From Nitratireductor luteus (GTDB lineage: Bacteria > Pseudomonadota > Alphaproteobacteria > Rhizobiales > Rhizobiaceae), in assembly GCF_026162365.1 (NCBI RefSeq), contig NZ_JAOANW010000006.1, positions 186,001-250,000 of the forward strand: a stretch of DNA of 64,000 nt. Reading direction: 5' to 3'. The position numbers and the translations under genes were made by a program. Under the pieces are notes generated by a model. It was not told where the DNA came from. It ran no database searches and saw only the letters and a program-made list of their open reading frames with translations. Shown in pieces: positions 1 to 64,000 of this stretch (position 1 is the stretch's first letter; each line of letters begins with the position of its first letter).

Positions 1-432
1 GAACTGGAAAGCATGGCTGGTGCACTGGCAGCGCGCCGCCATACCGAGGAGGACAAGGCCGCCATCCAGGAAAGCCATGCGCGTTGCGAGCGCTCGGCAG
101 CGAGCGAGGACGCGGATGCCTACTACTACGATAATGAGGTCTTCCATTACGCGATCTACGAGGCCAGCCACAGCGGCTTCCTCGCCGAACAGTGCGTGAC
201 CCTTCATCGCCGTCTGCGCCCATACCGGCGCCTGCAACTGCGCGTGCGCAACCGCATGAAGGTCTCTTTCAGCGAGCATGCGGCCATCGTCGAAGCGATC
301 CTGGCCGGCGACGCCGAGGCAGCCCGGTCCCACCTGCGCGACCACGTCGCCGTTCAGGGCGACCGCTTCAGCGATCTCATCTCAAACCTCAGCAGGCGTG
401 AGTCGGCGGCCACCAGCGGTCACCGCCGATGA
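1..432 (+). CDS. GntR-family regulator, C-terminal (FCD) part, truncated by the window edge
   Basis: The reading frame is open from base 1, so the 5' part, including the winged-helix DNA-binding domain, lies outside the window. The visible 143 residues are helical and match the FCD ligand-binding domain of FadR-subfamily GntR regulators: a D-x-x-F-H-x-A-I segment (DNEVFHYAIYEASH), then R-x-R and a terminal H-A-A-I-V-E-A-I-L-A-G-D-A-E-A-A-R block followed by L-R-D-H-V. These are the usual metal/ligand-site and last-helix signatures of the family. It ends with TGA and converges on the kinase gene at 573-2162. Its target cannot be told from the window. It could control the neighbouring polyol operon, but that operon has its own SorC-type regulator, so an upstream target is equally likely. 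Confidence 0.85.
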   Translation, partial: ELESMAGALAARRHTEEDKAAIQESHARCERSAASEDADAYYYDNEVFHYAIYEASHSGFLAEQCVTLHRRLRPYRRLQLRVRNRMKVSFSEHAAIVEAILAGDAEAARSHLRDHVAVQGDRFSDLISNLSRRESAATSGHRR

Positions 433-572
433 CAGTCTTGAACTTCGAGCCGACGAGTTCGCGGTGCTGAAAACACTCTGTCCGGCCGCCTTCCAAAGGC
501 AGCCGTGCCGGTCCTTATCCAGTGATCGGCGCGCTGCCTTTCACTGTGGTCATGGTGGCCATGCGGTTCCCG

Positions 573-2162
573 TCATGCAAGCATCGTGTCGATCGCCTGG
601 CGCTGACGGTGCATTTCGAGGAAGATCAGATAGTCCCGCTCGAATCTGTCCCGCGAAGCCGGATCGGGGAGGCGCTTTCGTCCGCCCCTGTCCATCGCGA
701 CACATGCCTGCGAAAGATCGGGATAGAGACCCGCCGCCGTCGCGGCGACCATGCCCGTGCCGAGAAGCACGGCGTCCTCGGCTTGCGGCTCTACCACCGT
801 GCAACTGGTGGCGTCGGCGTAGAGCTCCATGAGCAGCGGGTTCTTCACATGCCCGCCCGTCACATGCAGCGTGTCGATGCCGTAGCCGCTCTTGTTGAGC
901 GCATCCAGGATATGTCGGATGCCGAAGGCGATTGCCACGGCCGTACGCCAGTAGAGCCGGCAGAGGCTGTCGAAGGAGGAGTCGAGGGTCAGCCCTGAAA
1001 TGACGCCGACCGCATGCGGGTCGCCCAGCGGCGAACGGTTGCCGTGGAAATCCGGCAGGACATGCAGGCGCGAGGCCAGAGCAGGGCCCTCCTGCTCGCG
1101 CAGTTCGATGATGCGCCCGACGATCTTCTGATGCATAGCCGCATCGGGCTCGCCGCCGGCACCGTGCCAGCGAATGATGTGGTCGAGCAGAGCGCCGGAG
1201 ACCGACTGTCCGCCCTCCCCGACCCAGTAGCCCGGAAGCGCGGCACCGAGATAAGGCCCCCAGACGCCGCGTACGGGTCTCGGCTCCGGGGAAAAGGCCA
1301 TGATACAGCTCGACGTGCCGGCGATGAGCGCCATATGCCTGTCGATGCTTGCAGCATTGCCGGCAAAGCCGCCCAGCACCCCGAGGGCCCCGCCATGGGC
1401 GTCGATCAGCCCTGCGCCCACCCGGCATTGCTCGGTTAGACCAAGTTCTCCGGCGGCTACCGGCGTAAGCGGCCCGAGATCGGTGCCGATGGCGCTCGCC
1501 CTTTCCGGCAATGCTCCGCGCTCCAGCATGTCGCCTATCCCAACTCCGGCGAAAAAGTCCCGCTGCCACCCCGGCGTCTCGTGGGCCAGATAGCCCCATT
1601 TGCAGGTCAGCGTGCACTGGGAGCGTTCGAGGCTGCCCGAGGCCTTCCAGGTCAGGAAATCGGCAAGGTCGAAGAAATGCCCGGCGGCCTTCCAGCTTTC
1701 CGGCAGGTTGCGCTTCAGCCACATCAGCTTCGGCGTCTGCATCTCCGGCGACATGACGCCACCGATGAAGTCGAGCACCCGGTGTCCGGTGGCCGTGCAT
1801 TCGTCCGCCTCGCCAATCGCCCGGTGATCGAGCCATACGATCGTGTCCCAATGCGTCTCGCCTGTAAGAGAGACGCTGACCTGCGCGCCGGCCGGATTGC
1901 GGACGACGAGCGAGCAGGTGGCGTCGAAGCTGATCCCGGCGATCGCCTCGGCTCTAGCGCCGGCCCGTTGCAACGCCGCCCGCACGCTCTGGCACACCGC
2001 CTTCCAGATGTCTTCCGAATCATGCTCGGCATAATCGGCCTGCGGCCTGTTCATCAGGATCGGCTTTTCGGCGCGCCCGAGAAGCCTGCCCTCGCGGTCG
2101 AGCACTCCCGCGCGGGCGCTGCCGGTACCCACGTCCACCGCCACCACAAGATCGCGCATCAT
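573..2162 (-). CDS. FGGY-family carbohydrate kinase (D-ribulokinase-like)
   Basis: Predicted 529-residue cytoplasmic sugar kinase. The N-terminal DVGTGSARAGVLD segment is the FGGY phosphate-1 motif, and the C-terminal HVTGGHVKNPLLMELYAD segment is the adenosine-binding part. The FDATCSLVV and MWLKRNLPE stretches resemble the pentulose (D-ribulose) kinase subgroup rather than xylulokinase or glycerol kinase. The start was set at ATG 2162 because it overlaps the upstream HAD stop as ATGA; longer reading frames would run into that gene. It is the last gene of the polyol operon and would phosphorylate a ketose made by one of the two SDR dehydrogenases, for example ribulose from ribitol. The family assignment is firm; substrate is inference. 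Confidence 0.85.
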   Translation of the reverse strand: MMRDLVVAVDVGTGSARAGVLDREGRLLGRAEKPILMNRPQADYAEHDSEDIWKAVCQSVRAALQRAGARAEAIAGISFDATCSLVVRNPAGAQVSVSLTGETHWDTIVWLDHRAIGEADECTATGHRVLDFIGGVMSPEMQTPKLMWLKRNLPESWKAAGHFFDLADFLTWKASGSLERSQCTLTCKWGYLAHETPGWQRDFFAGVGIGDMLERGALPERASAIGTDLGPLTPVAAGELGLTEQCRVGAGLIDAHGGALGVLGGFAGNAASIDRHMALIAGTSSCIMAFSPEPRPVRGVWGPYLGAALPGYWVGEGGQSVSGALLDHIIRWHGAGGEPDAAMHQKIVGRIIELREQEGPALASRLHVLPDFHGNRSPLGDPHAVGVISGLTLDSSFDSLCRLYWRTAVAIAFGIRHILDALNKSGYGIDTLHVTGGHVKNPLLMELYADATSCTVVEPQAEDAVLLGTGMVAATAAGLYPDLSQACVAMDRGGRKRLPDPASRDRFERDYLIFLEMHRQRQAIDTMLA

Positions 2163-2863
2163 GAAACCTTCTGCGTTCCTCCAAGCCCGGCGAGGTGCCA
2201 CGGCAGACTGTCCATCTTGTCAAAGATCAAGTCGGGTTCCAAGCGGCGCAGCAGGCTGCGATGGGCTTCGCCCATCGAATGCGACGCCCCGGCGAAGCAA
2301 AGCACCCGCATGCCCGCTCGCCTGGCCGCCTCGACGCCGGCCGGACTGTCCTCGACGACCACGCAGCGCTTGGGCTCGACGCCCATCGCGCGCGCTGCAT
2401 GAAGGAAAAGATCGGGCGCCGGCTTGCCGTGCGCCACCATGCTCGCGCTGAAGATGTGCGGCTCGAACCGAGCCAGAACTCCCGTCACCTCCAGCGAAAG
2501 CCGAACCCGCTCCGGCTGGCTGGAGGAGGCAACGCAAAAGGGAACAGAAAGACCGTCGAGCGCGGCCGAAAGACCCTCGATGCATCGTAGCTCGGCCCGG
2601 AAGACGGCGTAGAGCCGCTGCCGCATTCGCTCCAGCGCAGCCTCGTCGAGGTTGACGGCGAAGCGCTCCCTGAGGAGCGCGGTGATCGTCGTCAGGCTGC
2701 GGCCCAGAAAGAGCTCGTAGGCTGTCTCGGAATCGATCTCGATGCCGTTCTCCGCGATAGTCTCCAGCAGCACGCGCATGGACAGGGGTTCGCTGTCCAC
2801 CAGCACGCCGTCGCAGTCGAAGATGACCAGGCCGATGGGCGAAGGTATGCGGTCCTCTCTCAT
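2159..2863 (-). CDS. HAD-superfamily hydrolase, beta-phosphoglucomutase/phosphatase-like
   Basis: About 234 residues. HAD motif I is FDCDGVLVDSEP near residue 14 (DxD nucleophile/acid pair), motif II is VASSSQP, and motif III plus IV are GKPAPD and VVEDSPAGVEAA. The cap between motifs I and II is the small helical type found in sugar-phosphate phosphatases and beta-phosphoglucomutases. Start ATG 2863 lies 7 bases after the SDR stop, with GGAGG directly before it; a longer in-frame start at 2899 would overlap the SDR. The gene is coupled to the kinase by ATGA. HAD phosphatases recur in rhizobial polyol operons, probably removing dead-end sugar or polyol phosphates; the substrate here is unknown. 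Confidence 0.88.
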   Translation of the reverse strand: MREDRIPSPIGLVIFDCDGVLVDSEPLSMRVLLETIAENGIEIDSETAYELFLGRSLTTITALLRERFAVNLDEAALERMRQRLYAVFRAELRCIEGLSAALDGLSVPFCVASSSQPERVRLSLEVTGVLARFEPHIFSASMVAHGKPAPDLFLHAARAMGVEPKRCVVVEDSPAGVEAARRAGMRVLCFAGASHSMGEAHRSLLRRLEPDLIFDKMDSLPWHLAGLGGTQKVS

Positions 2864-2870
2864 CCTCCGT

Positions 2871-3647
2871 TCACCAGCAGGTGTAGCCGCCGTCGGCAAC
2901 CACGATGGAGCCGGTCATGAGGCTCGCCGCATCCGAGGCAAGGAAGTGGACGACCGAGGCGATCTCCTCCGGCTGACCGACACGTCCCATCGGCGTCATC
3001 TCCAGCCAGGTGGAATACATTTCCGGATTTTCCTTGATGCCGAAGGCCGTGAGCGGGGTTTCGATATAGGTCGGCGCCACGGCATTCACCCTTACGCCCC
3101 GTCGGCCCCATTCGGCGGCCAGCGATTTGGTGAGCTGGTGCACGGCAGCTTTTGAGGCATTGTAGAAAGCTTGCGGCTGCGGCTTGTTGACGATCATGCC
3201 CGACATGGAGCCGATGTTGACGATGGAGCCTGAGCCCCGCTTGAGCATTTCGCGGCCAAACGCCCGGCAGCACCAGAAGAGCCCATCAACATTGACGTCC
3301 ATATGAAGCCGCCAGTGCTCGTCGCTGGTCTCCTCCGCCGGCACATCGCTTCTGGCGACGCCCGCATTGTTGACCAGAATGTCGATGCGCCCAAGCCGCG
3401 CCGCGATATCGGCGGCCACCGCGTCAACCTCGGCCGACTTTGTGACATCGATCGCGACGCCCTCGGCCTTCAGCCCGAGCTCCGTCAATCCGGCAACGCT
3501 CGCCTCCACGCGCTCAGCCAGCATATCGGCGACCACGACATGCGCGCCCGCCTCGCCAAGCGCGCGTGCACAGGCAGCGCCGATCCCCTGCCCCGCTCCG
3601 GTGACAACGGCGACGCGCCCGTCGAGCTTCAGTTTCTCCAGATACAT
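2871..3647 (-). CDS. SDR-family polyol dehydrogenase (galactitol/ribitol/arabitol 2-dehydrogenase-like)
   Basis: A classical short-chain dehydrogenase of 258 residues. TGAGQGIG is the NAD(P)-binding glycine motif, NNAG follows at about residue 90, and the catalytic Ser-Tyr-Lys set is in NIGSMSGMIVN and YNASK. The C-terminus VADGGYTCW and the GSMSG(M/T)IVN segment resemble galactitol 2-dehydrogenase of Rhodobacter and related pentitol enzymes. ATG 3647 is preceded by AAGG at a good distance; the longer frame starting at 3695 lacks this. It sits between smoS and the HAD gene in the same operon. It probably oxidises a second polyol to a ketose, perhaps the substrate of the FGGY kinase; exact specificity cannot be read from sequence. 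Confidence 0.85.
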   Translation of the reverse strand: MYLEKLKLDGRVAVVTGAGQGIGAACARALGEAGAHVVVADMLAERVEASVAGLTELGLKAEGVAIDVTKSAEVDAVAADIAARLGRIDILVNNAGVARSDVPAEETSDEHWRLHMDVNVDGLFWCCRAFGREMLKRGSGSIVNIGSMSGMIVNKPQPQAFYNASKAAVHQLTKSLAAEWGRRGVRVNAVAPTYIETPLTAFGIKENPEMYSTWLEMTPMGRVGQPEEIASVVHFLASDAASLMTGSIVVADGGYTCW

Positions 3648-3701
3648 TTTTGAAACACCTTTTTTGTCTTCCACCCGCAATTTGCGCGCCAGCAAAATGC
3701 T

Positions 3702-4475
3702 TCAGCTCATCCAGTTGCCGCCATCGACATTGTAGGTCTGGGCAACGATATAATCGGCCTCGCTCGAGGCGAGGAAAATGGCCATGCCGGCCAAATCCTC
3801 AGCCGTTCCCAGCCGACCAAAAGGCACCGCTTTGCTCACCAGGCGCTTCTTCTCGCCTTGCGGGCGGTTCTCATATTTCGCAAAGAGCACATCCACATGA
3901 TCCCAGTGCTCGCCTTCCACCACGCCGGGCGCGATAGCATTCACATTGATGCCATGCTCGATGAGGTTGAGGCCCGCCGATTGGGTGAGGCTGATCACCG
4001 CCGCCTTGGTGGCGCAATAGACGGCGACAAGTGCCTCGCCGCGCCGGCCGGCCTGGCTCGCCATATTGATTATCTTGCCGCCGCGCCCCTGCGCGATCAT
4101 CTGCCGCGCGGCCGCCTGCATGGTGAACAAGGCGCCGGACACATTGACCGAAAACAGCCGCTCGTAGCTCTCGCGCGTGATCTCGACGATTGGTGCCAGG
4201 TCGAACAGCGCCGCATTGTTGATGAGAATGTCGAGGCCGCCCGCTTTTGCCACTACCGCCTCGATGGCGCCGTCTATGGAGGCCTGATCGGCAACGTCGA
4301 GATCCACCGCATAGGCTTTTTCGCCAATCGCCCGCGCGGCCTGCTCTGCACGCGCAAGGTCGATGTCGCCGATAGCCACCGTCGCGCCTTCGCGCACATA
4401 GGCTTCGGCGAAAGCCCGACCGATGCCGCGTGCGGCACCTGTGATGAGCGCCGACTTGCCCTTCAAGCGCTGCAT
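3702..4475 (-). CDS. smoS: Sorbitol (L-iditol 2-) dehydrogenase SmoS
   Basis: A 257-residue SDR that oxidises D-sorbitol to D-fructose with NAD+. It has TGAARGIGRAFAEAYVREGA (cofactor site), NNAALFDLAPIVEITRESY, the catalytic NMASQAGRRGEALVAVY-CATK block and the ending AQTYNVDGGNWMS. From memory of the family, these stretches are nearly identical to Rhodobacter sphaeroides SmoS. Start ATG 4475 overlaps the smoK stop as TGATG, so the genes are translationally coupled; the longer reading frame upstream is a shadow inside smoK. The link to the SmoEFGK importer makes sorbitol/mannitol-type hexitols the expected substrates. No mtlK or fructokinase gene is in the operon, so fructose must be phosphorylated by an enzyme encoded elsewhere. 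Confidence 0.93.
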   Translation of the reverse strand: MQRLKGKSALITGAARGIGRAFAEAYVREGATVAIGDIDLARAEQAARAIGEKAYAVDLDVADQASIDGAIEAVVAKAGGLDILINNAALFDLAPIVEITRESYERLFSVNVSGALFTMQAAARQMIAQGRGGKIINMASQAGRRGEALVAVYCATKAAVISLTQSAGLNLIEHGINVNAIAPGVVEGEHWDHVDVLFAKYENRPQGEKKRLVSKAVPFGRLGTAEDLAGMAIFLASSEADYIVAQTYNVDGGNWMS

Positions 4476-5479
4476 CAGAGCGCGTCTCCTTCTTGATTGA
4501 ATTTGTGCACCCGGCCGTCGACCGGCGTCACGAAGACGCTGTCGCCATGCCGCATGCCGACCTCGCCATCGGCACGCACGGTCAGCTGACCGATGCCGTC
4601 CACGTCCACGTCCACGTGCAGGAAGGTGTCGGAGCCAAGATGCTCGGCGATGCCCACCTTCCCTTTCCACAGACCCTCGGTCGTCGAAAGCTGCAAGTGC
4701 TCCGGCCTGACGCCGACGGTCACGGCACCCAGCTTCTCAGCCTCCGCGCCCGTGATCAGGTTCATGCGCGGCGAACCGATGAAACCGGCCACGAAAAGGT
4801 TCGTGGGACTGCGGTAAAGCTCCAGCGGCGAGCCCACCTGCTCTATATGGCCGGCATTGAGCACGACGATCTTGTCGGCCATGGTCATGGCTTCGACCTG
4901 GTCGTGCGTGACGTAGATCATTGTGGTCTGCAGCTTGTGGTGCAACTCGCTGATCTCGAGCCGCATGGAGCCGCGCAGCGCCGCGTCGAGATTGGACAGC
5001 GGCTCGTCGAACAGGAAAGCCTTGGGCTCGCGCACGATGGCGCGCCCGATGGCGACTCGCTGGCGCTGGCCACCCGAAAGTTGGCCTGGCCGTCGCTCGA
5101 GATAGTCGGTGAGATTGAGGATGCGCGCCGCATCGCGCACCCTCTCCTCGATCGCGGACTTGTCCATGCCGGCCATCTTCAGCGGAAAGGCGATGTTGCC
5201 GAAGACGCTCATGTGCGGATAAAGCGCATAGGATTGGAACACCATGGATAGCCCGCGCTTGGCCGGCGCGCGGGCGGTCATGTCCTCGCCGTCGATGAGG
5301 ATCTTGCCACTCGTCGTGTCCTCCAGACCCGCGATCAGCCGAAGCAGGGTAGACTTGCCGCAGCCGGAGGGTCCGACAAAGACAACGAACTCGTTGTCGG
5401 CGATGTCGAGATCGATCTGCGGAATGACGACCGTCGAGCCGAAAGACTTGTGCACCTTGTCGAGGCGGATTTCTCCCAT
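4475..5479 (-). CDS. smoK: Polyol ABC importer ATP-binding protein SmoK
   Basis: A 334-residue ATPase of the MalK/UgpC type. Walker [10 protein letters not shown] is near residue 36, the Q-loop is [10 protein letters not shown], the ABC signature is [16 protein letters not shown], Walker B is [12 protein letters not shown] and the switch is THDQ. A C-terminal TOBE/MalK-type regulatory domain of about 100 residues follows (VGVRPEHL). It energises the SmoF/SmoG permease pair from the cytoplasmic face. It lies 12 bases downstream of smoG and overlaps smoS. The architecture is standard for CUT1 importers, and specificity for polyols is taken from the operon. Confidence 0.93.
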
Positions 5480-5491
5480 TGTCGTGATTCC

Positions 5492-6322
5492 TTATTTGAC
5501 GGCGCCGAAGGTGAGCCCGCGCACGAGTTGCCGCTGGGAGAACCAGCCGAGGATGAGGATCGGCGCGATGGCCAGTGTCGAGGCGGCCGAAAGCTTGGCC
5601 CAGAACAGCCCTTCCGGGCTCGAATAGGAAGCGATGAAGGCAGTCAGCGGCGCGGCCTTGGCCGCGGTCAGGTTGAGCGTCCAGAACGCTTCGTTCCAGG
5701 CCAGGATGATGTTGAGAAGCAGTGTCGAGGCGATGCCCGGAACGGCCATCGGCGTCAGCACATAGACGATCTCCTTGGCCAGCGACGCCCCGTCCATGCG
5801 CGCGGCTTCCAAGATGTCGCCCGGGATCTCGCGGAAATAAGTATAGAGCATCCAAACGATGATCGGCAGGTTGGTCATGGTAAGCACGACCGTGAGGCCG
5901 AGCCGCGTGTCCAGAAGCCCGCTGTCCCGGAAAAGCAGATAAATCGGCACCAGGACGCCGACCGCCGGCAGCATCTTGGTCGAAAGCATCCACAACAGCA
6001 CATCCTTGGTGCGCTTGGTCGGCGAGAAGGCCATGGCCCAGGCGGCCGGAATGGCTATCAGCAGGCCGAGAAGCGTCGACCCCACCGAAATGATCACCGA
6101 ATTGGCGAAGTGCTTGAAATAGTCGGAGCGGGCGTTCACCTCGATATAATTCTCCGCCGTCCAGGCGAAGAACAGGAATTGCGGCGGTGTCGCGATGGCC
6201 GTGCCCTCGGTCTTGAAGCTCGTCAGCACTGTCCACAGGATTGGAAAGAAGATGAGGAAGCCGACGAGCCAGCCGAGGATGGTGAAGCCGAGTTTGGTAC
6301 GGGTCGGAACTGCGCGTGCCAT
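5492..6322 (-). CDS. smoG: Polyol ABC importer inner-membrane permease SmoG
   Basis: A 276-residue MalG-type permease with six predicted membrane segments, beginning with LGFTILGWLVGFLIFFPILWTVLTSF. The EAA loop that contacts the ATPase is EAARMDGASLAKEIVYVLTPMAVPGI around residues 185-210. The protein ends with the QRQLVRGLTFGAVK tail typical of CUT1 MalG-type subunits. It follows smoF by 9 bases and precedes smoK by 12, as expected for an SBP-permease-permease-ATPase cassette. Substrate assignment (sorbitol/mannitol or other polyols) rests on the neighbouring smoE and smoS. Confidence 0.92.
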   Translation of the reverse strand: MARAVPTRTKLGFTILGWLVGFLIFFPILWTVLTSFKTEGTAIATPPQFLFFAWTAENYIEVNARSDYFKHFANSVIISVGSTLLGLLIAIPAAWAMAFSPTKRTKDVLLWMLSTKMLPAVGVLVPIYLLFRDSGLLDTRLGLTVVLTMTNLPIIVWMLYTYFREIPGDILEAARMDGASLAKEIVYVLTPMAVPGIASTLLLNIILAWNEAFWTLNLTAAKAAPLTAFIASYSSPEGLFWAKLSAASTLAIAPILILGWFSQRQLVRGLTFGAVK

Positions 6323-6331
6323 CGTGCCCTC

Positions 6332-7201
6332 CTAATCCAGGTTCTTGCCGATGAGGCGGATGAGGAAAATCGCAACGATGTTGGCGAGCACCACGGCGAC
6401 GATGCCGCCGGCCGAAGCCGCGCCCACGTCGAACTGCAACAGCGCCTGAACATAGACGAGATAGGTGATCGTCGTCGTCTGTATGCCCGGCCCGCCGTTT
6501 GTCGTGACGAGGATTTCAGCGAAGACGGAAAGCAGGAAGATCGTCTCGATCAAAACGACCACGGTGATGGCGCGTGCCATATGCGGAAGCACGATATGGA
6601 TGAAGCGCGAGACGCTACCGGCCCCGTCCATCTCAGCCGCCTCTTTCTGTTCGCTGTCGAGCGACTGGAGCGCGGTGAGCAGGATCAGCGTCGCGAAGGG
6701 CAGCCATTGCCAGGAGACGATGAGAACGATCGACAGCAGCGGCGCCTCGGCGAACCAGTCGACCGGTTGCAGACCGAAGGTGCGGGAAATCCACGCGAAC
6801 AGCCCGTTGACCGGGTGCATCAGCATGTTCTTCCACACGAGTGCCGAGACCGTGGGCATTACGAAGAAGGGTGCGATGACCATCAGCCTTACCAGGCCCT
6901 GGCCGAAGAACGGCTGGTCGAGGAGCAGCGCCATCATGATGCCGCCGCCGACGCTGATTAGCAGAACGCCTCCAACCAGAAGCAGGGTGTTTGCAAGGGC
7001 CGTGAAGAAGGCGGGATCGGTCAGGAAGAAGCGGTAGTTCAGCGTACCCGCCCATTCCTCCATACCGGGCATCAGAAGGTTGTAGCGCAGCATCGAGAAG
7101 TAGAGGGTCATCGCCAGAGGCACGGCCATCCACAAAAGCAGCAGGACGACAGCCGGCGTCATCATCAGCCGAGCGCTGGCGCGTGTCTGCAATGTCGCCA
7201 T
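6332..7201 (-). CDS. smoF: Polyol ABC importer inner-membrane permease SmoF
   Basis: A 289-residue MalF-type permease with six hydrophobic segments starting at LMMTPAVVLLLLWMAVPLAMTLYFSML. The EAA motif is EQKEAAEMDGAGSVSRFIHIVLPHM at about two thirds of the length. Start ATG 7201 was preferred to the in-frame GTG nine bases upstream because GAAGG lies about 8 bases before it. It is separated from smoE by about 160 bases that hold a stem-loop, and from smoG by 9 bases. It forms the transmembrane channel with SmoG. Confidence 0.92.
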   Translation of the reverse strand: MATLQTRASARLMMTPAVVLLLLWMAVPLAMTLYFSMLRYNLLMPGMEEWAGTLNYRFFLTDPAFFTALANTLLLVGGVLLISVGGGIMMALLLDQPFFGQGLVRLMVIAPFFVMPTVSALVWKNMLMHPVNGLFAWISRTFGLQPVDWFAEAPLLSIVLIVSWQWLPFATLILLTALQSLDSEQKEAAEMDGAGSVSRFIHIVLPHMARAITVVVLIETIFLLSVFAEILVTTNGGPGIQTTTITYLVYVQALLQFDVGAASAGGIVAVVLANIVAIFLIRLIGKNLD

Positions 7202-7305
7202 GATTTGCACCTTCGTTGTGATGGATGGGAGTCAGGCCCCGCAAGGTACCCCGTTTGCCAACCCTTCGCCGATTTCGATCGACCGCGGGATATACTGCAA
7301 GGCGG

Positions 7306-7349
7306 CCGGAGCCGCGCCACCTGGGAGGAAACAGGGGGCCCGGCTCCGG
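7306..7349 (-). promoter_or_regulatory. Stem-loop between smoE and smoF
   Basis: CCGGAGCC at 7306-7313 is the exact inverse of GGCTCCGG at 7342-7349, lying about 11 bases after the smoE stop in a gap of about 160 bases. There is no T-run on the minus strand behind it, so it is unlikely to be a full terminator. The position fits a 3'-end stabiliser that keeps binding-protein mRNA more abundant than permease mRNA. Confidence 0.5.
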
Positions 7350-7360
7350 GAGACGGACGG

Positions 7361-8668
7361 CTACTTGGTGTAGCCGGCCTTCATCATCTCGCGCTCGGCA
7401 AGCGTCTGTGCATTGGACAGGGCCTGATCGACCGTCGACTGGCCGGCGAGCGCCGCCGAGAACTGTTGCCCGACTGCGGTACCGATGCCCTGGAATTCGG
7501 GGATCGCCACGAATTGCACGCCGACATAGGGAACTTCTTCGACCGTGGGATGCGTGGGGTCAGCCGCCTGAATCGACTTGAGCGTCAGCTCGGCGAAGGG
7601 CGCGGCTTCCTGATAGGCCGGGTTCTCGTAGAGCGAGGTGCGCGTACCGGGCGGCACGTTGGCCCAGCCCTCCTTGTCCGCCACGAGCGCGGCATAGTCC
7701 TTGCCCGTCGCCCAGGCGATGAACTTTTTGGCCGCATCGATCTTCTGCGAGCCCGCTGGAATGGCAAGCGACCACGCCCACAGCCAGTTGCCGCGCTTGC
7801 CCAGCCCTTTGTCCGGAGCCAGAGCGAAGCCGACCTTGTCGGCCACCTGGCTCTCTTCCGGATTGGTCACGAAGGAGGCCGCGACCGTGGCATCGATCCA
7901 CATGCCGCACTTGCCGGTCTGGAACAGCGCAAGGTTCTCGTTGAAGCCGTTGGAGGAGGCTCCGGGCGGTCCTGCATCGTTCATGAGATCGACGTAGAAT
8001 TGCAACGCCTCCTTCCACTCCGGCTGATCGAACTGCGGCTTCCACTCCATGTCGAACCAGCGCGCGCCAAACGAATTGGCCATCGCCGTCAGGAAGGCCA
8101 TGTTCTCGCCCCAGCCTGCCTTGCCGCGCAGGCAGATGCCGTAAATCTCATTCTCCTTGTCGGTGATCTTGCGCGCTGCCTCCGCGATGAAGTCCCAGGT
8201 TGGCGCTTCGGGCATTTCCAGGCCGGCGTCCTCGAAGAGGTCCTTCCGGTACATGACGAACGAGCTTTCACCGTAGAACGGCGCTGCATAGAGCGTGCCG
8301 TCCTGCGAGAGCCCGGCTCGGATCGCCGGCAATAGATCGTCGACGTCGTAATCCGCGCCGAAATCGAGCGGCACCAGCCATTCCTGTTTGGCCCAGATCG
8401 GCACTTCATAGGTGCCGATGGTCATGATGTCGTATTGGCCGCCCTTGGTGGCTATGTCGGTGGTCACGCGCTGGCGCAGAACGTTTTCCTCCAGCGTCAC
8501 CCATTCGAGGTCAATGTCGGGATTCTGCTCCGTGAACGCATCAGACAGCTTCTGCATGCGGATCATGTCGCCATTGTTAACGGTGGCAATGGTCAGTGTT
8601 TCCGCCTGCGCATGCGCGGCGATTGCGAGCGCCGAACACGCAGCAAGAGCAAGTCGCTTCACCTTCAT
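7361..8668 (-). CDS. smoE: Polyol ABC importer periplasmic substrate-binding protein SmoE
   Basis: A 435-residue type 1 extracellular solute-binding protein. The start at ATG 8668 has GGGAGGAG close before it and gives a clean Sec signal peptide MKVKRLALAACSALAIAAHA with cleavage near QA-ETL. The mature N-terminus (TIATVNNGDMIRMQKLSDAF, then WVTLEENVLRQRVTTDIATKGGQYDI and GTYEVPIWAKQ) is characteristic of SmoE-type sorbitol/mannitol receptors. It is the first structural gene of the operon after the smoC regulator, with a palindromic operator candidate 25-47 bases upstream of the start codon. It delivers the polyol to SmoFG. Confidence 0.93.
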   Translation of the reverse strand: MKVKRLALAACSALAIAAHAQAETLTIATVNNGDMIRMQKLSDAFTEQNPDIDLEWVTLEENVLRQRVTTDIATKGGQYDIMTIGTYEVPIWAKQEWLVPLDFGADYDVDDLLPAIRAGLSQDGTLYAAPFYGESSFVMYRKDLFEDAGLEMPEAPTWDFIAEAARKITDKENEIYGICLRGKAGWGENMAFLTAMANSFGARWFDMEWKPQFDQPEWKEALQFYVDLMNDAGPPGASSNGFNENLALFQTGKCGMWIDATVAASFVTNPEESQVADKVGFALAPDKGLGKRGNWLWAWSLAIPAGSQKIDAAKKFIAWATGKDYAALVADKEGWANVPPGTRTSLYENPAYQEAAPFAELTLKSIQAADPTHPTVEEVPYVGVQFVAIPEFQGIGTAVGQQFSAALAGQSTVDQALSNAQTLAEREMMKAGYTK

Positions 8669-8692
8669 GATACTCCTCCCAAAGTAATGAGC

Positions 8693-8715
8693 ATTTGCTA
8701 TGTTAGTGAGCAAAT
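8693..8715 (-). promoter_or_regulatory. Candidate SmoC operator upstream of smoE
   Basis: ATTTGCT at 8693-8699 and AGCAAAT at 8709-8715 form a perfect inverted repeat with a 9-base gap, in the 118-base region between the smoC stop and the smoE start. A dyad in this place is what an autoregulating SorC/DeoR-type sugar-responsive repressor or activator would bind. The family of the binding protein is inferred from the adjacent gene; no experimental SmoC site is known to me. Confidence 0.5.
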
Positions 8716-8786
8716 ACCCATTTTTGGAATGAGTCAACCCTGCTCCCTTGCTGCGGCGCAGCAAAAAGCGAGGTCAAAGTGGAAAA

Positions 8787-9734
8787 TCAGACTCCGTTGA
8801 GAAGCGCCGATGCGGTGCGTTCGTCGGTGATCAGGCCGTTGACGATGTGGCGCTTGACGGCTGCGGCAATGCCGGGGAGTTTTCGTGGTCCCATGGCGGC
8901 GGCGATGACGAGAGAAGTGTCGCTCGACGGTATTGGCGCACTCGCCACCCGCTCGTTGGTGATGCCTTTGACCAGCATCCCGTCGGCATCGAAGGCCCAG
9001 CCGACGATCTCGCCCACGGCGCCCGCTTCCTGCAGGGCTGTGAGTTCGTCCCGTGAGATGAACCCGTCTTCGAAAATCGGCGCGCTGGGGCCCAGATCGC
9101 CAATGCCGACGAAAGTCACGTCAGCCTGCGCGGACAACGCAAGCGTCGAGTGGATCATGGGTTGATCATGCAGAAGCTTGCGCTCCGCCGGCGACGAGGC
9201 AATGACCGGTAGGGGCATGGGGAAACTGCGCGCCTTGACCGTGTCAGCCATGGTGAAGATGACATTGTAAAAAGCGGCCGAACCGTCGGGGGCGATGTTG
9301 CCCGTCAGCGAGACGATGCGGTGTTGGGGGCACTCCATGGATGGCAACTGCTCGATCGCCGCCTTCAGCGTGCGGCCCGTGCCGATTGCCATGACGATCG
9401 GTTCGGGCGATTGCAGGCGCCGCTCGATCTCGGCCGCAGTTGCTTCGGCAATACCGGTCGTGGTCGAGGTCGAAGATGGATCGCTCGGGACCACTTCGGC
9501 AAACTGCAGGCAGAAACGCTGCTTCAGCCGGCGGGCGAGCTCCATGCAGCTTGCGATGGGGTGGTCGATACGCACGCGCACCAGCCCCTCGGAAACGGCG
9601 AGCGAAACGAGCCGCTGCGCCGACTGGCGCGATACGCCGAGCTTGGCCGCAATCTGGTCCTGAGTATTGCCGGCAACATAGTAAAGCCAGCCGGCCCTGG
9701 CCGCATCATCCAACCGACTCTCCCGCACTGCCAT
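8787..9734 (-). CDS. smoC: SorC-family sugar-binding transcriptional regulator (SmoC-like)
   Basis: A 315-residue regulator. The N-terminal helix-turn-helix covers about residues 5-50 (WLYYVAGNTQDQIAAKLGVSRQSAQRLVSLAVSEGLV). The rest is the SorC/DeoR sugar-phosphate-like sensing domain, with GTGRTLKAAIEQL, VSLTGNIAPDGSAAFYNVI and the VGIGDLGPSAPIFEDGFIS signatures. Start ATG 9734 is preceded by AAGGAG; the longer frame has low-quality N-terminal sequence. It is transcribed in the same direction as, and just ahead of, smoE, so it probably senses a polyol or its ketose and controls the operon. In this family the effector is often a phosphorylated sugar. Confidence 0.88.
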   Translation of the reverse strand: MAVRESRLDDAARAGWLYYVAGNTQDQIAAKLGVSRQSAQRLVSLAVSEGLVRVRIDHPIASCMELARRLKQRFCLQFAEVVPSDPSSTSTTTGIAEATAAEIERRLQSPEPIVMAIGTGRTLKAAIEQLPSMECPQHRIVSLTGNIAPDGSAAFYNVIFTMADTVKARSFPMPLPVIASSPAERKLLHDQPMIHSTLALSAQADVTFVGIGDLGPSAPIFEDGFISRDELTALQEAGAVGEIVGWAFDADGMLVKGITNERVASAPIPSSDTSLVIAAAMGPRKLPGIAAAVKRHIVNGLITDERTASALLNGV

Positions 9735-9998
9735 CGTTCCGCACCACTCCTTATCGCCACGATCCGCGACAGTATCCGCCATCGATGCAGCCGGTCCATA
9801 GCCCTTGCGACCGGGAGACGTAAATCCGTAGCAACGACACATTGCTGCGATTCGTGCGTCGGCAGACCCGAACCAACACTGATGGGCCGCGCTGTCATCG
9901 CCGCCCCCGGACCTTCCGTCCGACGTGGTGCGGTGACAGCGACCGCGCCGTATGCAACATTGACTTTGCTACAGCGTCCCTGTCGTCAAGGAGTTGCG

Positions 9999-10391
9999 AT
10001 GAAAACGAGTGCTATCTGGCTTACCTCGTTGATCGCATGCGGAAGCCCGCCGGCGATTGCGCATGGGAGTGACTTGGCCGATCATGAAGTGAATGTTCAA
10101 GAAGTCATAGCCGCACTCGAGGCTAACGATATGAGCGCGAACGAGATTCGGACGGCCGAATCCTATGTTCGTCTTAATGTCGTGGACCTGAGCGCCTTCA
10201 AGTCGAGTGACGAGTATCAAGCGCTCGAGGAAGCCCTGAGCAGAACTGACGACAGTTGGGCGATGGTGCAGACTGCGATTGTCGGCAACGAGTCAATCAT
10301 GCAGGAACTCAGCCGCCGCTCGGTCGAGGTAAGGAACGTGGTCGCAGCGACGATGGACGGCGAGGGGCTAATCACGATTTACACTCGCTGA
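9999..10391 (+). CDS. Small secreted protein of unknown function
   Basis: A 130-residue protein starting at ATG 9999 with AAGGAG 6-12 bases upstream. The first ~22 residues (MKTSAIWLTSLIACGSPPAIAHG) look like a Sec signal peptide. The mature part is acidic and helical (NVQEVIAALEANDMSANEIRTAESYVRLNVVDLSAF), with no cysteine pair and no motif I recognise. It points away from smoC and is followed, 244 bases later, by another small gene of unknown function in the same direction. Its codon use looks less GC-biased than that of its neighbours, hinting at a locally acquired or fast-evolving gene. I do not assign a function. Confidence 0.65.
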   Translation: MKTSAIWLTSLIACGSPPAIAHGSDLADHEVNVQEVIAALEANDMSANEIRTAESYVRLNVVDLSAFKSSDEYQALEEALSRTDDSWAMVQTAIVGNESIMQELSRRSVEVRNVVAATMDGEGLITIYTR

Positions 10392-10551
10392 TGCTGAGAC
10401 AGCGTGCCGCCAACGGGTGCTTCCTGTCCCTGGCGCGCTTCCTCGCTCCATCCTTCATGTAGCATCCTGCACAAAACCCATATATAATGTGCAACTCCCA
10501 TCACGTTTGCACTAGAGGAAGTGTCATCGTTTTGGCGTTATTCACGAAGTT

Positions 10552-10580
10552 TTGCTATCGGTTACACTTGGTGTTACAAT
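10552..10580 (+). promoter_or_regulatory. Candidate sigma-70 promoter for the gene at 10636
   Basis: TTGCTA at 10552-10557 and TACAAT at 10575-10580 are separated by 17 bases, close to the housekeeping -35/-10 consensus, in a locally AT-rich stretch about 56 bases ahead of the ATG at 10636. The assignment rests on consensus match only. Confidence 0.4.
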
Positions 10581-10635
10581 GTTTCACCTGCGCGCGATCC
10601 TGCGCGTCTGTCCTCACACATTGATTGGACACATA

Positions 10636-11076
10636 ATGAACATTCCCGAATGGACTAAACCCGCCATTTTTGGCGCGGCAGGCGGCGCCTTTGCGCTTGC
10701 GATCCTTGGATTTACATGGGGCGGCTGGGTGACCGGCGGCACCGCAGAGGGCATTGCCGCGCATGCCGCGCAGGATGCCCGCGAGCAGATAGTCGCGTCG
10801 ATCTGTGTCGAGCGCTTCATCGCCAGCGCCGACGCGGCCAGCGACCAGGCCGATCTCAAAGAAGCCAGTTCCTGGCAGCGCGACAATCTCATCGAGGAAG
10901 CGGGCTGGATAACGTTGACGGCCCTTCCAGACAACGAGCAGGTTGCTGGAGCAGCGGATATCTGCGCCGAGCGCCTTGTTGCCATGGAAGATCTTCCGGA
11001 GCGCATGGTCATGCCTGAAGCCTCCGTTGTCGACCCGAAAGACGTTGATGCCGAACCGTCCGCCATCGACGGCTGA
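10636..11076 (+). CDS. Membrane-anchored protein of unknown function
   Basis: A 146-residue protein from ATG 10636 (MNIPEWTKPAIFGAAGG). A single hydrophobic segment at about residues 10-32 (AIFGAAGGAFALAILGFTWGGWV) is followed by a soluble domain with two cysteines in an ICVERF / ICAERL duplication-like pattern, and an acidic tail. The segment G-G-W-V-T-G-G-T-A is typical of small conserved rhizobial inner-membrane proteins of unknown role. No clear Shine-Dalgarno is visible; the in-frame ATG at 10552 would put the coding start inside the predicted promoter, so the shorter form is preferred. Convergent with the Tad-linked genes. Confidence 0.65.
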   Translation: MNIPEWTKPAIFGAAGGAFALAILGFTWGGWVTGGTAEGIAAHAAQDAREQIVASICVERFIASADAASDQADLKEASSWQRDNLIEEAGWITLTALPDNEQVAGAADICAERLVAMEDLPERMVMPEASVVDPKDVDAEPSAIDG

Positions 11077-11090
11077 ACAATACCATGCGT

Positions 11091-11111
11091 TCCCCGGTTC
11101 ATAGCCGGGGA
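11091..11111. terminator. Hairpin between convergent genes, possible bidirectional terminator
   Basis: TCCCCGG at 11091-11097 pairs with CCGGGGA at 11105-11111 around a 7-base loop, between the ends of the convergent genes at 11076 and 11185. There is no T-run on either side, so intrinsic termination would be weak. Confidence 0.35.
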
Positions 11112-11184
11112 GACGCCTGACATATGACCTCTGCCTTGCCGGCCCTCCTGCCCAAACGATGCGGGATGTTCGTTCCCTGCCGCG

Positions 11185-11748
11185 CTATCTGATCTTGCGA
11201 TAATAGACCTTGCCATCGGTCGATTCGAAACGCTGATATGCGGCACTTGCCTCCGGCGCAGGCCGGGCGGCCGGCTTCTTTGCCGCGGGCGGGCGGGCTA
11301 TGGCAGCGGGGGCTTCCACCCCTGCCTCTTCCATCGGCGGCATCATCAGAGCCGATGCCGGATCGGCCGGCGGCGGGGCCCAGACTTCGGCACGGCGCAT
11401 GTCGGCAAGGCTCTTGTCCAAAGCGGAGAATGCACGCTCGATATCGTCGAACCGCACCTGCAGCGTGGCGTTCTGCTCGTCGAACTGGTTCTGCAGACCG
11501 TTATTCATCCCTTCGAGACGTGCCTTGATACGGGATTCGACCTCGGCGAGCTCGGCCAGCCGCTGCTCAACCGTCCTCACCTCGCCAGCCGCCTTGAGGA
11601 GATAGACGGCGGCAGCGAGATTCATGACCGTCAGGATGACCGTGGAGATGGTCAGCGCCACGAACAGCGGATTTCTGCCACCGGCCTGCACGTGACGAGG
11701 ACCCCGGTCTTCGGCGGGCAGACCCGTCAGTGTGTGGATCTCGGTCAT
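11185..11748 (-). CDS. Coiled-coil inner-membrane protein coupled to the L,D-transpeptidase
   Basis: A 187-residue protein of unknown function. After a short polar N-terminus there is one membrane helix at about residues 28-52 (LFVALTISTVILTVMNLAAAVYLL). A heptad-rich coiled coil runs through about residue 118 (VEQRLAELAEVESRIKARLEG), then comes a Pro/Ala/Lys-rich flexible stretch and a basic C-terminus (DGKVYYRKIR). Its ATG at 11748 overlaps the stop of the transpeptidase gene as ATGA, so the two are translated together at the end of the flp-cpa operon. The layout (anchor, coiled coil, wall-spanning linker) suggests an envelope scaffold for the transpeptidase or the pilus machine; this is inference. 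Confidence 0.72.
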   Translation of the reverse strand: MTEIHTLTGLPAEDRGPRHVQAGGRNPLFVALTISTVILTVMNLAAAVYLLKAAGEVRTVEQRLAELAEVESRIKARLEGMNNGLQNQFDEQNATLQVRFDDIERAFSALDKSLADMRRAEVWAPPPADPASALMMPPMEEAGVEAPAAIARPPAAKKPAARPAPEASAAYQRFESTDGKVYYRKIR

Positions 11749-12347
11749 TGCACCATCACCTTGGCACCTATGGAAACGCGCTCATAAAGGTCGACGATAT
11801 CGGTATTGGTGAGTCGGAAACAGCCCGAGGTGCCGTCGAATCCGACGCCGTCCGGGTCGTTCGTGCCGTGGATACGGTAGAGCGTGTCCCGGCCGTTATC
11901 GTGCAAGTAGAGCGCGCGGGCGCCAAGCGGATTGTAGGGACCGGCCGGCACATAGTCGGGCAGGCCGGGTTGGCGTTTACGCATTTCCGTCGGCGGGCGC
12001 CATTCGGGCCACACCTTCTTGGCGCCGACCTTGACCACTCCGGTCCAGCCGAAGCCTTCTCGCCCGACGCTGATGTCGTATCTGAGTGCCGTATCCCTGC
12101 CGGTCACCAGATAGAGCGCCCTCTCGTCCTTGCGAATAAGGATCGTCCCGGGTGTTTCCTGCGTGGCGAACGTCACCTGACGACGCAGGCTCGGCCCCAT
12201 GGACGGCAGAGGTGGCCGCTTTTGCTGCGAGACCCACTGGATGCTGCCCTGCGCATGGGAGAGCGGCGCGGCGGTAAGGACGCCGAGCACCAGCGCGAGC
12301 ACCGACAAAAGCCGCATCCATGGCAGCGCGTCAATTGGTCTTTGCAT
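11745..12347 (-). CDS. Periplasmic L,D-transpeptidase (YkuD domain)
   Basis: A 200-residue protein. After ten polar residues comes a signal peptide (MRLLSVLALVLGVLTAAPLSHAQ). The YkuD fold then runs from about residue 65 to the end: IRKDERALYLVTG strand pair, GPYNPLGARALYL, and the catalytic region with His160 (YRIHGT) and SGCFRL containing Cys176 and Arg178. The family makes or attaches 3-3 peptide cross-links in peptidoglycan. It overlaps the end of cpaE by 17 bases and the next gene by 4, so it is part of the Tad operon. An alternative start at 12317 would begin directly at the signal peptide; 12347 has GGGAG upstream. A role in opening or anchoring the wall around the pilus secretin is plausible but unproven. 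Confidence 0.88.
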   Translation of the reverse strand: MQRPIDALPWMRLLSVLALVLGVLTAAPLSHAQGSIQWVSQQKRPPLPSMGPSLRRQVTFATQETPGTILIRKDERALYLVTGRDTALRYDISVGREGFGWTGVVKVGAKKVWPEWRPPTEMRKRQPGLPDYVPAGPYNPLGARALYLHDNGRDTLYRIHGTNDPDGVGFDGTSGCFRLTNTDIVDLYERVSIGAKVMVQ

Positions 12348-13494
12348 GCAGCCGCTCCCGGAAAATATTCTTCAGATCCTTGTTGAAACGCGCCCGCGCG
12401 TGCACCTCCGTGGGCAGCATGGCGCGGTTCAGCGCGTCGGTCAAAAGTGCACCGTCGAGCGCCACCGAACGGATGTTCGGTGCCTTGAATACTTTCTCGA
12501 GTTCCCTTTGCGAGAAATGGTTGCCGAAGAGCTTGCGCTTGTGCTTGTTGGCGATGAGGGTGATGCTGGCTGAATTGCCGCGCAACTCGCGCACCTTCCT
12601 GTGCAGGCGCTTCGCCAGGCGAAGGGAGGCGATGTTGAGCTCGAAAACGATGAAGATCTCATCGCTGGTCGAAAGCACCGAATTGTGCCAGGGCGTCTCC
12701 AGGTTCGGCAGGTCGATGATCACCTCCTCGAACCGGTAGGCAACGAGGTCGAGCAGCCGGAAGACGAAGTCGGCGCCGGTCGGCTCGTAGGGAAGGCCCG
12801 GCCGCTCGAAGGAATAGAGCGTAAAGCCCGGCTTGCGCGACAGCTTGATGACGTCCATCAATTCGACATCCAGCCGCTCCGGATGGCTGACGATGGCCTC
12901 AAGATCGAACTCGTTGGAGAGGTTGAGGTAGGCGCTGCAGCAGGCGCTCTGGAAGTCGAGGTCGACCAGGCAGGTGTCCTCCGCCTTGCCGGGTGAACTG
13001 CCTGCAAAATAGTCGGCTGCCGCAAGCGCGAGCGTCGTCGCGCCGGCGCCACCCGAGGCGCCGATGAAGGTGATGATGCGGCTTTTCACCGCCTGGTCGC
13101 CGCTGTCGTGGAAGGTCACCGCATTCAACAGATCTTTGCCGTCGAACGGCTTCTTCAGCCAGTCCGAGGCGTTAATACGCACAAGATTGCGCATTTGTTC
13201 GGGCTTCAACTCCGCCGAAACGGCAATGAGCGGCACGGCGCCCCAGGAGGAGCGCACAGCGGTGATCGACGGGTCGCCCAGCATCTCCCCCTCGCCCACG
13301 TCGAGGATGATGACGCTCGGCCTGAGATCGCCAGGTGCGCCGCGCAGGAACTCCCGGGCGTCGGCTACCTGCACCTCGTAGATCGCGAGCGCGTCGAGCC
13401 GCTGGGCGACCTCGCTGCGGAACTTCTGGTCCGACGAGAAAAGCGCGATGCGCTTGCGCCGTGTGGGCAGGACTTTCTGGTTAATGGCGTTCAT
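12331..13494 (-). CDS. cpaE: Tad pilus assembly ATPase-like protein CpaE/TadZ
   Basis: A 387-residue protein. The N-terminal ~120 residues form a receiver-like (atypical REC) domain (RIALFSSDQKFRSEVAQRL ... ILDVGEGEML ... WLKKPFDG). The C-terminal part is a ParA/MinD-like fold with P-loop FIGASGGAGATTLALAAADYF at about 143-163 and VDLDFQSACCSAYLNL. The P-loop lacks both signature lysines, as in many CpaE/TadZ proteins, so ATP turnover is doubtful; the family acts as a polar localisation factor for the pilus machine. Start ATG 13494 overlaps the pseudopilin stop as ATGA. Downstream lies the transpeptidase gene. Confidence 0.9.
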   Translation of the reverse strand: MNAINQKVLPTRRKRIALFSSDQKFRSEVAQRLDALAIYEVQVADAREFLRGAPGDLRPSVIILDVGEGEMLGDPSITAVRSSWGAVPLIAVSAELKPEQMRNLVRINASDWLKKPFDGKDLLNAVTFHDSGDQAVKSRIITFIGASGGAGATTLALAAADYFAGSSPGKAEDTCLVDLDFQSACCSAYLNLSNEFDLEAIVSHPERLDVELMDVIKLSRKPGFTLYSFERPGLPYEPTGADFVFRLLDLVAYRFEEVIIDLPNLETPWHNSVLSTSDEIFIVFELNIASLRLAKRLHRKVRELRGNSASITLIANKHKRKLFGNHFSQRELEKVFKAPNIRSVALDGALLTDALNRAMLPTEVHARARFNKDLKNIFRERLHAKTN

Positions 13495-14108
13495 GGGTAG
13501 ACGCCTCTCATATCTTCGCCCGTCACCGTGCTGAGCATGGAGGGCATGTTGACGTTGTTGAAACCGAGCAGGCCGCCGAGGAAGAAGAACTGGAAGGTGA
13601 GATTCTGGAGACTGACCGTGATCGTCGGCACGGCACCACCGGGACGCGTCTGATAACCCAGCCCCGAAGCGGTATAGCGGATGACCACGTTGGCTGGCTG
13701 AAGGCGCGGAAAGAAATCGCACATACCCGGTCGGCCGGTCGATCCCTGTCCGCACGTGTTCAGATCGTCGCCAAAGAAGATGCGGTTGAAGTTGGCGGGC
13801 GTAAACGTGCCGGAGGAAGTGCAGGCGCTCGTGGCGCCATCGCAGATATAGTCGTAGCTGCCCGGCGGTATGGGATCCCCCGGCGTCGTCGCAGGCCCGG
13901 CACTTGCAATCTGGGGCGCCACCGGATCGGAAATCGAGGCCATGCGCGCGCCGACCTGCACGGCCTTGTTGGCGGCATTCCACTGGTAGAATGCGTAGCC
14001 GAAATCGACGAAACCGAGCGTCAGCACAAGCAAGAGCACGATGCTGATGGTCATCTCGACCATCGTCGCGCCGCTCTGATCCCTGAGAAAGTGCTGGAAC
14101 AGCGTCAT
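13491..14108 (-). CDS. TadE-family pseudopilin
   Basis: A 205-residue protein of the TadE/TadF type. A short basic N-terminus ends in RDQSGATMVEMTISIVLLLVLTLGFVDFGYAFYQW, where Gly before ATMVE is the prepilin-peptidase cleavage point and Glu at +5 of the mature form is the conserved residue. The rest is an extracytoplasmic domain with two Cys pairs (ICDGATSAC; DLNTCGQ...GMCDFF). ATG 14108 lies one base after the preceding stop; the nine residues upstream in the long frame are not expected to be translated. It is processed by CpaA-type peptidase and contributes to the minor pilin complex. Confidence 0.88.
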   Translation of the reverse strand: MTLFQHFLRDQSGATMVEMTISIVLLLVLTLGFVDFGYAFYQWNAANKAVQVGARMASISDPVAPQIASAGPATTPGDPIPPGSYDYICDGATSACTSSGTFTPANFNRIFFGDDLNTCGQGSTGRPGMCDFFPRLQPANVVIRYTASGLGYQTRPGGAVPTITVSLQNLTFQFFFLGGLLGFNNVNMPSMLSTVTGEDMRGVYP

Positions 14109-14109
14109 C

Positions 14110-14622
14110 TCACCACCCCACGACGCGTTCTTCATGGGAAGCGGTCAGCGTGATCGGACCGATGCCGAGATAGCTGAGAAGGGAGGTGCCGGCATAGTTG
14201 TAGGATGTGGTGAGGCGAACCGTGTCTACATCGCCCGAGGAACGATAGTCCTGAAGGCCGGTGCCCGGATCGACGTTGTTCGCGGTGGTGTAGGTTGCGA
14301 TTATGACGGGACCGGACCAGTCGGACAGGCGCAGGGTGCCGGCGGTGATTGTGCCGTAGAGCGCGATGTTCGCAGCATTGGTCCCGCAATTGATGGCCAG
14401 GCCTGCTTCGGTGAAGAGCGGCTCGTTGCAGCGCGCATAGTAGCGGGCGGCATCGCGCAGGCCGGCCTCGATCAGCAGCTTGCGATAGATGACATTGCTG
14501 AATTCGAAGACACCGGCGGAAAGTGCGATCATCAATGGCGTGATCAGCGTCATTTCGATGAGGACCTGGCCGCGCTCGTCGCCGCGGAATTTCTTGAGAA
14601 GTGCATGGAGCGCGCGCTGCAT
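14110..14622 (-). CDS. TadE-family pseudopilin
   Basis: About 170 residues. The basic segment ALLKKFRGDERGQVLIEMTLITPLMIALSAGVFEFSNVIYRK contains a Gly-Gln cleavage site followed by VLIEM, so Glu sits at +5 of the mature pseudopilin, then a single membrane helix. The exposed domain has one Cys pair (ARCNEPL ... INCGTN). Translation may start at ATG 14622 or GTG 14625, immediately after the tadG stop at 14627. Together with the next gene it forms the usual TadE/TadF pair required for Flp pilus assembly. Confidence 0.88.
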   Translation of the reverse strand: MQRALHALLKKFRGDERGQVLIEMTLITPLMIALSAGVFEFSNVIYRKLLIEAGLRDAARYYARCNEPLFTEAGLAINCGTNAANIALYGTITAGTLRLSDWSGPVIIATYTTANNVDPGTGLQDYRSSGDVDTVRLTTSYNYAGTSLLSYLGIGPITLTASHEERVVGW

Positions 14623-14626
14623 CACA

Positions 14627-16102
14627 TCACCTGTAGAGCTGCACTTCTTCGCGCACGAAGTTCGTCAGCGTTCCCCGGCCCTGGATACCGTCGATGTCGA
14701 CGATCTCGGCCAGAACCTCGTCGGCGGTGACGGCTTCGGTCAGGAAGAAGCTGGCAAAACCGATGGCCGGCGGCGCGCCGCTCTGACCCTGCAGCTGAGC
14801 CTGCACGTCGGGATCGGAGCACTCCAGGACGGCAGCATGGATCATGCGGCGCTCCTCGTCGCCGACCGTGGAATGGCAAGCCGGAACGCCGGTTTCGCCT
14901 CCGTTTGCGTCACCCACCGATGCCCTCGGCACCAATCCCTGCGAAATCTCATACTTGTAGAGCTCATAACGGCTTGGAGGATTGGCATTCGAATAGGCGC
15001 TGCCATCCTCATCGGTGAAATTGGCCATGTCTGTCGCGGTGAAGTTGTTGGCCGCGAGATAGGTCTCATAGTCCCACTCGCCGTTGCCGATCTGGCCGGT
15101 GAAGGCCGTATCGGGCGTCAGTTGCTGGAATAGAGCCGGATCAGATGCCAATTCCATGTTGCAGGCGTTGGCGCTGGCGTTCTGATACCTGAAACCCTTG
15201 CGCACATTCGGTGCGGGCGGCCAGGCCGTATTCGTGTTCGACGGGAAGCCGCCGCCATTGTGGTACATGTCGAAGCGCGTATTGAAGCCCGCCTTGGCCT
15301 TTGTCGTCAGGTTGCCGGTCTGGGTGTAGACACGCCGCCTGCTGACACATTCGGGCAGGGTGCCCCGCGCCAGATCCTCCGCCAACTCGTTCTCGCCATA
15401 GCCATGCGCATCTTCCGGCCGCAGGAAGCCGAAATTGCCCGGACCCCAGGATGTGCCGCCGACCACGAGCTTGATGCTCCTGCGGTAGAAATTGTCGTCG
15501 TTGACGACCTCGTGGAACGGCTGGCCGGGGAACGGATTGCAGATAAACAAAGGTGTCATTTCACAGATGACACCTCCGGCGTTGCCCGCCACAGCAACAG
15601 CGCTCACATTGAAGTTGTTCTGCCCGCCTCCCGGCAGGAAGGAGGCTGGAAAGATCGCGGAGAAGCCGGTCGGATTGACTGTGACCTCGACGAACTGCGC
15701 TTCGTCCGCATCGTTCACCTCGTCCGCGATGACATCGGCGGCACCGATCGGATCGCTGTCATTGGCCGGCAGGCTGCGCAGGTAGCGCCGGACGATGCCG
15801 GCATTGGTGAGAGTCTGCTCGGGGCCAGCGTCGGAGAAACGATAGGTGTTGTCGACCAGATTGGCGATCGCCCGGTCGCCGCGGACGACCGAGTCCGAGC
15901 GTCCATCGAGTTCATAGGCCGCCGCGATGGCAAACGCGTCGGCGCCCTTTTGCAGATCGTTGTGGAGGTTGCCCGCGCGGCTCATGTCGAGTGCCAGCAG
16001 GGCGAAGCCGATGATGGCCGGCAGCATGACGGAGACGAGAATCAGCGCAACGCCGCGCTCGTCGTGCCTGAATCTGAAGAATACTCTACGCAGCACACCC
16101 AT
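14627..16102 (-). CDS. tadG: TadG-like pilus assembly protein
   Basis: A 491-residue protein. The N-terminus FRFRHDERGVALILVSVMLPAIIGFALLALDMSRAGNLHNDLQKGADAFAIAAAYELDG is the TadG-like N-terminal helix followed by the ADAxALA-type segment, then a large periplasmic/surface domain rich in Asn, Gly and Cys. The start ATG 16102 gives this normal N-terminus with AGGA nearby; the longer frame adds 32 unlikely residues. Members of the family have a von Willebrand-like domain and anchor or stabilise the pilus base. Here the vWA MIDAS motif is not evident. The gene follows the small lipoprotein after a 176-base gap and is followed by the two pseudopilins. Confidence 0.85.
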   Translation of the reverse strand: MGVLRRVFFRFRHDERGVALILVSVMLPAIIGFALLALDMSRAGNLHNDLQKGADAFAIAAAYELDGRSDSVVRGDRAIANLVDNTYRFSDAGPEQTLTNAGIVRRYLRSLPANDSDPIGAADVIADEVNDADEAQFVEVTVNPTGFSAIFPASFLPGGGQNNFNVSAVAVAGNAGGVICEMTPLFICNPFPGQPFHEVVNDDNFYRRSIKLVVGGTSWGPGNFGFLRPEDAHGYGENELAEDLARGTLPECVSRRRVYTQTGNLTTKAKAGFNTRFDMYHNGGGFPSNTNTAWPPAPNVRKGFRYQNASANACNMELASDPALFQQLTPDTAFTGQIGNGEWDYETYLAANNFTATDMANFTDEDGSAYSNANPPSRYELYKYEISQGLVPRASVGDANGGETGVPACHSTVGDEERRMIHAAVLECSDPDVQAQLQGQSGAPPAIGFASFFLTEAVTADEVLAEIVDIDGIQGRGTLTNFVREEVQLYR

Positions 16103-16278
16103 TACTGTTGTCCTAAGCCCCGGCGCCAAACCCTCAACACGCGCCGCGAACCTTTCTTTGCGCCTGATCAGGACTTCCTCCCGGCAAATCGTCCCCACGC
16201 GCCGGGTTCCTGTTCAAGCCCTGTTGCCCTCTCGTCCTTTTCCTTCCTCGTGATTCTGCTGTTTGAACTAAGCTTTAT

Positions 16279-16569
16279 TCATTGTCCGATATTGAACGTG
16301 ATGTTGGCCGGCGGCTGCGCCTGGCCCGGCTCCTGCGATTTCCTGTAGCGCTCCACCGCGTCCGCCGCCCGCTTGCCGTCGCTCGGTATCTCCGTCACCT
16401 CCGAAGCCGGGTTGAACGCATTGGTCGTCTGCAGCATCATGTTGTACTTCTGCACGTCGCCGGCGGCGAGCGTCACCGTGTCGTAATGGTTGAGATAGTC
16501 GGCGCAGCCGGAAAGACTGGCTGCGAGGCCGATCAAAGCGGCAAGCGGTATCAGCCTATTTCTTGACAT
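16279..16569 (-). CDS. Small lipoprotein of the Tad operon
   Basis: A 96-residue protein starting at ATG 16569, overlapping the end of cpaC by 14 bases. The N-terminus MSRNRLIPLAALIGLAASLSGC is a lipoprotein signal with lipobox LSGC (Cys22). The mature part contains HYDTVTLAAGDVQKYNMMLQTTNAFNPAS, then a Lys/Arg-rich stretch and a Pro-rich tail. It occupies the slot where cpaD, a lipoprotein usually of about 200 residues or more, is found in many tad loci, but is much shorter and has no CpaD signature that I can see. It may be a secretin pilotin-like factor; this is inference from position and lipid anchor. Confidence 0.75.
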   Translation of the reverse strand: MSRNRLIPLAALIGLAASLSGCADYLNHYDTVTLAAGDVQKYNMMLQTTNAFNPASEVTEIPSDGKRAADAVERYRKSQEPGQAQPPANITFNIGQ

Positions 16570-17980
16570 AGACCATCCCATCCTTCTTGACGTCGAGCAT
16601 GTGGCCGTAGGGGCCGATCACCCCGTCGCCGAGTTCGTACTTGCGGATCATGTCCTTGCTCACCTCGAGCTGGCCGAGCAGGAAGAATTCTGGATCGTTG
16701 GTCGGCCGCGTCTTGTCGAAGGGCGTGGCCAGCTGCTCGCCGGGCTTCACCGGACGCACGATGCGCGGCGTAACGATGATGACGAGATCCGTCTCGTTCT
16801 TGATGAAGCTCGAAGAGCGGAACAGCGCCCCGATGATGGGTATCTGGCCGATCCAGGGCACCTGGCTCTGGATCTTGCGGTTGGTCGACTGCAAGAGGCC
16901 GGCGATCGCGAAGCTCTGTCCATCGCGCAGCTCGATCACGGTGGAGGCCTTGCGGGTCACGAAGGCAGGGATCTCGATGTCGGCCGTGCGCAGCGTCGTC
17001 GTCGGGTCGACCTCGCTCACCTCCGGATTGAGGCGGAGATTGATCTTGCTGTCTTCCAGCACGATCGGCGTGAACGCGAGCTTGACGCCATATTCCTTGA
17101 ACTCGATGGTGATCTTGTCGTCCTCGCGCGCCACCGGGATCGGCACCTCGCCGCCCACGAGGAAGCTCGCCGTCTCGCCAGAAAGCGCCGTCAGGTTGGG
17201 CTCCGCCAACCGGCGGGCCAGCCGTTTGTCCTCCAGCGCGCGGATAAGGATGTCGACATTAACCCCGGCGTCGATGACCCGCGCAATCAGGGAAGCGAAA
17301 GGCGCATTACCGGTAGCGAACAGCGCGCCGGCCGCGGCAGCGCCGGAAAGCAACCCCTTATCTGATCCGTCACTCGAAGCCGCCATCGAAACTCCCAGCT
17401 CGCGCCCGGCATTGCGCGAGACTTCGAGGATGCGCACCTCCAGCGTCACCTGCTGGCCGTCCTCGACCATCACCGAATTGATGACGTTCTCTGGGCCGTA
17501 TTGTGCGGCCACGTCCAGCACCTTGGCGAGCGTTGCGCCGTCCTTGACCGTGCCGCCCAGCCGCACGCGGCCGTTGGCCGTGCCGACGGTGATGTTGGAA
17601 CGCGGCGCGATCTGGCGGATGGCCTGCGTCATGTCCTCGATATCGACGCCCACCTCCACTTGCACCACGCCCAGCGAGCGCTGGTCGTCGGAGAACAGGT
17701 TGACCGAGGTCGTGCCCGGTCCCTTGGCGATGATGTAGAGCGTGCGGTCGGTCATAGGCTGGGCGTCGGCGATGTTGTTGTCCGCCACCACGATGTCGCC
17801 CAGCGTCTGGTTCACCTCGATCGTCAGCGACTGCGAGATGGGCAGGAAGATGCGATGGACGCGCGGCGAGGAGACGTCGATGCGCCGGTCGGCGGCGTGA
17901 GCCCCTGAGCCTGCCCACAATGCGGCAACCAGGGCCAACATTGCGAGGGCGGCGAACCGCCTTGATCCGATATGCAGCAT
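16556..17980 (-). CDS. cpaC: Tad pilus outer-membrane secretin CpaC/RcpA
   Basis: A 474-residue type II/III secretion-like secretin. A signal peptide (MLHIGSRRFAALAMLALVAALWAGSGAHA) is followed by the pilus N-domain (ISQSLTIEVNQTLGDIVVADNNIADAQPMTDRTLYIIAKGPGTTSVNLF), a BON-like segment (VGTANGRVRLGGTVKDGATLAKVLDVAAQYG) and the C-terminal secretin domain, with VGGEVPIPV and VPWIGQIPIIGALFRSSSFIKNETDLVIIVTPRIV, the family signature. ATG 17980 was chosen because it gives the signal peptide. The protein forms the outer-membrane pore through which the Flp pilus passes. Confidence 0.94.
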   Translation of the reverse strand: MLHIGSRRFAALAMLALVAALWAGSGAHAADRRIDVSSPRVHRIFLPISQSLTIEVNQTLGDIVVADNNIADAQPMTDRTLYIIAKGPGTTSVNLFSDDQRSLGVVQVEVGVDIEDMTQAIRQIAPRSNITVGTANGRVRLGGTVKDGATLAKVLDVAAQYGPENVINSVMVEDGQQVTLEVRILEVSRNAGRELGVSMAASSDGSDKGLLSGAAAAGALFATGNAPFASLIARVIDAGVNVDILIRALEDKRLARRLAEPNLTALSGETASFLVGGEVPIPVAREDDKITIEFKEYGVKLAFTPIVLEDSKINLRLNPEVSEVDPTTTLRTADIEIPAFVTRKASTVIELRDGQSFAIAGLLQSTNRKIQSQVPWIGQIPIIGALFRSSSFIKNETDLVIIVTPRIVRPVKPGEQLATPFDKTRPTNDPEFFLLGQLEVSKDMIRKYELGDGVIGPYGHMLDVKKDGMVYVKK

Positions 17981-18041
17981 GTGTTCCGTCCCCACTTCGT
18001 CATCCGCGCATCCACCAACGCGGAATCCTCCAGCACCGCGG

Positions 18042-19085
18042 CTATCGCAGCCGTGGTACGTCATAGGCCTGCCTATCCAGGCCGCGATGCACATTCACTG
18101 ACACACGTTTCGGCGGTTCCGCTTCGATGAGCCGTACCACCTCGCGCACTTCCGGCTCTTCCCGAATCACCGGCTGCTGCACTCTCTTGAGCTCATTCTC
18201 AACGGTGTCGATACGTGTTTCGAGCCTGCTGCCGACGCTTTCCACAGCTTCCCTGATGCCGGCGATGTCAGCCTCGGCGCGCTTGCGCGCTTCCTCCAGC
18301 GCCTGCTGGCGCGCGAGCTCGGCCTGCCGGGCAGCCACATCGGCCGGCGTATCGCCAATCAGGTCGTTCAGCGTGATGCGGTCGGTGATCTGGCCTTCCG
18401 GAGAGGCGACCTGCCTGAGCGCCAGCGACAATTGCCCCACGCCGGAGGCGAGTGTCAGCTTCTGCGCGTCCTTGGTGCTGACCTCCAGCGTCACCGACTT
18501 GACCACGGTGGGGTCGTTCCTCTTCTCGTCGGCCTGCTGATCGACGGCGAGCACCTTGATGCTCTGCAAAAGCACGTCGACGAACGGCTGATCATCGCCA
18601 TCATTGTTGCGGGCATTGCGCGTAAGCAGCACATCCACCCGGTCGCCGGGCAGCACGAAGCCCGCCACGCCGAGCACGTCGTTGACACGTATGGAGACGG
18701 CGCGCATGCCTTCCGCCAGCACAGCCGAGAGCGTGGCGCGCTGACCGGGCCCGGTGATCCTGCTTTCAAGGACCGGCTCGTTGGCCGCCATGGCGGTGAG
18801 CACTTGGCGGCCGCCCTCGGCGGAGATCAGTTCCTGGCGCGTCCTGAAGGTGCCGGGCGGAACCGCATTGGCGGGCCAGGCGATCTCGCGCAGATTGTCG
18901 GCATTCAGGGTATCGCCGAAGTTCAGTGCGGTGGCCGCCACGACAATAGTCGCCTGCGGCGTCTCCTCGCCCCCGCCGCTCGCGAACGCGCTGCGCTGGC
19001 CGTCGAGCCACACATTGGCGAGCACGACGGCGACGATGCCGAAGACGGCCGCCAGAACGACCATGATAATTGAATTCGCACGCAT
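18042..19085 (-). CDS. cpaB: Tad pilus assembly protein CpaB/RcpC
   Basis: A 347-residue protein. One N-terminal membrane helix (SIIMVVLAAVFGIVAVVLANVWL) is followed by an SAF-like domain (IVVAATALNFGDTLNADNLREIAWPANAVPPGTF) and the RcpC domain (RAVSIRVNDVLGVAGFVLPGDRVDVLLTRN). A coiled-coil extension at about 250-310 (ARQAELARQQALEEARKRAEADIAGIREAVES) is followed by a C-terminal basic tail. ATG 19085 fits the usual family start; a GTG at 19103 is also in frame. CpaB is a periplasmic partner of the secretin. The long coiled coil is more developed than in the minimal family members and may contact other base components. Confidence 0.92.
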   Translation of the reverse strand: MRANSIIMVVLAAVFGIVAVVLANVWLDGQRSAFASGGGEETPQATIVVAATALNFGDTLNADNLREIAWPANAVPPGTFRTRQELISAEGGRQVLTAMAANEPVLESRITGPGQRATLSAVLAEGMRAVSIRVNDVLGVAGFVLPGDRVDVLLTRNARNNDGDDQPFVDVLLQSIKVLAVDQQADEKRNDPTVVKSVTLEVSTKDAQKLTLASGVGQLSLALRQVASPEGQITDRITLNDLIGDTPADVAARQAELARQQALEEARKRAEADIAGIREAVESVGSRLETRIDTVENELKRVQQPVIREEPEVREVVRLIEAEPPKRVSVNVHRGLDRQAYDVPRLR

Positions 19086-19177
19086 CTTAATGCCCCGCCC
19101 CACGAGCGCTCAACACTCGCGTTGATTAGTTTGTCAGGCCCGGGTGCATCCACCCGGGCCTGAATTGATGCTCTTGC

Positions 19178-19360
19178 TCAGCAGACGATGCCTAGAGCGG
19201 TACACAAGGCGCCCCATTTACCCTGCGCCCAGATTCCCACTGCAACCACGGCGGCGATCACCAAAGCGGTGATGAGCCCTATCAGGATCGTATATTCGAC
19301 CATGGCAGCGCCGTTCTCGTCGTCGCGGAACTGCCGGGCTATCGACATGATCTTTTTCAT
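19178..19360 (-). CDS. flp: Flp/Fap-type major pilin
   Basis: A 60-residue prepilin. The leader MKKIMSIARQFRDDENG is followed by AAMVEYTILIGLITALVIAAVVAVGIWAQGKWGALC. Cleavage after Gly17 leaves Glu at +5 and Tyr at +6, the Flp motif, followed by the hydrophobic helix that packs in the pilus. Two cysteines near the C-terminus (Cys53 and Cys60) could form a disulfide. It is the first gene of the minus-strand Tad operon and lies about 95 bases downstream of a promoter with a CtrA-type box. It is expected to be the abundant product of the operon. Confidence 0.95.
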   Translation of the reverse strand: MKKIMSIARQFRDDENGAAMVEYTILIGLITALVIAAVVAVGIWAQGKWGALCTALGIVC

Positions 19361-19455
19361 CTCAACTTACCCCAACTCGGTTTTTACTCGACGAGACCTG
19401 CGTCGAGGCGATCCCCCGGCAAGCACCCCCGTCATCTGCAATCTTGCTGCCGGCT

Positions 19456-19489
19456 AATATAATAGTCAATCAGCTTAACTTACCCTTAA
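19456..19489 (-). promoter_or_regulatory. flp promoter with full CtrA-type box
   Basis: TTAA at 19475-19478 and TTAA at 19486-19489 (followed by C) are separated by exactly 7 bases, matching the full CtrA recognition pattern TTAA-N7-TTAA. On the minus strand, TATTATATT (19464-19456) follows it 10 bases downstream as a -10 element, so the box covers the -35 region, as in CtrA-activated promoters. The pilin start codon is about 95 bases further on. Confidence 0.6.
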
Positions 19490-19962
19490 CTATCTCCGGC
19501 CCCATTCACGCCTCCCGGAATTGTGCCCAGATTCGCGCTAAACATTTGTTTTCAATTTGTTTTCTTGATCATTAACCGAACGTTCACGGCAATGCCAATT
19601 TTACGCCACTTTCGTAAGAAACAGAAATAACCTACCTAGTTGGAGGTATTCGATCTTCTTTTCTTTTGTATTCGTGGCAACTCATAATGAACTGGAAACT
19701 TGAGTACAAAACACCTATTTGCCTTCCCGATGTAAAATGCTATATATACTTTTACGTGTCTCGAATGCGTTGACCCACGCGCAGATTGCAGTTTTTCCAC
19801 CGAGCAGCGGTGGGCCTCATAGGCATGGAGCCGCATCCGCAGGTTGCAAAGCAAAAGTCATACAAATCAAATAAAAGTTCAGGACAATCCCAAATTTCAC
19901 TTTACCGATACGGGACGATTGAGCGCAGATTAAGTCGTTACGGCGTTTTTTCTAAAGTTGTC

Positions 19963-19992
19963 TTGCACAAGACGGCCCCTACCGGCTAGATT
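19963..19992 (+). promoter_or_regulatory. Candidate promoter for cpaF-tadBCD-cpaA
   Basis: TTGCAC at 19963-19968 and TAGATT at 19987-19992 are 18 bases apart, 28 bases before the cpaF ATG, with AAGGGGG as ribosome site in between. The match to sigma-70 consensus is moderate. Confidence 0.4.
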
Positions 19993-20019
19993 GTATGGAG
20001 GCAAGGGGGCTCCACCGAG

Positions 20020-21426
20020 ATGCTCGGACGGTTCACGAGAGGCAATGTCGCAGCGCCGGCGCGCATCGAGCCGAATGTCGAGCCCGTTGCCGAAGCGCCG
20101 AGGCCGCCCGAGCCGGTAATCTCCGAAGCCGGCGTGGCGAAGCAGAAGAGCCACACCGACGCCATGCTCGATCTCAAGGTGGAGCTTCACCGCCACCTGA
20201 TCGAGCGCTTCAACCTGGCGGTCATGGAGACGGCGACCAAGGAACAGATCCTCGACCAGATCCGCCCCGTGGTGCGCGACTTCGTGCGGACCTCCGCCGT
20301 GCCGCTCAATGCGCGCGAGCTCGACAGGCTGACCAGCGACACGGCGGACGAGATGCTGGGTCTGGGGCCGCTGGAGCCGCTCCTGAAAGACGATTCGATT
20401 GCCGATATCCTCATCAACACGCATCGCAGCGTGTATGTGGAGCGCCGCGGCAAGCTGGAAGAAACTCCGGTGCGCTTCCGCGACGAGACGCATCTTCTGC
20501 GCATCATCAACAAGATCGTCTCGGCCGTCGGCCGGCGTGTCGACGAATCCTATCCCATGGTGGATGCGAGGCTGGAGGACGGCTCACGCGTCAATGTCGC
20601 CGTGCGGCCGGTCTCGATCGACGGGCCGCTGGTCTCCATCCGCAAGTTCTCGCGCAACCCTTATTCGCTGGAACGGCTTGTGGAACTGGGCTCCATTCGC
20701 CCGCAAATGATCGATCTGTTGCGGATTGCAGTCCAGACGCGCAAGTCGATCCTGGTTTCAGGGGGCACCGGCAGCGGCAAGACGACGCTGCTCAACGCGC
20801 TGTCCAACTATATCTCGCCGCTGGAGCGCCTGATCACCATCGAGGACGCGGCCGAGTTGCAATTGCAGCAGCCGCATGTCGGCCGGCTGGAGACCCGCCC
20901 CCCCAATGTCGAGGGGAAGGGCGAGGTACGCCAGCGCGAACTGGTCAAGAACGCGCTCAGGATGCGGCCCGACCGCATCATCGTGGGCGAGGTGCGTGGC
21001 GAGGAGGCCTTCGACATGCTGCAGGCCATGAATACCGGCCACGAGGGCTCCATGACCACGATCCACGCCAACACGCCACGCGACGCGCTGTCACGCATGG
21101 AGCAGATGGTCGGCATGGCCGGCATGCCGATGAGCCAGGAATCGATCCGCGGCCAGATCGCCTCCGCCATCGACATGATCGTGCAGACGCAGCGGCTTTC
21201 CGATGGCGGCCGGCGCGTCATCTCAATCGCGGAACTGACGGGCATGGAAGGCAGCGTGATCCAGATCCAGGAAATCTATCATTTCGTGCGCCGCGGCGTC
21301 ACGCCGGAGGGCAAGATCATCGGCGACTACCGCGCCTCCGGCGTCCGCCCACGCTTCGCCCAGGAAGCTGCCACGATGGGCCTGCAGTTCGCCAAGGACG
21401 CCTTCAACCCTCAGGTGCCTCTGTGA
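20020..21426 (+). CDS. cpaF: Tad pilus assembly/secretion ATPase CpaF/TadA
   Basis: A 468-residue hexameric traffic ATPase of the type II/IV secretion family. The N-terminal ~120 residues are a helical adaptor. The catalytic part has Walker [15 protein letters not shown] (Lys254), the Asp box [15 protein letters not shown], Walker [37 protein letters not shown] including the His box, and [22 protein letters not shown]. It powers pilin insertion and pilus extension from the cytoplasmic face. It is the first gene of the plus-strand tad operon; the stop is 10 bases before tadB. Confidence 0.96.
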
Positions 21427-21436
21427 GGGGGCGGAA

Positions 21437-22405
21437 ATGCTGACCGGCCAGACACTCCTCTACGTCGTCTATGTGCTGGTTGCCGCCGCCGCCATCCTCG
21501 CCATCGAGGCCTTCTATCTCAGCTTCGCCAGGCGCCGCGCCAGGAGCGGCATCATCAACCGGAGGCTGAAACGGCTGGCCGAGGACGCTCCGGCGGAGGA
21601 GACGTTGAAGGGCCTGTTACGCGAGCGGGGTCTGAGCGAGACCGGCGACTTCGCCTTCGGTGCCGTGGCGCTCAACCGGCTCTACACCCAGTCCGGCGTG
21701 ACCGGCAATCCGATCGCGTTCTTGGCCGTCTTCGCGGCGATCGGCGCCGTTACCGGCCTCGGCATGCGCATCTTCGCCTTCTCCAGCATCCTCTCTTTTC
21801 TCACCTTCCTCTTCATCGCCTTCGCGCTGCCCTGGCTGCATCTGAAGCGCAAGCGCAAGAAGCGGATCACCCGGTTCGAGCGTCAGCTTCCCGACGCGCT
21901 GGACATGATCGTGCGGTCGCTGCGGGCCGGCCATCCGACCACGGTCGCCGTTGGCCTCGTGTCGCGCGAGATGCCCGATCCGCTGGGCACCGAATTCGGC
22001 ATCGTCTCCGACGAGATCACCTTCGGCCTGAGCCTGGAACAGGCGGTCAGGAAGCTCGCCGAGCGCGTTGGCTTCGAAGGGCTCAACCTGCTTGCCGTCT
22101 CGCTGTCGATCCAGGCCAAGACCGGCGGCAACCTGACCGAGATCCTCGCCAATCTTTCCAAGGTGCTGCGCGAGCGCTGGAAGATGCGGCTGAAGATCCG
22201 CGCTCTTTCGGCGGAGGGCCGCGTCTCGGCCTGGATGATCTCCGGCTTCCCGCTGGTCATGTTCGGTCTCCTGATGCTCATCACACCGAGCTATTACGGC
22301 GACATATGGGACAATCCGGCGGTCATGCCGACCCTTGTCATCTTCGGCGGCTGGGCGCTTCTGGGTGATTTCATCATGTATCGCATGGTAAATTTCGACT
22401 ATTGA
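21437..22405 (+). CDS. tadB: Tad pilus inner-membrane platform protein TadB
   Basis: A 322-residue protein of the GspF/TadB family. An N-terminal helix (LLYVVYVLVAAAAILAIEAFYLSF) and a middle helix pair (VFAAIGAVTGLGMRIFAFSSILSFLTFLFIAFALPWL) are followed by the cytoplasmic GspF domain with FERQLPDALDMIVRSLRAGHPTTVAVGLVSREMPDPLGTEF. The C-terminal membrane helices are ISGFPLVMFGLLMLITPSYY and PTLVIFGGWALLGDFIMYRMV. With TadC it forms the platform driven by CpaF. Confidence 0.95.
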   Translation: MLTGQTLLYVVYVLVAAAAILAIEAFYLSFARRRARSGIINRRLKRLAEDAPAEETLKGLLRERGLSETGDFAFGAVALNRLYTQSGVTGNPIAFLAVFAAIGAVTGLGMRIFAFSSILSFLTFLFIAFALPWLHLKRKRKKRITRFERQLPDALDMIVRSLRAGHPTTVAVGLVSREMPDPLGTEFGIVSDEITFGLSLEQAVRKLAERVGFEGLNLLAVSLSIQAKTGGNLTEILANLSKVLRERWKMRLKIRALSAEGRVSAWMISGFPLVMFGLLMLITPSYYGDIWDNPAVMPTLVIFGGWALLGDFIMYRMVNFDY

Positions 22406-22423
22406 CGGGAGGTGTTGGCAAGC

Positions 22424-23374
22424 GTGCTGGAAGCCATTTTTGAATCGGAAGCGCTGGTGCTGGGTGCCGTCTTCGCAGCGGCCATGATGCTCTTCCTGTT
22501 CGCCGCCTTCCTCATGCTGCCGGCGATCCAGACGCGGCGGCGGGTCACCCGCGAGCTGGTCACGGAAAGCCCGATCAACCGCCGCTCGCTGGAAGCCCGT
22601 TCGGAGCTCGTCAGGCTGAAGGCGCGGCGGCCGGTGGAGGCCTACTTCCAGGCGCTGGAAAAGGAACAGGGCGAGCCCGACCCGCTGGAGGCCAAGCTCT
22701 TCCGCGCCGGCTTCTACAGCACCAAGGCGCCGGTCTACTACATGCTGACGCGCATCGGCTTCGTCGTCGCGGGCTTTCTGGCCGCCTATATCCCGCTCCA
22801 GATGATCCTGCCGCCGGGCCTGCCGGGCTTCATTCCCTTTGTCGTGGCGGCGGTCTTCGGCCTTGCCTGTCTCGTTATCCCTTCCATCGCCCTCGACCGT
22901 TTCGAGAACCGCCAGAAGGAGCAGTACCGGCGCGGCTTTCCCGATTTCATGGATATGATGATCACCTGCGCCGATGCCGGCATGAGCCTCGAAGCCGCCG
23001 TGGAGCGGGTAAGCAGCGAACTGGCCGGAACGCACAAGGCGCTGGGTGTGCAGCTTTCCATCATGGCGCTGCAGATGCGGGCGGGAAAGCCGTTGCGCGA
23101 CGCGCTGCGCGACCTTTCCGACCGCATCGCTATCGACGAGGCCCGCTCGCTGGCCGTGCTTTTCCGACAGTCGGAGGAGCTCGGCACCAGCCTGACCGAT
23201 GCGTTGCGCGTCTACAGCGACGAAATGCGCACCCAGCGCATCCTGCGGGCGGAGGAAAAGGCCAATTCGCTACCGGTAAAGATGGTGATCCCGCTCGGCC
23301 TGTGTGTGTTTCCGGTCGTGCTGATGATCGTGATGCTGCCTGTCATTTTGCGAATGAAAGGTATATTCTTCTAG
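22424..23374 (+). CDS. tadC: Tad pilus inner-membrane platform protein TadC
   Basis: About 316 residues, a GspF-type paralogue of TadB with membrane helices at the N-terminus, around residues 100-160 and at the C-terminus (VIPLGLCVFPVVLMIVMLPVIL). The cytoplasmic motif is FPDFMDMMITCADAGMSLEAAVERVSSEL. No ATG is available at the 5' end. GTG 22424 is preferred because GGGAGG lies about 10 bases upstream; GTG 22412 and TTG 22415 are in frame but overlap or abut that site. It follows tadB by 18 bases. Confidence 0.92.
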   Translation: MLEAIFESEALVLGAVFAAAMMLFLFAAFLMLPAIQTRRRVTRELVTESPINRRSLEARSELVRLKARRPVEAYFQALEKEQGEPDPLEAKLFRAGFYSTKAPVYYMLTRIGFVVAGFLAAYIPLQMILPPGLPGFIPFVVAAVFGLACLVIPSIALDRFENRQKEQYRRGFPDFMDMMITCADAGMSLEAAVERVSSELAGTHKALGVQLSIMALQMRAGKPLRDALRDLSDRIAIDEARSLAVLFRQSEELGTSLTDALRVYSDEMRTQRILRAEEKANSLPVKMVIPLGLCVFPVVLMIVMLPVILRMKGIFF

Positions 23375-23417
23375 CTGGGAATCGGCTGCAAACGGGGCAA
23401 GAATGGCCTCTTGGGGG

Positions 23418-23975
23418 ATGAGGATGATGCAGTCACTGCGCTTTGCGCTTGGAGCAGTTGTGCTGGCCGCCGCACTGGCGGGATGCCAGACCGCTGAACT
23501 GAACTCCGACGGCGTGGTGCGCACCAACGAACCCGCCAAACTGGAGTTCACGGCCTTCGGTGATGCTTTCGACGGGCTGAAAACGATCTCGGATGTCGAT
23601 TACTACGCCTCTGATCAGGCGGTGGCGGCGGCCAAGAACCAGTTCCGGCAGGAAAATTACGGCAATGCCGGCGCACTGTTCTACAAGGCCGTACGGCTCG
23701 CGCCCAACGACGGCGAGGCATGGCTGGGCCTTGCCGCGGCCAGCGACCGCATCGGCCGTTTCGACCTCGCCGACAAGGCCTATCGCGAGGCCTACCGGCT
23801 GGTCGGCAGCACGGCCGCCTACTACAACAATGTCGGCTATTCCCATCTCCTGCGCGGCAATCTCGTCGAAGCGCGGCGCAACTTCCTGAAAGCTTACGAA
23901 CTGGCGCCAAACGACCCGACCGTCACCAACAATCTCGAGTTGCTCGCCTCCAGCGCGCGCAGCATCCAGCGGTGA
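23418..23975 (+). CDS. tadD: TPR-repeat lipoprotein TadD
   Basis: About 185 residues. The signal ALGAVVLAAALAGCQ has a LAGC lipobox. The mature protein holds tandem tetratricopeptide repeats (AKNQFRQENYGNAGALFYKAVRLAPNDGEAWLGLAAASDRIGRFDLADKAYREAYRL, then a third repeat ending AYELAPNDPTVTNNLELL). TadD lipoproteins act as pilotins for the CpaC secretin. Several ATGs lie close together (23403, 23418, 23424, 23427); 23418 follows a G-run that can serve as ribosome site. Its stop is followed after one base by the ATG of cpaA. Confidence 0.92.
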   Translation: MRMMQSLRFALGAVVLAAALAGCQTAELNSDGVVRTNEPAKLEFTAFGDAFDGLKTISDVDYYASDQAVAAAKNQFRQENYGNAGALFYKAVRLAPNDGEAWLGLAAASDRIGRFDLADKAYREAYRLVGSTAAYYNNVGYSHLLRGNLVEARRNFLKAYELAPNDPTVTNNLELLASSARSIQR

Positions 23976-23976
23976 A

Positions 23977-24477
23977 ATGCTAGCGGCTGCCGCAATCCTT
24001 GCGCGCGCGGTTCTGGGCGTGCTCCTGCTGAGGGTCGCATGGTCCGATCTTGGACGGCAGAAAATCGCCAATCGCGACGTCCTTGTGATCGCCCTGGTCG
24101 GCGCCGGGCTTCTGCTACAGCCGGCCGCCGGCGGATCATGGGCGAACTTTGCAATCGGCGCCGCCGCCGGCGCGCTGTTCTTTCTGGTGCTCGTTCCCTT
24201 CTGGCTGATTGGCAAGGTGGGAGCGGGCGATGTCAAGCTGATGGGGGCGGCGGCGTTGGTCGCCGGCGGCGACTATCTCCTGTCCTTCGCGCTTGCCCTC
24301 ATCGTCTTCACCCTCATCACCGCGCTCCTGGTAAAGATGCCGATGCTTCTGCCGGAAACCCTCTACAAGCGCTATGTCGCGCTTTTCGCCGACAACAATG
24401 TCGTGCCGTTTGGCGTGCCCATCTCGGCCGCCCTGCTTGTGGTGCTGTTGCTGCAGATCGCAGGCGTCAGGGTATAG
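23977..24477 (+). CDS. cpaA: Prepilin peptidase CpaA/TadV
   Basis: A 166-residue type A24 aspartic peptidase of the inner membrane with about six hydrophobic segments. The two catalytic aspartates are seen in AWSDLGRQKIANRDV (near residue 23) and GAGDVKLMGAAALV (near residue 85). It lacks the N-methylation domain of long PilD enzymes, as usual for Tad systems. It cleaves the Flp prepilin and the TadE/F pseudopilins after glycine. Last gene of the plus-strand operon; convergent with the GH105 gene. Confidence 0.94.
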   Translation: MLAAAAILARAVLGVLLLRVAWSDLGRQKIANRDVLVIALVGAGLLLQPAAGGSWANFAIGAAAGALFFLVLVPFWLIGKVGAGDVKLMGAAALVAGGDYLLSFALALIVFTLITALLVKMPMLLPETLYKRYVALFADNNVVPFGVPISAALLVVLLLQIAGVRV

Positions 24478-24552
24478 CACTGCTCTCGAGTCCCTTGTCG
24501 CCACAGGTCTCCAAAGGCTCTGATGATCGTCGGCGCCGATAGCCCGGTTGCT

Positions 24553-25686
24553 TCAAATATGCGCCGGAGGGGTAGCCGGCACCGCGGGGTGTTCGGGCGC
24601 GTCCAGACCGAGACGAATGGATTCAGCCTTAGCCATCATGAGGGGGCCAACACCCTTGGCGTCATCCTCGACAACCGGCTCGGTCAGATAGTAGTTGGCC
24701 GTGCCGTCGCGATAAACGTTCGAGAACCCGCCAAGCCCCGCCACGTGACAGATGCCCGCAAGCCGCAACCTGCCTTTGGCGTCGGTCTGCAATCCCCGCC
24801 TTGCCAACGCCAGCAGGCCGCCATGTCCGACAGCGGCGAATCCTTCGGCAAAACCGATGCGCTCGGCTTTGAGCAACGCGTAGGCGAACATGGCAGTCGC
24901 GGAGCTTTCGGCATAATTGCCGGGCAGATCGGGCCGGTCTATGACCTGCAGCCAGGTGCCATCCGCGGTACGCAAGGCCAGAATCTGGGCGAGTAAACGG
25001 CGCGCATGGTCGCCGGCGCCCGTGGCGTCCATCCGCCCCATGCCCACCAGTTCGGCGATATCGACCAGGGCCATTGCCAGCCAGCCGAGCGCTCGTGCCC
25101 AATGCGCGGGCGAGCGGCCGGTATCAGGGTCCGCCCACTGCTGTTGACGGCTTTCATCATAACCGTGGGCGTAAAGCCCCGTCGCACTTTCCCTTGTCAG
25201 AGACAGGGCTTTCACAAGCTGCTCCAAGGCGTCGTCGAGGAGAGCGTCATCCCCGCTCAGGCGCGCGAATTCAATCTGAAAGGGAAGGCCCATATAGAGG
25301 CCATCGAGCCATATCTGCCATGGGTACACCTTTTTGTGCCAGTAAACGCCCGACCTGGTGCGCGGGTGCAGCGCAAGCTGCCTGGCGAGCAGATAAGCGC
25401 CGGCCTTGTATTTCTCATCGCCGGTGGCCTTGTAGAGGTAGATCAGGGCGCGACCGGACAGGATATGATCGATGTTGAATTCCTCGACCGTATAGCCCGC
25501 CAGATCGCCATCGGTCGAAACCTGGGCGTTCACCAGGCGCTCCAGGTGAGCGAACCAGCGTCCCTCGCCCGTCGCCTCGTGCAAAAGCGCAAGACCACGA
25601 TAAATGCACCCGTCTTCATAGCACCAGGAACCGCTCTTGTAGGGCGTATAGGCAGCGGCATAATTATCGAAATAGTCCATCAGCAT
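24553..25686 (-). CDS. Glycoside hydrolase family 88/105, unsaturated rhamnogalacturonyl hydrolase-like
   Basis: A 377-residue (alpha/alpha)6-barrel enzyme without a signal peptide. Characteristic segments are GSWCYEDGCIYRGLALLHEATG, YTVEEFNIDHILSGRALIYLY, WLDGLYMGLPF (the Asp of this type is catalytic in GH105), the AHWARALGWLAMALVDI helix and LPGNYAESSATAMFAYALLKA. The family hydrates the double bond of unsaturated galacturonate residues at the end of pectin-derived disaccharides, releasing the uronate. A cytoplasmic location fits hydrolysis after import. Start ATG 25686 has GGAGGGAG upstream. It is the last gene of the pectin-oligosaccharide operon, behind a hairpin that follows the SBP gene. 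Confidence 0.9.
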   Translation of the reverse strand: MLMDYFDNYAAAYTPYKSGSWCYEDGCIYRGLALLHEATGEGRWFAHLERLVNAQVSTDGDLAGYTVEEFNIDHILSGRALIYLYKATGDEKYKAGAYLLARQLALHPRTRSGVYWHKKVYPWQIWLDGLYMGLPFQIEFARLSGDDALLDDALEQLVKALSLTRESATGLYAHGYDESRQQQWADPDTGRSPAHWARALGWLAMALVDIAELVGMGRMDATGAGDHARRLLAQILALRTADGTWLQVIDRPDLPGNYAESSATAMFAYALLKAERIGFAEGFAAVGHGGLLALARRGLQTDAKGRLRLAGICHVAGLGGFSNVYRDGTANYYLTEPVVEDDAKGVGPLMMAKAESIRLGLDAPEHPAVPATPPAHI

Positions 25687-25781
25687 GCCGCGGCAGCTCC
25701 CTCCATGATGCAGGACCGCCGCCGCCCGGTGGAAGTTCCGGGAAATATGGGCGTCCGGCAGAGGCGTTTCGGGAAAATGAC

Positions 25782-25805
25782 GGCGGCAGGCAGTTGCCCG
25801 CCGCC
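25782..25805 (-). promoter_or_regulatory. Strong stem-loop between the SBP gene and the GH105 gene
   Basis: The arms 25782-25791 and 25796-25805 can pair over 10 bases (one G-U pair on the transcript) around a 4-base loop, 13 bases after the SBP stop codon. A short T-rich stretch (GTCATTTTCCC) follows on the minus strand, so it may attenuate transcription into GH105 as well as protect the SBP message. Confidence 0.5.
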
Positions 25806-25817
25806 GCGTCGGGGTTT

Positions 25818-27083
25818 TCAGAACTTTTCAAGGACGCCGTTCACGCCCTCGATGATTTCCACCGATGCATCGGCGGCCGAGATCTGGCCATAGGCATGCG
25901 CTTCCAGCGTATCCTGGAAAATTTCGCGCACCTCCGGATGTTCGTTGAAGGGCGAAACGGTCGGCCCCTTGGCCTCCATGACGATCCGGTTCGCCTCGAG
26001 CAGCTGCGGATTGATGGCGCCGCTGTCGGCGAGCGTCTCGGAGGCGATCCGGCTTGCCGGGATGCCGCGCGAATCGCCCAGCGCCTGAATGCCTTCGGGC
26101 TCGTTCAAAAGGCAGTTGACGATCTGGGCCGCAGCTTCCGGGTTCTTGCTGTTCTTGGAGATCGAGAAGACCATGGAGGGCTTGCGGTACACGCCCTCCG
26201 TCACCGCATCATGGATCGTCAGCAGCTTCACCGGCACCAGTTCCTGGCCCTCTTCCAGAGGGTCGTTGAACTTGGAATAGGTCGAATCCCACTCATAGGA
26301 CCCCGCGATGCGGCCGTCCGACCAGGCGGGCAGCTCGAACAATTCCACATTGCCGCCACCGGCCACCGTCTTCCATGACCGGATGACGCCCTGGTCGACG
26401 AGGCTCTGGTGGAACTCGATTCCCTTCTGCAGTTCCTCCGCCGACCAGGCGACCGTGTTGGTTGCCGGGTCGATCAGGTCCTTGCCGGTCATCTGCGTTG
26501 TCGCCAGCGAAACGACGAGAACGGCGGTCAGCCCGTTCTGCCCTGTGGCGTCGAAGGGGAAATAGTCCTCGCCCAGCTTTTCCTTGAAGACGGATGCCGC
26601 CGAGATGAGGTCGTCCCAGGTGGCGGGAAGAGGAACGCCGGCCTTCTCGAAGGACGCCTTGTTGAAGAAGAAGACGCGGCCCGTGGTGGAGATCGGCAGG
26701 CCGTTCAGCTTGCCGTTCATCGTCCCGCTTTCCAGCTGCTCCTCCGGCCACTGGCCGAGATCGATCGTATCGGAATACTCGCGCAGATCGGCAAAGCCCG
26801 AGCCGTCCAGCGACAGCAGCGGCAGCCAGGGCCAGTTGATCTGCATGATGTCGGCCTCGGTGCCGCCGGCAAGCTGCGTGGTCACCTTTTCCTGATGACC
26901 CGTCCACCCGGTGAATTCCGGCTGGATCGTATGGCCATGCTTTTCGCCGCAGGCCTTCAGCGCCTCCTGCGTGGCGATGTGGCGGCTGTCGCCACCCCAC
27001 CACGACATGCGCAGATCCGCCGCCTGCGCGGCGCCTGCGCCCAGTAAAAGAATTGTTGCAAGTGCTGTTGCTGTCTTCTTCAT
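25818..27083 (-). CDS. Oligogalacturonide/rhamnogalacturonide ABC importer solute-binding protein (TogB-like)
   Basis: A 421-residue periplasmic protein. The start ATG 27083 has GGGAGGAT upstream and gives signal peptide MKKTATALATILLLGAGAAQA. The mature start ADLRMSWWGGDSRHIATQEAL and the blocks FTGWTGHQEKVTTQLAGGTEADIMQINWPWLPLLS are typical of TogB-type binding proteins for pectic oligomers. Unusually for the operon type it lies downstream of the ATPase gene, followed by GH105. It delivers oligouronides to the two permeases at 28237-30029. Ligand assignment is by family resemblance and by the GH4/GH105 neighbours. Confidence 0.9.
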   Translation of the reverse strand: MKKTATALATILLLGAGAAQAADLRMSWWGGDSRHIATQEALKACGEKHGHTIQPEFTGWTGHQEKVTTQLAGGTEADIMQINWPWLPLLSLDGSGFADLREYSDTIDLGQWPEEQLESGTMNGKLNGLPISTTGRVFFFNKASFEKAGVPLPATWDDLISAASVFKEKLGEDYFPFDATGQNGLTAVLVVSLATTQMTGKDLIDPATNTVAWSAEELQKGIEFHQSLVDQGVIRSWKTVAGGGNVELFELPAWSDGRIAGSYEWDSTYSKFNDPLEEGQELVPVKLLTIHDAVTEGVYRKPSMVFSISKNSKNPEAAAQIVNCLLNEPEGIQALGDSRGIPASRIASETLADSGAINPQLLEANRIVMEAKGPTVSPFNEHPEVREIFQDTLEAHAYGQISAADASVEIIEGVNGVLEKF

Positions 27084-27106
27084 TTCATCCTCCCGTTTGA
27101 TCTTGT

Positions 27107-28234
27107 TCAAGCTTCTGGCGGCAGGCTGATATTTCTTCCAGTCTGCCGGTCGAAGATGTGGACTGCCTCCTCGCGCGGGGTCAGCCGGATATGGTCGTCG
27201 TGGATGTCGGCGGGGTTGTAGCGATCGGAAGGCACAACGGCGACGAGCCGCATGCCGGCGAGATCGACGTGGAGATAGACCTCGTGCCCCATGAACTCGA
27301 CATGGGCCACGGTGCCTTCCAGTGCATTGTCGTCGTCCTGTGCGGCGATGCTCAGATGCTGAGGCCTGATACCCACCGTCACCGCATCACCGTCCTTTGC
27401 CTTCAGCCGGTCGGTCAGCGCCGGCCCGAAGGACAGCGGCTGCCCGGCGAGCGCGACCGTCAGCCCGCCATTAGCGACGACGGTCCCCTCCAGAAGGTTC
27501 ATTTCCGGGCTGCCGATAAACCCGGCGACGAAGGCGTTTTCCGGCCGGTTGTAGAGCGTCACCGGGTCGGCCACCTGCATGATATGGCCGTCCTTCATGA
27601 CGCAGATCCGGTCGCCCATGGTCATGGCCTCGGTCTGGTCGTGGGTCACATAGACCACGGTGGAGGACAGCCCGTCCCGCTTCAGGCGCTTGTGCAGATC
27701 GGTGATGCGCACGCGCATGGAAGCGCGCAGCTTTGCGTCGAGATTGGACAGCGGCTCGTCGAACAGGAAGACTTCCGGCTTCTTGATGAGCGCCCGGCCC
27801 ACGGCCACGCGCTGCGCCTGCCCGCCGGAAAGCTGCTTGGGCAGCCGGTCGAGCAATGGATCGATCTCCAGGATGCCCGCCACCGCGCGGGTGCTCTCCT
27901 CGATCTCGGGCTTCGGCCGCCGCTTCAGCTTCAGCCCGAAGGCAAGGTTGTTGCGCACCTTCATGTGGGGGTAGAGCGCGTAGTTCTGGAACACCATGGA
28001 GATGCCGCGCTGGCCGGGCGGCAGATTGTTGACGATCCTGTCGCCGATGCGCACTTCGCCGCCGGTGATCGTCTCCAGACCTGCAATCATGCGCAAGGTG
28101 GTGGATTTGGCGCAGCCGGAAGGGCCGACCAGCACCATGAACTCGCCGTCGTTCACGTCGAGGCTGATGCCGTGCACCGCCTTGAAGGCGTTGCCATAGA
28201 CCTTTTCCAGGTTTCGGATCTGCAAACGCGCCAT
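27107..28234 (-). CDS. Pectic-oligosaccharide ABC importer ATP-binding protein (TogA/UgpC-like)
   Basis: A 375-residue CUT1 ATPase. The Walker A is GPSGCAKSTTLRMIAG, where alanine replaces the usual glycine before the lysine (GCAKS instead of GCGKS); this change occurs in a subset of rhizobial sugar ATPases and keeps Lys-Ser. The signature is LSGGQAQRVAVGRALI, Walker B is [14 protein letters not shown], the switch is THDQTEAMTM, and a TOBE-containing C-terminal domain follows. ATG 28234 sits 2 bases after the permease stop; the longer frame is a shadow within the permease gene. Confidence 0.92.
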   Translation of the reverse strand: MARLQIRNLEKVYGNAFKAVHGISLDVNDGEFMVLVGPSGCAKSTTLRMIAGLETITGGEVRIGDRIVNNLPPGQRGISMVFQNYALYPHMKVRNNLAFGLKLKRRPKPEIEESTRAVAGILEIDPLLDRLPKQLSGGQAQRVAVGRALIKKPEVFLFDEPLSNLDAKLRASMRVRITDLHKRLKRDGLSSTVVYVTHDQTEAMTMGDRICVMKDGHIMQVADPVTLYNRPENAFVAGFIGSPEMNLLEGTVVANGGLTVALAGQPLSFGPALTDRLKAKDGDAVTVGIRPQHLSIAAQDDDNALEGTVAHVEFMGHEVYLHVDLAGMRLVAVVPSDRYNPADIHDDHIRLTPREEAVHIFDRQTGRNISLPPEA

Positions 28235-28236
28235 GG

Positions 28237-29142
28237 CTAACCTTTCACTCCGCCCGTCGAGATGCCCTCGATGAAATACTTCTGCGCCAGGAAGAACACG
28301 ACGAGCGCGGGCATCAACGCCAGCACGGACATAGCCAGGATGCGGTTCCACTGGAACGCCTCGGTCGTGTCGATCGACAGTTTCAGGGCCAGCGAGATGG
28401 GATATTTGTCGACCGAGGACAGGTAGATGAGCGGACCCAGAAAGTCGTTCATGGTCCACATGAACTGGAACAGGCAGACCGAGATCAGCGCCGGCGCCAG
28501 CATCGGCACGACGATATAGATCAGCGTCTGCAGCGTGTTGGCCCCGTCGACGCGGGCGGCCTCCTCCATGTCGCGCGGTATGGCCCGCAGGAACTGGATC
28601 AGCATGAAGACGAAGAACGCGTCTCCCGCGAAGGCCGACGGCACCCAGAGCGGCAGGAAGGTGTCGAGCCAGCCAAGATCACGGAACAGCAGATAGTGTG
28701 GAATGCGCGTGACCACGTTGGGCAGGAGCAGCGTCGCGATGAGCGTGGCGAAGAGGATCTTCTTGCCTGGAAACTCGAAGCGGGCAAAGCCGTAGGCCAC
28801 GGCTGCGCAGGAGATGGCGGTACCGATCGTCTTGGGCAGGATGATGAGGAACGTGTTCCAGAAGAAGGTCGCGAACGTATAGGGCGTCGAGGTCTTCCAG
28901 CCTTGGATATAGCCGTCGATCGTGGGCTCCTGCGGGATGAAGCCGGGATTGGTGAAGATCTCGGAATTGGTCTTGAAGGAGGCGCCGATCAGCCAGATCA
29001 GCGGGTAGAGCATGATGAAGCCGACGCCCGCCAGGAGGAAGTAGCGCACGGCCGATGAGATCACGTGCATGCGCCGGCTTTCGATATGCGCGCGTGCGGT
29101 TTCGAGTTCGGCGGCGGCGGGGACGGCGATCTCCTGTGTCAT
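28237..29142 (-). CDS. Pectic-oligosaccharide ABC importer permease (TogN/MalG-like)
   Basis: A 301-residue permease. A cytoplasmic N-tail of about 30 residues precedes the first helix YFLLAGVGFIMLYPLIWLIGASF. Six membrane segments can be counted, with the EAA loop EEAARVDGANTLQTLIYIVVPMLAPALI and the QKYFIEGISTGGVKG end typical of MalG-type CUT1 subunits. ATG 29142 lies 2 bases after the preceding permease stop; the long frame upstream is not used. It pairs with the permease at 29145-30029. Confidence 0.92.
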   Translation of the reverse strand: MTQEIAVPAAAELETARAHIESRRMHVISSAVRYFLLAGVGFIMLYPLIWLIGASFKTNSEIFTNPGFIPQEPTIDGYIQGWKTSTPYTFATFFWNTFLIILPKTIGTAISCAAVAYGFARFEFPGKKILFATLIATLLLPNVVTRIPHYLLFRDLGWLDTFLPLWVPSAFAGDAFFVFMLIQFLRAIPRDMEEAARVDGANTLQTLIYIVVPMLAPALISVCLFQFMWTMNDFLGPLIYLSSVDKYPISLALKLSIDTTEAFQWNRILAMSVLALMPALVVFFLAQKYFIEGISTGGVKG

Positions 29143-29144
29143 CG

Positions 29145-30029
29145 TCAGCTCCTCTTGTCCCCGGCGTAGTAGACCCAGTGGCGCGACGACCAGAAGGCGA
29201 TCAGCGTCAGCACCATGATGATGGCGAACAGCACCCAGGCGATCGCCGAGGCGTAACCCATGTCGAACTTCTTGAAGGCTTCCTCGTAGATGTAGAGAGG
29301 CAGGAGGTAGGTCGATTTCAGCGGCCCGCCCTGGGTGATGACGTAGGGGCCGTTGAACTCCTGGAACGCCTGCACCATCTGCATGATCAGGTTGAAGAAG
29401 ATGACCGGCGTGATGAGCGGCAGCGTGATGTAGACGAAGGTATGCCACTTGCCAGCCCCGTCGATCGCCGCCGCCTCATAGAGCGTCTTGTCGATGCTTT
29501 GCAGCGCGGCGAGGAAGATGACCATGGCCGAGCCGAACTGCCACAGGCGCAGCAGCGTGATGGTGAAGAGCGCATTGTCGGGATCGCCGAACCAGTTGAC
29601 CGGCTCGCCGCCAAGCGCCGTGATGACCATGTTCACCAGACCGGAATCGGCGAAGATGTAGCGCCACAGCACCGCCACCGCGATGGATCCGCCGAGGATC
29701 GACGGCACGTAATAGGCCGTGCGGAAGAAATTGATGAATTTCAGCCGATAGTTCAGGATATACGCGATGAACAGCGCGAAGACGAGCTTCAGCGGCACCG
29801 TCAGGAGCACGTAGAGAAGCGTCACCCTCAGCGATTTCCTGAAGGTCCGGTCGCGCGTGAACAGTTCCGTGTAGTTGTCGAGGCCCGACCATCGCGGCTT
29901 GCTCAGCAAATCGTAGTCGGTAAAGCTGAGATAAAAGGACGCGATGAACGGGATCGCGGTAAAGATCAGCAGCCCGGCAATGTAAGGCGCGACATAGGCA
30001 AGGCCGAGATATCTGCTGTCGCCGCCCAT
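29145..30029 (-). CDS. Pectic-oligosaccharide ABC importer permease (TogM/MalF-like)
   Basis: A 294-residue permease with six hydrophobic segments starting at YLGLAYVAPYIAGLLIFTAIPFIASFYLSF. The F-T-D-Y-D-L motif follows the first helix, and the EAA loop is YEAAAIDGAGKWHTFVYITLPLITPVIFF. The ATG overlaps the stop of the GH4 gene as TGATG, giving translational coupling between enzyme and transporter. Its specificity comes from the operon context. Confidence 0.92.
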   Translation of the reverse strand: MGGDSRYLGLAYVAPYIAGLLIFTAIPFIASFYLSFTDYDLLSKPRWSGLDNYTELFTRDRTFRKSLRVTLLYVLLTVPLKLVFALFIAYILNYRLKFINFFRTAYYVPSILGGSIAVAVLWRYIFADSGLVNMVITALGGEPVNWFGDPDNALFTITLLRLWQFGSAMVIFLAALQSIDKTLYEAAAIDGAGKWHTFVYITLPLITPVIFFNLIMQMVQAFQEFNGPYVITQGGPLKSTYLLPLYIYEEAFKKFDMGYASAIAWVLFAIIMVLTLIAFWSSRHWVYYAGDKRS

Positions 30030-31423
30030 CAGCCGGCCCTTTTCAACGCTTCCGGAAGGAACTCGGCCGTAGCCGCCACCATCTGGCCGAACAGGTCGCG
30101 AGCCTTGTCGGGGCCGAGAGGAGCGACCAGCGGGTCGCTGAGGAACAGCGGGAACAGATCGTCCCGCCGGCCCTCGATAACCGCCGCGACCAGTGCGGTC
30201 TGGCGCTCGGCATGCGGCTTGACGATGAGCTCCAGCGCCTCGGGCAGTCGGCCCGAATGCAGCGGCTGGATTCCGGCGGGAGAGAACCGGGCGTTGGTTT
30301 CCACCACGACGCCCTCGGCAAATCCCGAAAGCTGGCCGCGATTGGGCAGGTTGACGTTGGTCACGTGCGCCGCGCCGCCGGCCAGAGCCTTGATCTCTGC
30401 CACCAATGCCTCCTCGGACGCGGCGAGCGGAGGCAAAGGCGCGCCGGCATCGAGCTCAGCCGCCGCGCGGCGTTTCTCATCCCGCTCGCGCATGCGGTAG
30501 TCCACGGGCGTCAGCCCGAAGCCGAATTCCTCGTTGCGGTCGAGATACCAGGTCTGGGGCACGAACTCGGCCAGGTGCCGGTCCCCTGCCGCCGCGGCAA
30601 TGCCGAACCGCGAGGCAAGGTCGAACTTGACCATGTTGTGGTCCAGGAAGCAGCGCTCCTGCTCGTTGCCGGGATCGATCGGCGTCGCGCGCCAGCCGGA
30701 CGCGCGATGGGTCCGGGCGAAATCCAGATAATCCTGCAACATGTCGACACCGCCGACCACGGCGCGGTCGACGAAGGTGAAATGGTTGATGCCGAGCACA
30801 TTCACCTCGACATCGCGGAAGCTGTAGCTGACGCTGCCCGCCTTGCGGTTGGCGAGCCATGCCACGATGTGCCGCAGCTTCGTCACCTCGTGGCACTCGC
30901 CCCACGCCTTGATGCCCGGGAAAACGGCGTAGAGCGCCCCCGTCAGCACCGACATCGGATTTGTAAGGTTGCAGACATAGGCATCCGGGCAGCAGGCCCT
31001 GATCGATTGCGCTATCTCCGCCAGCATGGGAATGGACCGCATGGCGCGCACGAAGCCGCCCGGCCCGACCGTGTCGCCGACCGACTGGCGGATGCCGTAG
31101 CGTTCCGGCAGGGCGATGTCGGAGGCCATCGTCTCCAAAGTGCCCGGCAAGATCGAGATGACGACCACATCGGCACCGTCGAGCGCATCCTCGATGCGCT
31201 CATGCGCCGTATAGCGGGCGGGCTTGCCCTTGCCGGCCTGCGCTATGCGCCGCCCGAGACGGGCGTTTCGCTCGGCGGCGGCGAGATTGATGTCGTAGAG
31301 GCGCATGTCGACGGCCAGCGTGCCGTCCTGGGCGATGTCGCCCATCAGTTTGGTCGCCCAGTTGAGCGAACCTCCGCCGATATAGGCTATCGCAAGGCTC
31401 TTTTGATCTTCAAAATCATGCAT
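30029..31423 (-). CDS. Glycoside hydrolase family 4, probable alpha-galacturonidase
   Basis: A 464-residue NAD- and Mn-dependent glycosidase. The Rossmann motif IAYIGGGSLNWATKL lies at residues 12-26, then VISILPGTLETM, CNLTNPMSVLTGALY (substrate and cofactor Asn152), and the metal ligands Cys177 in WGECHEV and His214 in GINHFTF. Among GH4 enzymes, the GGGSLNW-x-x-x-LMGD start and IRQSVGDTVGPGGFVRAMRSIP resemble LplD-type alpha-galacturonidases more than alpha-glucosidases. It would cleave galacturonate from imported pectic oligomers by an oxidation-elimination mechanism. First gene of the operon; no strong ribosome site is visible. Divergent from the AraC regulator. Confidence 0.87.
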   Translation of the reverse strand: MHDFEDQKSLAIAYIGGGSLNWATKLMGDIAQDGTLAVDMRLYDINLAAAERNARLGRRIAQAGKGKPARYTAHERIEDALDGADVVVISILPGTLETMASDIALPERYGIRQSVGDTVGPGGFVRAMRSIPMLAEIAQSIRACCPDAYVCNLTNPMSVLTGALYAVFPGIKAWGECHEVTKLRHIVAWLANRKAGSVSYSFRDVEVNVLGINHFTFVDRAVVGGVDMLQDYLDFARTHRASGWRATPIDPGNEQERCFLDHNMVKFDLASRFGIAAAAGDRHLAEFVPQTWYLDRNEEFGFGLTPVDYRMRERDEKRRAAAELDAGAPLPPLAASEEALVAEIKALAGGAAHVTNVNLPNRGQLSGFAEGVVVETNARFSPAGIQPLHSGRLPEALELIVKPHAERQTALVAAVIEGRRDDLFPLFLSDPLVAPLGPDKARDLFGQMVAATAEFLPEALKRAG

Positions 31424-31533
31424 GTCGATATAGCGGACGATGCCGTGATCTGGAGCGGAGTGCCCAGATCGGGTGCCCGGCGTCGTCGGTTCCTCCCAGA
31501 ATGACGTGGTTTTCGCGCTTGCCGCGATGTATG

Positions 31534-31551
31534 GAGACAGTATTCTGTCTC
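31534..31551. promoter_or_regulatory. Perfect dyad in the GH4/AraC intergenic region
   Basis: GAGACAG (31534-31540), TATT, CTGTCTC (31545-31551) is a perfect 7+7 inverted repeat located between the divergent GH4 and AraC genes, about 38 bases before the regulator's start codon. AraC proteins usually bind direct repeats, so another repressor may act here. Confidence 0.5.
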
Positions 31552-31588
31552 ACGCGTCCATTTGAAATTGACGAATCTGGAAAAAGGG

Positions 31589-32515
31589 ATGGACAAAACT
31601 GAAGGTGGCGTTCTGGCCGGCATCCCGGAGAACGCCCTGAAGCTCAACCTGACGCGCTCCGCCATCAAGATGCAGCACCCGCGGACATGGCGCGTCGACA
31701 AGTCGAACACCGTTCACGACCTCATCGTGTGCCTGAGCGGTAGCGGCAGCTATGTCGTCGACGACAGCGCCTACACGCTGACGCCGGGCGACGCCATGCT
31801 GATACCGGCCGGCAGCCATTTCGTCGGCTGGCACGCTTCCGGCGAGGCCTATACGGGCGTGGCGCAGCACTTCACGCTCGACGTCTTCGGCAGGCACGAC
31901 CTCATCTCGCAGATGCGCATCGAGCGGATCGTGCGCTTTTCGCGCTGGCCGCTGCTGGAACCGGTGATCCGCTACTATCACGACATCGCCCCTGCATCCT
32001 CGACGACACTCCTGCAGCACCATCTCTTCATGTTCATCCTGATCGAATTCCTGGAGGATGCCTTCATCGCCTGGAACACACCGCCGGTGGGCGCCGTGAG
32101 CACCGCCGACGGCATCTCGCTCAGCATCATGCTGGCCGCCGCCCGGATAACGGCCGAGCCGCTCGACGAGGATATCTGCGAGCGCGTCGTCGCCGAGGCG
32201 CCCTACAACCCCGAATATTTCAAGCGGGAGTTCCGCCGCCAGATCGGCTGGACGCCGAGAAAGTTCCAGGAGTTCAAAAGGATGGAGCGGGCCATGAACA
32301 TACTCGCCAGCGGCAACACGGTGAGCGACACCGCCGCCCTCGTCGGCTATTCCGACGTCTATTACTTCTCGCGCATGTTCAAGCGCCACATCGGGACCAG
32401 CCCGGTCGGCTACAAGCTTGCCGTCAAGGAAAGCCAGAACGGCAGGTTCCCGCGCGGCGAGGAAGACGGCCAGGTCATGTATCCACTGGTGGAACGGCAG
32501 GAACAAACCCTGTAA
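31589..32515 (+). CDS. AraC-family transcriptional regulator
   Basis: A 308-residue regulator. The N-terminal cupin-like sensing domain has VHDLIVCLSGSGSYVVDDSAYTLTPGDAMLIPAGS at about residues 40-80. The C-terminal ~100 residues carry two helix-turn-helix motifs, the second in VSDTAALVGYSDVYYFSRMFKRHIGTSPVGYK. ATG 31589 follows GGAAAAAGGG; the TTG at 31562 would give an extended form without a ribosome site. It is divergent from the pectin-oligomer operon and is its likely activator, sensing a pectin breakdown product. Confidence 0.9.
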   Translation: MDKTEGGVLAGIPENALKLNLTRSAIKMQHPRTWRVDKSNTVHDLIVCLSGSGSYVVDDSAYTLTPGDAMLIPAGSHFVGWHASGEAYTGVAQHFTLDVFGRHDLISQMRIERIVRFSRWPLLEPVIRYYHDIAPASSTTLLQHHLFMFILIEFLEDAFIAWNTPPVGAVSTADGISLSIMLAAARITAEPLDEDICERVVAEAPYNPEYFKREFRRQIGWTPRKFQEFKRMERAMNILASGNTVSDTAALVGYSDVYYFSRMFKRHIGTSPVGYKLAVKESQNGRFPRGEEDGQVMYPLVERQEQTL

Positions 32516-32530
32516 CCGGCGACCTGCGAC

Positions 32531-33451
32531 CTACATCGCGGCAAGCGCCGATACCGCCTTGACAGCGGCCGAGGCGCGGTTTTCCACACCCAGCTTGACA
32601 TAGACCTGTTCCAGATGCTTGGTCACGGTGCGCGGACTCAGGTCCAGTATCTCGGCGATATCCCGGTTGGTCTTGCCGCGCGCGACCCACATGAGAACCT
32701 CGCTTTCCCGGTGGGTGAGCGCGAAATGCCGGCGCAACACCTCGTCCTGCCGGTCCTCGCCCTTGCTCAGGAGGCGGAACAGGAACTCGTCCTGCCCGAT
32801 CTGGCCGAGACACACGAGTTCGAATCGCCTGGTCCCGCTCACCGGAATATCGAGGGACTTGCCCAGCGGCGGGGTGCCGGCATGCGCCGCCATCCATTGC
32901 GCGGCGGCCTGGACTATTGCCTCAGGCGCATCCGGGCCGGCTTCCGGGGCCTCCAGCAGCCGGCTCGTCTGCGGCGTCGACCAGAGGATGTTGCCGGCCG
33001 CCGACAGGGCAAGCAGATGCCGGCCTGCGGCATCGAGCGCCAACCGGGTGCTTTGTGCCCGCCTGGCGTTGACCAGATGCACCCTCATGCGCGCGCGCAG
33101 CTCTTCCAGATTGATCGGCTTCGTCAGATAATCTACGCCGCCCGAATCCAGTGCATGAACGACATGCTCGGTCTGTGTCAGTCCGGTCATGAAGATCACC
33201 GGAATGTGGGCGGCCGTGGTGTGCCCCTTGAGCCGCCTGCAAGTCTCGAAACCGTCGAGACCCGGCATGACGGCGTCCATGAGAATAACATCGGGGCTGA
33301 TCTTGTCGACGATGTTCAGCGCCGCCTCGCCACTCGTTGCGACCAGCACCGTCACCCCCGCCTGCTCCATCGCGGTGGTCAGAAAGCCCAGCGTTTCGGG
33401 CGAATCATCGACAACCAATACGATTTCGCCAGCCGGCTCGCGATCATCCAT
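32531..33451 (-). CDS. LuxR-type response regulator (REC - sensor-like linker - HTH)
   Basis: A 306-residue regulator. The receiver domain is at about 8-125, with acidic pocket Asp15/Asp16, phospho-acceptor Asp59 in VILMDAVMPGLDGFE and Lys111 in YLTKPIN. A middle region of about 110 residues (LALDAAGRHLLALSAAGNILWSTPQTSRLL...) looks like a degenerate PAS-like domain. The LuxR/GerE helix-turn-helix is at about 243-300 (LTHRESEVLMWVARGKTNRDIAEILDLSPRTVTKHLEQVYVKLGVENR). It overlaps the sensor kinase by 8 bases and is surely its partner; divergent urtA is the obvious target. Confidence 0.92.
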   Translation of the reverse strand: MDDREPAGEIVLVVDDSPETLGFLTTAMEQAGVTVLVATSGEAALNIVDKISPDVILMDAVMPGLDGFETCRRLKGHTTAAHIPVIFMTGLTQTEHVVHALDSGGVDYLTKPINLEELRARMRVHLVNARRAQSTRLALDAAGRHLLALSAAGNILWSTPQTSRLLEAPEAGPDAPEAIVQAAAQWMAAHAGTPPLGKSLDIPVSGTRRFELVCLGQIGQDEFLFRLLSKGEDRQDEVLRRHFALTHRESEVLMWVARGKTNRDIAEILDLSPRTVTKHLEQVYVKLGVENRASAAVKAVSALAAM

Positions 33452-36400
33452 CGTGCTTCAAGTTCTCCAGAATATCTTGGTAGCCGACGAAGTCATACAC
33501 GTCCATGCGCGCGCGCAGAAGGCCGACCAGTGGCTGGTTGGCGCTCTCTTGGGAAAGAATCTCGAGCCGCTCCTCGATGGCGCGAACGTGGCCTATCTCG
33601 CCGAGCCTGACGAGTTCGTCGACATGATCCCGGCCGGGCGATCGGAATTCGGCACCGGCGCGTGCCGTCTGCCCCGGCCGGGTCAACGCGCTCTTGTCGT
33701 CAATCGTCCAGTTCAAATTCAAATGCGCCTCGATCCGGTCCAGTAATTGCCGAAAGCCGAACGGTTTTGCGATGGCGTCGTCAGGCCCCACTTCGCCCCG
33801 GAAGGCCGCCACGCCATCGCCGATATTGGCCGAAAGCATGACGATGGGCGCGGTCATGCCCCCGGTGCGAAGGCGCTCGGCCAGCTCCCAGCCGTTCATC
33901 CCCGGCATCAGGATATCGATGAAGAACATGTCGGGCGCAATGCCTTCGAGCAGCGTCAGGCAGGCGGGACCGTCCGCGGCTGTCAGCACCGTGAAGTCGA
34001 GCGGTTGCAGCATCTGCCGCATCATCTCGCGATGGTCGCCATTGTCGTCGACCACCATGATAGTGCGGCGGCGGCCGGTGTAGCCGGTGGTCCGCCGCTC
34101 ATGGGTGGCCGGCACCGGCGGCCGGTCGACCTTGGTAAGCATCAGCCTCACGTGAAAGCTCGAGCCTTTCCCCGGTTCGCTTTCGACCCGTATTTCTCCG
34201 CCCAGCGTCTCGGTCAGAAGCTTGGTGATGGTCAGGCCCAGCCCGAGCCCCGGCGAGAGCCGGTTGCGCTCCGCCTTGCCGCGGGCGAAAGGTTCGAAAA
34301 TGTGGTCGAAATCGTCGGCTCCAATGCCCGGCCCGGTGTCGCTTACCGAAAATCCGGCCACCTGCGAGCGGTAGCTGACCTTGAATTCGACGCGGCCTTT
34401 CTCGGTGAACTTGATCGCGTTCGAAAGCAGGTTCACCAGGATCTGGCGCAGCCTTTTGTCGTCGGCACGCACGAACTGAGGCACCCCGCGCTCGCGCTCA
34501 TGGATGAAGGTCAGTCCTTTCGCTTCCGCCTGCAGGCGGAACATGTCCACGATCTGATCGAGGAAGTCGTGAAAATTGACCTCGCTCATATGAAACTGGA
34601 GGCGCCCGGCCTCGATCTTGGAAATATCCAGAAGACCGTCGATCAGGCCCGAAAGATGCTCCGCACTGCGCCTGATCACGCGGATGGAGGAAGCCCAGGG
34701 CTTCGGCGCGTCTTCTTCGCGTTCGAGGATCTGCGCATAGCCGAGGACCGCGTTGAGAGGCGTGCGCAATTCATGGCTCAGCCCCACGACATACCGGCTC
34801 TTCGCCTTGTTGGCGGCTTCGGCCTTCTCCTTGGCCTGCTGCAGGGCGGCATCGGTCTTTTCGTGAGCGGCGATCTCCTTCAGGAGAAGCGTGTTCTGGC
34901 GCGAGCTTTCCTCCTCGGCGACCAGCCGGCTATCACGGGCCAGCACCAGGAACCAGGTGACGATGCCCGCGACCACACAGAAGACGAAGAAGACCACCGC
35001 GATGGTGCCCCCCACGATGTCGGCCGTTTGGGGAGCGGCTCTGGCGGCGGCGGCATAGATCATGAGCAGTATCGCGCCGATCAGCATGACCGCAATGCCC
35101 ATGGCGATCGCATAGCGCCCAAGGCGCGTGCCCAGCCAGGCCAGCACCCGTTCCGGCAGGAAATGTCGCGCCACCGTCGCCGTCTGCGCCTTCAGGCGGG
35201 CATGCGGCTTGCAAAGATCATGACAGCGCGCGTCGAGCGAACAGCACAAGGAACAGATCGGTGCGGCATAAGCCGGGCACCACGCCATGTCCTCCAGCTC
35301 GAAGGGATGCTCGCAGATCGAGCAGGTAAGCGTGCCCTCGCCCTGCCATCCTTTGCGCGGCTTGCGTGCCAGGTAATATTTGCCGCCGGTCGCATAAGCT
35401 ATTGCCGGGGCTGCAACGAAGGCTGCGCAAAGGGCGATGTAGGGAGCAAATGCCGCCGCCATGTCGCCGAAGGCGCCGAAATGGGCTGCGAGCGCAATGC
35501 CCGCCGATAGCGACATGGAGCCGGGTCCCACGGGATTGATGTCGTAGAGATGCGCCCGCTTGAACTCGATGCCGGCAGGTGCCAGACCAAGCGGCTTGTT
35601 GACGAACAGATCGGCCGAAACGGTGCAGAGCCAAGCCATGGCGACGATTGAGAAGATGGCCAGCGTCGCTTCCAGCATGCGGTAGATGCCAAGCTCCATC
35701 AGGAAGAGCGCGATCGCCACATTGAACAGGAGCCAGACGACCCGGCCGGGATGGCTGTGCGTGAGCCGCGAAAAGAAGTTCGACCAGGCGAGCGATCCCG
35801 CATAGGCGTTCATCACATTGATCTTGAGTTGGCTGACCACCACGAAGATCGCCATCAGCACCAGAGCCAGCATCTCGTTCGGGATCATGTAGCCGAACGC
35901 CGCAGCATACATCTGCGCCGGCTCGGATGCATGTTCCGGTGCGACGCCGGAGGAAAGCACGAGCACGGCAAGAAACGAGCCTGCAAGCAGCTTCGGTGCG
36001 CCGACGATCACCCAGCCCGGCCCGGCGAGGAATACCGCCAGCGCGTGGCGCTTTTTCGAGTGCTCCTTGGCGGGAAGGAACCGCAGGAAGTCCACCTGCT
36101 CTCCGATCTGCGTCATCAGCGCGAGGATCACGGCAGAGGCAGCGCCAAACTTGACCAGTTCCAGCGCCGGGATACCTTCGCCAGCCGCAACGCCAATGCC
36201 GCCAAACGACCGCCAGACATCGAATGCGTCCCAGTCGACCCAGGCGATGAACAGGAAAGGCAGGATGTTGAGCACGATCCAGACGGGCTGTGTGAGCAAC
36301 TGGAAGCGGCTGATCAGCCTCACGCCATGCGTCACCAGCGGAATGACGGCGACCGCGCTGACGATGTATCCGATCCAGAGCGGAATGCCGAACGCCAGCT

Positions 36401-36821
36401 GAAGCGCGCTCGACATGATCGAGGCCTCGATCGCAAAGAGGATAAAGGTGAAGCTGGCGTAGATAAGCGAGGTGACCGTCGAGCCGATGTAGCCGAACCC
36501 CGCCCCGCGTGTCAGCAGGTCGATATCCAGGCCATGCCGCATCGCATAGCGCGAGATCGGCAGGCCTACGACCAGGATGACGACGCTGGCGACGATGATC
36601 GCGGCAATCGCGTTGCTCGTGCCGTAGGAAAGCGTGATCGCCCCGCCGATCGCCTCCAGCGCCAGGAACGAGATGGCGCCGATGGCCGTCTGCGAAATGC
36701 GCCGGCTGGAGAATTGCCGGGCGCTCTTGGCGGTGAAGCGCAGGGCGTAGTCTTCGAGAGTCTGGTTGGCGACCCAGCGGTTATACTGCCGCCTGATAGG
36801 TAGGATCCGCTGCCGCGCCAT
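33444..36821 (-). CDS. NCS1-type transporter / Cys-rich domain / histidine kinase / receiver fusion
   Basis: An 1125-residue hybrid sensor. Residues ~20-490 form about twelve membrane helices resembling NCS1 purine-cytosine/allantoin permeases (SRRISQTAIGAISFLALEAIGGAITLSYG; MTQIGEQVDFLRFLP). Residues 500-537 carry eight cysteines (500, 503, 515, 523, 526, 527, 533, 537), a possible zinc or iron-sulfur site. Two further helices span ~570-630. Then come a HisKA domain with His683 (LSHELRTPLNAVLGYAQIL), a HATPase with Asn801 and Asp828 (DTGPGIG), a receiver with Asp969 and Lys1019, and a helical C-terminal tail that may act in phosphotransfer. It lies upstream of and overlaps its LuxR-type regulator, and is divergent from urtA. 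A transporter-like sensor for urea or another nitrogen compound is the natural inference. Confidence 0.92.
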   Translation of the reverse strand: MARQRILPIRRQYNRWVANQTLEDYALRFTAKSARQFSSRRISQTAIGAISFLALEAIGGAITLSYGTSNAIAAIIVASVVILVVGLPISRYAMRHGLDIDLLTRGAGFGYIGSTVTSLIYASFTFILFAIEASIMSSALQLAFGIPLWIGYIVSAVAVIPLVTHGVRLISRFQLLTQPVWIVLNILPFLFIAWVDWDAFDVWRSFGGIGVAAGEGIPALELVKFGAASAVILALMTQIGEQVDFLRFLPAKEHSKKRHALAVFLAGPGWVIVGAPKLLAGSFLAVLVLSSGVAPEHASEPAQMYAAAFGYMIPNEMLALVLMAIFVVVSQLKINVMNAYAGSLAWSNFFSRLTHSHPGRVVWLLFNVAIALFLMELGIYRMLEATLAIFSIVAMAWLCTVSADLFVNKPLGLAPAGIEFKRAHLYDINPVGPGSMSLSAGIALAAHFGAFGDMAAAFAPYIALCAAFVAAPAIAYATGGKYYLARKPRKGWQGEGTLTCSICEHPFELEDMAWCPAYAAPICSLCCSLDARCHDLCKPHARLKAQTATVARHFLPERVLAWLGTRLGRYAIAMGIAVMLIGAILLMIYAAAARAAPQTADIVGGTIAVVFFVFCVVAGIVTWFLVLARDSRLVAEEESSRQNTLLLKEIAAHEKTDAALQQAKEKAEAANKAKSRYVVGLSHELRTPLNAVLGYAQILEREEDAPKPWASSIRVIRRSAEHLSGLIDGLLDISKIEAGRLQFHMSEVNFHDFLDQIVDMFRLQAEAKGLTFIHERERGVPQFVRADDKRLRQILVNLLSNAIKFTEKGRVEFKVSYRSQVAGFSVSDTGPGIGADDFDHIFEPFARGKAERNRLSPGLGLGLTITKLLTETLGGEIRVESEPGKGSSFHVRLMLTKVDRPPVPATHERRTTGYTGRRRTIMVVDDNGDHREMMRQMLQPLDFTVLTAADGPACLTLLEGIAPDMFFIDILMPGMNGWELAERLRTGGMTAPIVMLSANIGDGVAAFRGEVGPDDAIAKPFGFRQLLDRIEAHLNLNWTIDDKSALTRPGQTARAGAEFRSPGRDHVDELVRLGEIGHVRAIEERLEILSQESANQPLVGLLRARMDVYDFVGYQDILENLKHDG

Positions 36822-37143
36822 GCCTGTTCTCGTGTCCCCCTGGCGGCCGTCCGCCGCTCGCTCCTCCAGGACGGACCCTTTTCCGCCCGCCAGGCAGCCA
36901 TTGCCTGCCTCTAGATGACTACTTTTTCATCAAGTTCGCAATATGCCAAAAAAATGCGCAGAAGGTGTTTTGAGCCTACCCACATGTTTTCACTGGAAAA
37001 ACGGCGTCCATCGCTCGGGCAGCCTTCCTCAAACATCCTGAACTACGTCGTTCTGCGTATAGGGCACCGCGCGCATTGCGTTCCAGAATTGTTCCCACGG
37101 TCTGCAAGGTCAGGCCTGAAAGAACATTCAGGGGAACAAACAG
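36822..37143. other. Divergent intergenic region, sensor kinase / urtA
   Basis: A 322-base gap without a gene. It includes an AT-rich stretch near 36915-36965 that probably holds the promoters of the two divergent transcripts. I see no clear sigma-54 element, no palindrome of note and no RNA gene. AGGGGAA shortly before 37144 serves as the urtA ribosome site. Confidence 0.5.
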
Positions 37144-38439
37144 ATGAGCATGAAGATGACCCGCCGCGCGGTGATGACCGCTGCATTGGCAAGTTCGATC
37201 TGCCTTTCGGCAGGAATTACCTACGCACAGGAAGAGACCATCAAGGTCGGCGTCCTCCATTCGCTCTCGGGCACCATGGCGATTTCCGAGACGACGCTGA
37301 AGGACACGATGCTCTTCCTCATCGACGAGCAGAACAGGAAGGGTGGGCTTCTGGGCAAGAAGCTCGAAGCCGTGGTGGTCGACCCCGCTTCCGACTGGCC
37401 GCTGTTCGCCGAGAAGGCGCGCGAGCTGATCTCGGTCAGCGACGTGGCGGCGGTATTCGGCTGCTGGACGTCGGTCTCCCGCAAATCCGTTCTGCCGGTG
37501 TTCGAGGAGTTGAATTCGATCCTCTTCTATCCGGTGCAGTATGAGGGCGAGGAGAGCCAGCGCAACGTCTTCTACACGGGTGCGGCGCCCAACCAGCAGG
37601 CCATTCCCGCCGTCGATTACCTGATGAACGAGGAAGGCGTGGAGCGCTGGGTGCTGGCCGGCACCGACTATGTCTATCCGCGCACGACCAACAAGATCCT
37701 CGAGCAGTACCTGATGGACAAGGGCGTGGCCGCCGAGGACATCATGATCAACTACACGCCCTTCGGCCATTCCGACTGGCAGACGATCGTCTCCGACATC
37801 AAGGCGTTCGGCTCGGCGGGCAAGAAGACGGCGGTGGTTTCCACCATCAACGGCGACGCCAACGTGCCGTTCTACAAGGAGCTCGCCAATCAAGGGATCG
37901 CCGCCGAGGACATCCCGGTCGTCGCCTTCTCCGTGGGCGAGGAAGAGCTTGCCGGCATCGACACCGAGCCGCTGGTGGGGCACCTCGCCGCCTGGAACTA
38001 CTTCCAGTCCGTCGACACGCCGGAGAACGAGGAATTCATCGCCAAGTGGCGCGAATTCATCGGCGACGAGAACCGCGTGACCAACGACCCGATGGAAGCC
38101 CATGTGGTCGGCTTCAACCTGTGGGTCCAGGCCGTCGAGAAGGCCGGCACGACCGACACCGATGCCGTGCTCGACGCCATTATCGGCCTTGAGACGCCGA
38201 ACCTGACCGGCGGCATCGCCAAGATGCTCCCCAACCATCACATCACCAAGCCGGTGCTGATCGGCGAGATTCAGGACGACGGCCAGTTCGAGGTGGTGTG
38301 GGAGACGGAAGAGGTGGTGCCGGGCGACGCCTGGTCGGACTTCCTACCGGAATCGAAGATGATCGAGGCGGATTGGACGGCACCGATCAATTGCGGGAAC
38401 TACAACACCGAGACGAAGAGCTGCGGCGGCGCGAGCTGA
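37144..38439 (+). CDS. urtA: Urea ABC importer substrate-binding protein UrtA
   Basis: A 431-residue periplasmic binding protein of the branched-chain amino-acid/amide type. The signal peptide is about residues 1-28 (ending SAGITYAQ). The mature N-terminus ETIKVGVLHSLSGTMAISETTLKDTMLFLIDEQN is a UrtA hallmark, as are VVVDPASDWPLFAEKARELI, VFGCWTSVSRKSVLPVFEELNSILFYPVQYEGEE and GTDYVYPRTTN. It captures urea for UrtBCDE. It is followed by a strong hairpin before urtB. Confidence 0.97.
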   Translation: MSMKMTRRAVMTAALASSICLSAGITYAQEETIKVGVLHSLSGTMAISETTLKDTMLFLIDEQNRKGGLLGKKLEAVVVDPASDWPLFAEKARELISVSDVAAVFGCWTSVSRKSVLPVFEELNSILFYPVQYEGEESQRNVFYTGAAPNQQAIPAVDYLMNEEGVERWVLAGTDYVYPRTTNKILEQYLMDKGVAAEDIMINYTPFGHSDWQTIVSDIKAFGSAGKKTAVVSTINGDANVPFYKELANQGIAAEDIPVVAFSVGEEELAGIDTEPLVGHLAAWNYFQSVDTPENEEFIAKWREFIGDENRVTNDPMEAHVVGFNLWVQAVEKAGTTDTDAVLDAIIGLETPNLTGGIAKMLPNHHITKPVLIGEIQDDGQFEVVWETEEVVPGDAWSDFLPESKMIEADWTAPINCGNYNTETKSCGGAS

Positions 38440-38448
38440 CATTCGAGC

Positions 38449-38473
38449 GGGGAAGGCGGCCGCCGCCTTCCCC
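38449..38473 (+). promoter_or_regulatory. Very strong GC hairpin between urtA and urtB
   Basis: GGGGAAGGCGGC at 38449-38460 and its exact inverse at 38462-38473 lie 10 bases after the urtA stop. A realistic stem is 9-10 base pairs with a short loop. Only a C/A-rich sequence follows, no T-run, which argues for message stabilisation or partial attenuation rather than full termination. Confidence 0.55.
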
Positions 38474-38507
38474 CAATCCCTGATCCCAAACTTTCCGGCC
38501 ACGGCAT

Positions 38508-40124
38508 ATGCACCCGTTCCGCCTCATACCGAAGCTCCTCCTTGCGCTCGCGCTGCTGATCACGGCAGCGCCAGGCGCGTTCGCGCAAGACGTGGAAGCC
38601 CTCGTAAACACCCTGCCTGAAGGCAGCTATTCCGACCGCGAGAAAGTGATCTTCGACCTCGCCGCCACCGGCGACGACCGCGTGGCGAGCATCCTGAAGG
38701 TGCTGGGTGAAGGCGATCTTTATGTGCGGGAAGAGGACGGCCGCGTAGTTGCGGGCAAGCGCGCCGGGCGCGATTATGCGCTGAGCGACCCGCTGACGGG
38801 CGAGGCGCTGGGTGCTGCCCCCTCCTCCGATCTCGACAAGATCCGCGTTAACAACCGCCTGCGCCGCGCCATCCGCAGCGCCATCGGCCAGCTTACTCTT
38901 ATGAGCCCCAGCCCGTCCGTCCGCCTGACGGCGGCGCGAAGCCTGCTCAGGAACGCTGACCCGGACGCGCTGGAACTGCTCGACGAGGCCCTTGCCGCCG
39001 AGACGGATACCGGAGTGAAGACGGTGATGGAGCTGGCGCGGGCCACCACGATCCTGAAGACCGATGCCGGGCTCGACGAGAAGACCGCCGCTATCGATAC
39101 CGTGACCGCCCGCGGCAATCGCGAGGCGCTGGCGGTCCTGACGGCTTCGCTTTCCACCGCCCCATCTGAGCTGACCCCCGCCATCGAGCGGGGCATCGCC
39201 GGCATCGAACGGAAACTGGCCATGTGGGACGGCCTGCAGAACGTCTGGTACGGCCTCTCCCTCGGCTCCGTGCTGCTCTTGGCGGCCATCGGCCTTGCCA
39301 TCACCTTCGGCGTCATGGGCGTCATCAACATGGCCCATGGCGAGATCGTCATGCTTGGCGCCTACACCACCTTCGCCGTGCAACAGGTGATCCGCATCTC
39401 CTTTCCGGGCCTGTTCGACTATTCGCTGGCCATCGCCCTGCCGCTGGCCTTCCTCGTCACCGCCCTTGTCGGCATCGCCATCGAGCGCGGCTTCATCCGC
39501 TGGCTCTACGGCCGGCCGCTGGAGACGCTGCTGGCCACATGGGGCCTGAGCCTGATCCTGCAGCAGACCGTGCGCACCATTTTCGGGCCGAACAATCGCG
39601 AGGTCGGGAACCCCGGCTGGATGTCCGGCGCTTTCGATCTGGGCGGTCTGTCGATCACCTGGAACAGGTTGTGGATCGTCGTCTTCGCGCTCGTCGTCTT
39701 CGCCATCCTTTTGGCCGTGCTGAACCGCACGCCGCTCGGCCTGCAGATGCGCGCCGTCACCCAGAACCGCCGCATGGCATCCTCCATGGGCATCCGCACG
39801 CCCTGGGTCGATGCGCTGACTTTCGGCCTCGGCTCCGGCATCGCCGGCATTGCTGGCGTCGCGCTTTCCCAGATAGACAACGTCTCGCCCAATCTCGGCC
39901 AGAGCTACATCATCGACAGTTTCATGGTCGTCGTCTTCGGCGGGGTCGGCAATCTATGGGGCACGCTTGTGGGGGCGCTGACGCTCGGCGTCGCCAACAA
40001 GTTCCTGGAGCCGTTTGCCGGCGCCGTGCTCGGCAAGATCTTCATCCTCGTCTTCATTATCCTGTTCATCCAGAGGCGCCCGCGCGGTCTGTTCGCGCTC
40101 AAGGGCCGGGCGGTGGACGCATGA
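38508..40124 (+). CDS. urtB: Urea ABC importer permease UrtB
   Basis: A 538-residue LivH-type permease with the long N-terminal extension typical of UrtB. A signal peptide (LLLALALLITAAPGAFAQ) precedes a soluble helical-repeat region of about 200 residues (including TLMSPSPSVRLTAARSLLRNADPDALELLDEAL), then eight or so membrane helices from VWYGLSLGSVLLLAAIGLAITFGVMGVINMAHGEIVMLGAY. The INMAHGE and GLQMRAVTQNRRMASSMGI segments are family signatures. The stop overlaps the urtC start as ATGA. Confidence 0.96.
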   Translation: MHPFRLIPKLLLALALLITAAPGAFAQDVEALVNTLPEGSYSDREKVIFDLAATGDDRVASILKVLGEGDLYVREEDGRVVAGKRAGRDYALSDPLTGEALGAAPSSDLDKIRVNNRLRRAIRSAIGQLTLMSPSPSVRLTAARSLLRNADPDALELLDEALAAETDTGVKTVMELARATTILKTDAGLDEKTAAIDTVTARGNREALAVLTASLSTAPSELTPAIERGIAGIERKLAMWDGLQNVWYGLSLGSVLLLAAIGLAITFGVMGVINMAHGEIVMLGAYTTFAVQQVIRISFPGLFDYSLAIALPLAFLVTALVGIAIERGFIRWLYGRPLETLLATWGLSLILQQTVRTIFGPNNREVGNPGWMSGAFDLGGLSITWNRLWIVVFALVVFAILLAVLNRTPLGLQMRAVTQNRRMASSMGIRTPWVDALTFGLGSGIAGIAGVALSQIDNVSPNLGQSYIIDSFMVVVFGGVGNLWGTLVGALTLGVANKFLEPFAGAVLGKIFILVFIILFIQRRPRGLFALKGRAVDA

Positions 40125-41281
40125 TCACCAGGACCCTGTTCCGCGCCTTCGACGGCAAGGCCAATTGGGTAGTGGCCCTTCTGGCAGTCATCGCCGTCCT
40201 CGTGCCGCTTTCCAACCTTGCCCTGCCCGTCGGCCATCCGCTGCGGGTACCCGATCATTTCGTGCCGCTGTTCGGCAAGTATCTCACCTATGCCATGCTG
40301 GCCCTGGCGCTGGATCTGGTGTGGGGCTATTGCGGCATTCTTTCGCTCGGCCACGGCGCGTTTTTCGCGCTGGGCGGCTATGCGATGGGTATGTATCTGA
40401 TGCGTCAGATCGGCGACCGCGGCGTCTATGCCAACCCTGTCCTGCCGGATTTCATGGTGTTCCTGAACTATGACGCGCTGCCCTGGTACTGGCATGGCTT
40501 CGATATGTTCTGGTTCGCCGCGATTGTGGCGATAGTGGCGCCCGCTGTGCTCGCCTTCGTCTTCGGCTGGTTCGCCTTCCGCTCCCGCGTGACCGGCGTC
40601 TATCTGTCGATCATCACCCAAGCCATGACCTATGCGCTGCTGCTCGCCTTCTTCCGCAACGACATGGGCTTCGGCGGCAATAACGGCCTGACCGATTTCA
40701 AGGACATCCTGGGCTTCCCCATCCAGGCCTCGACGACGCGCGCCGCGCTCTTCGCCGCCTCGGCCATCGCGCTGGCGCTGTGCTTCATCGTCTGCTCGGC
40801 GGTCGTTAATTCCAAGCTGGGCAAGGTGCTCGTGGCCACGCGCGACGCTGAAAGCCGGACGCGCTTTCTGGGTTACCGCGTGGACAACTACAAGCTCTTC
40901 GCCTTCACCGCCTCGGCCATCATGGCCGGCATCGCCGGCGCGCTCTACGTGCCGCAGGTGGGTATCATCAATCCCGGCGAGTTCGCCCCGGCCAACTCCA
41001 TCGAGATCGTCATCTGGACCGCCGTAGGCGGACGCGGCACACTGGTAGGACCAATCATCGGCGCAATCCTCGTCAACGCCGGAAAGTCCTGGTTCACCGG
41101 CGTCTTTCCGGAATTCTGGCTGTTCGCGCTGGGTGGTCTTTTCGTGGCCGTCACCATCTTCCTGCCCAAGGGCATCGTCGGTGCCTTCACCGGCGGCTGG
41201 TCGGCGCTCAAGGCGCGACGCATTTCGGCGAGGGCGGAACAGGGCAGCGACATCGCGCCCGAGCCCTCGCCGGCAGAATAG
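40121..41281 (+). CDS. urtC: Urea ABC importer permease UrtC
   Basis: A 386-residue LivM-type permease. Membrane helices begin at NWVVALLAVIAVLVPLSNLAL; GYCGILSLGHGAFFALGGYAMGMYLMR and ITQAMTYALLLAFFRNDMGFGGNNGLTDFKDILGF are the conserved regions, and VATRDAESRTRFLGYRVDNYKLFAFTASAIMAGIAGALY is the ATPase-contact loop region. ATG 40121 overlaps the urtB stop; a longer frame reading through urtB is a shadow. It completes the channel with UrtB. Confidence 0.96.
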   Translation: MITRTLFRAFDGKANWVVALLAVIAVLVPLSNLALPVGHPLRVPDHFVPLFGKYLTYAMLALALDLVWGYCGILSLGHGAFFALGGYAMGMYLMRQIGDRGVYANPVLPDFMVFLNYDALPWYWHGFDMFWFAAIVAIVAPAVLAFVFGWFAFRSRVTGVYLSIITQAMTYALLLAFFRNDMGFGGNNGLTDFKDILGFPIQASTTRAALFAASAIALALCFIVCSAVVNSKLGKVLVATRDAESRTRFLGYRVDNYKLFAFTASAIMAGIAGALYVPQVGIINPGEFAPANSIEIVIWTAVGGRGTLVGPIIGAILVNAGKSWFTGVFPEFWLFALGGLFVAVTIFLPKGIVGAFTGGWSALKARRISARAEQGSDIAPEPSPAE

Positions 41282-41331
41282 CGGAGTTCACAGATGACGA
41301 AGGGTGCTGGCACTGTGACAGGACTGCTCTC

Positions 41332-42081
41332 ATGAACGCGCGCAACGACACGCTTCTCTATCTCGACGGCGTTTCCGTCTCCTTCGACGGCTTCAAGGCG
41401 ATCGACAACCTGTCGCTCGTCGTGCGGCACAACGAGCTCCAGGCGATCATCGGCCCCAATGGCGCGGGCAAGACGACGATGATGGATATCATCACCGGCA
41501 AGACGCGGCCAAACGAGGGCGAGGTCTATTTCGACGGTTCGGTGGACCTCACCAGGCTCGACGAGGCGGCCATCGCGGAGCTGGGCATCGGCCGCAAGTT
41601 CCAGAAGCCGACGGTCTTCGAAAGCCACACGGTGCGCGACAATCTGGAACTGGCGCTCAAAAAGCCGCGTGGCGTGTTTTCGGCCTGGTTCTATCACGCA
41701 GACGATGAGGACGAGACGCGCCTGGACGAGATCCTCGAGACCGTGCGCCTGACCCACCGTCAGCACAATCTCGCGGCCAATCTCAGCCACGGCCAAAAAC
41801 AGTGGCTGGAGATCGGCATGCTGCTGGCGCAGGATCCGAAACTGCTCCTGGTGGACGAGCCGGTCGCCGGCATGACGGATGCCGAGACCGTCGAGACGGC
41901 GAAGCTCCTCAAGGCGATCTCTCAGACACGTTCTGTGATGGTGGTCGAACACGATATGAGCTTCATCCGCGATCTGGCCGCCCGCGTGACGGTGCTGGCC
42001 GAAGGCTCGGTGCTGGCGCAGGGCAGCCTCGATCACGTCAGCGCCGATCCTCGCGTCGTGGAAAGCTATCTGGGAAGATAA
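41332..42081 (+). CDS. urtD: Urea ABC importer ATP-binding protein UrtD
   Basis: A 249-residue LivG-type ATPase. Walker A is GPNGAGKTTMMDIITGK, with IGRKFQKPTVFESHTVRDNLELAL. The signature is LSHGQKQWLEIGMLLAQ (His in place of the second Gly, normal for UrtD), and Walker B is LLLVDEPVAGMTDAE. It starts 51 bases after urtC, a slightly larger gap than elsewhere in the operon. Confidence 0.96.
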   Translation: MNARNDTLLYLDGVSVSFDGFKAIDNLSLVVRHNELQAIIGPNGAGKTTMMDIITGKTRPNEGEVYFDGSVDLTRLDEAAIAELGIGRKFQKPTVFESHTVRDNLELALKKPRGVFSAWFYHADDEDETRLDEILETVRLTHRQHNLAANLSHGQKQWLEIGMLLAQDPKLLLVDEPVAGMTDAETVETAKLLKAISQTRSVMVVEHDMSFIRDLAARVTVLAEGSVLAQGSLDHVSADPRVVESYLGR

Positions 42082-42082
42082 T

Positions 42083-42784
42083 ATGACCGCTCTCTCCGTC
42101 GACAGCATCGACCTCCACTACGGCGCGGCACAGGCGCTGCGCCGCGTCAGCGTCGAGGCTGCTCCCGCCCGGATCACCTCCGTGCTCGGGCGAAACGGCG
42201 TTGGCAAGTCCTCGCTCCTGCGGGCTATTGCCGGTGTTCATCCAGTCACGAGCGGCCAGATATCGATCGCGGACCAGGCGCTGAAGAACGCCCCGCCCTA
42301 TCGGCGCGCCCGGTTGGGCCTCGGTTATGTCCCGCAAGGGCGCGAGATTTTCCCGCTGCTGACGGTGAAGGAAAACCTGATGACCGGCTACGCGCCGTTG
42401 AAACCATCGGATCGTTCCATACCCGAAACAGTGTTTACGCTATTTCCCGTCCTCAAGCAGATGCTGTCGCGGCGCGGCGGCGATCTTTCCGGCGGTCAGC
42501 AGCAGCAGCTCGCCATCGGACGCGCGCTGGTGACCCGCCCCAAGGTGCTCATCCTGGACGAACCGACTGAAGGCATCCAGCCTTCGATCATCAAGGACAT
42601 TGGCCGCGCGCTGCAGTTCCTTCGCGACGAGCTCGGCATGACCGTTCTTCTGGTAGAGCAATATCTCGACTTCTGCCGCGAACTGTCGGATCGTATCTAC
42701 ATCATGGACCGCGGCGAAATCCTGCATTCAGGACCGGCCAGCGACCTGGACAAGGCCGAAGTGAAGCGGCATCTGACGGTGTGA
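42083..42784 (+). CDS. urtE: Urea ABC importer ATP-binding protein UrtE
   Basis: A 233-residue LivF-type ATPase. Walker A is GRNGVGKSSLLRAI, then LGYVPQGREIFPLLTVKENLMTGY, the signature DLSGGQQQQLAIGRALV and Walker B VLILDEPTEGIQPSII; the end DLDKAEVKRHLTV is typical of UrtE. It begins one base after the urtD stop. No urease genes follow in the window; the next genes face the other way. Confidence 0.96.
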   Translation: MTALSVDSIDLHYGAAQALRRVSVEAAPARITSVLGRNGVGKSSLLRAIAGVHPVTSGQISIADQALKNAPPYRRARLGLGYVPQGREIFPLLTVKENLMTGYAPLKPSDRSIPETVFTLFPVLKQMLSRRGGDLSGGQQQQLAIGRALVTRPKVLILDEPTEGIQPSIIKDIGRALQFLRDELGMTVLLVEQYLDFCRELSDRIYIMDRGEILHSGPASDLDKAEVKRHLTV

Positions 42785-43153
42785 GGCGTGATGAGTTCAG
42801 GATGGACCAAAACGCATCTGCCATCATCAACTCTGTTTTGCGAACCCGCCCTGATTCTGGCGTTGAGGATGACGACTATCTCGCGAACGAGGGCGGCGAC
42901 GGGTACCCACTTCCGTCATCCCGGCCGACCGCAGGGAGAGCCGGGACCCATTGGGTTAGCGCCGCCGGTCTCCGCAGAAGAAGCTGTCGGTGCTGAAGTG
43001 CGCCGGGGCCAGGGCCGGGCTCTGTGCGGTTCTTCCAATGGGTCCCGGCTCTCCCTGCGGGCTATGGCGAGTCAGGTGCACCTTGGCCCTACAAAAGCAT
43101 CCACGAGCTTCTTCAGAGTTGATGATGGCAGGCGTGCTCGATCCGTCCTGAAT
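42785..43153. other. Intergenic region between convergent urtE and uxuB
   Basis: A 369-base gap without a gene. Its centre is occupied by a long inverted repeat (42929-43060), described separately. The flanks hold nothing I recognise. Short open frames crossing it lack ribosome sites. Confidence 0.6.
42929..43060. repeat. Inverted repeat element with perfect 26-base arms
   Basis: The arm 42929-42954 is the exact reverse complement of 43035-43060; the 80 bases between them are GC-rich. The element lies between convergent genes, where it could act as a bidirectional terminator. The arm sequence, including CCGGGACCCATTGG, resembles dispersed palindromic elements often found in rhizobial intergenic DNA, but copy number cannot be judged from one window. 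Confidence 0.75.
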
Positions 43154-44611
43154 CTATCCCGCGATCCCCTCCGCGCATTTCCGAGCTCCATCGTTTATCA
43201 GCGCGGCGTACGCCTCCTTCAGCGGACCGGTGAAACGCGTGTCAGCGGCAAGGGTGGCCGGGAATATCTCGCGAACGGAAAGCAGCGCTTCCACCTTTGC
43301 ATCCGGGCCGTCCGCACCGTCGCTCAACTGCTTGAGCCGGTCGGCCAGAGGATCGCGCACGTCGATGGCCGCGCCCTTCTCGTCGATGCCGCCGACATAG
43401 CGCATCCATGCGGCGACCGCGAGAATGAGGCCGGCGCTTGGGCGCCTGGCTTCGATATTCTCGCTTATCGTGCCCAGAACGCGCTGCGGCAGTTTCTGCG
43501 AGCCGTCCATCGCGATCTGCCCGGTGCGGTGACGGATTGCCGGATTGGCGTAGCGGGTGAAAAGCGCCTGCGTGTAGGCCGTAAGGTCCACCCCTTCCGG
43601 CGGCGTCAGCGAGGGAATGATCTCCTGCTGCCACAGGTGCGTGACAAAGTCGGCGAATACCGGATCCGCCACCGTCTCGGCGATGGTCTCGTGGCCGGCC
43701 AGATAGCCCAGATAGGCAAGCGAGGAATGGGTGCCGTTGAGGCAGCGCAGCTTCATGTGCTCGAAAGGCGCCACGTCCTTGACGATCTCGACGCCGACCG
43801 CCTCAAGGTCCGGCCGGTCTCCATCGACGAAATTGTCCTCGATGACCCATTGCCGGAATGGCTCGTGCATGACGGGAGAAAGGTCGAGCATGCCCGTTTC
43901 CTCGGCCAGCCTCTTGATATCCTCGTCTTTCGTCGCCGGCACGATGCGGTCGACCATGGTCGAAGGGAAAGCGCCCTCCTCCGCGATCCAGCTCCGAAGC
44001 GCCGGGTCGATCAGCTCCGCGAGTTCCAGCACGATGCCGCGCAGCATCCTGCCATTGTCCGGCAGATTATCGCAGCAAAGCACGGTGAAGGGCCTCAGCC
44101 CCGCCTGCCGGCGCCGCGCCAGCGCCCGCACGAGGAACCCGGGCGCCGACCGCGGCTCGTCCGGGTTCTGGAGGTCGTGGACGATGTCCGGATGGTCGCG
44201 GTTCAATCCTCCCGTGGCAGGCTCGTGGCAATAGCCCTTTTCGGTAACCGTCAGCGATACGATGCGGATGGCGGCATCGCTCATGGCTGCCAGCACCGCC
44301 TCCGGCTCTTCCCTGGCAACCAGCACATCGCGCACGATCTCGACGACCCGTCGTGTTTGGTCCTCGGGGCCAAGCTCCACCGCCGTGTACACAAAGTCCT
44401 GCGGGGCGAGCGCGTCACGCTGGGCCGGGCGCACCAGGCTGACGCCGATGATGCCCCAGTCGCCGCCGGACTGCCGCATCGCCTCTTCGATATACAGCGC
44501 CCCATGGGCGCGGAAGAAAGCGCCCAGCCCCAGATGTACGATGCCTGGCCGGGGTCGCTCCCCGAGCGGACTTGAAAGACGCGGCGGGTTAGCGGGCAAG
44601 CCAGCCTCCAT
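43154..44611 (-). CDS. uxuB: Mannitol dehydrogenase-family fructuronate reductase UxuB-like
   Basis: A 485-residue long-chain polyol dehydrogenase. The N-terminal Rossmann motif is PGIVHLGLGAFFRAHGALYIEEAM, then TVTEKGYCH and FTVLCCDNLPDNGRMLRGIVLELA. The catalytic block is FPSTMVDRIVPAT..., with the conserved Lys in HMKLRCLNGTHSSLAYLGYLAG. The family includes mannitol dehydrogenase, tagaturonate reductase and fructuronate reductase. The uronate operon favours D-fructuronate to D-mannonate. ATG 44611 overlaps kduD by 23 bases; other starts up to 44638 are possible. It is the last gene of the operon, ending near the inverted-repeat element. Confidence 0.87.
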   Translation of the reverse strand: MEAGLPANPPRLSSPLGERPRPGIVHLGLGAFFRAHGALYIEEAMRQSGGDWGIIGVSLVRPAQRDALAPQDFVYTAVELGPEDQTRRVVEIVRDVLVAREEPEAVLAAMSDAAIRIVSLTVTEKGYCHEPATGGLNRDHPDIVHDLQNPDEPRSAPGFLVRALARRRQAGLRPFTVLCCDNLPDNGRMLRGIVLELAELIDPALRSWIAEEGAFPSTMVDRIVPATKDEDIKRLAEETGMLDLSPVMHEPFRQWVIEDNFVDGDRPDLEAVGVEIVKDVAPFEHMKLRCLNGTHSSLAYLGYLAGHETIAETVADPVFADFVTHLWQQEIIPSLTPPEGVDLTAYTQALFTRYANPAIRHRTGQIAMDGSQKLPQRVLGTISENIEARRPSAGLILAVAAWMRYVGGIDEKGAAIDVRDPLADRLKQLSDGADGPDAKVEALLSVREIFPATLAADTRFTGPLKEAYAALINDGARKCAEGIAG

Positions 44612-45332
44612 CGACATTGAGGAACGCACCATGCACATATTTGGCGGCCGGCGAGGTCAGGTAGACGGCCGTGCCGCCGATATCGTCGGGTTCGCCCCAG
44701 CGGCCGGCGGGAATGCGGTCGAGGATGGCCCGCGCGCGATCGGGATCGTTACGCAGGGCCTCGGTGTTGTTGGTGGCGATATAGCCGGGCGCTATGGCGT
44801 TCACATTGATGCCCTTCGCCGCCCACTCATTGGCCAGCAGCCGCGTGAGACCCGCCACGCCATGTTTGGACGCCGTATAGGCCGGCACGCGAATACCGCC
44901 CTGAAACGAGAGCAGCGAGGCGATATTGACGATTGCGCCGCCCGCACCACGGGCGAACGCTGCCCTGGCGAAAGCCTGACACATGAAGAACACCGCCTTC
45001 AGGTTGACGTCCATGACGTCGTCCCAATCGGCCTCGGTATAATCGACGGCGTCGGCGCGACGGATGATGCCGGCGTTGTTCACCAGAATGTCGATCGGCC
45101 CTTCCTGCTCGAATATCTTTCCTCCCGCCATCGGGTCGGACAAGTCCAGATGCAGACTGCGCGCCTTGCCGCCACCCTTCTCGATCTCGGCCACCGTGTC
45201 CTCGCACGAGGAACGCCCGGCGCAGATCACCTCGGCGCCGGCCTCGGCCATGCAGCGCGCAATCGAGCGGCCGATGCCCGTATTGGCGCCGGTCACCAGC
45301 GCCGTCTTTCCCTTGAGCGAGAAAATCCGCAT
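44589..45332 (-). CDS. kduD: 2-dehydro-3-deoxy-D-gluconate 5-dehydrogenase KduD
   Basis: A 247-residue SDR. The cofactor motif is TGANTGIG, then NNAGIIRRADAVDYTEADWDDVMDVNLKAVFF. The catalytic Ser/Tyr/Lys lie in NIASLLSFQGGIRVPAYTASKHGVAGLTRLLANEWAAKGINVNAIAPGYIATNNTEALR, the diagnostic KduD sequence. It reduces 2,5-diketo-3-deoxygluconate to 2-keto-3-deoxygluconate with NADH. Its ATG overlaps the kduI stop as TGATG. Confidence 0.96.
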   Translation of the reverse strand: MRIFSLKGKTALVTGANTGIGRSIARCMAEAGAEVICAGRSSCEDTVAEIEKGGGKARSLHLDLSDPMAGGKIFEQEGPIDILVNNAGIIRRADAVDYTEADWDDVMDVNLKAVFFMCQAFARAAFARGAGGAIVNIASLLSFQGGIRVPAYTASKHGVAGLTRLLANEWAAKGINVNAIAPGYIATNNTEALRNDPDRARAILDRIPAGRWGEPDDIGGTAVYLTSPAAKYVHGAFLNVDGGWLAR

Positions 45333-46153
45333 CAGCGCATTTCTCCCATGCCGACCATCTCGACGTCCTTGTAGTTCACATTATCGCCAGCCATCGCCCA
45401 GATGAAAGTATAAGAAGCCGTTCCGGCCCCGGAATGGATCGACCACGGCGGCGAGATCGCCCCTTCCTCGTTGCGCACGATCATATGCCGCGTCTGGGTT
45501 GGCTCGCCCATCAGATGAACGGCCATCTGGTCCTCCGGCAGGTCGACATAGAGATAGGCTTCCATGCGCCTGTCATGCACATGGGCCGGCATCGTGTTCC
45601 AGACGGAGCCGTTGTGGAGCTTCGTCATGCCGACCACGAGCTGGCAGGACTCCATCACTTCGGGATGCACGAACTGGTGGATCGTGCGCTCGTTGGAGGT
45701 GGCCTGCGAGCCAAGGTCGATGCGCGCCGCCTCGTCGATCTTGATGAGGCGCGAGGGATAGGTCTTGTGAGCCGGCGCCGAGAGGATGTAGAAGCGCCCG
45801 CCGCCCGAAAAGGTGACGGGTCCCGACCCCATGCCCAGATAGAGCATGTCGCCCTTGGCCATGGCGTAGTCCGAGCCCGCCCGCACGACCCCTTCGTCGC
45901 CGATATTGACCACGACCATCTCCCGCCGCGCCAGGATGGTGTCGGTGCCACACTGCGGCACCTCGTCAAGCACGAGGTCCTTGCCGGCGGGCACCGCGCC
46001 GCCGACGATCATGCGGTCGTAATGGGTATAGATCAGCTTGATTTCGCCGTCGGCGAAGATGCCGCCCACATGGAAATTCCGACGCAGCGCTTCGGTGTCG
46101 AAGCCGCGCGCGGTCGCGGGGTCGATGGCATGACGGGTCTCGACGGAAAGCAT
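45332..46153 (-). CDS. kduI: 5-dehydro-4-deoxy-D-glucuronate isomerase KduI
   Basis: A 273-residue cupin-fold isomerase. Family segments are FHVGGIFADGEIKLIYTHYDRMIVGGAVPAG, NIGDEGVVRAGSDYAMAKGDMLYLGMGS and the zinc-binding region TMPAHVHDRRMEAYLYVDLPEDQMAVHLMGEPTQTRHMIVRNEEGAISPPWSIHSGAG. It converts the linear ketouronate made from unsaturated galacturonate to 2,5-diketo-3-deoxygluconate. GAGGAG lies ahead of the ATG. Between kdgF and kduD in the operon, exactly in pathway order. Confidence 0.96.
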   Translation of the reverse strand: MLSVETRHAIDPATARGFDTEALRRNFHVGGIFADGEIKLIYTHYDRMIVGGAVPAGKDLVLDEVPQCGTDTILARREMVVVNIGDEGVVRAGSDYAMAKGDMLYLGMGSGPVTFSGGGRFYILSAPAHKTYPSRLIKIDEAARIDLGSQATSNERTIHQFVHPEVMESCQLVVGMTKLHNGSVWNTMPAHVHDRRMEAYLYVDLPEDQMAVHLMGEPTQTRHMIVRNEEGAISPPWSIHSGAGTASYTFIWAMAGDNVNYKDVEMVGMGEMR

Positions 46154-46173
46154 GTTCTTCTCCTCGTGATTCA

Positions 46174-46497
46174 CTACAGAAAGTCGTCGCGGCGGGGGGT
46201 GAAGCTGTCGACCAGCACGCCCGGCTCCAGCGCCCGGCAACCATGTTCGGCGCCGGAGGGAACGACGAAGGAATCGCCCGGTCCCACCTCGAAGGTCTCG
46301 CCGGCGATGGTGAACTCGAACCGGCCGGACTGCACATAGGTCGCCTGTACATGCGGATGGCTGTGCAGCGCGCCGACGCCGCCTTCCGCGAACGCGAATT
46401 CCACCACCATCAGCTCCGGACTGTCGGACAGCACCCGGCGCGTGACGTTGCCGCTGGCGTCGGTGGCGGGAAACGCCCGCAAATATGCATTGGTCAT
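46174..46497 (-). CDS. kdgF: Cupin protein KdgF, unsaturated uronate linearisation
   Basis: A 107-residue single-domain cupin. The metal-site motif GALHSHPHVQATYVQSGRFEFTI has His45/47/49 and Gln51, with His85 further on (PSGAEHGC). The end PGVLVDSFTPRRDDFL is typical of KdgF. KdgF catalyses opening of 4,5-unsaturated galacturonate to the linear keto form, the step before KduI. ATG 46497 has GGAG upstream; it starts 11 bases after the TRAP permease stop, in the same operon. The long frame continuing upstream is a shadow of that permease gene. Confidence 0.92.
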   Translation of the reverse strand: MTNAYLRAFPATDASGNVTRRVLSDSPELMVVEFAFAEGGVGALHSHPHVQATYVQSGRFEFTIAGETFEVGPGDSFVVPSGAEHGCRALEPGVLVDSFTPRRDDFL

Positions 46498-46508
46498 TTT
46501 CGTCTCCG

Positions 46509-47789
46509 TTAGCGGAAAAGCTGCGGCAGCCACAGCGACAGCGCCGGCACATAGGTGACCAGCAGCAAGGTCGCGATCGCGGCCAGGTAGAACGGCCAGA
46601 TCGTGCGCACCACCTGCCAGACCGGTATCTGGCCGACCGCGCACCCGACGAACAGCACCGCGCCGACCGGCGGCGTGCACAGGCCGATGCCCAGATTGAG
46701 GATCATGATGATGCCGAAATGAACCGGATCGACCCCGAACGCCATGGCCACGGGCAGGAAGATCGGCGTGGTGATGACGATCAGTGGCGACATGTCCATG
46801 AACGTGCCCAGTATCAGCAGCACGATATTGATCATCAGGAGGATGATCAGCGGGTTTTCCGACACGCCCTGCAGGAATGCCACCAGCGAGGCAGGCACGC
46901 GCAGGAAGGCGAGCAGCCAGCCGAACGCCGCCGCGCAGCCGATGACCAGCAGCACCATCGCCGTGGTGCGCACGGCGGCGAATGTCGCCTCGACGAAAGC
47001 CGCCCAGGACAGTGAGCGGTAAGCGAGCACCGTCACCAGCAGCGCATAGACGACCGCGACGCAGGAGCTTTCCGAAGCGGTGAAGACGCCCGAGCGCACG
47101 CCGCCGAAGATGATGGCGATGAGGATGAGCCCCGGCACCGCCGAAACGAACAGCGAGCCCATGATGCGGAAGCCGGGGAACGGGTCGGTGGGATAGCCCC
47201 GGCGCTTGGCGACGAACCAGGCCGCGATCATCAGCGACAGCGCCAGGATCAGCCCCGGTATGATGCCGGCGGTGAAGAGGTCGGCGATCGAGATGCGCCC
47301 GCCGCCGGAAATCGAATAGATGATCAGATTGTGCGACGGTGGTAGCATCAACGCGATGATCGACGAGACGACGGTGACGTTGACCGCATAGTCGACGTCG
47401 TAGCCCTTGTCCTTCATCTGCGGGATCATCAGCCCGCCGATGGCCGAGGCATCCGCCGCCGCGGAGCCGGAAACCCCGCCGAACAGTACTGAGGCGACGA
47501 TGTTGACCTGGCCGAGGCCGCCTCGAAAGCTGCCGACCCAGGAGCCGGCCAGCGCCACCAGACGGCGGGCGATGTCGCCGCGCACCATCAGCACGCCGGC
47601 ATAGATGAAGAAGGGGATAGCCATCAGCGCGAAGACGGAGACGCCCGAATTCAGGCGCTGGAACACGATCAGCGGCGGCATGCCCATATAGAGCGCGGTC
47701 GCAAGGGAGGAGACGCCCAGGCAGAAGGCGACCGGCGTTCCGATAAGCAGCAGGAACACGAATGTCCCGAAGAGAATATAGATTTCCAC
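46509..47789 (-). CDS. TRAP transporter large permease (DctM family)
   Basis: A 426-residue membrane protein with about twelve hydrophobic segments. Family signatures are IGTPVAFCLGVSSLATALYMG, NIVASVLFGGVSGSAAADASAIGGLMIPQMKDKGYD, ALMLPPSHNLIIYS and MDMSPLIVITTPIFLPVAMAFGVDPVHFGIIMILNLGIGLCTPPVGAVLFV. It uses the ion gradient to import a carboxylated substrate bound by the DctP protein. Here a hexuronate or unsaturated uronate is expected from the surrounding genes. It starts 5 bases after the small permease gene. Confidence 0.94.
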   Translation of the reverse strand: MEIYILFGTFVFLLLIGTPVAFCLGVSSLATALYMGMPPLIVFQRLNSGVSVFALMAIPFFIYAGVLMVRGDIARRLVALAGSWVGSFRGGLGQVNIVASVLFGGVSGSAAADASAIGGLMIPQMKDKGYDVDYAVNVTVVSSIIALMLPPSHNLIIYSISGGGRISIADLFTAGIIPGLILALSLMIAAWFVAKRRGYPTDPFPGFRIMGSLFVSAVPGLILIAIIFGGVRSGVFTASESSCVAVVYALLVTVLAYRSLSWAAFVEATFAAVRTTAMVLLVIGCAAAFGWLLAFLRVPASLVAFLQGVSENPLIILLMINIVLLILGTFMDMSPLIVITTPIFLPVAMAFGVDPVHFGIIMILNLGIGLCTPPVGAVLFVGCAVGQIPVWQVVRTIWPFYLAAIATLLLVTYVPALSLWLPQLFR

Positions 47790-47794
47790 GGGCC

Positions 47795-48307
47795 CTAATC
47801 CTTTGGCAGTTCGGTTTCGCCAAAATGCGCGGTAGGAAGACCGGCCATGCGCCGGGCGATGCGCTCAGTCGAGAAGATGACGATCAGCACCCCGCCGCAC
47901 GACAGCGCGATCAGCGACACGCCGTCCGGCAGGCCGAGCGAGGGCATGGTGGAATCCCATGTCTTCATCGCAAGGTCCGCTCCGTACCAGGCCATGCCGA
48001 AGCCGAAGCCCGCGACGACAAGGTCCGAGACCGTCCGCAGCACCGACTTCACCTTCAAGGGGATGACGTAAAGCAGAACGTCGAAGCTCAGATGATATCC
48101 TTCGCGGATGCCCACGGCGGCGCCGAGAAAGATGAACCAGCCCATCAGCAGCAGCGATGCCGGTTCCGTCCAGGTCGGGCTGTTGTTGAGCACGAAACGC
48201 CCGAACACCTGCCAGGCGATGAAGGCGGTCATCAGCACCAGGCCCGACGCCGATATCCAAAGCGAGATCCGCGAGACGACGCCCAGCACGCGCGCCACTT
48301 TCAACAT
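47795..48307 (-). CDS. TRAP transporter small permease (DctQ family)
   Basis: A 170-residue protein with four membrane helices (LGVVSRISLWISASGLVLMTAFIAWQVFGRFVLN; ASLLLMGWFIFLGAAVGIREGYHLSFD; VLRTVSDLVVAGFGFGMAWYGADL; LIALSCGGVLIVIFSTERI). The E-x-A-S-L-L-L-M-x-W segment is a DctQ hallmark. Start ATG 48307 is preferred; the frame also has an ATG at 48379, but that would place the preceding hairpin inside coding sequence. It lies between the SBP and the large permease. Confidence 0.9.
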   Translation of the reverse strand: MLKVARVLGVVSRISLWISASGLVLMTAFIAWQVFGRFVLNNSPTWTEPASLLLMGWFIFLGAAVGIREGYHLSFDVLLYVIPLKVKSVLRTVSDLVVAGFGFGMAWYGADLAMKTWDSTMPSLGLPDGVSLIALSCGGVLIVIFSTERIARRMAGLPTAHFGETELPKD

Positions 48308-48348
48308 TCTTGCCTGCAAGATGCCGCTCCTGAGAAACCGATCGGAAG

Positions 48349-48377
48349 GCCGTGGCGCGGAAGATCCGCGCCACGGC
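48349..48377 (-). promoter_or_regulatory. Perfect 12-base-pair hairpin between TRAP SBP and DctQ genes, with an adjacent palindrome
   Basis: The arms 48349-48360 and 48366-48377 are exact inverses with a 5-base loop, 25 bases after the SBP stop (minus strand). Between them and the stop lies a second element, TCAGATCATGATCTGA (48383-48398), a perfect 16-base palindrome. Neither is followed by a T-run. This suggests 3'-end protection of the SBP message or processing within the operon. Confidence 0.6.
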
Positions 48378-48401
48378 ATGGGTCAGATCATGATCTGAAG
48401 A

Positions 48402-49391
48402 TTATTCGACGGCGCGGATGCGCTCGACGAGGTCCTTCAGCTTGTCGCTGGTGACATGCTTTTCATAGACCGGTCCCATTGCTTCGATGAAGGGCGTCTT
48501 GTCGATGCCGGAGATGATCTCGACGCCCGCCTCGCGAACCTTGGCTTCCGATGCGGCTTCCCGCTCGGCCCAGAGCTTGCGCATGTAGGGCACCGATTCC
48601 TTCGCCGCCTGGCGCAGGATTTCCTGATCTTCCGGCGACAGCTTGTCCCAGCTCGTCTTCGAGATGACGAGCACTTCCGGCACGATCAGGTGCTCATCGA
48701 GCGTGTAGTAGCCCGCGACCTCGAAATGGCCCGAAGATTCGAAGGACGGCCAGTTGTTTTCCGCACCGTCGATGACGCCTGTCTGGATCGAGGAGTAGAC
48801 CTCGCCATAGGGCATCGGCGTGGCGTTGGCCCCCAGCGCGTCGACCATGTCGACGAACAGATCCGACTGCATGACGCGGAACTTCATTCCGGCCAGGTCC
48901 TCCTTGGAGGTGATCGGCTTCTTCGAGTTGTAGAAGGAGCGTGCGCCGCCATCGTAGAAGGCAAGGCCGATAAGGCCGTGCTCCTCGAAGGCGTCGAGGA
49001 TGTCCTGACCGATCTCGCCGTCCATCACCTTGTGCATGTGCTCGACGGAACGGAAGATATAGGGCAGCGAGGGGACGCGGGTTTCCTCGATCAGATTGTT
49101 GAAGGGGCCCAAGCTTACGCGGTTCATGTCGATGACACCGAAGCGCGTCTGCTCGATCGTATCCTTTTCCTCGCCGAGCTGAGCCGAATGGAACACCTCG
49201 ATGCCGATGCGGCCATCGGTGCGCTCCTCGACGAGCTTGCCCATATATTTGACCGCCTCGACGGTCGGATAGCCATCCGGATGCGTGTCCGAGGACCGCA
49301 GCACGAGATCGGCGGCATGGGCCGAGATCGACAGAACGGCGAGTGCCGCGCCGGAGATCAGGGCCTTTTTAAGCGTTTTCAAACCAACCAT
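48402..49391 (-). CDS. TRAP transporter periplasmic solute-binding protein (DctP family), uronate type
   Basis: A 329-residue binding protein. The start ATG 49391 has GGGAGGAAA upstream; the signal peptide is about residues 1-26 (ending SISAHA). Family segments are [122 protein letters not shown], the last containing the Arg that clamps the substrate carboxylate. Relatives of this type bind galacturonate or glucuronate; the operon supports this. Confidence 0.94.
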
Positions 49392-49413
49392 TATTTCCTC
49401 CCTGGTTGTGGCT

Positions 49414-50820
49414 TCATAGCCGGTAAGCCTGCTTGGCAAGCCTGTAAGCGAGGTCGTGGGCGACCTCCCCTGCCTCTTCCAGGCCGAGCCGCCCTTCGGC
49501 GACCAGCGTGGCGAGGTAAGCACAGTCGACCCGCCGTGCCACGTCGTGGCGGGCGGGTATCGAACAAAAGGCGCGTGTGTCGTCGTTGAAACCGACAGTA
49601 TTGTAGAAGCCCGCGGTTTCGGTCGTCATCTCCCGGTAGCGGCGCATGCCTTCCGGGCTGTCGAAGAACCACCAGGCAGGGCCGAGCTTCAAGGCCGGAT
49701 AGACGCCGGCCAGCGGCGCCAGTTCGCGCGCATAGGAAGTCTCGTCCAGCGTGAAGACGATGACCGTCAGCCCAGGCTCCGTGCCGACGGCATCCAGCAG
49801 CGGCTTGAGCGCGCGCACGTAATCCGTGCGGGTGGGAATGTCGAAACCCTTGTCACGGCCATAGCGCGCCATCATGGCGGCGGAATGGTTACGGAAGGAG
49901 CCGGGATGAATCTGCATGACAAGCCCGTCGTCCAGGCTCATCCGCGCCATCTCGGTCAGCATATGCCCGCGAAAGGCATCCGCTTCGTCGGGGGTGCATT
50001 CGTCGGCAAGCGCCTTGGCGAATAACCGCGCCGCCTCCTGCGCGGAAAGGTTCTCCGTGCGTGCTGTCGCATGGCCATGATCAGTGCTGGTCGCGCCGTA
50101 CTGCTTGAAGAAGGCGCGCCGCTTGCGATGGGCTTCGAGATAGCCGTCCCAGCTTGAGGTGTCGCAACCGGTCAACTCGCCGAAACGGGCGACATTGGCG
50201 GCAAATCCCTCGAATTCGGGATCGACGACGGCGTCCGGCCTGTAGGCCGTCACCACCTTCCCGCTCCAGCCGGACTGCCGGATCATGTGGTGCCAGCGCA
50301 GATCGTCGAGCGGGCTTTCCGTGGTGGCGATCGCCTCGATATTGAAGCGCTCGAAAAGGGCGCGCGGACGGAACTCCGGCCTCTTGAGGCAGGCATCGAT
50401 ATGCTCGTAATAATAATCGGCCGTCTTTGCCGAAAGCGGGACGTCCAGGCCGAATACTTCCTGAAAGGAGTGGTCCAGCCACAGGCGGCTGGGCGTGCCG
50501 CGAAACAGATGATAGTTCTGCGCGAAAAGCCGCCAGATCTTGCGCCCGTCGGTCTCGCCGACGCTGCCGTCGGCCCTCGGCACCCCGAGCGCGTCGAGGC
50601 TGATCCCTTGCGAGAACAGCATGCGAAAGACGTAGTGATCGGGCGTCACGAAAAGCCGGGCGGGATCGGGAAAGGCTTCGTCCTCGGCATACCAGCGGGG
50701 ATCGGTATGGCCGTGCGGGCTGACGATAGGGAGCGCCTTGACCTCGTCGTACAGACTCCGCGCCAGGCTACGTGTGCGAGCCTCCGCCGGAAACAGCCTG
50801 CCTTCGTCCAAAAGCGCCAA
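49414..50820 (-). CDS. uxaC: Uronate isomerase UxaC
   Basis: A 468-residue amidohydrolase-fold isomerase converting galacturonate to tagaturonate and glucuronate to fructuronate. The metal-site motif [16 protein letters not shown] is followed by [50 protein letters not shown] and [36 protein letters not shown] chose TTG 50820 as start: GGGGAGGAG lies 7 bases upstream and the resulting N-terminus ([26 protein letters not shown]) matches the family, whereas ATG 50889 would extend into the operator region and overlap the divergent gene. First gene of the uronate operon. Confidence 0.93.
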
Positions 50821-50865
50821 AGCCTTGCTCCTCCCCAGGATTTCCGTGCGGCTTGCGTTAATCTG

Positions 50866-50892
50866 GCAATCTAATATGTTAGTATGCATTGC
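50866..50892. promoter_or_regulatory. Candidate GntR operator between uxaC and its regulator
   Basis: CTAATATGTTAG at 50871-50882 has inverted CTAA/TTAG ends, and GCAAT (50866-50870) and ATTGC (50888-50892) form an outer inverted pair. The site lies between the two divergent translation starts, where binding of the GntR protein could control both directions. Confidence 0.4.
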
Positions 50893-50910
50893 GAGTCAAC
50901 GGAGGCTGAT

Positions 50911-51609
50911 GTGCTCGAACAACTTCCACGCCGCCAGATCGAGGAGTTGCGCGCCCCGTCGGTGACGGATCTCGTTTTCGACACGCTGTACCGGCAGGTG
51001 GTGGAGCTGAAGATCGAGCCGGGCACCAAGCTGTCGGAAGCGGAAGTCTCCAAGCTCATGGGCGTCTCGCGCCAGCCCGTGCGCGATGCCTTCTACCGCC
51101 TGTCGCAGCTCGGTTTCCTGCTGGTGCGTCCGCAACGGGCGACGACGGTGACGCAGATCTCGGTGCGCGCGGTGCATGAGGCGCGGTTCGTGCGCACGGC
51201 GCTGGAGCTGGAAACGGTGCGGGCCGCCGCCGCCCGTCTGGAAAAGCCGCAAATCCAGGAGCTCGACGCGCTCATCGACGAGCAGCGCAAGGCGGTGAAG
51301 GCCGGCGACAAGGTCCTGTTTCACGAGTTGGACGACGACTTCCACAAGCGGATCTGCCATATGTCCGGCCATGGCTACACCTGGAAGCTCATCCGCGACT
51401 ACAAGGCGCATATGGACCGGGTGCGCTATCTCAGCCTTTCCTTCGGAGCGGAACTGGCGCTCAACGACCACATAGCGCTGATGGACGCGTTGCGTGTGCA
51501 TGATGTCGAGGGTGCTGCCACGGTGATCCGCGAGCACCTGTCGCGCATCTCCGGCATCATCGGCCGCATCCGGGAAAGCCACGGGCAGTATTTCCTCGAC
51601 GAGGAATAG
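50911..51609 (+). CDS. GntR/FCD-family regulator of the uronate operon
   Basis: A 232-residue protein. The winged helix covers about residues 15-75 (TDLVFDTLYRQVVELKIEPGTKLSEAEVSKLMGVSRQPVRDAFYRLSQLGFLLVRPQRATTV). The FCD ligand domain follows, with ARFVRTALELETVRAAAA, DDDFHKRICHMSG and the terminal HIALMDALRVHDVEGAATVIREHL segment. GTG 50911 has GGAGG at good spacing and is preferred over ATG 50884, which lies next to the operator candidate. As in ExuR/UxuR-type regulators, a hexuronate or its catabolite is the likely effector. Confidence 0.92.
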   Translation: MLEQLPRRQIEELRAPSVTDLVFDTLYRQVVELKIEPGTKLSEAEVSKLMGVSRQPVRDAFYRLSQLGFLLVRPQRATTVTQISVRAVHEARFVRTALELETVRAAAARLEKPQIQELDALIDEQRKAVKAGDKVLFHELDDDFHKRICHMSGHGYTWKLIRDYKAHMDRVRYLSLSFGAELALNDHIALMDALRVHDVEGAATVIREHLSRISGIIGRIRESHGQYFLDEE

Positions 51610-51965
51610 GTCCCCCCGCCTCACCCTCACCCACCCCATCTCGTCACCGCAAACGGGCCGAAGGGCGCCGGTGTTCGCCCTTATTCTCCTTCTCCCGTTC
51701 ACGGGGGTCCGAAGGACGGGCCGAGACCCATGGTTCGACCCCGGCCGGTGCCGGCAGGCGGATGAGGGGCAGCACCGACCTCCGCGACGTACGGCGGCAA
51801 AGCCGGCAAAAGCATCGCGCCACGCCGTCATTTCATATATGAACTTGCAAATCACAGATGAATGTCCCATGCTTGGACGGTCGGGAGGAGCATCGACCGG
51901 CGGCTGTCGTCTCGAACGACGCGCCCCAGCTGCCTCCGAAGCCCGACGCAAGGGAGGAACATCCT
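51610..51965. other. Intergenic region with degenerate repeat and IclR-type operator
   Basis: A 356-base stretch without a gene. Its first half (about 51660-51790) contains TTCTCCCGTTCACGGGG and TGCCGGCAGGCGGATGAGG, resembling one arm and the centre of palindromic elements common between rhizobial genes, here degenerate. The second half contains a 12-base palindrome at 51832-51843 and the leader for the small ORF at 51966. Confidence 0.45.
51832..51843. promoter_or_regulatory. IclR-type operator candidate upstream of the CoA-transferase genes
   Basis: TTCATATATGAA is a perfect palindrome about 134 bases before the small ORF and 185 before the CoA-transferase gene. The same core occurs twice in the control region of the IclR gene at 56185 and 56248, which ties this operon to that regulator. 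Confidence 0.5.
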
Positions 51966-52022
51966 GTGAACGATCCTGGGAAGAAGAAGGCCACCGCTGC
52001 GTTGGCTGCCACCGAGAAATAA
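51966..52022 (+). CDS. 18-codon leader ORF ahead of the CoA-transferase gene
   Basis: GTG 51966 is preceded by AGGGAGGAAC, the best ribosome site in this region, and the frame runs 18 codons (MNDPGKKKATAALAATEK) to TAA, ending 5 bases before the ATG of the next gene, which has almost no ribosome site of its own. The peptide is Lys/Ala-rich and would be cytoplasmic. It may serve to couple translation, or be the leftover start of a lost gene. Seen: the site and the spacing. Inferred: that it is translated. Confidence 0.4.
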   Translation: MNDPGKKKATAALAATEK

Positions 52023-52027
52023 TCCCC

Positions 52028-53188
52028 ATGCAAGAACCACATTCCCCGCCCCTCGACGGACTCGTCGTGATCGATATGAGCCAGTTCCTGTCCGGTCCTT
52101 ACTGCTCGCTGCGGCTCATGGATCTGGGCGCGCGCGTGATCAAGATCGAGCGGCCGGGCCAGGGCGACCTGTCGCGCCATCTCTACCTGAGCGACACGGA
52201 GATCGGCGGCGATTCGACCATCTTCCACGCCATCAACCGGGGCAAGGAAAGCCTCGCCATCGACCTCAAGAGCGAAGCCGACCTGGCGGCGCTGAAGAAG
52301 CTGATCGCCAGCGCCGACGTGCTGATCCAGAACTTCCGGCCCGGCGTCATCGAGCGCCTGGGGCTCGGCTATGAGACCGTCAAGCAGCTCAACCCCGGCC
52401 TCGTCTATGCTTCGATAAGCGGCTATGGCGAAGACGGCCCGTGGGTCATGCGGCCGGGGCAGGATCTGCTCGCGCAGGCGCGTTCCGGATTGATGTGGCT
52501 GAATGGCGACGAGGGACAGGGGCCGGTGCCCTTCGGCCTGGCGGTGGCCGACATGCTGGCCGGCGCGGCGGCGGCGCAGGGCATTCTGGCAGCGCTCGTC
52601 AGGCGCGGCATCAAGGGTCGCGGCGCCCATGTGCAGACGAGCCTTCTGGAAGCGCTGACCGACCTCCAGTTCGAGGTGCTGACCACCTTTCTCAATGACG
52701 GCAGGCGAATGCCCCGGCGGGCATCCACCCGCAGCGCGCATGCCTATCTGGCCGCGCCCTACGGCGTCTATCCCACGAGCGACGGCTTTCTGGCCATCGC
52801 CATGACGCCCATTCCGAAGCTGGCGGATCTGATGGAGATCGAGGCGCTGGAGCCCTACCGCGACAACCCGGCGAGCTGGTTCGCCGAACGCGACGCGATA
52901 AAGGCCATCATCGCCGGGAAGGCCGCCACGCGCACGACCGACGAATGGCTCGCCATATTGGAGCCGGCCGATATCTGGTGCTCGCGGGTCTTCGACTGGA
53001 ACGACCTGCTCGCCCATGACGGCTTCCGCATGCTCGACATGCTGCAGACCGTCACGCGCGAGGACGGCGTTTCCATCGAAACCACCACTTCGCCGATCCG
53101 CATCGACGGCGTGCGCGCCAGGATCGACCGCGCGGCGCCGCGCATCGGCGAGCAATCGGACAGGATACGCGAGGAGTTCGGCCTGTGA
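52028..53188 (+). CDS. CaiB/BaiF-family (class III) CoA-transferase
   Basis: A 386-residue cytoplasmic enzyme. Family segments are LDGLVVIDMSQFLSGPYCSLRLMDLGARVIKIERPGQGD, FHAINRGKESLAIDLKSE, NFRPGVIERLGLGYETVKQLNPGLVYASISGYGEDGP, and the catalytic Asp175 in FGLAVADMLAGAAAAQGILAAL. Such enzymes move CoA between carboxylic acids. The short length is normal. The stop overlaps the next start as GTGA. Its substrate is unknown; a CoA-transferase is not expected in a sugar-acid pathway, which is why the locus is of interest. Upstream ATGs in the long frame have no support. Confidence 0.92.
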   Translation: MQEPHSPPLDGLVVIDMSQFLSGPYCSLRLMDLGARVIKIERPGQGDLSRHLYLSDTEIGGDSTIFHAINRGKESLAIDLKSEADLAALKKLIASADVLIQNFRPGVIERLGLGYETVKQLNPGLVYASISGYGEDGPWVMRPGQDLLAQARSGLMWLNGDEGQGPVPFGLAVADMLAGAAAAQGILAALVRRGIKGRGAHVQTSLLEALTDLQFEVLTTFLNDGRRMPRRASTRSAHAYLAAPYGVYPTSDGFLAIAMTPIPKLADLMEIEALEPYRDNPASWFAERDAIKAIIAGKAATRTTDEWLAILEPADIWCSRVFDWNDLLAHDGFRMLDMLQTVTREDGVSIETTTSPIRIDGVRARIDRAAPRIGEQSDRIREEFGL

Positions 53189-54348
53189 TCAAGCTGAAGG
53201 GCATGACCTGGAGCCATCCGCGCGGCTATGATCCCATGGTCGCCTGCTCGGCGATCTGGAAGCAGACCAAAGGCGTCGAGATCGTCTGGGACAAGCGCTC
53301 GCTGCAGGACTTCGAATCCTTCCCCGTCGAAGAACTCGCCCGTCAGTACGACCTGATCGTCATCGACCATCCCCATGTCGGCCAGATCACCGAGGAAGGA
53401 TGCCTTGCCCCGCTCGACGTGGCGGGCCGCGAGGCCGAACGGGCGGCGCTGGCCGAAGGCAGCGTCGGTCGGTCCTATGCCAGCTACCAATGGCCCAGCG
53501 ATCAAGGGCCCGGCGACCGGCGGCAAGCCCGGCAGTGGGCCTTCCCCATCGACGCCGCGGCGCAGGTGCAGGCCTATCGGCCTGACCTCATCGATGCGGC
53601 GCCAAAGCGGTGGGAAGATTTGGTGAAGCTGGCGCGCGAGGGCCGCGTCCTACTGCCGCTGCGACCACCGCATTCCCTCATGAGCTTTTACACGCTCGCG
53701 GCCAATCTCGGCCATGCCTGCACCGATGAAGGCCCGGGCGCGCTCATCGAGGAAGCGGCCGGACGCACGGCCTACGACCTGTTGGCCGAACTCGCCGGCC
53801 TCGTGGACCCTGCCTGCTTCGAGATGGACCCAATCGCCGTATCGGAGGCGATGGCCGAGCCGGGCTCGACCATCGCGTCGGCGCCGCTGATCTACGGCTA
53901 CGTCAACTATGCCATGTCCGGCTTCCGGCCCCGCCGCCTTGCCTTCGCCGACATCCCGGCGGCCGGTCCCGACGGCCCGAAAGGTTCGGCCATCGGCGGC
54001 ACCGGGATCGCGGTTTCGGCGTTTAGCGCGAATGTGGAAGCGGCCATCGACTTCGCCTATTGGATCGCCGGCGCCGAGGTCCAGCGCGGGCCGTTCCCGG
54101 AGGCCGGAGGCCAGCCCGGCCACGCCGCCGGCTGGGAGGACGACGCGGTGAACGCGGCCACCGGCGATTTCTACCGCAACACCAGGCAAACGCTGGAGCA
54201 CGGCTGGCTGCGCCCGCGCCATAACGGCTACATGGCCTTCCAGCAAGAGGCCTCGGACCGGCTGAACGAAGGGCTGCGAAACGGCGAGGAAGCGGCGGGT
54301 GTCATCGGTAGTCTGAACGCGATGTTCGCCGCGAGTTTTGGCCGGTAA
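53185..54348 (+). CDS. Extracellular solute-binding-like protein lacking a signal peptide
   Basis: A 387-residue protein of the ABC sugar-binding protein fold (family 1-like), with MTWSHPRGYDPMVACSAIWKQTKGVEIVWDKRSLQDFESFPVEELARQYDLIVIDHPHVGQITEEGCLAPLD as the first lobe and WAFPIDAAAQVQAYRPDLI... and AIGGTGIAVSAFSANVEAAIDFAYWIAGAEVQRGPFPEAGGQPGH later. There is no hydrophobic leader at either the GTG start 53185 or ATG 53203, so it should remain in the cytoplasm. It is translationally coupled to the CoA-transferase and followed by a terminator, with no permease. It may have been recruited as an intracellular binding protein. Confidence 0.85.
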   Translation: MIKLKGMTWSHPRGYDPMVACSAIWKQTKGVEIVWDKRSLQDFESFPVEELARQYDLIVIDHPHVGQITEEGCLAPLDVAGREAERAALAEGSVGRSYASYQWPSDQGPGDRRQARQWAFPIDAAAQVQAYRPDLIDAAPKRWEDLVKLAREGRVLLPLRPPHSLMSFYTLAANLGHACTDEGPGALIEEAAGRTAYDLLAELAGLVDPACFEMDPIAVSEAMAEPGSTIASAPLIYGYVNYAMSGFRPRRLAFADIPAAGPDGPKGSAIGGTGIAVSAFSANVEAAIDFAYWIAGAEVQRGPFPEAGGQPGHAAGWEDDAVNAATGDFYRNTRQTLEHGWLRPRHNGYMAFQQEASDRLNEGLRNGEEAAGVIGSLNAMFAASFGR

Positions 54349-54374
54349 AAAAACCGGCCAGGACCGCTTTTTTT
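54340..54374 (+). terminator. Intrinsic terminator-like hairpin after the SBP-like gene
   Basis: GGCCGGT (54340-54346) pairs with ACCGGCC (54353-54359) around a loop of six A; eight bases later a run of seven T follows (54368-54374). The stop codon TAA lies inside the hairpin. It separates this operon from the convergent amidohydrolase gene. Confidence 0.55.
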
Positions 54375-54465
54375 CAGCCGAAACCGCCCGATCCGCCGCG
54401 ATTTTGAGCCGGAAACCGGCCGAAATCCCCTGAAAATTGCCCCTTTTCGGACCGTTTCTCCGCCC

Positions 54466-55305
54466 TCAGCCCAGACCCCAGATCCGCTTGGCGTTCTCGC
54501 GATAGACCTTGGCGCGCTCGCGGGCGGTGCAGCCGCCGAACAGCGCCTGGGTCGCCGCCGCCCAGGGCGACAGGCCGCCGCCGAGCGTGCAGACGGGCCA
54601 GTCGCTGCCCCAGACGAGGCGGTCGAAGCCGAAGCATTCGGCGGTGTGCTCGACATAGGGCCGCAGCGTGTCGAGCGTCCACGTCTCCGCATCCGCATAG
54701 GCGATCACGCCGGAAATCTTGCCCACCACATTGGGGCGCTTTGCGATCTCGCGCATATGGCTGCGCCACGGCTCCATCGCCTCGCCCTTTATGTCGGGCA
54801 CGCCGCAATGGTCGAGGATGAACTGCACGTCTGGAGCCAGGTCGATGAGCTCGACGGCGCGGGGGATCTGGTGCGGCAGCACGCAGAGGTCGAAGGTGAA
54901 GCGGGTGCCGGAAAGGCGCTTGATGTTCTCGCGGAACAAGGGGGCTTCGGAGAGCTCATCCGGCATCACATGCAGCACGCGCCGGAATCCCTTCACCAGC
55001 GGGTTTTCCTGCTGACGCTCGACAAGCGCGGCAAAGCCTTCTTCCTCCGGCCGGGCGGACGAGATGGCGCCGACGATGAGGCTGCCTTCGCGGGCGGCAA
55101 GGCCCGCGACATAGTCGGTCTCGCGCTCGATCAGGGCGGGGGCGACATCCACCTCCATATGCAGGGCAGCCTCGATGCCGACGCGCCGGGCCTCGCGCTC
55201 ATAGCTCTCATAGAGGAAGTCGCGGTTCAGCGCCGCCGCGCCGCCGAGCCAGGGATAGTCCAGCGCAGCCTTGTCGATGACATGCAGATGCGTGTCGATG
55301 AACAT
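54466..55305 (-). CDS. Amidohydrolase-2 family lactonase-like hydrolase (possible L-fuconolactonase)
   Basis: A 279-residue TIM-barrel metal hydrolase. The HxH motif is in FIDTHLHVID (His6, His8), then ALHMEVD, GFRRVLHVMPDELSE, FILDHCGVPDI (His ligand) and the terminal Asp in RLVWGSDWPVCTLGGG. The family includes L-fuconolactonase, L-rhamnono-lactonase and 2-pyrone-4,6-dicarboxylate hydrolase; the neighbourhood favours a sugar lactonase. Start ATG 55305 has GGAGGGGAG upstream. It probably forms an operon with the IclR gene 72 bases upstream. Confidence 0.85.
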   Translation of the reverse strand: MFIDTHLHVIDKAALDYPWLGGAAALNRDFLYESYEREARRVGIEAALHMEVDVAPALIERETDYVAGLAAREGSLIVGAISSARPEEEGFAALVERQQENPLVKGFRRVLHVMPDELSEAPLFRENIKRLSGTRFTFDLCVLPHQIPRAVELIDLAPDVQFILDHCGVPDIKGEAMEPWRSHMREIAKRPNVVGKISGVIAYADAETWTLDTLRPYVEHTAECFGFDRLVWGSDWPVCTLGGGLSPWAAATQALFGGCTARERAKVYRENAKRIWGLG

Positions 55306-55377
55306 CGTCTATTCTCCCCTCCCCGGGGATTTCTCGGATGGGGGCGACCGGCTCAAGACGACCGCCTCGGACAGAAC

Positions 55378-56160
55378 TCATATGTGGCGCATTCCCGCAC
55401 CGGCCAGCTCCGAAAGTTTCCCGGCGGTCTTCAGCACCAGTTGCATGGTGCCGGAGATGTCGGGGCCGGCCTGCGGCCCCACCAGTGCGATGTAGGGCAC
55501 GGTCAGCGCCGCGATGGACTTGCCATCGGGACCTAGCACCGGGGCCGACAGGTTGAACACCCCCGCGGTCTGGGCACTCGGCATCAATTCATAGCCGCGA
55601 TCGCGTATCTGATCCAGCCGGTCGAAGAACTCCGGCGAAAGTTCCGGCTTCTCGTTGCTGCGCGCGTTCTCGGTGATCATCATCTCGCGCTCCTCGGGCG
55701 AGCGGAACGCCAGCAGAATATGGCCCGACCCGGTGTCGAACAGGCCGATATGCGAGCCGACGCGGATCGATATGCCCCAATAGCCCGGCGCCTCCTGCTG
55801 GGCGATGACGACTGCAAAACCACGGTCGAAGACGGCGAGCTGATTCGCCTGGCGCGTCATCTCCGCAAGCTCGCGCATCAGCGGCGTGGCATAGGAGACG
55901 AGGCGGCGCACGGGAGCGTGCAGCTGGGCGAGACCGAACAGTTTCAATGTCAGCGCATAGCGGTCGCCGTCGATGCGCGTCACGTATCCGCGCCGCACCA
56001 GCCGGTCCAGCATGCGGTAGAACTCGTTGGGGCTGCGCTCGAGCTTCTTGGCGATCTCGGCCTGGGTCAGCCCGCCATCGACGCCGGCCAGCAATTCGAG
56101 AATGTCGAGACCCTTGTCCAGGGCGGGCGCGCGGTAGCGTTCGCTGTCTTCACCGGTCAC
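55378..56160 (-). CDS. IclR-family transcriptional regulator
   Basis: A 260-residue regulator. The winged helix spans residues ~10-75 (ALDKGLDILELLAGVDGGLTQAEIAKKLERSPNEFYRMLDRLVRRGYVTRIDGDRYALTLKLFGLAQ). The effector domain follows with HAPVRRLVSYATPLMRELAEMTRQANQLAVFD, VGSHIGLFDTGSGHILLAF and GVFNLSAPVLGPDGKSIAALTVPYI. GTG 56160 with GGAG six bases upstream is the best start. Two copies of a TTCATATA motif lie between it and the divergent transporter operon. Confidence 0.9.
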   Translation of the reverse strand: MTGEDSERYRAPALDKGLDILELLAGVDGGLTQAEIAKKLERSPNEFYRMLDRLVRRGYVTRIDGDRYALTLKLFGLAQLHAPVRRLVSYATPLMRELAEMTRQANQLAVFDRGFAVVIAQQEAPGYWGISIRVGSHIGLFDTGSGHILLAFRSPEEREMMITENARSNEKPELSPEFFDRLDQIRDRGYELMPSAQTAGVFNLSAPVLGPDGKSIAALTVPYIALVGPQAGPDISGTMQLVLKTAGKLSELAGAGMRHI

Positions 56161-56184
56161 GGCTTTCTCCAGTAAATTTTCGGC

Positions 56185-56259
56185 TTCATATACGGAAACG
56201 GCGGCGCAAAGCAACGACATTGCGCTTGACGCCCCATGAATGGAATGTTTGTATATGAA
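56185..56259. promoter_or_regulatory. Paired IclR-type sites and transporter promoter
   Basis: TTCATATACGGA at 56185 and TTTGTATATGAA at 56248-56259 (inverse TTCATATACAAA) share the core TTCATATAC; a third copy is at 51832. A -35-like TTGACG (56226-56231) precedes the right-hand site, which then overlaps the -10 position, as expected for repression. Confidence 0.5.
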
Positions 56260-56344
56260 TTAAGCTCTCGTCTTTGCAGAGCGACGCCTGTCGACGCTTC
56301 CGACGAAATTCGGATGGATGCGTCTGTTGTTTGGGAGGAAATCC

Positions 56345-57664
56345 ATGAAACGTTTCGTCACCGGCGCGTCCGCCGGCGTAATCGCGCTGGCAATCGGCGC
56401 GGGCTCGGCAATGGCGCAGGAACTGCCCGGTAAATTCGACGGCGTCACGATCGACGCCAAGCTCATCGGCGGCCAGCAATACGAGGCGCTCTACGCGCGC
56501 ATCGCCGAATGGGAGCAGGCGACCGGGGCCAAGGTCAACGTCGTCTCCAAGAAGAACCATTTCGAGCTCGACAAGGAGATCAAGTCCGACATCGCAACCG
56601 GCACGATAAGCTGGTGCGTGGGCTCCAACCACTCCTCCTTCGCGCCACAATATCCGGGCATCTACGCCGATCTTTCCGCGCTGCTTCCCAGCGAGGAGAT
56701 CGAGGCTTTCGTTCCGGCCAATATCGCCGCCTCCACGCTCGGCGGCAAGCTGGTGATGCTGCCGCGCGCGCAGTTCGACGTTTCGGCGCTCTATTATCAG
56801 AAGAGCCTTTACGAGGACGAGGCCAAGGCGGCCGAGTTCAAGGAGCAGTACGGCTACGACCTGGCGCCGCCCGAGACATGGGAACAGGTCGCCGACCAGG
56901 CCAAGTTCTTCGCCAACCCGCCGGATTTCTACGGCACGCAATATGCCGGCAAGGAAGAAGCCATCAATGGCCGCTTCTATGAAATGCTCGTCGCCGAAGG
57001 CGGCGAATATCTGAACGCCGATGGCGAGCCCGCCTTCAACTCGGAAGCCGGCGTGCGCGCGCTCGACTGGTTCGTCGACCTCTACAAGGCCAGGGCCGTT
57101 CCGGCCGGCACCACCAACTATCTGTGGGACGATCTTGGTCAGGGCTTTGCCTCCGGCACCGTCGCGCTCAATCTCGACTGGCCGGGCTGGGCCGCGTTCT
57201 TCAACGATCCGGCTTCCTCCAAGGTCGCCGGCAATGTCGGCGTGAAAGTGCAGCCGAAGGGATCTTCGGGCAAGCGCACCGGCTGGTCCGGCCATCACGG
57301 CTTCTCGGTTACCGAAAGCTGCGGCGACAAGGAAGCCGCCGCGTCGCTGGTCTGGTGGCTGACCAACGAGGACAGCCAGAAGCTGGAAGCCTCCGCCGGC
57401 CCGCTGCCCACTCGCACCGCGGTCTGGGAATGGGTGGTTGCCGAGGCCGAAGGCGATGCCTACCGCCAGGAAGTGCTCACCGCATTCCAGCAGGCGGCCG
57501 AGCATGCGTTCCCGGTACCGCAGACGGCTTCATGGATCGAGATCTCGAATGCCGTCTATCCTGAGCTGCAAGCCGCCATTCTCGGCGACAAGACATCTCA
57601 GCAGGCGCTCGACGAGGCTGCCCAGAAGGCGACGGAAATCCTCGAGGATGCGGGCGAACTATAA
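56345..57664 (+). CDS. Sugar ABC importer solute-binding protein
   Basis: A 439-residue periplasmic protein with signal peptide MKRFVTGASAGVIALAIGAGSAMAQ; GGGAGGAAA lies before ATG 56345. Family 1 extracellular binding-protein segments include ELPGKFDGVTIDAKLIGGQQYEALYARIAEWEQATGAKVNVVSKKNHFELDKEIKSDIATG and GLDWF/ALDWFVDLYKARAVPAGTTNYLWDDLGQGFASGTVALNLDWPGW. First gene of the large plus-strand operon; ligand is probably the deoxyhexose or sugar acid degraded by the downstream enzymes, L-fucose being the leading candidate. It is followed by a 347-base gap holding a palindromic element. Confidence 0.92.
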   Translation: MKRFVTGASAGVIALAIGAGSAMAQELPGKFDGVTIDAKLIGGQQYEALYARIAEWEQATGAKVNVVSKKNHFELDKEIKSDIATGTISWCVGSNHSSFAPQYPGIYADLSALLPSEEIEAFVPANIAASTLGGKLVMLPRAQFDVSALYYQKSLYEDEAKAAEFKEQYGYDLAPPETWEQVADQAKFFANPPDFYGTQYAGKEEAINGRFYEMLVAEGGEYLNADGEPAFNSEAGVRALDWFVDLYKARAVPAGTTNYLWDDLGQGFASGTVALNLDWPGWAAFFNDPASSKVAGNVGVKVQPKGSSGKRTGWSGHHGFSVTESCGDKEAAASLVWWLTNEDSQKLEASAGPLPTRTAVWEWVVAEAEGDAYRQEVLTAFQQAAEHAFPVPQTASWIEISNAVYPELQAAILGDKTSQQALDEAAQKATEILEDAGEL

Positions 57665-58011
57665 GCTCCCAACGGGGGAGGGCTCAAGATCCTTCCTCGC
57701 ATGACGGCCAACTCCGGCGCGCCGAAAGGCGCGCCGCCTTTTCTGAAACCGTGAGTGTCGACAGACCCTGATCCTACAGATGCGTTTGACGCCGCGCCCT
57801 GCGGTACCCCCCTCTGCCCTGCCGGGCATCTCCCCCTCAAGGGGGGAGATTGGCTATCATGAACGGTTTCGCCAAACTCTAGAAGACGAAGCGAAACATC
57901 GATGAAGAAATGATCTCCCCCCTTGAGGGGGAGATGTCCGGCAGGACAGAGGGGGTGTGAAGGGCGCGGCGTGGAACGCAACTGGAGAACGAACTTGAGG
58001 CGAAGCATCCC
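57665..58011. other. Gap between SBP and permease genes
   Basis: 347 bases without a gene, mostly taken up by the large palindromic element at 57790-57971. A run GCGCGCCGAAAGGCGCGCCGCC near 57715 can fold into a small hairpin of its own (GGCGCGCC and its inverse). I see no promoter or RNA gene; transcription presumably reads through to the permeases. Confidence 0.55.
57790..57971. repeat. Long palindromic intergenic repeat element inside the transport operon
   Basis: The arm 57790-57850 (61 bases) and the arm 57913-57971 (59 bases) are near-perfect inverse copies, with the inner section CATCTCCCCCTCAAGGGGGG and its partner the best conserved, around a 62-base centre that itself contains an inverted GGTTTCGC/GCGAAAC pair. 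Elements beginning and ending with the CCCCCTCTG...TGCCGG type are familiar from rhizobial genomes (RIME-like families); membership needs a genome search. Confidence 0.75.
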
Positions 58012-58908
58012 ATGAAAAGCTGGCGACTACCGGCGCCCTTCCTGCTCCTCTTGCCGACCTTCATCGTACTGGCCGCCGTTGTCGTCGTGCCGCTGCTGCT
58101 TTCGCTCTATTCCAGCTTCACGCCCTTCAGGCTGACACGGCCCGATTCCATCTGGATCTTCATCGGGTTCCGCAATTACGAGCGGCTTCTGGCCGACTGG
58201 GACTTCTGGGTGGCTTTCGGCCGCACGGTCCTGCTCCTGACCGTCGCGCTCAATCTGGAAATGATCCTCGGGCTGGGGCTCGCCATGCTGGTGGAAAAGG
58301 CCACGCGGGGCCAGCGAGCCTTACGCACCGTCATGATGTTTCCGATGATGTTCTCGCCCATCCTCGTGGGCTTCCAGTTCAAGTTCATGTTCAACGACAA
58401 TATCGGCCTCATCAACAACGCGCTGCAGTCGCTGGGGCTGACCGACCGGGCGATCCCCTGGCTGATCGACGGCACGCTCGCCTTCATCGCGATTCTGACG
58501 GCCGAAGTCTGGTCCTCGACCTCCGTCTTCGCGATCTTCATCCTGTCCGGGCTGATGGCCATGCCGAAGGAGCCGATGGAGGCCGCCCGCGTCGACGGCT
58601 GCACGCCGTGGCAGACCTTCCGCTACGTCACCTGGCCCTTCATCATGCCTTTTGCCTTCATCGCCATGACCATCCGCTCTCTAGACATCGCCCGCGCCTA
58701 TGACATCGTGAAGATCATGACCGATGGCGGACCGGCCAAGCGCACCGAGATCCTGTGGACGCTGATCGCCCGCACCGGCTATTCCGACGCACGCATGGGA
58801 CTGGCCAACGCGATGGCCTATTTCGCGATCTTCCTGTCGATCGTGTTCACGGTCATCTTCTTCCGCAAACTGGCGCAGGCGCGCAGCCAGATCGGGGCGG
58901 AGTGGTAG
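58012..58908 (+). CDS. Sugar ABC importer permease (MalF type)
   Basis: A 298-residue permease with six membrane segments from FLLLLPTFIVLAAVVVVPLLLSLYSSF. The EAA loop is KEPMEAARVDGCTPWQTFRYVTWPFIMPFAF. The stop codon lies 2 bases before the next permease start. It forms the channel with the gene at 58911 for the substrate of the binding protein at 56345. Confidence 0.92.
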   Translation: MKSWRLPAPFLLLLPTFIVLAAVVVVPLLLSLYSSFTPFRLTRPDSIWIFIGFRNYERLLADWDFWVAFGRTVLLLTVALNLEMILGLGLAMLVEKATRGQRALRTVMMFPMMFSPILVGFQFKFMFNDNIGLINNALQSLGLTDRAIPWLIDGTLAFIAILTAEVWSSTSVFAIFILSGLMAMPKEPMEAARVDGCTPWQTFRYVTWPFIMPFAFIAMTIRSLDIARAYDIVKIMTDGGPAKRTEILWTLIARTGYSDARMGLANAMAYFAIFLSIVFTVIFFRKLAQARSQIGAEW

Positions 58909-58910
58909 AG

Positions 58911-59777
58911 ATGGACAAGAACGCCACACACCGCGTCAAGCGCGGCTTTCTCAAAGCGGCCCATCTTTTTGGCCTGTTCATCGCCATGGCGATCATCTGC
59001 CTGCCGGGCCTTTGGATCGTATTGTCCTCGCTGCGCCCGACGGTCGAGATCATGGCCAAGCCGCCAGTCTGGATTCCGAGAAACCTTTCCTTCGACGCCT
59101 ATATCGCTATGTTCTCGGGCGTCGGCCAGGGCGGCATTCCGGTGATCGAGTATTTCCGCAATTCGCTCGTCATCTCCGTCACCTCGACGGTGATCGCGCT
59201 CGCCATCGGCATGGCCGGCGGCTACGCGTTCGCGCGCTACCGCTTTGCCTTCAAATCCTCGATCTTCCTGGGCTTCATGCTGACGCGGACCGTGCCCGGC
59301 ATCGCCCTGTCGCTTCCGCTCTTCTACGTCTATGCGAAGCTCGGCATCATCGACACGCATTTCGGGCTGATCATGGCCTATGTCGCGCTCAACGTGCCCT
59401 TTACCGTGTGGCTGATCGACGGCTTCTTCCGCCAGGTGCCGAAGGACCTGGCGGAAGCCGCACAGATCGACGGCTGCACGCGCTGGCAGGCCTTCTGGCA
59501 GGTCGAGTTTCCGCTGGCCCGCCCCGGCATCGCCTCGGCCGGCATCTTCGCCTTCCTCATCTCGTGGAACGAATTCGCGCTCGCCTCGCAGCTCACCCGC
59601 TCGGTGAACTCGAAGACATTGCCGGTCGGCCTCCTCGATTACACGGCCGAGTTCACCATCGACTGGCGCGGCATGTGCGCGCTGGCTGTGGTGATGATCA
59701 TCCCGGCGCTGACCCTCACCTTCATCGTCCAGAAGCACCTCGTATCGGGCCTCACCTCCGGCGCGGTGAAAGGATAA
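58911..59777 (+). CDS. Sugar ABC importer permease (MalG type)
   Basis: A 288-residue permease. The first helix is AAHLFGLFIAMAIICLPGLWIVLSSL; the EAA loop is LAEAAQIDGCTRWQAFWQVEFPLARPGIASAG; the C-terminal end is VQKHLVSGLTSGAVKG, typical of MalG-type subunits. ATG 58911 follows the MalF-type gene directly; a longer upstream frame is a shadow inside that gene. Confidence 0.92.
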   Translation: MDKNATHRVKRGFLKAAHLFGLFIAMAIICLPGLWIVLSSLRPTVEIMAKPPVWIPRNLSFDAYIAMFSGVGQGGIPVIEYFRNSLVISVTSTVIALAIGMAGGYAFARYRFAFKSSIFLGFMLTRTVPGIALSLPLFYVYAKLGIIDTHFGLIMAYVALNVPFTVWLIDGFFRQVPKDLAEAAQIDGCTRWQAFWQVEFPLARPGIASAGIFAFLISWNEFALASQLTRSVNSKTLPVGLLDYTAEFTIDWRGMCALAVVMIIPALTLTFIVQKHLVSGLTSGAVKG

Positions 59778-59783
59778 AATCAT

Positions 59784-60881
59784 ATGGCACCCGTTTCCCT
59801 AAGCAAGCTCGTAAAGCGCTACGGCGCGACCCAGGTGGTGCACGGCATCGACCTCGATGTCGCCGACCGCGAATTCATCGCCCTTGTCGGCCCGTCGGGC
59901 TGCGGCAAGTCCACCACGCTGCGCATGATCGCGGGGCTGGAGGACATTTCGGGCGGCGACATCCGCATCGGCGGCCACATCGTCAACGACCTGCCGCCGC
60001 GCGCCCGCAACATCTCCATGGTGTTCCAGTCCTATGCGCTCTACCCGCACATGACGGTGGCGGAGAATATGGGCTTCTCGCTGAAGATCGCCGGCAAGGA
60101 CAAGGCCGAAATCGAAACGCGCGTGGCCGAGGCGGCAAAGACGCTCAGCCTGGAAGCCCTCCTGGAACGGCGACCCTCGCAGCTTTCGGGCGGGCAGCGC
60201 CAGCGGGTGGCGATGGGCCGCGCCATCGTGCGCAACCCGGAGGTCTTCCTGTTCGACGAGCCGCTGTCGAACCTCGACGCCAAGCTGCGCACGCAGATGC
60301 GCACCGAGATCAAGAAGCTGCACGCCAAGGTGCAGTCGACGGTCATCTACGTGACCCACGACCAGGTGGAGGCGATGACGCTGGCCGACCGCATCGTCAT
60401 CATGCGCGACGGCCATATCGAGCAAGTGGGAACGCCCGAGGACGTGTTTCACCGCCCGGCCACGCTGTTCGTTGCCGGCTTCATCGGCTCCCCGCCCATG
60501 AATCTGCGCGAGGCCGTCGTCAGCGACGGCAAGCTGATGTTCAGGGGCGGCGACACGCTGCCCATCCCCGCCCGGTTCCGCGAGAAGGTGGCGGTCGGGC
60601 AGGAAGTGGTCTTCGGCCTGCGCCCCGACGACCTTTATCCCACCGGGCATGGCATCCATTCGGGCGAGGCCCACGAGGTGCACGAGATGGAGCGCACCGT
60701 CTCCATCACCGAACCGCTGGGCAACGAGACGCTGGTCTTCGTCAATTTCGACGGGATGGAATGGGTTTCCCGCATGCTCAACCCCCGCCAGATGAAGCGG
60801 GGCGATACCGTCAATCTCTCCTTCGACCTGTCGCAGGCGCATCTGTTTGAGGCCGGCACAGGCAAGAGCCTGAGGAGCTAG
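59784..60881 (+). CDS. Sugar ABC importer ATP-binding protein (UgpC/MalK type)
   Basis: A 365-residue ATPase. Walker A is [16 protein letters not shown], the Q-loop [12 protein letters not shown], the signature [16 protein letters not shown], Walker [16 protein letters not shown] and the switch [12 protein letters not shown]-terminal regulatory domain includes VVFGLRPDDLYPTG. It follows the permease by 6 bases and completes the CUT1 cassette; enzymes of the pathway follow directly. Confidence 0.93.
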   Translation: MAPVSLSKLVKRYGATQVVHGIDLDVADREFIALVGPSGCGKSTTLRMIAGLEDISGGDIRIGGHIVNDLPPRARNISMVFQSYALYPHMTVAENMGFSLKIAGKDKAEIETRVAEAAKTLSLEALLERRPSQLSGGQRQRVAMGRAIVRNPEVFLFDEPLSNLDAKLRTQMRTEIKKLHAKVQSTVIYVTHDQVEAMTLADRIVIMRDGHIEQVGTPEDVFHRPATLFVAGFIGSPPMNLREAVVSDGKLMFRGGDTLPIPARFREKVAVGQEVVFGLRPDDLYPTGHGIHSGEAHEVHEMERTVSITEPLGNETLVFVNFDGMEWVSRMLNPRQMKRGDTVNLSFDLSQAHLFEAGTGKSLRS

Positions 60882-60885
60882 AGCC

Positions 60886-62007
60886 ATGGCGCGCATCGAG
60901 AAAGTCGAGCTGCGGATGGTCGACCTGGTGCCGAAGGTCAAGCGCACCGACGCCATCCAGAGCTTTATCAGCCAGGAAACGCCCATCGTCGTCGTCACCG
61001 ATGCGGACGGGGCGACGGGCCTCGGATATTCCTACACGATAGGCACGGGCGGCTCCTCGGTGATGCGGCTTCTGGCCGATCATCTGGCGCCCCGCCTGAT
61101 CGGCCGCGATGCCGACCGCATCGAGGCGATCTGGCACGAGCTGGAATTCGCCACCCATGCCACCACCATCGGCGCCATCACGGCCATCGCGCTTGCCGCC
61201 GTGGACACGGCGCTTTGGGACCTGCGGGCAAAGAAGCAGGGCCTGCCGCTGTGGAAGCTGGCCGGCGGCGCCAGGGACCGGGCGCCGCTCTACACCACCG
61301 AGGGCGGCTGGCTGCATATCGAGGCCGAGGCGCTGGTCGAGGATGCGCTGGACGCCAGGGCGAAGGGCTTCACCGGCTCCAAGGTGAAGATCGGCAAGCC
61401 GTCCGGCGCCGAGGATTTCCGCCGGCTGGAAGCGGTGCGCAAGGCGGTCGGCGACGACTACGAGATCATGACCGACTGCAATCAGGGTTTCACCGTGGAC
61501 GAGGCGATCCGCCGCGCGGCGCGCCTGCGCCCGCTCGATCTCGCCTGGATTGAGGAGCCGCTGCCGGCCGACGACATAGACGGGCATGTGCGCCTCAGCC
61601 GTTCGACTTCGACGCCGGTCGCCATCGGCGAATCGCTTTATTCGATCCGCCATTTCCGCGAATATATGCAGAAGGGCGCGTGCTCCATCGTGCAGGTGGA
61701 TGTGGGGCGCATCGGCGGCATCACGCCGTGGCTGAAGGTTGCGCACATGGCCGAAGCCTTCGACATCCCCGTCTGCCCGCATTTCCTGATGGAGCTTCAC
61801 GTCAGCCTCGTCTGCGCGGTGCCGAACGGGAAGTATGTGGAGTATATTCCGCAGCTCGACGACATCACCGGCAGCCGCATGAAGGTCGAGGACGGCTACG
61901 CGGTCGCGCCGTCCGAGCCGGGGCTGGGCATCGACTGGGACTTCGACGCGCTGAAGGCGCGCAGCATCGCCGACGTCACGACCGAGATAACCGCCAGGGG
62001 AGGATGA
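60886..62007 (+). CDS. Enolase-superfamily acid-sugar dehydratase (mandelate racemase subgroup)
   Basis: A 373-residue enzyme. Lys166-x-Lys168 in SKVKIG, metal ligands Asp197 (MTDCNQG), Glu223 (IEEP) and Glu249 (GES), and the Asp272/His299 dyad (VDVGRIGG; PVCPHFLMELH) place it in the mandelate racemase subgroup, which dehydrates sugar acids. The length is shorter than that of classical L-fuconate dehydratases but normal for the subgroup. With the mutarotase, Gfo/Idh dehydrogenase and SDR around it, dehydration of L-fuconate, L-rhamnonate or a related acid is the best inference. It starts 5 bases after the ATPase gene. Confidence 0.88.
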   Translation: MARIEKVELRMVDLVPKVKRTDAIQSFISQETPIVVVTDADGATGLGYSYTIGTGGSSVMRLLADHLAPRLIGRDADRIEAIWHELEFATHATTIGAITAIALAAVDTALWDLRAKKQGLPLWKLAGGARDRAPLYTTEGGWLHIEAEALVEDALDARAKGFTGSKVKIGKPSGAEDFRRLEAVRKAVGDDYEIMTDCNQGFTVDEAIRRAARLRPLDLAWIEEPLPADDIDGHVRLSRSTSTPVAIGESLYSIRHFREYMQKGACSIVQVDVGRIGGITPWLKVAHMAEAFDIPVCPHFLMELHVSLVCAVPNGKYVEYIPQLDDITGSRMKVEDGYAVAPSEPGLGIDWDFDALKARSIADVTTEITARGG

Positions 62008-62008
62008 C

Positions 62009-62338
62009 ATGCAGCGCATGGGAATGGTCATCGGCCTGAAGCCCGAAAAGGTCGAGGAATACAAGCGCCTGCACGCGAAAGTGTGGCCGGACGTTCTTGC
62101 CATGATCTCGGCCTGCAACATCCGCAACTATTCGATCTTCCTGAAGGAGCCGGAGAACCTCTTGTTCGGCTACTGGGAATATCACGGCACCGATTTCGCC
62201 GCCGACGCGGCGAAGATGGCGGCCGATCCCGCCACGCAGAAATGGTGGGATGTCTGCATGCCCTGCCAGGAGCCGCTCGAAACGCGGGGCAAAGGCGAGT
62301 GGTGGGCCATGATGGAGGAGGTTTTCCATCATGATTGA
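62009..62338 (+). CDS. L-rhamnose mutarotase-family protein (RhaM/DUF718)
   Basis: A 109-residue dimeric alpha/beta-barrel-like protein. Tyr18 and His22 in EEYKRLHAKVWPDVL match the catalytic pair of RhaM, and Trp79-Trp80 (KWWDVCMPCQ) match the substrate-stacking pair. The family interconverts anomers of 6-deoxyhexoses (L-rhamnose, L-fucose). It is preceded by GGGGAGG, starts one base after the dehydratase stop and overlaps the next gene by 8 bases. It supports a deoxyhexose substrate for this operon. Confidence 0.88.
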   Translation: MQRMGMVIGLKPEKVEEYKRLHAKVWPDVLAMISACNIRNYSIFLKEPENLLFGYWEYHGTDFAADAAKMAADPATQKWWDVCMPCQEPLETRGKGEWWAMMEEVFHHD

Positions 62339-63401
62339 GTTCGACCCTTCAAGCCTCACCCAATCCTGGCCCCTGCCTTCCAAGCCGCGCCCGATCGTCA
62401 CCTTCGGCGCCGGGTCCATCGTCGGCGACGCGCATTTTCCGGCCTACCGCAAGGCCGGGTTTCCCATCGCCGGCCTCTACGACCCGGACCGGGAGAAGGC
62501 GGAGACGCTAGCCGCCAAATGGGACGTGAGGGCGTTCGGCAATATCGAGGAAGCGGCGGCGGTCGAAGGCGCCGTGTTCGACCTTGCCACGCCGCCCTCG
62601 CGCCATGCCGAAGTTCTGTCCGCCCTGCCCGACGGAGCGGCGGCGCTGATCCAGAAGCCGATGGGCAGCGACCTTAACGAGGCGACGCATATCCTCGCCC
62701 TTTGCCGCCAAAAGAAGCTGGTGGCGGCGGTCAACTTCCAGCTCCGCTTCGCGCCCATGATGCTGGCCCTGAAGGACGCCATCGCCAAGGGCCATCTGGG
62801 CGAGGTCGTCGACTTCGACGCCTGGCTGGCGCTCGCAACGCCCTGGCAGCTCTGGCCTTTCCTCAAGGGCCTGCCGCGCATCGAGATCGCCATGCATTCG
62901 ATCCATTATCTCGACCTGATCCGCCAGATCCTGGGCGATCCGCAGGGCGTTCACGCAAAGACGCTCGGCCACCCGAACCATGACGTGGCGCAGACCCGCA
63001 CCAGCGCGATCCTCGACTATGGCGACAAGGTGCGCTGCGCGCTGTCGGTCAATCACGATCATGATTTCGGACGCAAGTACCAGGCCTGCGAGTTTCGCAT
63101 CTGCGGCACGAAGGGCGCGGCCTATCTCAAGCTCGGCGTCAATCTCGATTATCCGCGCGGCGAGCCCGATATTCTGGAGATCCGTCCCGCCGGCGGCGCG
63201 GACTGGGTGAACGTGCCGCTGGAAGGCACCTGGTTTCCCGATGCCTTTGCCGGCCGCATGGCCAATCTCCAGCGCTTTGCCGGCGGCGAGGACGATGCGC
63301 TGGTCAGCTCCGTCGAGGATGCCTGGAACACGATGGCGCTGGTCGAGGCCGCCTATCGCTCCAGCGCCGCGCCGGCCACACCCCTGCCACGGAGGCCCTG
63401 A
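62331..63401 (+). CDS. Gfo/Idh/MocA-family oxidoreductase
   Basis: A 356-residue NAD(P)-dependent dehydrogenase. The N-terminal Rossmann part is [43 protein letters not shown], the EKP-like motif appears as LIQKPMG, and [10 protein letters not shown] and [13 protein letters not shown] (His in the catalytic helix) follow. Members oxidise sugars, inositols or deoxyhexoses; here a step from the free sugar to its lactone is plausible, ahead of the amidohydrolase lactonase. It overlaps the mutarotase gene by 8 bases and the MaoC gene as TGATG. Confidence 0.9.
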
Positions 63402-63853
63402 TGGAAATCACCACCTATTTCGAAGACTACGAGATCGGCTCCGGGCGCACGAGCTTCGGCCGCACGATCACCGAGACCGATTTCGTGGTGCATGCCGGCC
63501 ATACGGGCGATTTCTTCCCGCATCACATGGATGCGGAGTTCATGAAGAAGTCCGAGTTCGGCGGGCGCATCGCCCACGGCACGATGGTCTTCGCCATCGG
63601 CATCGGGCTGACGGCGAATGTCATCAACCCGGTCTCGTTCTCCTACGGCTACGACCGGCTGCGCTTCGTCAAGCCGGTCTTCATCGGCGACACGATCCGC
63701 ACCCGCACCACGATCGTGGAAAAGCGCGACGACCCCAAGCGCCCCGACATGGGCCGGGTCGTGGAGCGCTGCGAGGTGCTGAACCAGAAGGACGAGGTGG
63801 TGCTCGCCGCCGATCACCTTTACATCGTCGAACGTCGCAACAAGACGGCATGA
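63401..63853 (+). CDS. MaoC-like hot-dog dehydratase
   Basis: A 150-residue single hot-dog protein. The catalytic pattern is [29 protein letters not shown] (Asp and His of the hydratase motif), then [24 protein letters not shown]. MaoC proteins hydrate or dehydrate enoyl-CoA thioesters. Together with the CaiB gene under the same regulator it hints at a CoA-thioester step, not part of the known oxidative deoxyhexose pathway. Start overlaps the previous stop. Confidence 0.9.
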
Positions 63854-63858
63854 GATAG

Positions 63859-64000
<142 letters not shown>

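Follow-up and report, generated by a model that had tools for sequence, protein, structure and literature searches.

A putative NCS1-like transceptor kinase with an eight-cysteine tail, encoded divergently from the urea importer genes urtABCDE of Nitratireductor luteus

Introduction

What does a histidine kinase sense when its N-terminal half has the shape of a transporter, and which genes does it control when it is encoded back to back with a urea importer? This question is raised by a locus in the window analysed here, a stretch of 64,000 nucleotides of the Nitratireductor luteus genome, in which the gene of such a kinase faces urtABCDE. Fusions of a kinase with a transporter domain of the SLC5 or Amt type have already been published (PMC13022988, PMC5715377, PMC5764959). 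In a literature search of partial coverage, no urea or formamide receptor driving urt operons was found, nor was a published account of an NCS1-like sensor kinase, its linker and its target. The urt/formamidase cluster of Klebsiella has been discussed as a urinary fitness trait (PMC13060141), in a paper whose main text does not mention a histidine kinase, a response regulator or the term two-component.

Results

Domain order of the kinase and its neighbours in the window

The features of the locus are collected in Table 1. The kinase shows HisKA, HATPase_c and a receiver in Pfam and has an adjoining regulator gene, as a hybrid sensor histidine kinase does; H683 in HisKA and D969 in the receiver, assigned by motif, are the candidate phospho-acceptors. 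Hydropathy and the AlphaFold model give a many-helix module up to about residue 480, then a short-stranded cysteine segment, and then helices at 566-595 and 597-649. Named relatives of the kinase, with 69-79% identity, belong to Devosia, Rhizobium and Pleomorphomonas. The original prediction had described a fusion of 1125 residues in which a permease-like module, eight cysteines, two helices, HisKA/HATPase and a receiver follow one another, overlapping a LuxR-type regulator gene and divergent from urtABCDE. The open reading frame, Pfam, hydropathy and the AlphaFold model agree with this order, the overlap is of 8 nt with a gene whose product shows receiver and GerE domains, and all five urt genes, at 37144-42784 on the forward strand, are above the cut-offs of their NCBIfam models. 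The divergent gap between the kinase and urtA is of 322 bp. Because homology begins at about residue 341 of the open reading frame that holds urtC, the true start of this gene is probably near 40.2 kb.

Table 1. Features of the kinase-urt locus (window positions)
Feature	Position	Strand	Basis
Transporter-like hybrid sensor histidine kinase, 1125 aa	33444..36821	-	ORF, ATG start, Pfam
NCS1-like permease module, residues about 21-487	35361..36761	-	AlphaFold model, VIA, Foldseek
Eight-Cys module, residues 500-537	35211..35324	-	Cys count, homologue alignment, model pLDDT 69.7
Two extra membrane helices, residues about 566-630, then long helix	34932..35126	-	Hydropathy, AlphaFold model
HisKA, residues 674-739, H683	34605..34802	-	Pfam; H683 by motif
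HATPase_c, residues 787-895	34137..34463	-	Pfam
Receiver (Response_reg), residues 921-1031, D969	33729..34061	-	Pfam; D969 by motif
Response regulator, receiver + GerE (LuxR-type)	32531..33451	-	Pfam; 8-nt overlap with kinase end
Palindromic operator-like site TACGTCGTTCTGCGTA	37044..37059	.	84 bp upstream of urtA ATG
urtA	37144..38439	+	TIGR03407, 563.5 bits, cut-off 492.75
urtB	38508..40124	+	TIGR03409, 429.5 bits, cut-off 250.3
ORF holding urtC	39224..41281	+	TIGR03408, 440.6 bits, cut-off 296.2
urtD	41332..42081	+	TIGR03411, 378.1 bits, cut-off 304.1
urtE	42083..42784	+	TIGR03410, 329.1 bits, cut-off 285.8

The permease module shows an NCS1-like fold

The AlphaFold model of the permease module, built from 12 sequences, has a pLDDT of 74.7 and a pTM of 0.74, with residues 1-45 poorly modelled. 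Its best structural match by VIA is CodB (Z 32.9, 393 aligned residues, rmsd 3.2), with a lead of 5.8 over the highest-scoring other family (27.1). The Z values of Mhp1, from 26.6 to 24.5, are level with those of several other LeuT-fold families, which score Z 22-27. In Foldseek, Mhp1 and CodB fill rows 1 to 5 (E 7.3e-9 to 2.0e-6), with Mhp1 on top (E 7.3e-9); this structural comparison with NCS1 proteins had been proposed as a check in the original prediction.

Profile searches give a different picture: PF02133 shows no match in the full kinase at E <= 1 (Pfam), is not listed at E <= 10 for the permease segment of the window or for 11 relatives, and has no match anywhere in the genome of the window organism, and NCBIfam shows no match for kinase residues 1-600. 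The two pictures are linked by a bridging homologue (L155), a kinase-free permease of 497 residues with 31% identity to the permease module of the window (E 3.8e-31; hhalign 99.8%), which is above the Pfam cut-off for PF02133 (36.4 vs 23.5 bits) and below the TIGR00800 cut-off (59.4 vs 353.1 bits). Since the window module has no profile match and L155 fails TIGR00800, the module, judged by model and alignments, is called NCS1-like here and not filed as a formal member of the NCS1 family. The initial assignment as an NCS1-type module thus holds for the fold and through the bridging homologue, but not for the PF02133 and NCBIfam profiles. The SSS (SLC5) family also lacks a Pfam match at E <= 1, in a search in which Pfam misses NCS1 too, and its best row, CHT1, has a VIA Z of 25.1 against the 32.9 of CodB; the profile-positive homologue is NCS1. 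This evidence leans against an SLC5 identity of the module.

In a joint alignment with CodB and three NCS1-like homologues, D244, R247 and N338 are common to all, N335 and E132 match three of the four, and these five residues are kept in both fused and kinase-free forms. CodB W108 and F204, which we take to be substrate residues, align with L128 and with about L235, the latter alignment being less sure. The family profile matches the single CodB sequence weakly (probability 7.3%). The N-terminal motif N-X-D/S-hydrophobic-X-P, expected ahead of helix 1 (PMC6597760), is absent when the alignment is read by eye, which shows NQTLEDYALRF, with no proline, in its place.

The eight-cysteine module belongs to the permease tail

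Cysteines are found exactly at residues 500, 503, 515, 523, 526, 527, 533 and 537, with no further cysteine closer than residues 465 and 615. The pattern is not a product of chance, since all 97 of 97 fused homologue loci keep it. A query of 51 residues containing the module found 58 places in 52 of the 398 genomes of a Pseudomonadota sample, and these 58 places are, by eye, the 58 fused permease places of the same sample; the module was therefore rejected as a mobile domain. Ten kinase-free permeases were compared, which show tails with four or five cysteines or degenerate ones, and in one case with eight: the four-cysteine tail, CxxC...CxxC, is present in permeases of Klebsiella, Acinetobacter and Moraxella, the five-cysteine tail in those of two Streptomyces, the tail is mostly gone in those of three Arthrobacter and Tsukamurella, and the permease of Methylovirgula has the full eight cysteines without a kinase. 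The core formed by C500, C503, C523 and C526 is common to several of the kinase-free permeases, and C515, C527, C533 and C537 are additions to it. Because kinase-free relatives carry these reduced forms, the segment is, on the alignments, the C-terminal tail of the permease itself, extended in the sensors. The earlier view of a metal-type insert is kept as regards the eight cysteines, which are of metal-binding type by pattern, and is corrected as regards the insert.

The model of the module, built from 12 sequences, shows strands and a short helix at low confidence (pLDDT 69.7). It has no Foldseek match at E <= 0.001 and its best VIA Z is 3.1; all its fold matches are weak, and many of them, not all, are zinc domains (FYVE, LIM, RING, PHD). 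A sequence match to the zinc protein CRIPT is likewise weak (E 0.57). By its pattern, the eight-cysteine tail is likely to form two zinc sites.

Comparison of fused and kinase-free forms

Position 56, in helix 1, is occupied by Glu (E56) in all fused rows but one, which has a gap (97 of 98), versus Phe in nine of the ten free forms and Gln in the other. R11 and Y13 are present in 96 of 98 fused rows versus one of ten free forms. Among the eight kinase-free permeases with annotated neighbours, six adjoin fmdA (Moraxella and Tsukamurella), an aliphatic amidase gene (Arthrobacter U41 and Methylovirgula) or urease genes (Acinetobacter and Klebsiella), and those of Arthrobacter NicSoilB11 and Streptomyces angustmyceticus show no such neighbour in their annotated neighbourhood. 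In a quick tree, the ten free forms group together in a single clade nested within the fused forms (SH-aLRT 96), which corresponds to one change; gain and loss of the kinase are indistinguishable because the outgroup branch of this tree is extremely long.

Genomic context across genomes and plasmids

The permease module was matched in 59 of the 398 genomes, which belong to the phylum of the window organism; seven genomes whose matches were all weak (E above 1e-14) were excluded. The count gave 58 fused places, besides one free permease (G252:C40) that is treated separately. Of the 52 genomes in which the module match is strong, 51 also encode UrtA. The synteny with urtA, whose survey had been suggested together with the original prediction, is conserved: 50 of the 58 fused kinases are within 20 kb of urtA, 45 divergent and five on the same strand. 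The divergent arrangement occurs in Rhizobium, Klebsiella, Chelatococcus, Peteryoungia, Methylosinus and a Rhodobacteraceae. Four of the remaining eight are beside urease genes, two precede fmdA-fmdB and two are at contig ends, so that 56 of 58 adjoin urt, urease or formamidase genes and the other two are the contig ends. The distance count compares 59 kinase/permease rows with 77 UrtA rows, gives 51 within 20 kb if the free permease is included, and leaves aside low-scoring UrtA rows and those located on a different contig or a long way off.

A set of 99 mapped loci contains 97 fused ones, the window (L059) among them, and two free ones, many being from the same genera and thus non-independent. 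Genes for urt, urease, formamidase or amidase are present within the stretch read in 94 of the 99, as labelled by BLAST matches to a few reference proteins, of which the amidase ones can cross-hit; loci L033, L035, L049 and two contig-end loci show none of these genes in the stretch read. Neighbours of urease type and of amide type switch at least six times in the quick tree, which makes a single fixed ligand unlikely. In eight loci of the same genus as the window organism, urease genes follow urtE in six; urt of the window was rejected as part of a urease operon, since the one urease-alpha match of the genome is on another contig. The permease-Cys region was also matched in 525 of 72,556 plasmid records, 342 of them from Klebsiella and others from Sinorhizobium meliloti megaplasmids, and the one Klebsiella plasmid region examined contains urtABCDE, formamidase and the kinase with its regulator.

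A palindromic operator-like site recurs in most kinase-linked loci

The interval set consists of 66 kinase-urtA intervals with an extrapolated gap of 60-900 bp, gene starts being extrapolated and distances approximate; the other 31 fused loci were handled separately. An inverted-repeat search found TACGT-N6-ACGTA in 34 of the 66 intervals; in each of 20 mononucleotide shuffles, the top repeat, whatever its sequence, reached three intervals at most. When relaxed to TACGY-N6-RCGTA, the palindrome is present in 51 of 66 (first-order Markov null: mean 0.1, maximum 2, 100 draws) and a stricter form in 26 of 66 (null maximum 0). Upstream of kinase-less urtA genes of the same genomes, the relaxed form was found once in 20, and none of these 20 upstream regions is above the 99% null of the matrix; this control was picked by hand from the 35 urtA genes that score above the cut-off and for which no kinase was found within 20 kb. 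A leave-one-locus-out matrix is above its 99% null in 50 of 66 intervals, the window site scores 16.5 by a matrix built without the window (99.9% null, 12.1), and the matrix hits are 46 inside the intervals versus nine outside in 1.36 Mb. The strict form TACGYMRNNYKRCGTA, drawn up after the window site was seen, has one match in the 4.9-Mb genome of the window organism, at 37044-37059, versus seven per strand for a backward control pattern.

The site is also found outside the divergent arrangement. It lies about 76-97 bp before urtA in ten loci where other genes separate kinase and urtA, and about 85-119 bp before urtA in four loci where urt is non-divergent; in a set of 31 loci, copies precede fmdA in seven and amiE in one. 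In total, 71 of 97 loci show it within 700 bp upstream of the kinase, urtA, fmdA, amiE or urease genes, and 26 of 97, including a paralogue of the kinase locus in the window organism's own genome, show no relaxed palindrome near the starts tested. A loose sigma-54 promoter pattern was found in four of 66 intervals and not in the window, and a promoter of this type was rejected.

At one position of the regulator, in what we take to be its recognition helix, TACGT sites go with Asn (28 of 30 loci) and TACGC sites with Asp or Thr (10 of 12); Asp or Thr is also present in three of nine loci with mixed sites, the window included. This correlation, based on two or three independent changes, is a modest sign that the LuxR-type regulator may read the palindrome. 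The palindrome itself is linked to the kinase-regulator pair, and its distribution suggests that it ties the partner regulator to urtA.

Discussion

The anatomy of the protein, its fold class, its conservation, its synteny and the linkage of the palindrome are computational observations; taken together with the neighbouring genes, we think it likely that the kinase is an NCS1-like transceptor for urea and short-chain amides, which controls urt via its LuxR-type regulator. We infer the ligand, the zinc, the sign of control and the route of the phosphate as follows. Urea and/or a short-chain amide would bind the permease-shaped domain, and the resulting change of shape would move the cytoplasmic eight-cysteine tail, with its probable two zinc sites, which would hand the signal on, by way of the two additional membrane helices, to the HisKA/HATPase core. 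From H683, phosphate would then pass to the internal receiver and/or the LuxR-type regulator, and the latter would bind TACGY-N6-RCGTA just upstream of urtA and switch on the urea/amide importer, and in some relatives also fmdA or amiE. In the NCS1 protein FurE, the N- and C-terminal tails are in contact while the transporter faces outward and separate as transport proceeds (PMC6597760); tail contacts of this kind would offer a ready mechanism for a tail-coupled sensor.

Urea and short-chain amides are more likely ligands than nucleobases or allantoin because the neighbours are urt, urease, formamidase and amidase genes, and because the positions aligned with the presumed aromatic substrate residues of CodB are non-aromatic. 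A nucleobase or allantoin ligand is made less likely by the latter alignment (L128 for W108, about L235 for F204) and by the annotated neighbourhoods examined, which show no purine or pyrimidine gene except for permease names. A Pseudomonas veronii strain with an amiE-fmdA-fmdB-urtABCDE cluster, and no amiC or amiR in that locus, can use formamide and acetamide for growth, and the authors of that study propose that formamide enters through the transporter (PMC13209695).

In another reading, the permease module may still import urea or amide, with kinase activity following transport in the way proposed for CbrA; this is a variant of the transceptor explanation and compatible with it. The polar residues E132, D244, R247, N335 and N338, kept in fused and free forms alike, agree with such a bifunctional protein, as does the description of CbrA as a single functional protein that is both transporter and kinase (PMC13022988, PMC7096432); however, a charged residue at position 56 in the fused forms, against Phe in the free ones, suggests altered gating, and we consider retained transport rather unlikely. 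The conservation of eight cysteines in 97 of 97 fused loci would also be expected if the cysteine module were the real sensor, of metal or redox state, and the permease module a mere anchor. We give this little credence: the permease-site residues are equally conserved, the neighbours are urea and amide genes and not metal or redox genes, and reduced forms of the tail occur in permeases that have no kinase.

It is also quite improbable that the kinase senses the general nitrogen status, or ammonium derived from urea, in place of the substrate itself. In Paracoccus denitrificans, urtA-E are induced on nitrate versus ammonium (PMC5424462), and urt can therefore follow the nitrogen source in general. 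However, a substrate sensor agrees better with the pairing with substrate-specific genes, with neighbours that have switched repeatedly between urease and formamidase/amidase types, and with a palindrome confined to urea and amide genes in the loci examined.

The transceptor reading has parallels in the SLC5/STAC kinases CbrA, CrbS and RpuS, which likewise have an N-terminal transporter domain and a histidine kinase; a hybrid architecture, as here, is also described for CrbS and for two proteins of S. fredii, and CrbR and RpuR are LuxR-family regulators, as is the partner here (PMC5715377, PMC9100948). CrbR depends on an imperfect inverted repeat immediately upstream of its promoters (PMC5715377), a parallel to the palindrome described above. 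In contrast to these kinases, the transporter domain of the window protein is NCS1-like by fold and bridging homologue, no STAC linker is recognisable where the eight-cysteine module and two hydrophobic helices are found, the neighbours are urt, fmd or urease genes, and the palindrome is a different one. The STAC four-helix linker shows no match in the window kinase in Pfam, which may hold no STAC model. The ammonium sensor histidine kinase Ks-Amt5 is likewise a fusion in which a nutrient transporter has come to sense a small nitrogen compound, but its Amt domain is followed directly by DHp and CA, and no cysteine module or receiver is described in the available text (PMC5764959). Mhp1 and CodB share the fold of the window module, and CodB also the aligned D244, R247 and N338, whereas the window protein has no NCS1 profile match and carries a fused kinase and a cysteine tail.

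Two published gene pairs are, judging from size and place, presumably the same proteins as those studied here. In Ectopseudomonas guguanensis, a two-component regulator of the LuxR family accompanies a second urtABCDE set, and a figure legend names a hybrid histidine kinase (PMC13296017); Dechloromonas aromatica has a histidine kinase of 1131 residues and a receiver protein of 308 residues beside UrtA (PMC2907700). In the available text of both sources, these pairs are listed without a permease module, a cysteine module, an operator or a function.

The locus thus offers a concrete receptor candidate for the control of urt, with a partner regulator, an operator-like site and testable residues. 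The case seems evenly balanced for a broader proposal, in which NCS1-like transceptor kinases with a two-metal C-terminal switch would form a receptor class, widespread but so far undescribed, that responds to urea and short-chain amides and controls its importer through one palindromic operator. The kinase-free sisters encoded beside urease, formamidase and amidase genes would then represent a branch of urea/amide transporters that has gone unrecognised. If so, the sensors would have arisen from such permeases, or the permeases would be former sensors whose kinase was lost. The family would be an independent case of a LeuT-fold pump turned receptor, open to comparison between proteins with and without the kinase and between tails that have from four up to eight cysteines. 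The kinase-free sister permease in the urease locus of Klebsiella pneumoniae is annotated as a cytosine permease.

Variants and paralogues of the sensor system

The N. luteus genome itself contains a paralogous sensor system (L054), whose permease module matches that of the window sensor at 56%. A pattern search of the L054 interval did not show the palindrome TACGY-N6-RCGTA. A separate regulator belongs to the paralogue, as do fmdA-fmdB and another operon of urt type, so the genome may hold one sensor per substrate class. Loci L033 and L035 show long versions of the sensor (1395 and 1396 aa, respectively), and the regulator beside their kinases is a receiver-HD response regulator. It takes the place of the LuxR-type one, and a c-di-GMP output is suggested there. 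The domain scan, which covered L033 alone of the two, found two receivers and an Hpt domain in its protein; nifE is located near L033. Loci L147 and L148 encode short versions of 885 and 894 aa, with fmdA-fmdB next downstream. BLAST with the reference kinase did not detect their kinase core, as the sequence is too divergent, and inspection by eye showed no receiver in either protein.

The kinase-free permeases of L196 and L195, in Klebsiella and Acinetobacter urease loci, are annotated as cytosine or allantoin permeases and are candidate urea transporters. The Methylovirgula permease (L197) is an intermediate or a truncated sensor; a fused kinase (1260-4721) with its regulator adjoins it, and an aliphatic amidase is nearby.

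Coordinates of related loci and other window genes
Feature	Position	Remarks
L196	4971-6578	kinase-free relative of the permease module; urease locus
L195	4980-6587	kinase-free relative of the permease module; urease locus
L197	5944-7593	kinase-free; all eight tail Cys
L054	contig C14	paralogous kinase, regulator, second urt-like operon, fmdA-fmdB
Sugar-type ABC permease	window 28237-29448	beyond the sensor's regulator, away from the sensor gene
Family 4 glycosyl hydrolase	window 30029-31423	beyond the sensor's regulator, away from the sensor gene
ORF, 318 aa	window 31550-32506	opposite strand likewise open (31562-32515)
UrtB	window 38508-40124	long N-terminal extension

Other window genes

The 318-aa ORF shows no Pfam match. 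The UrtB extension contains a HEAT-repeat match (residues 125-173) slightly below the Pfam cut-off.
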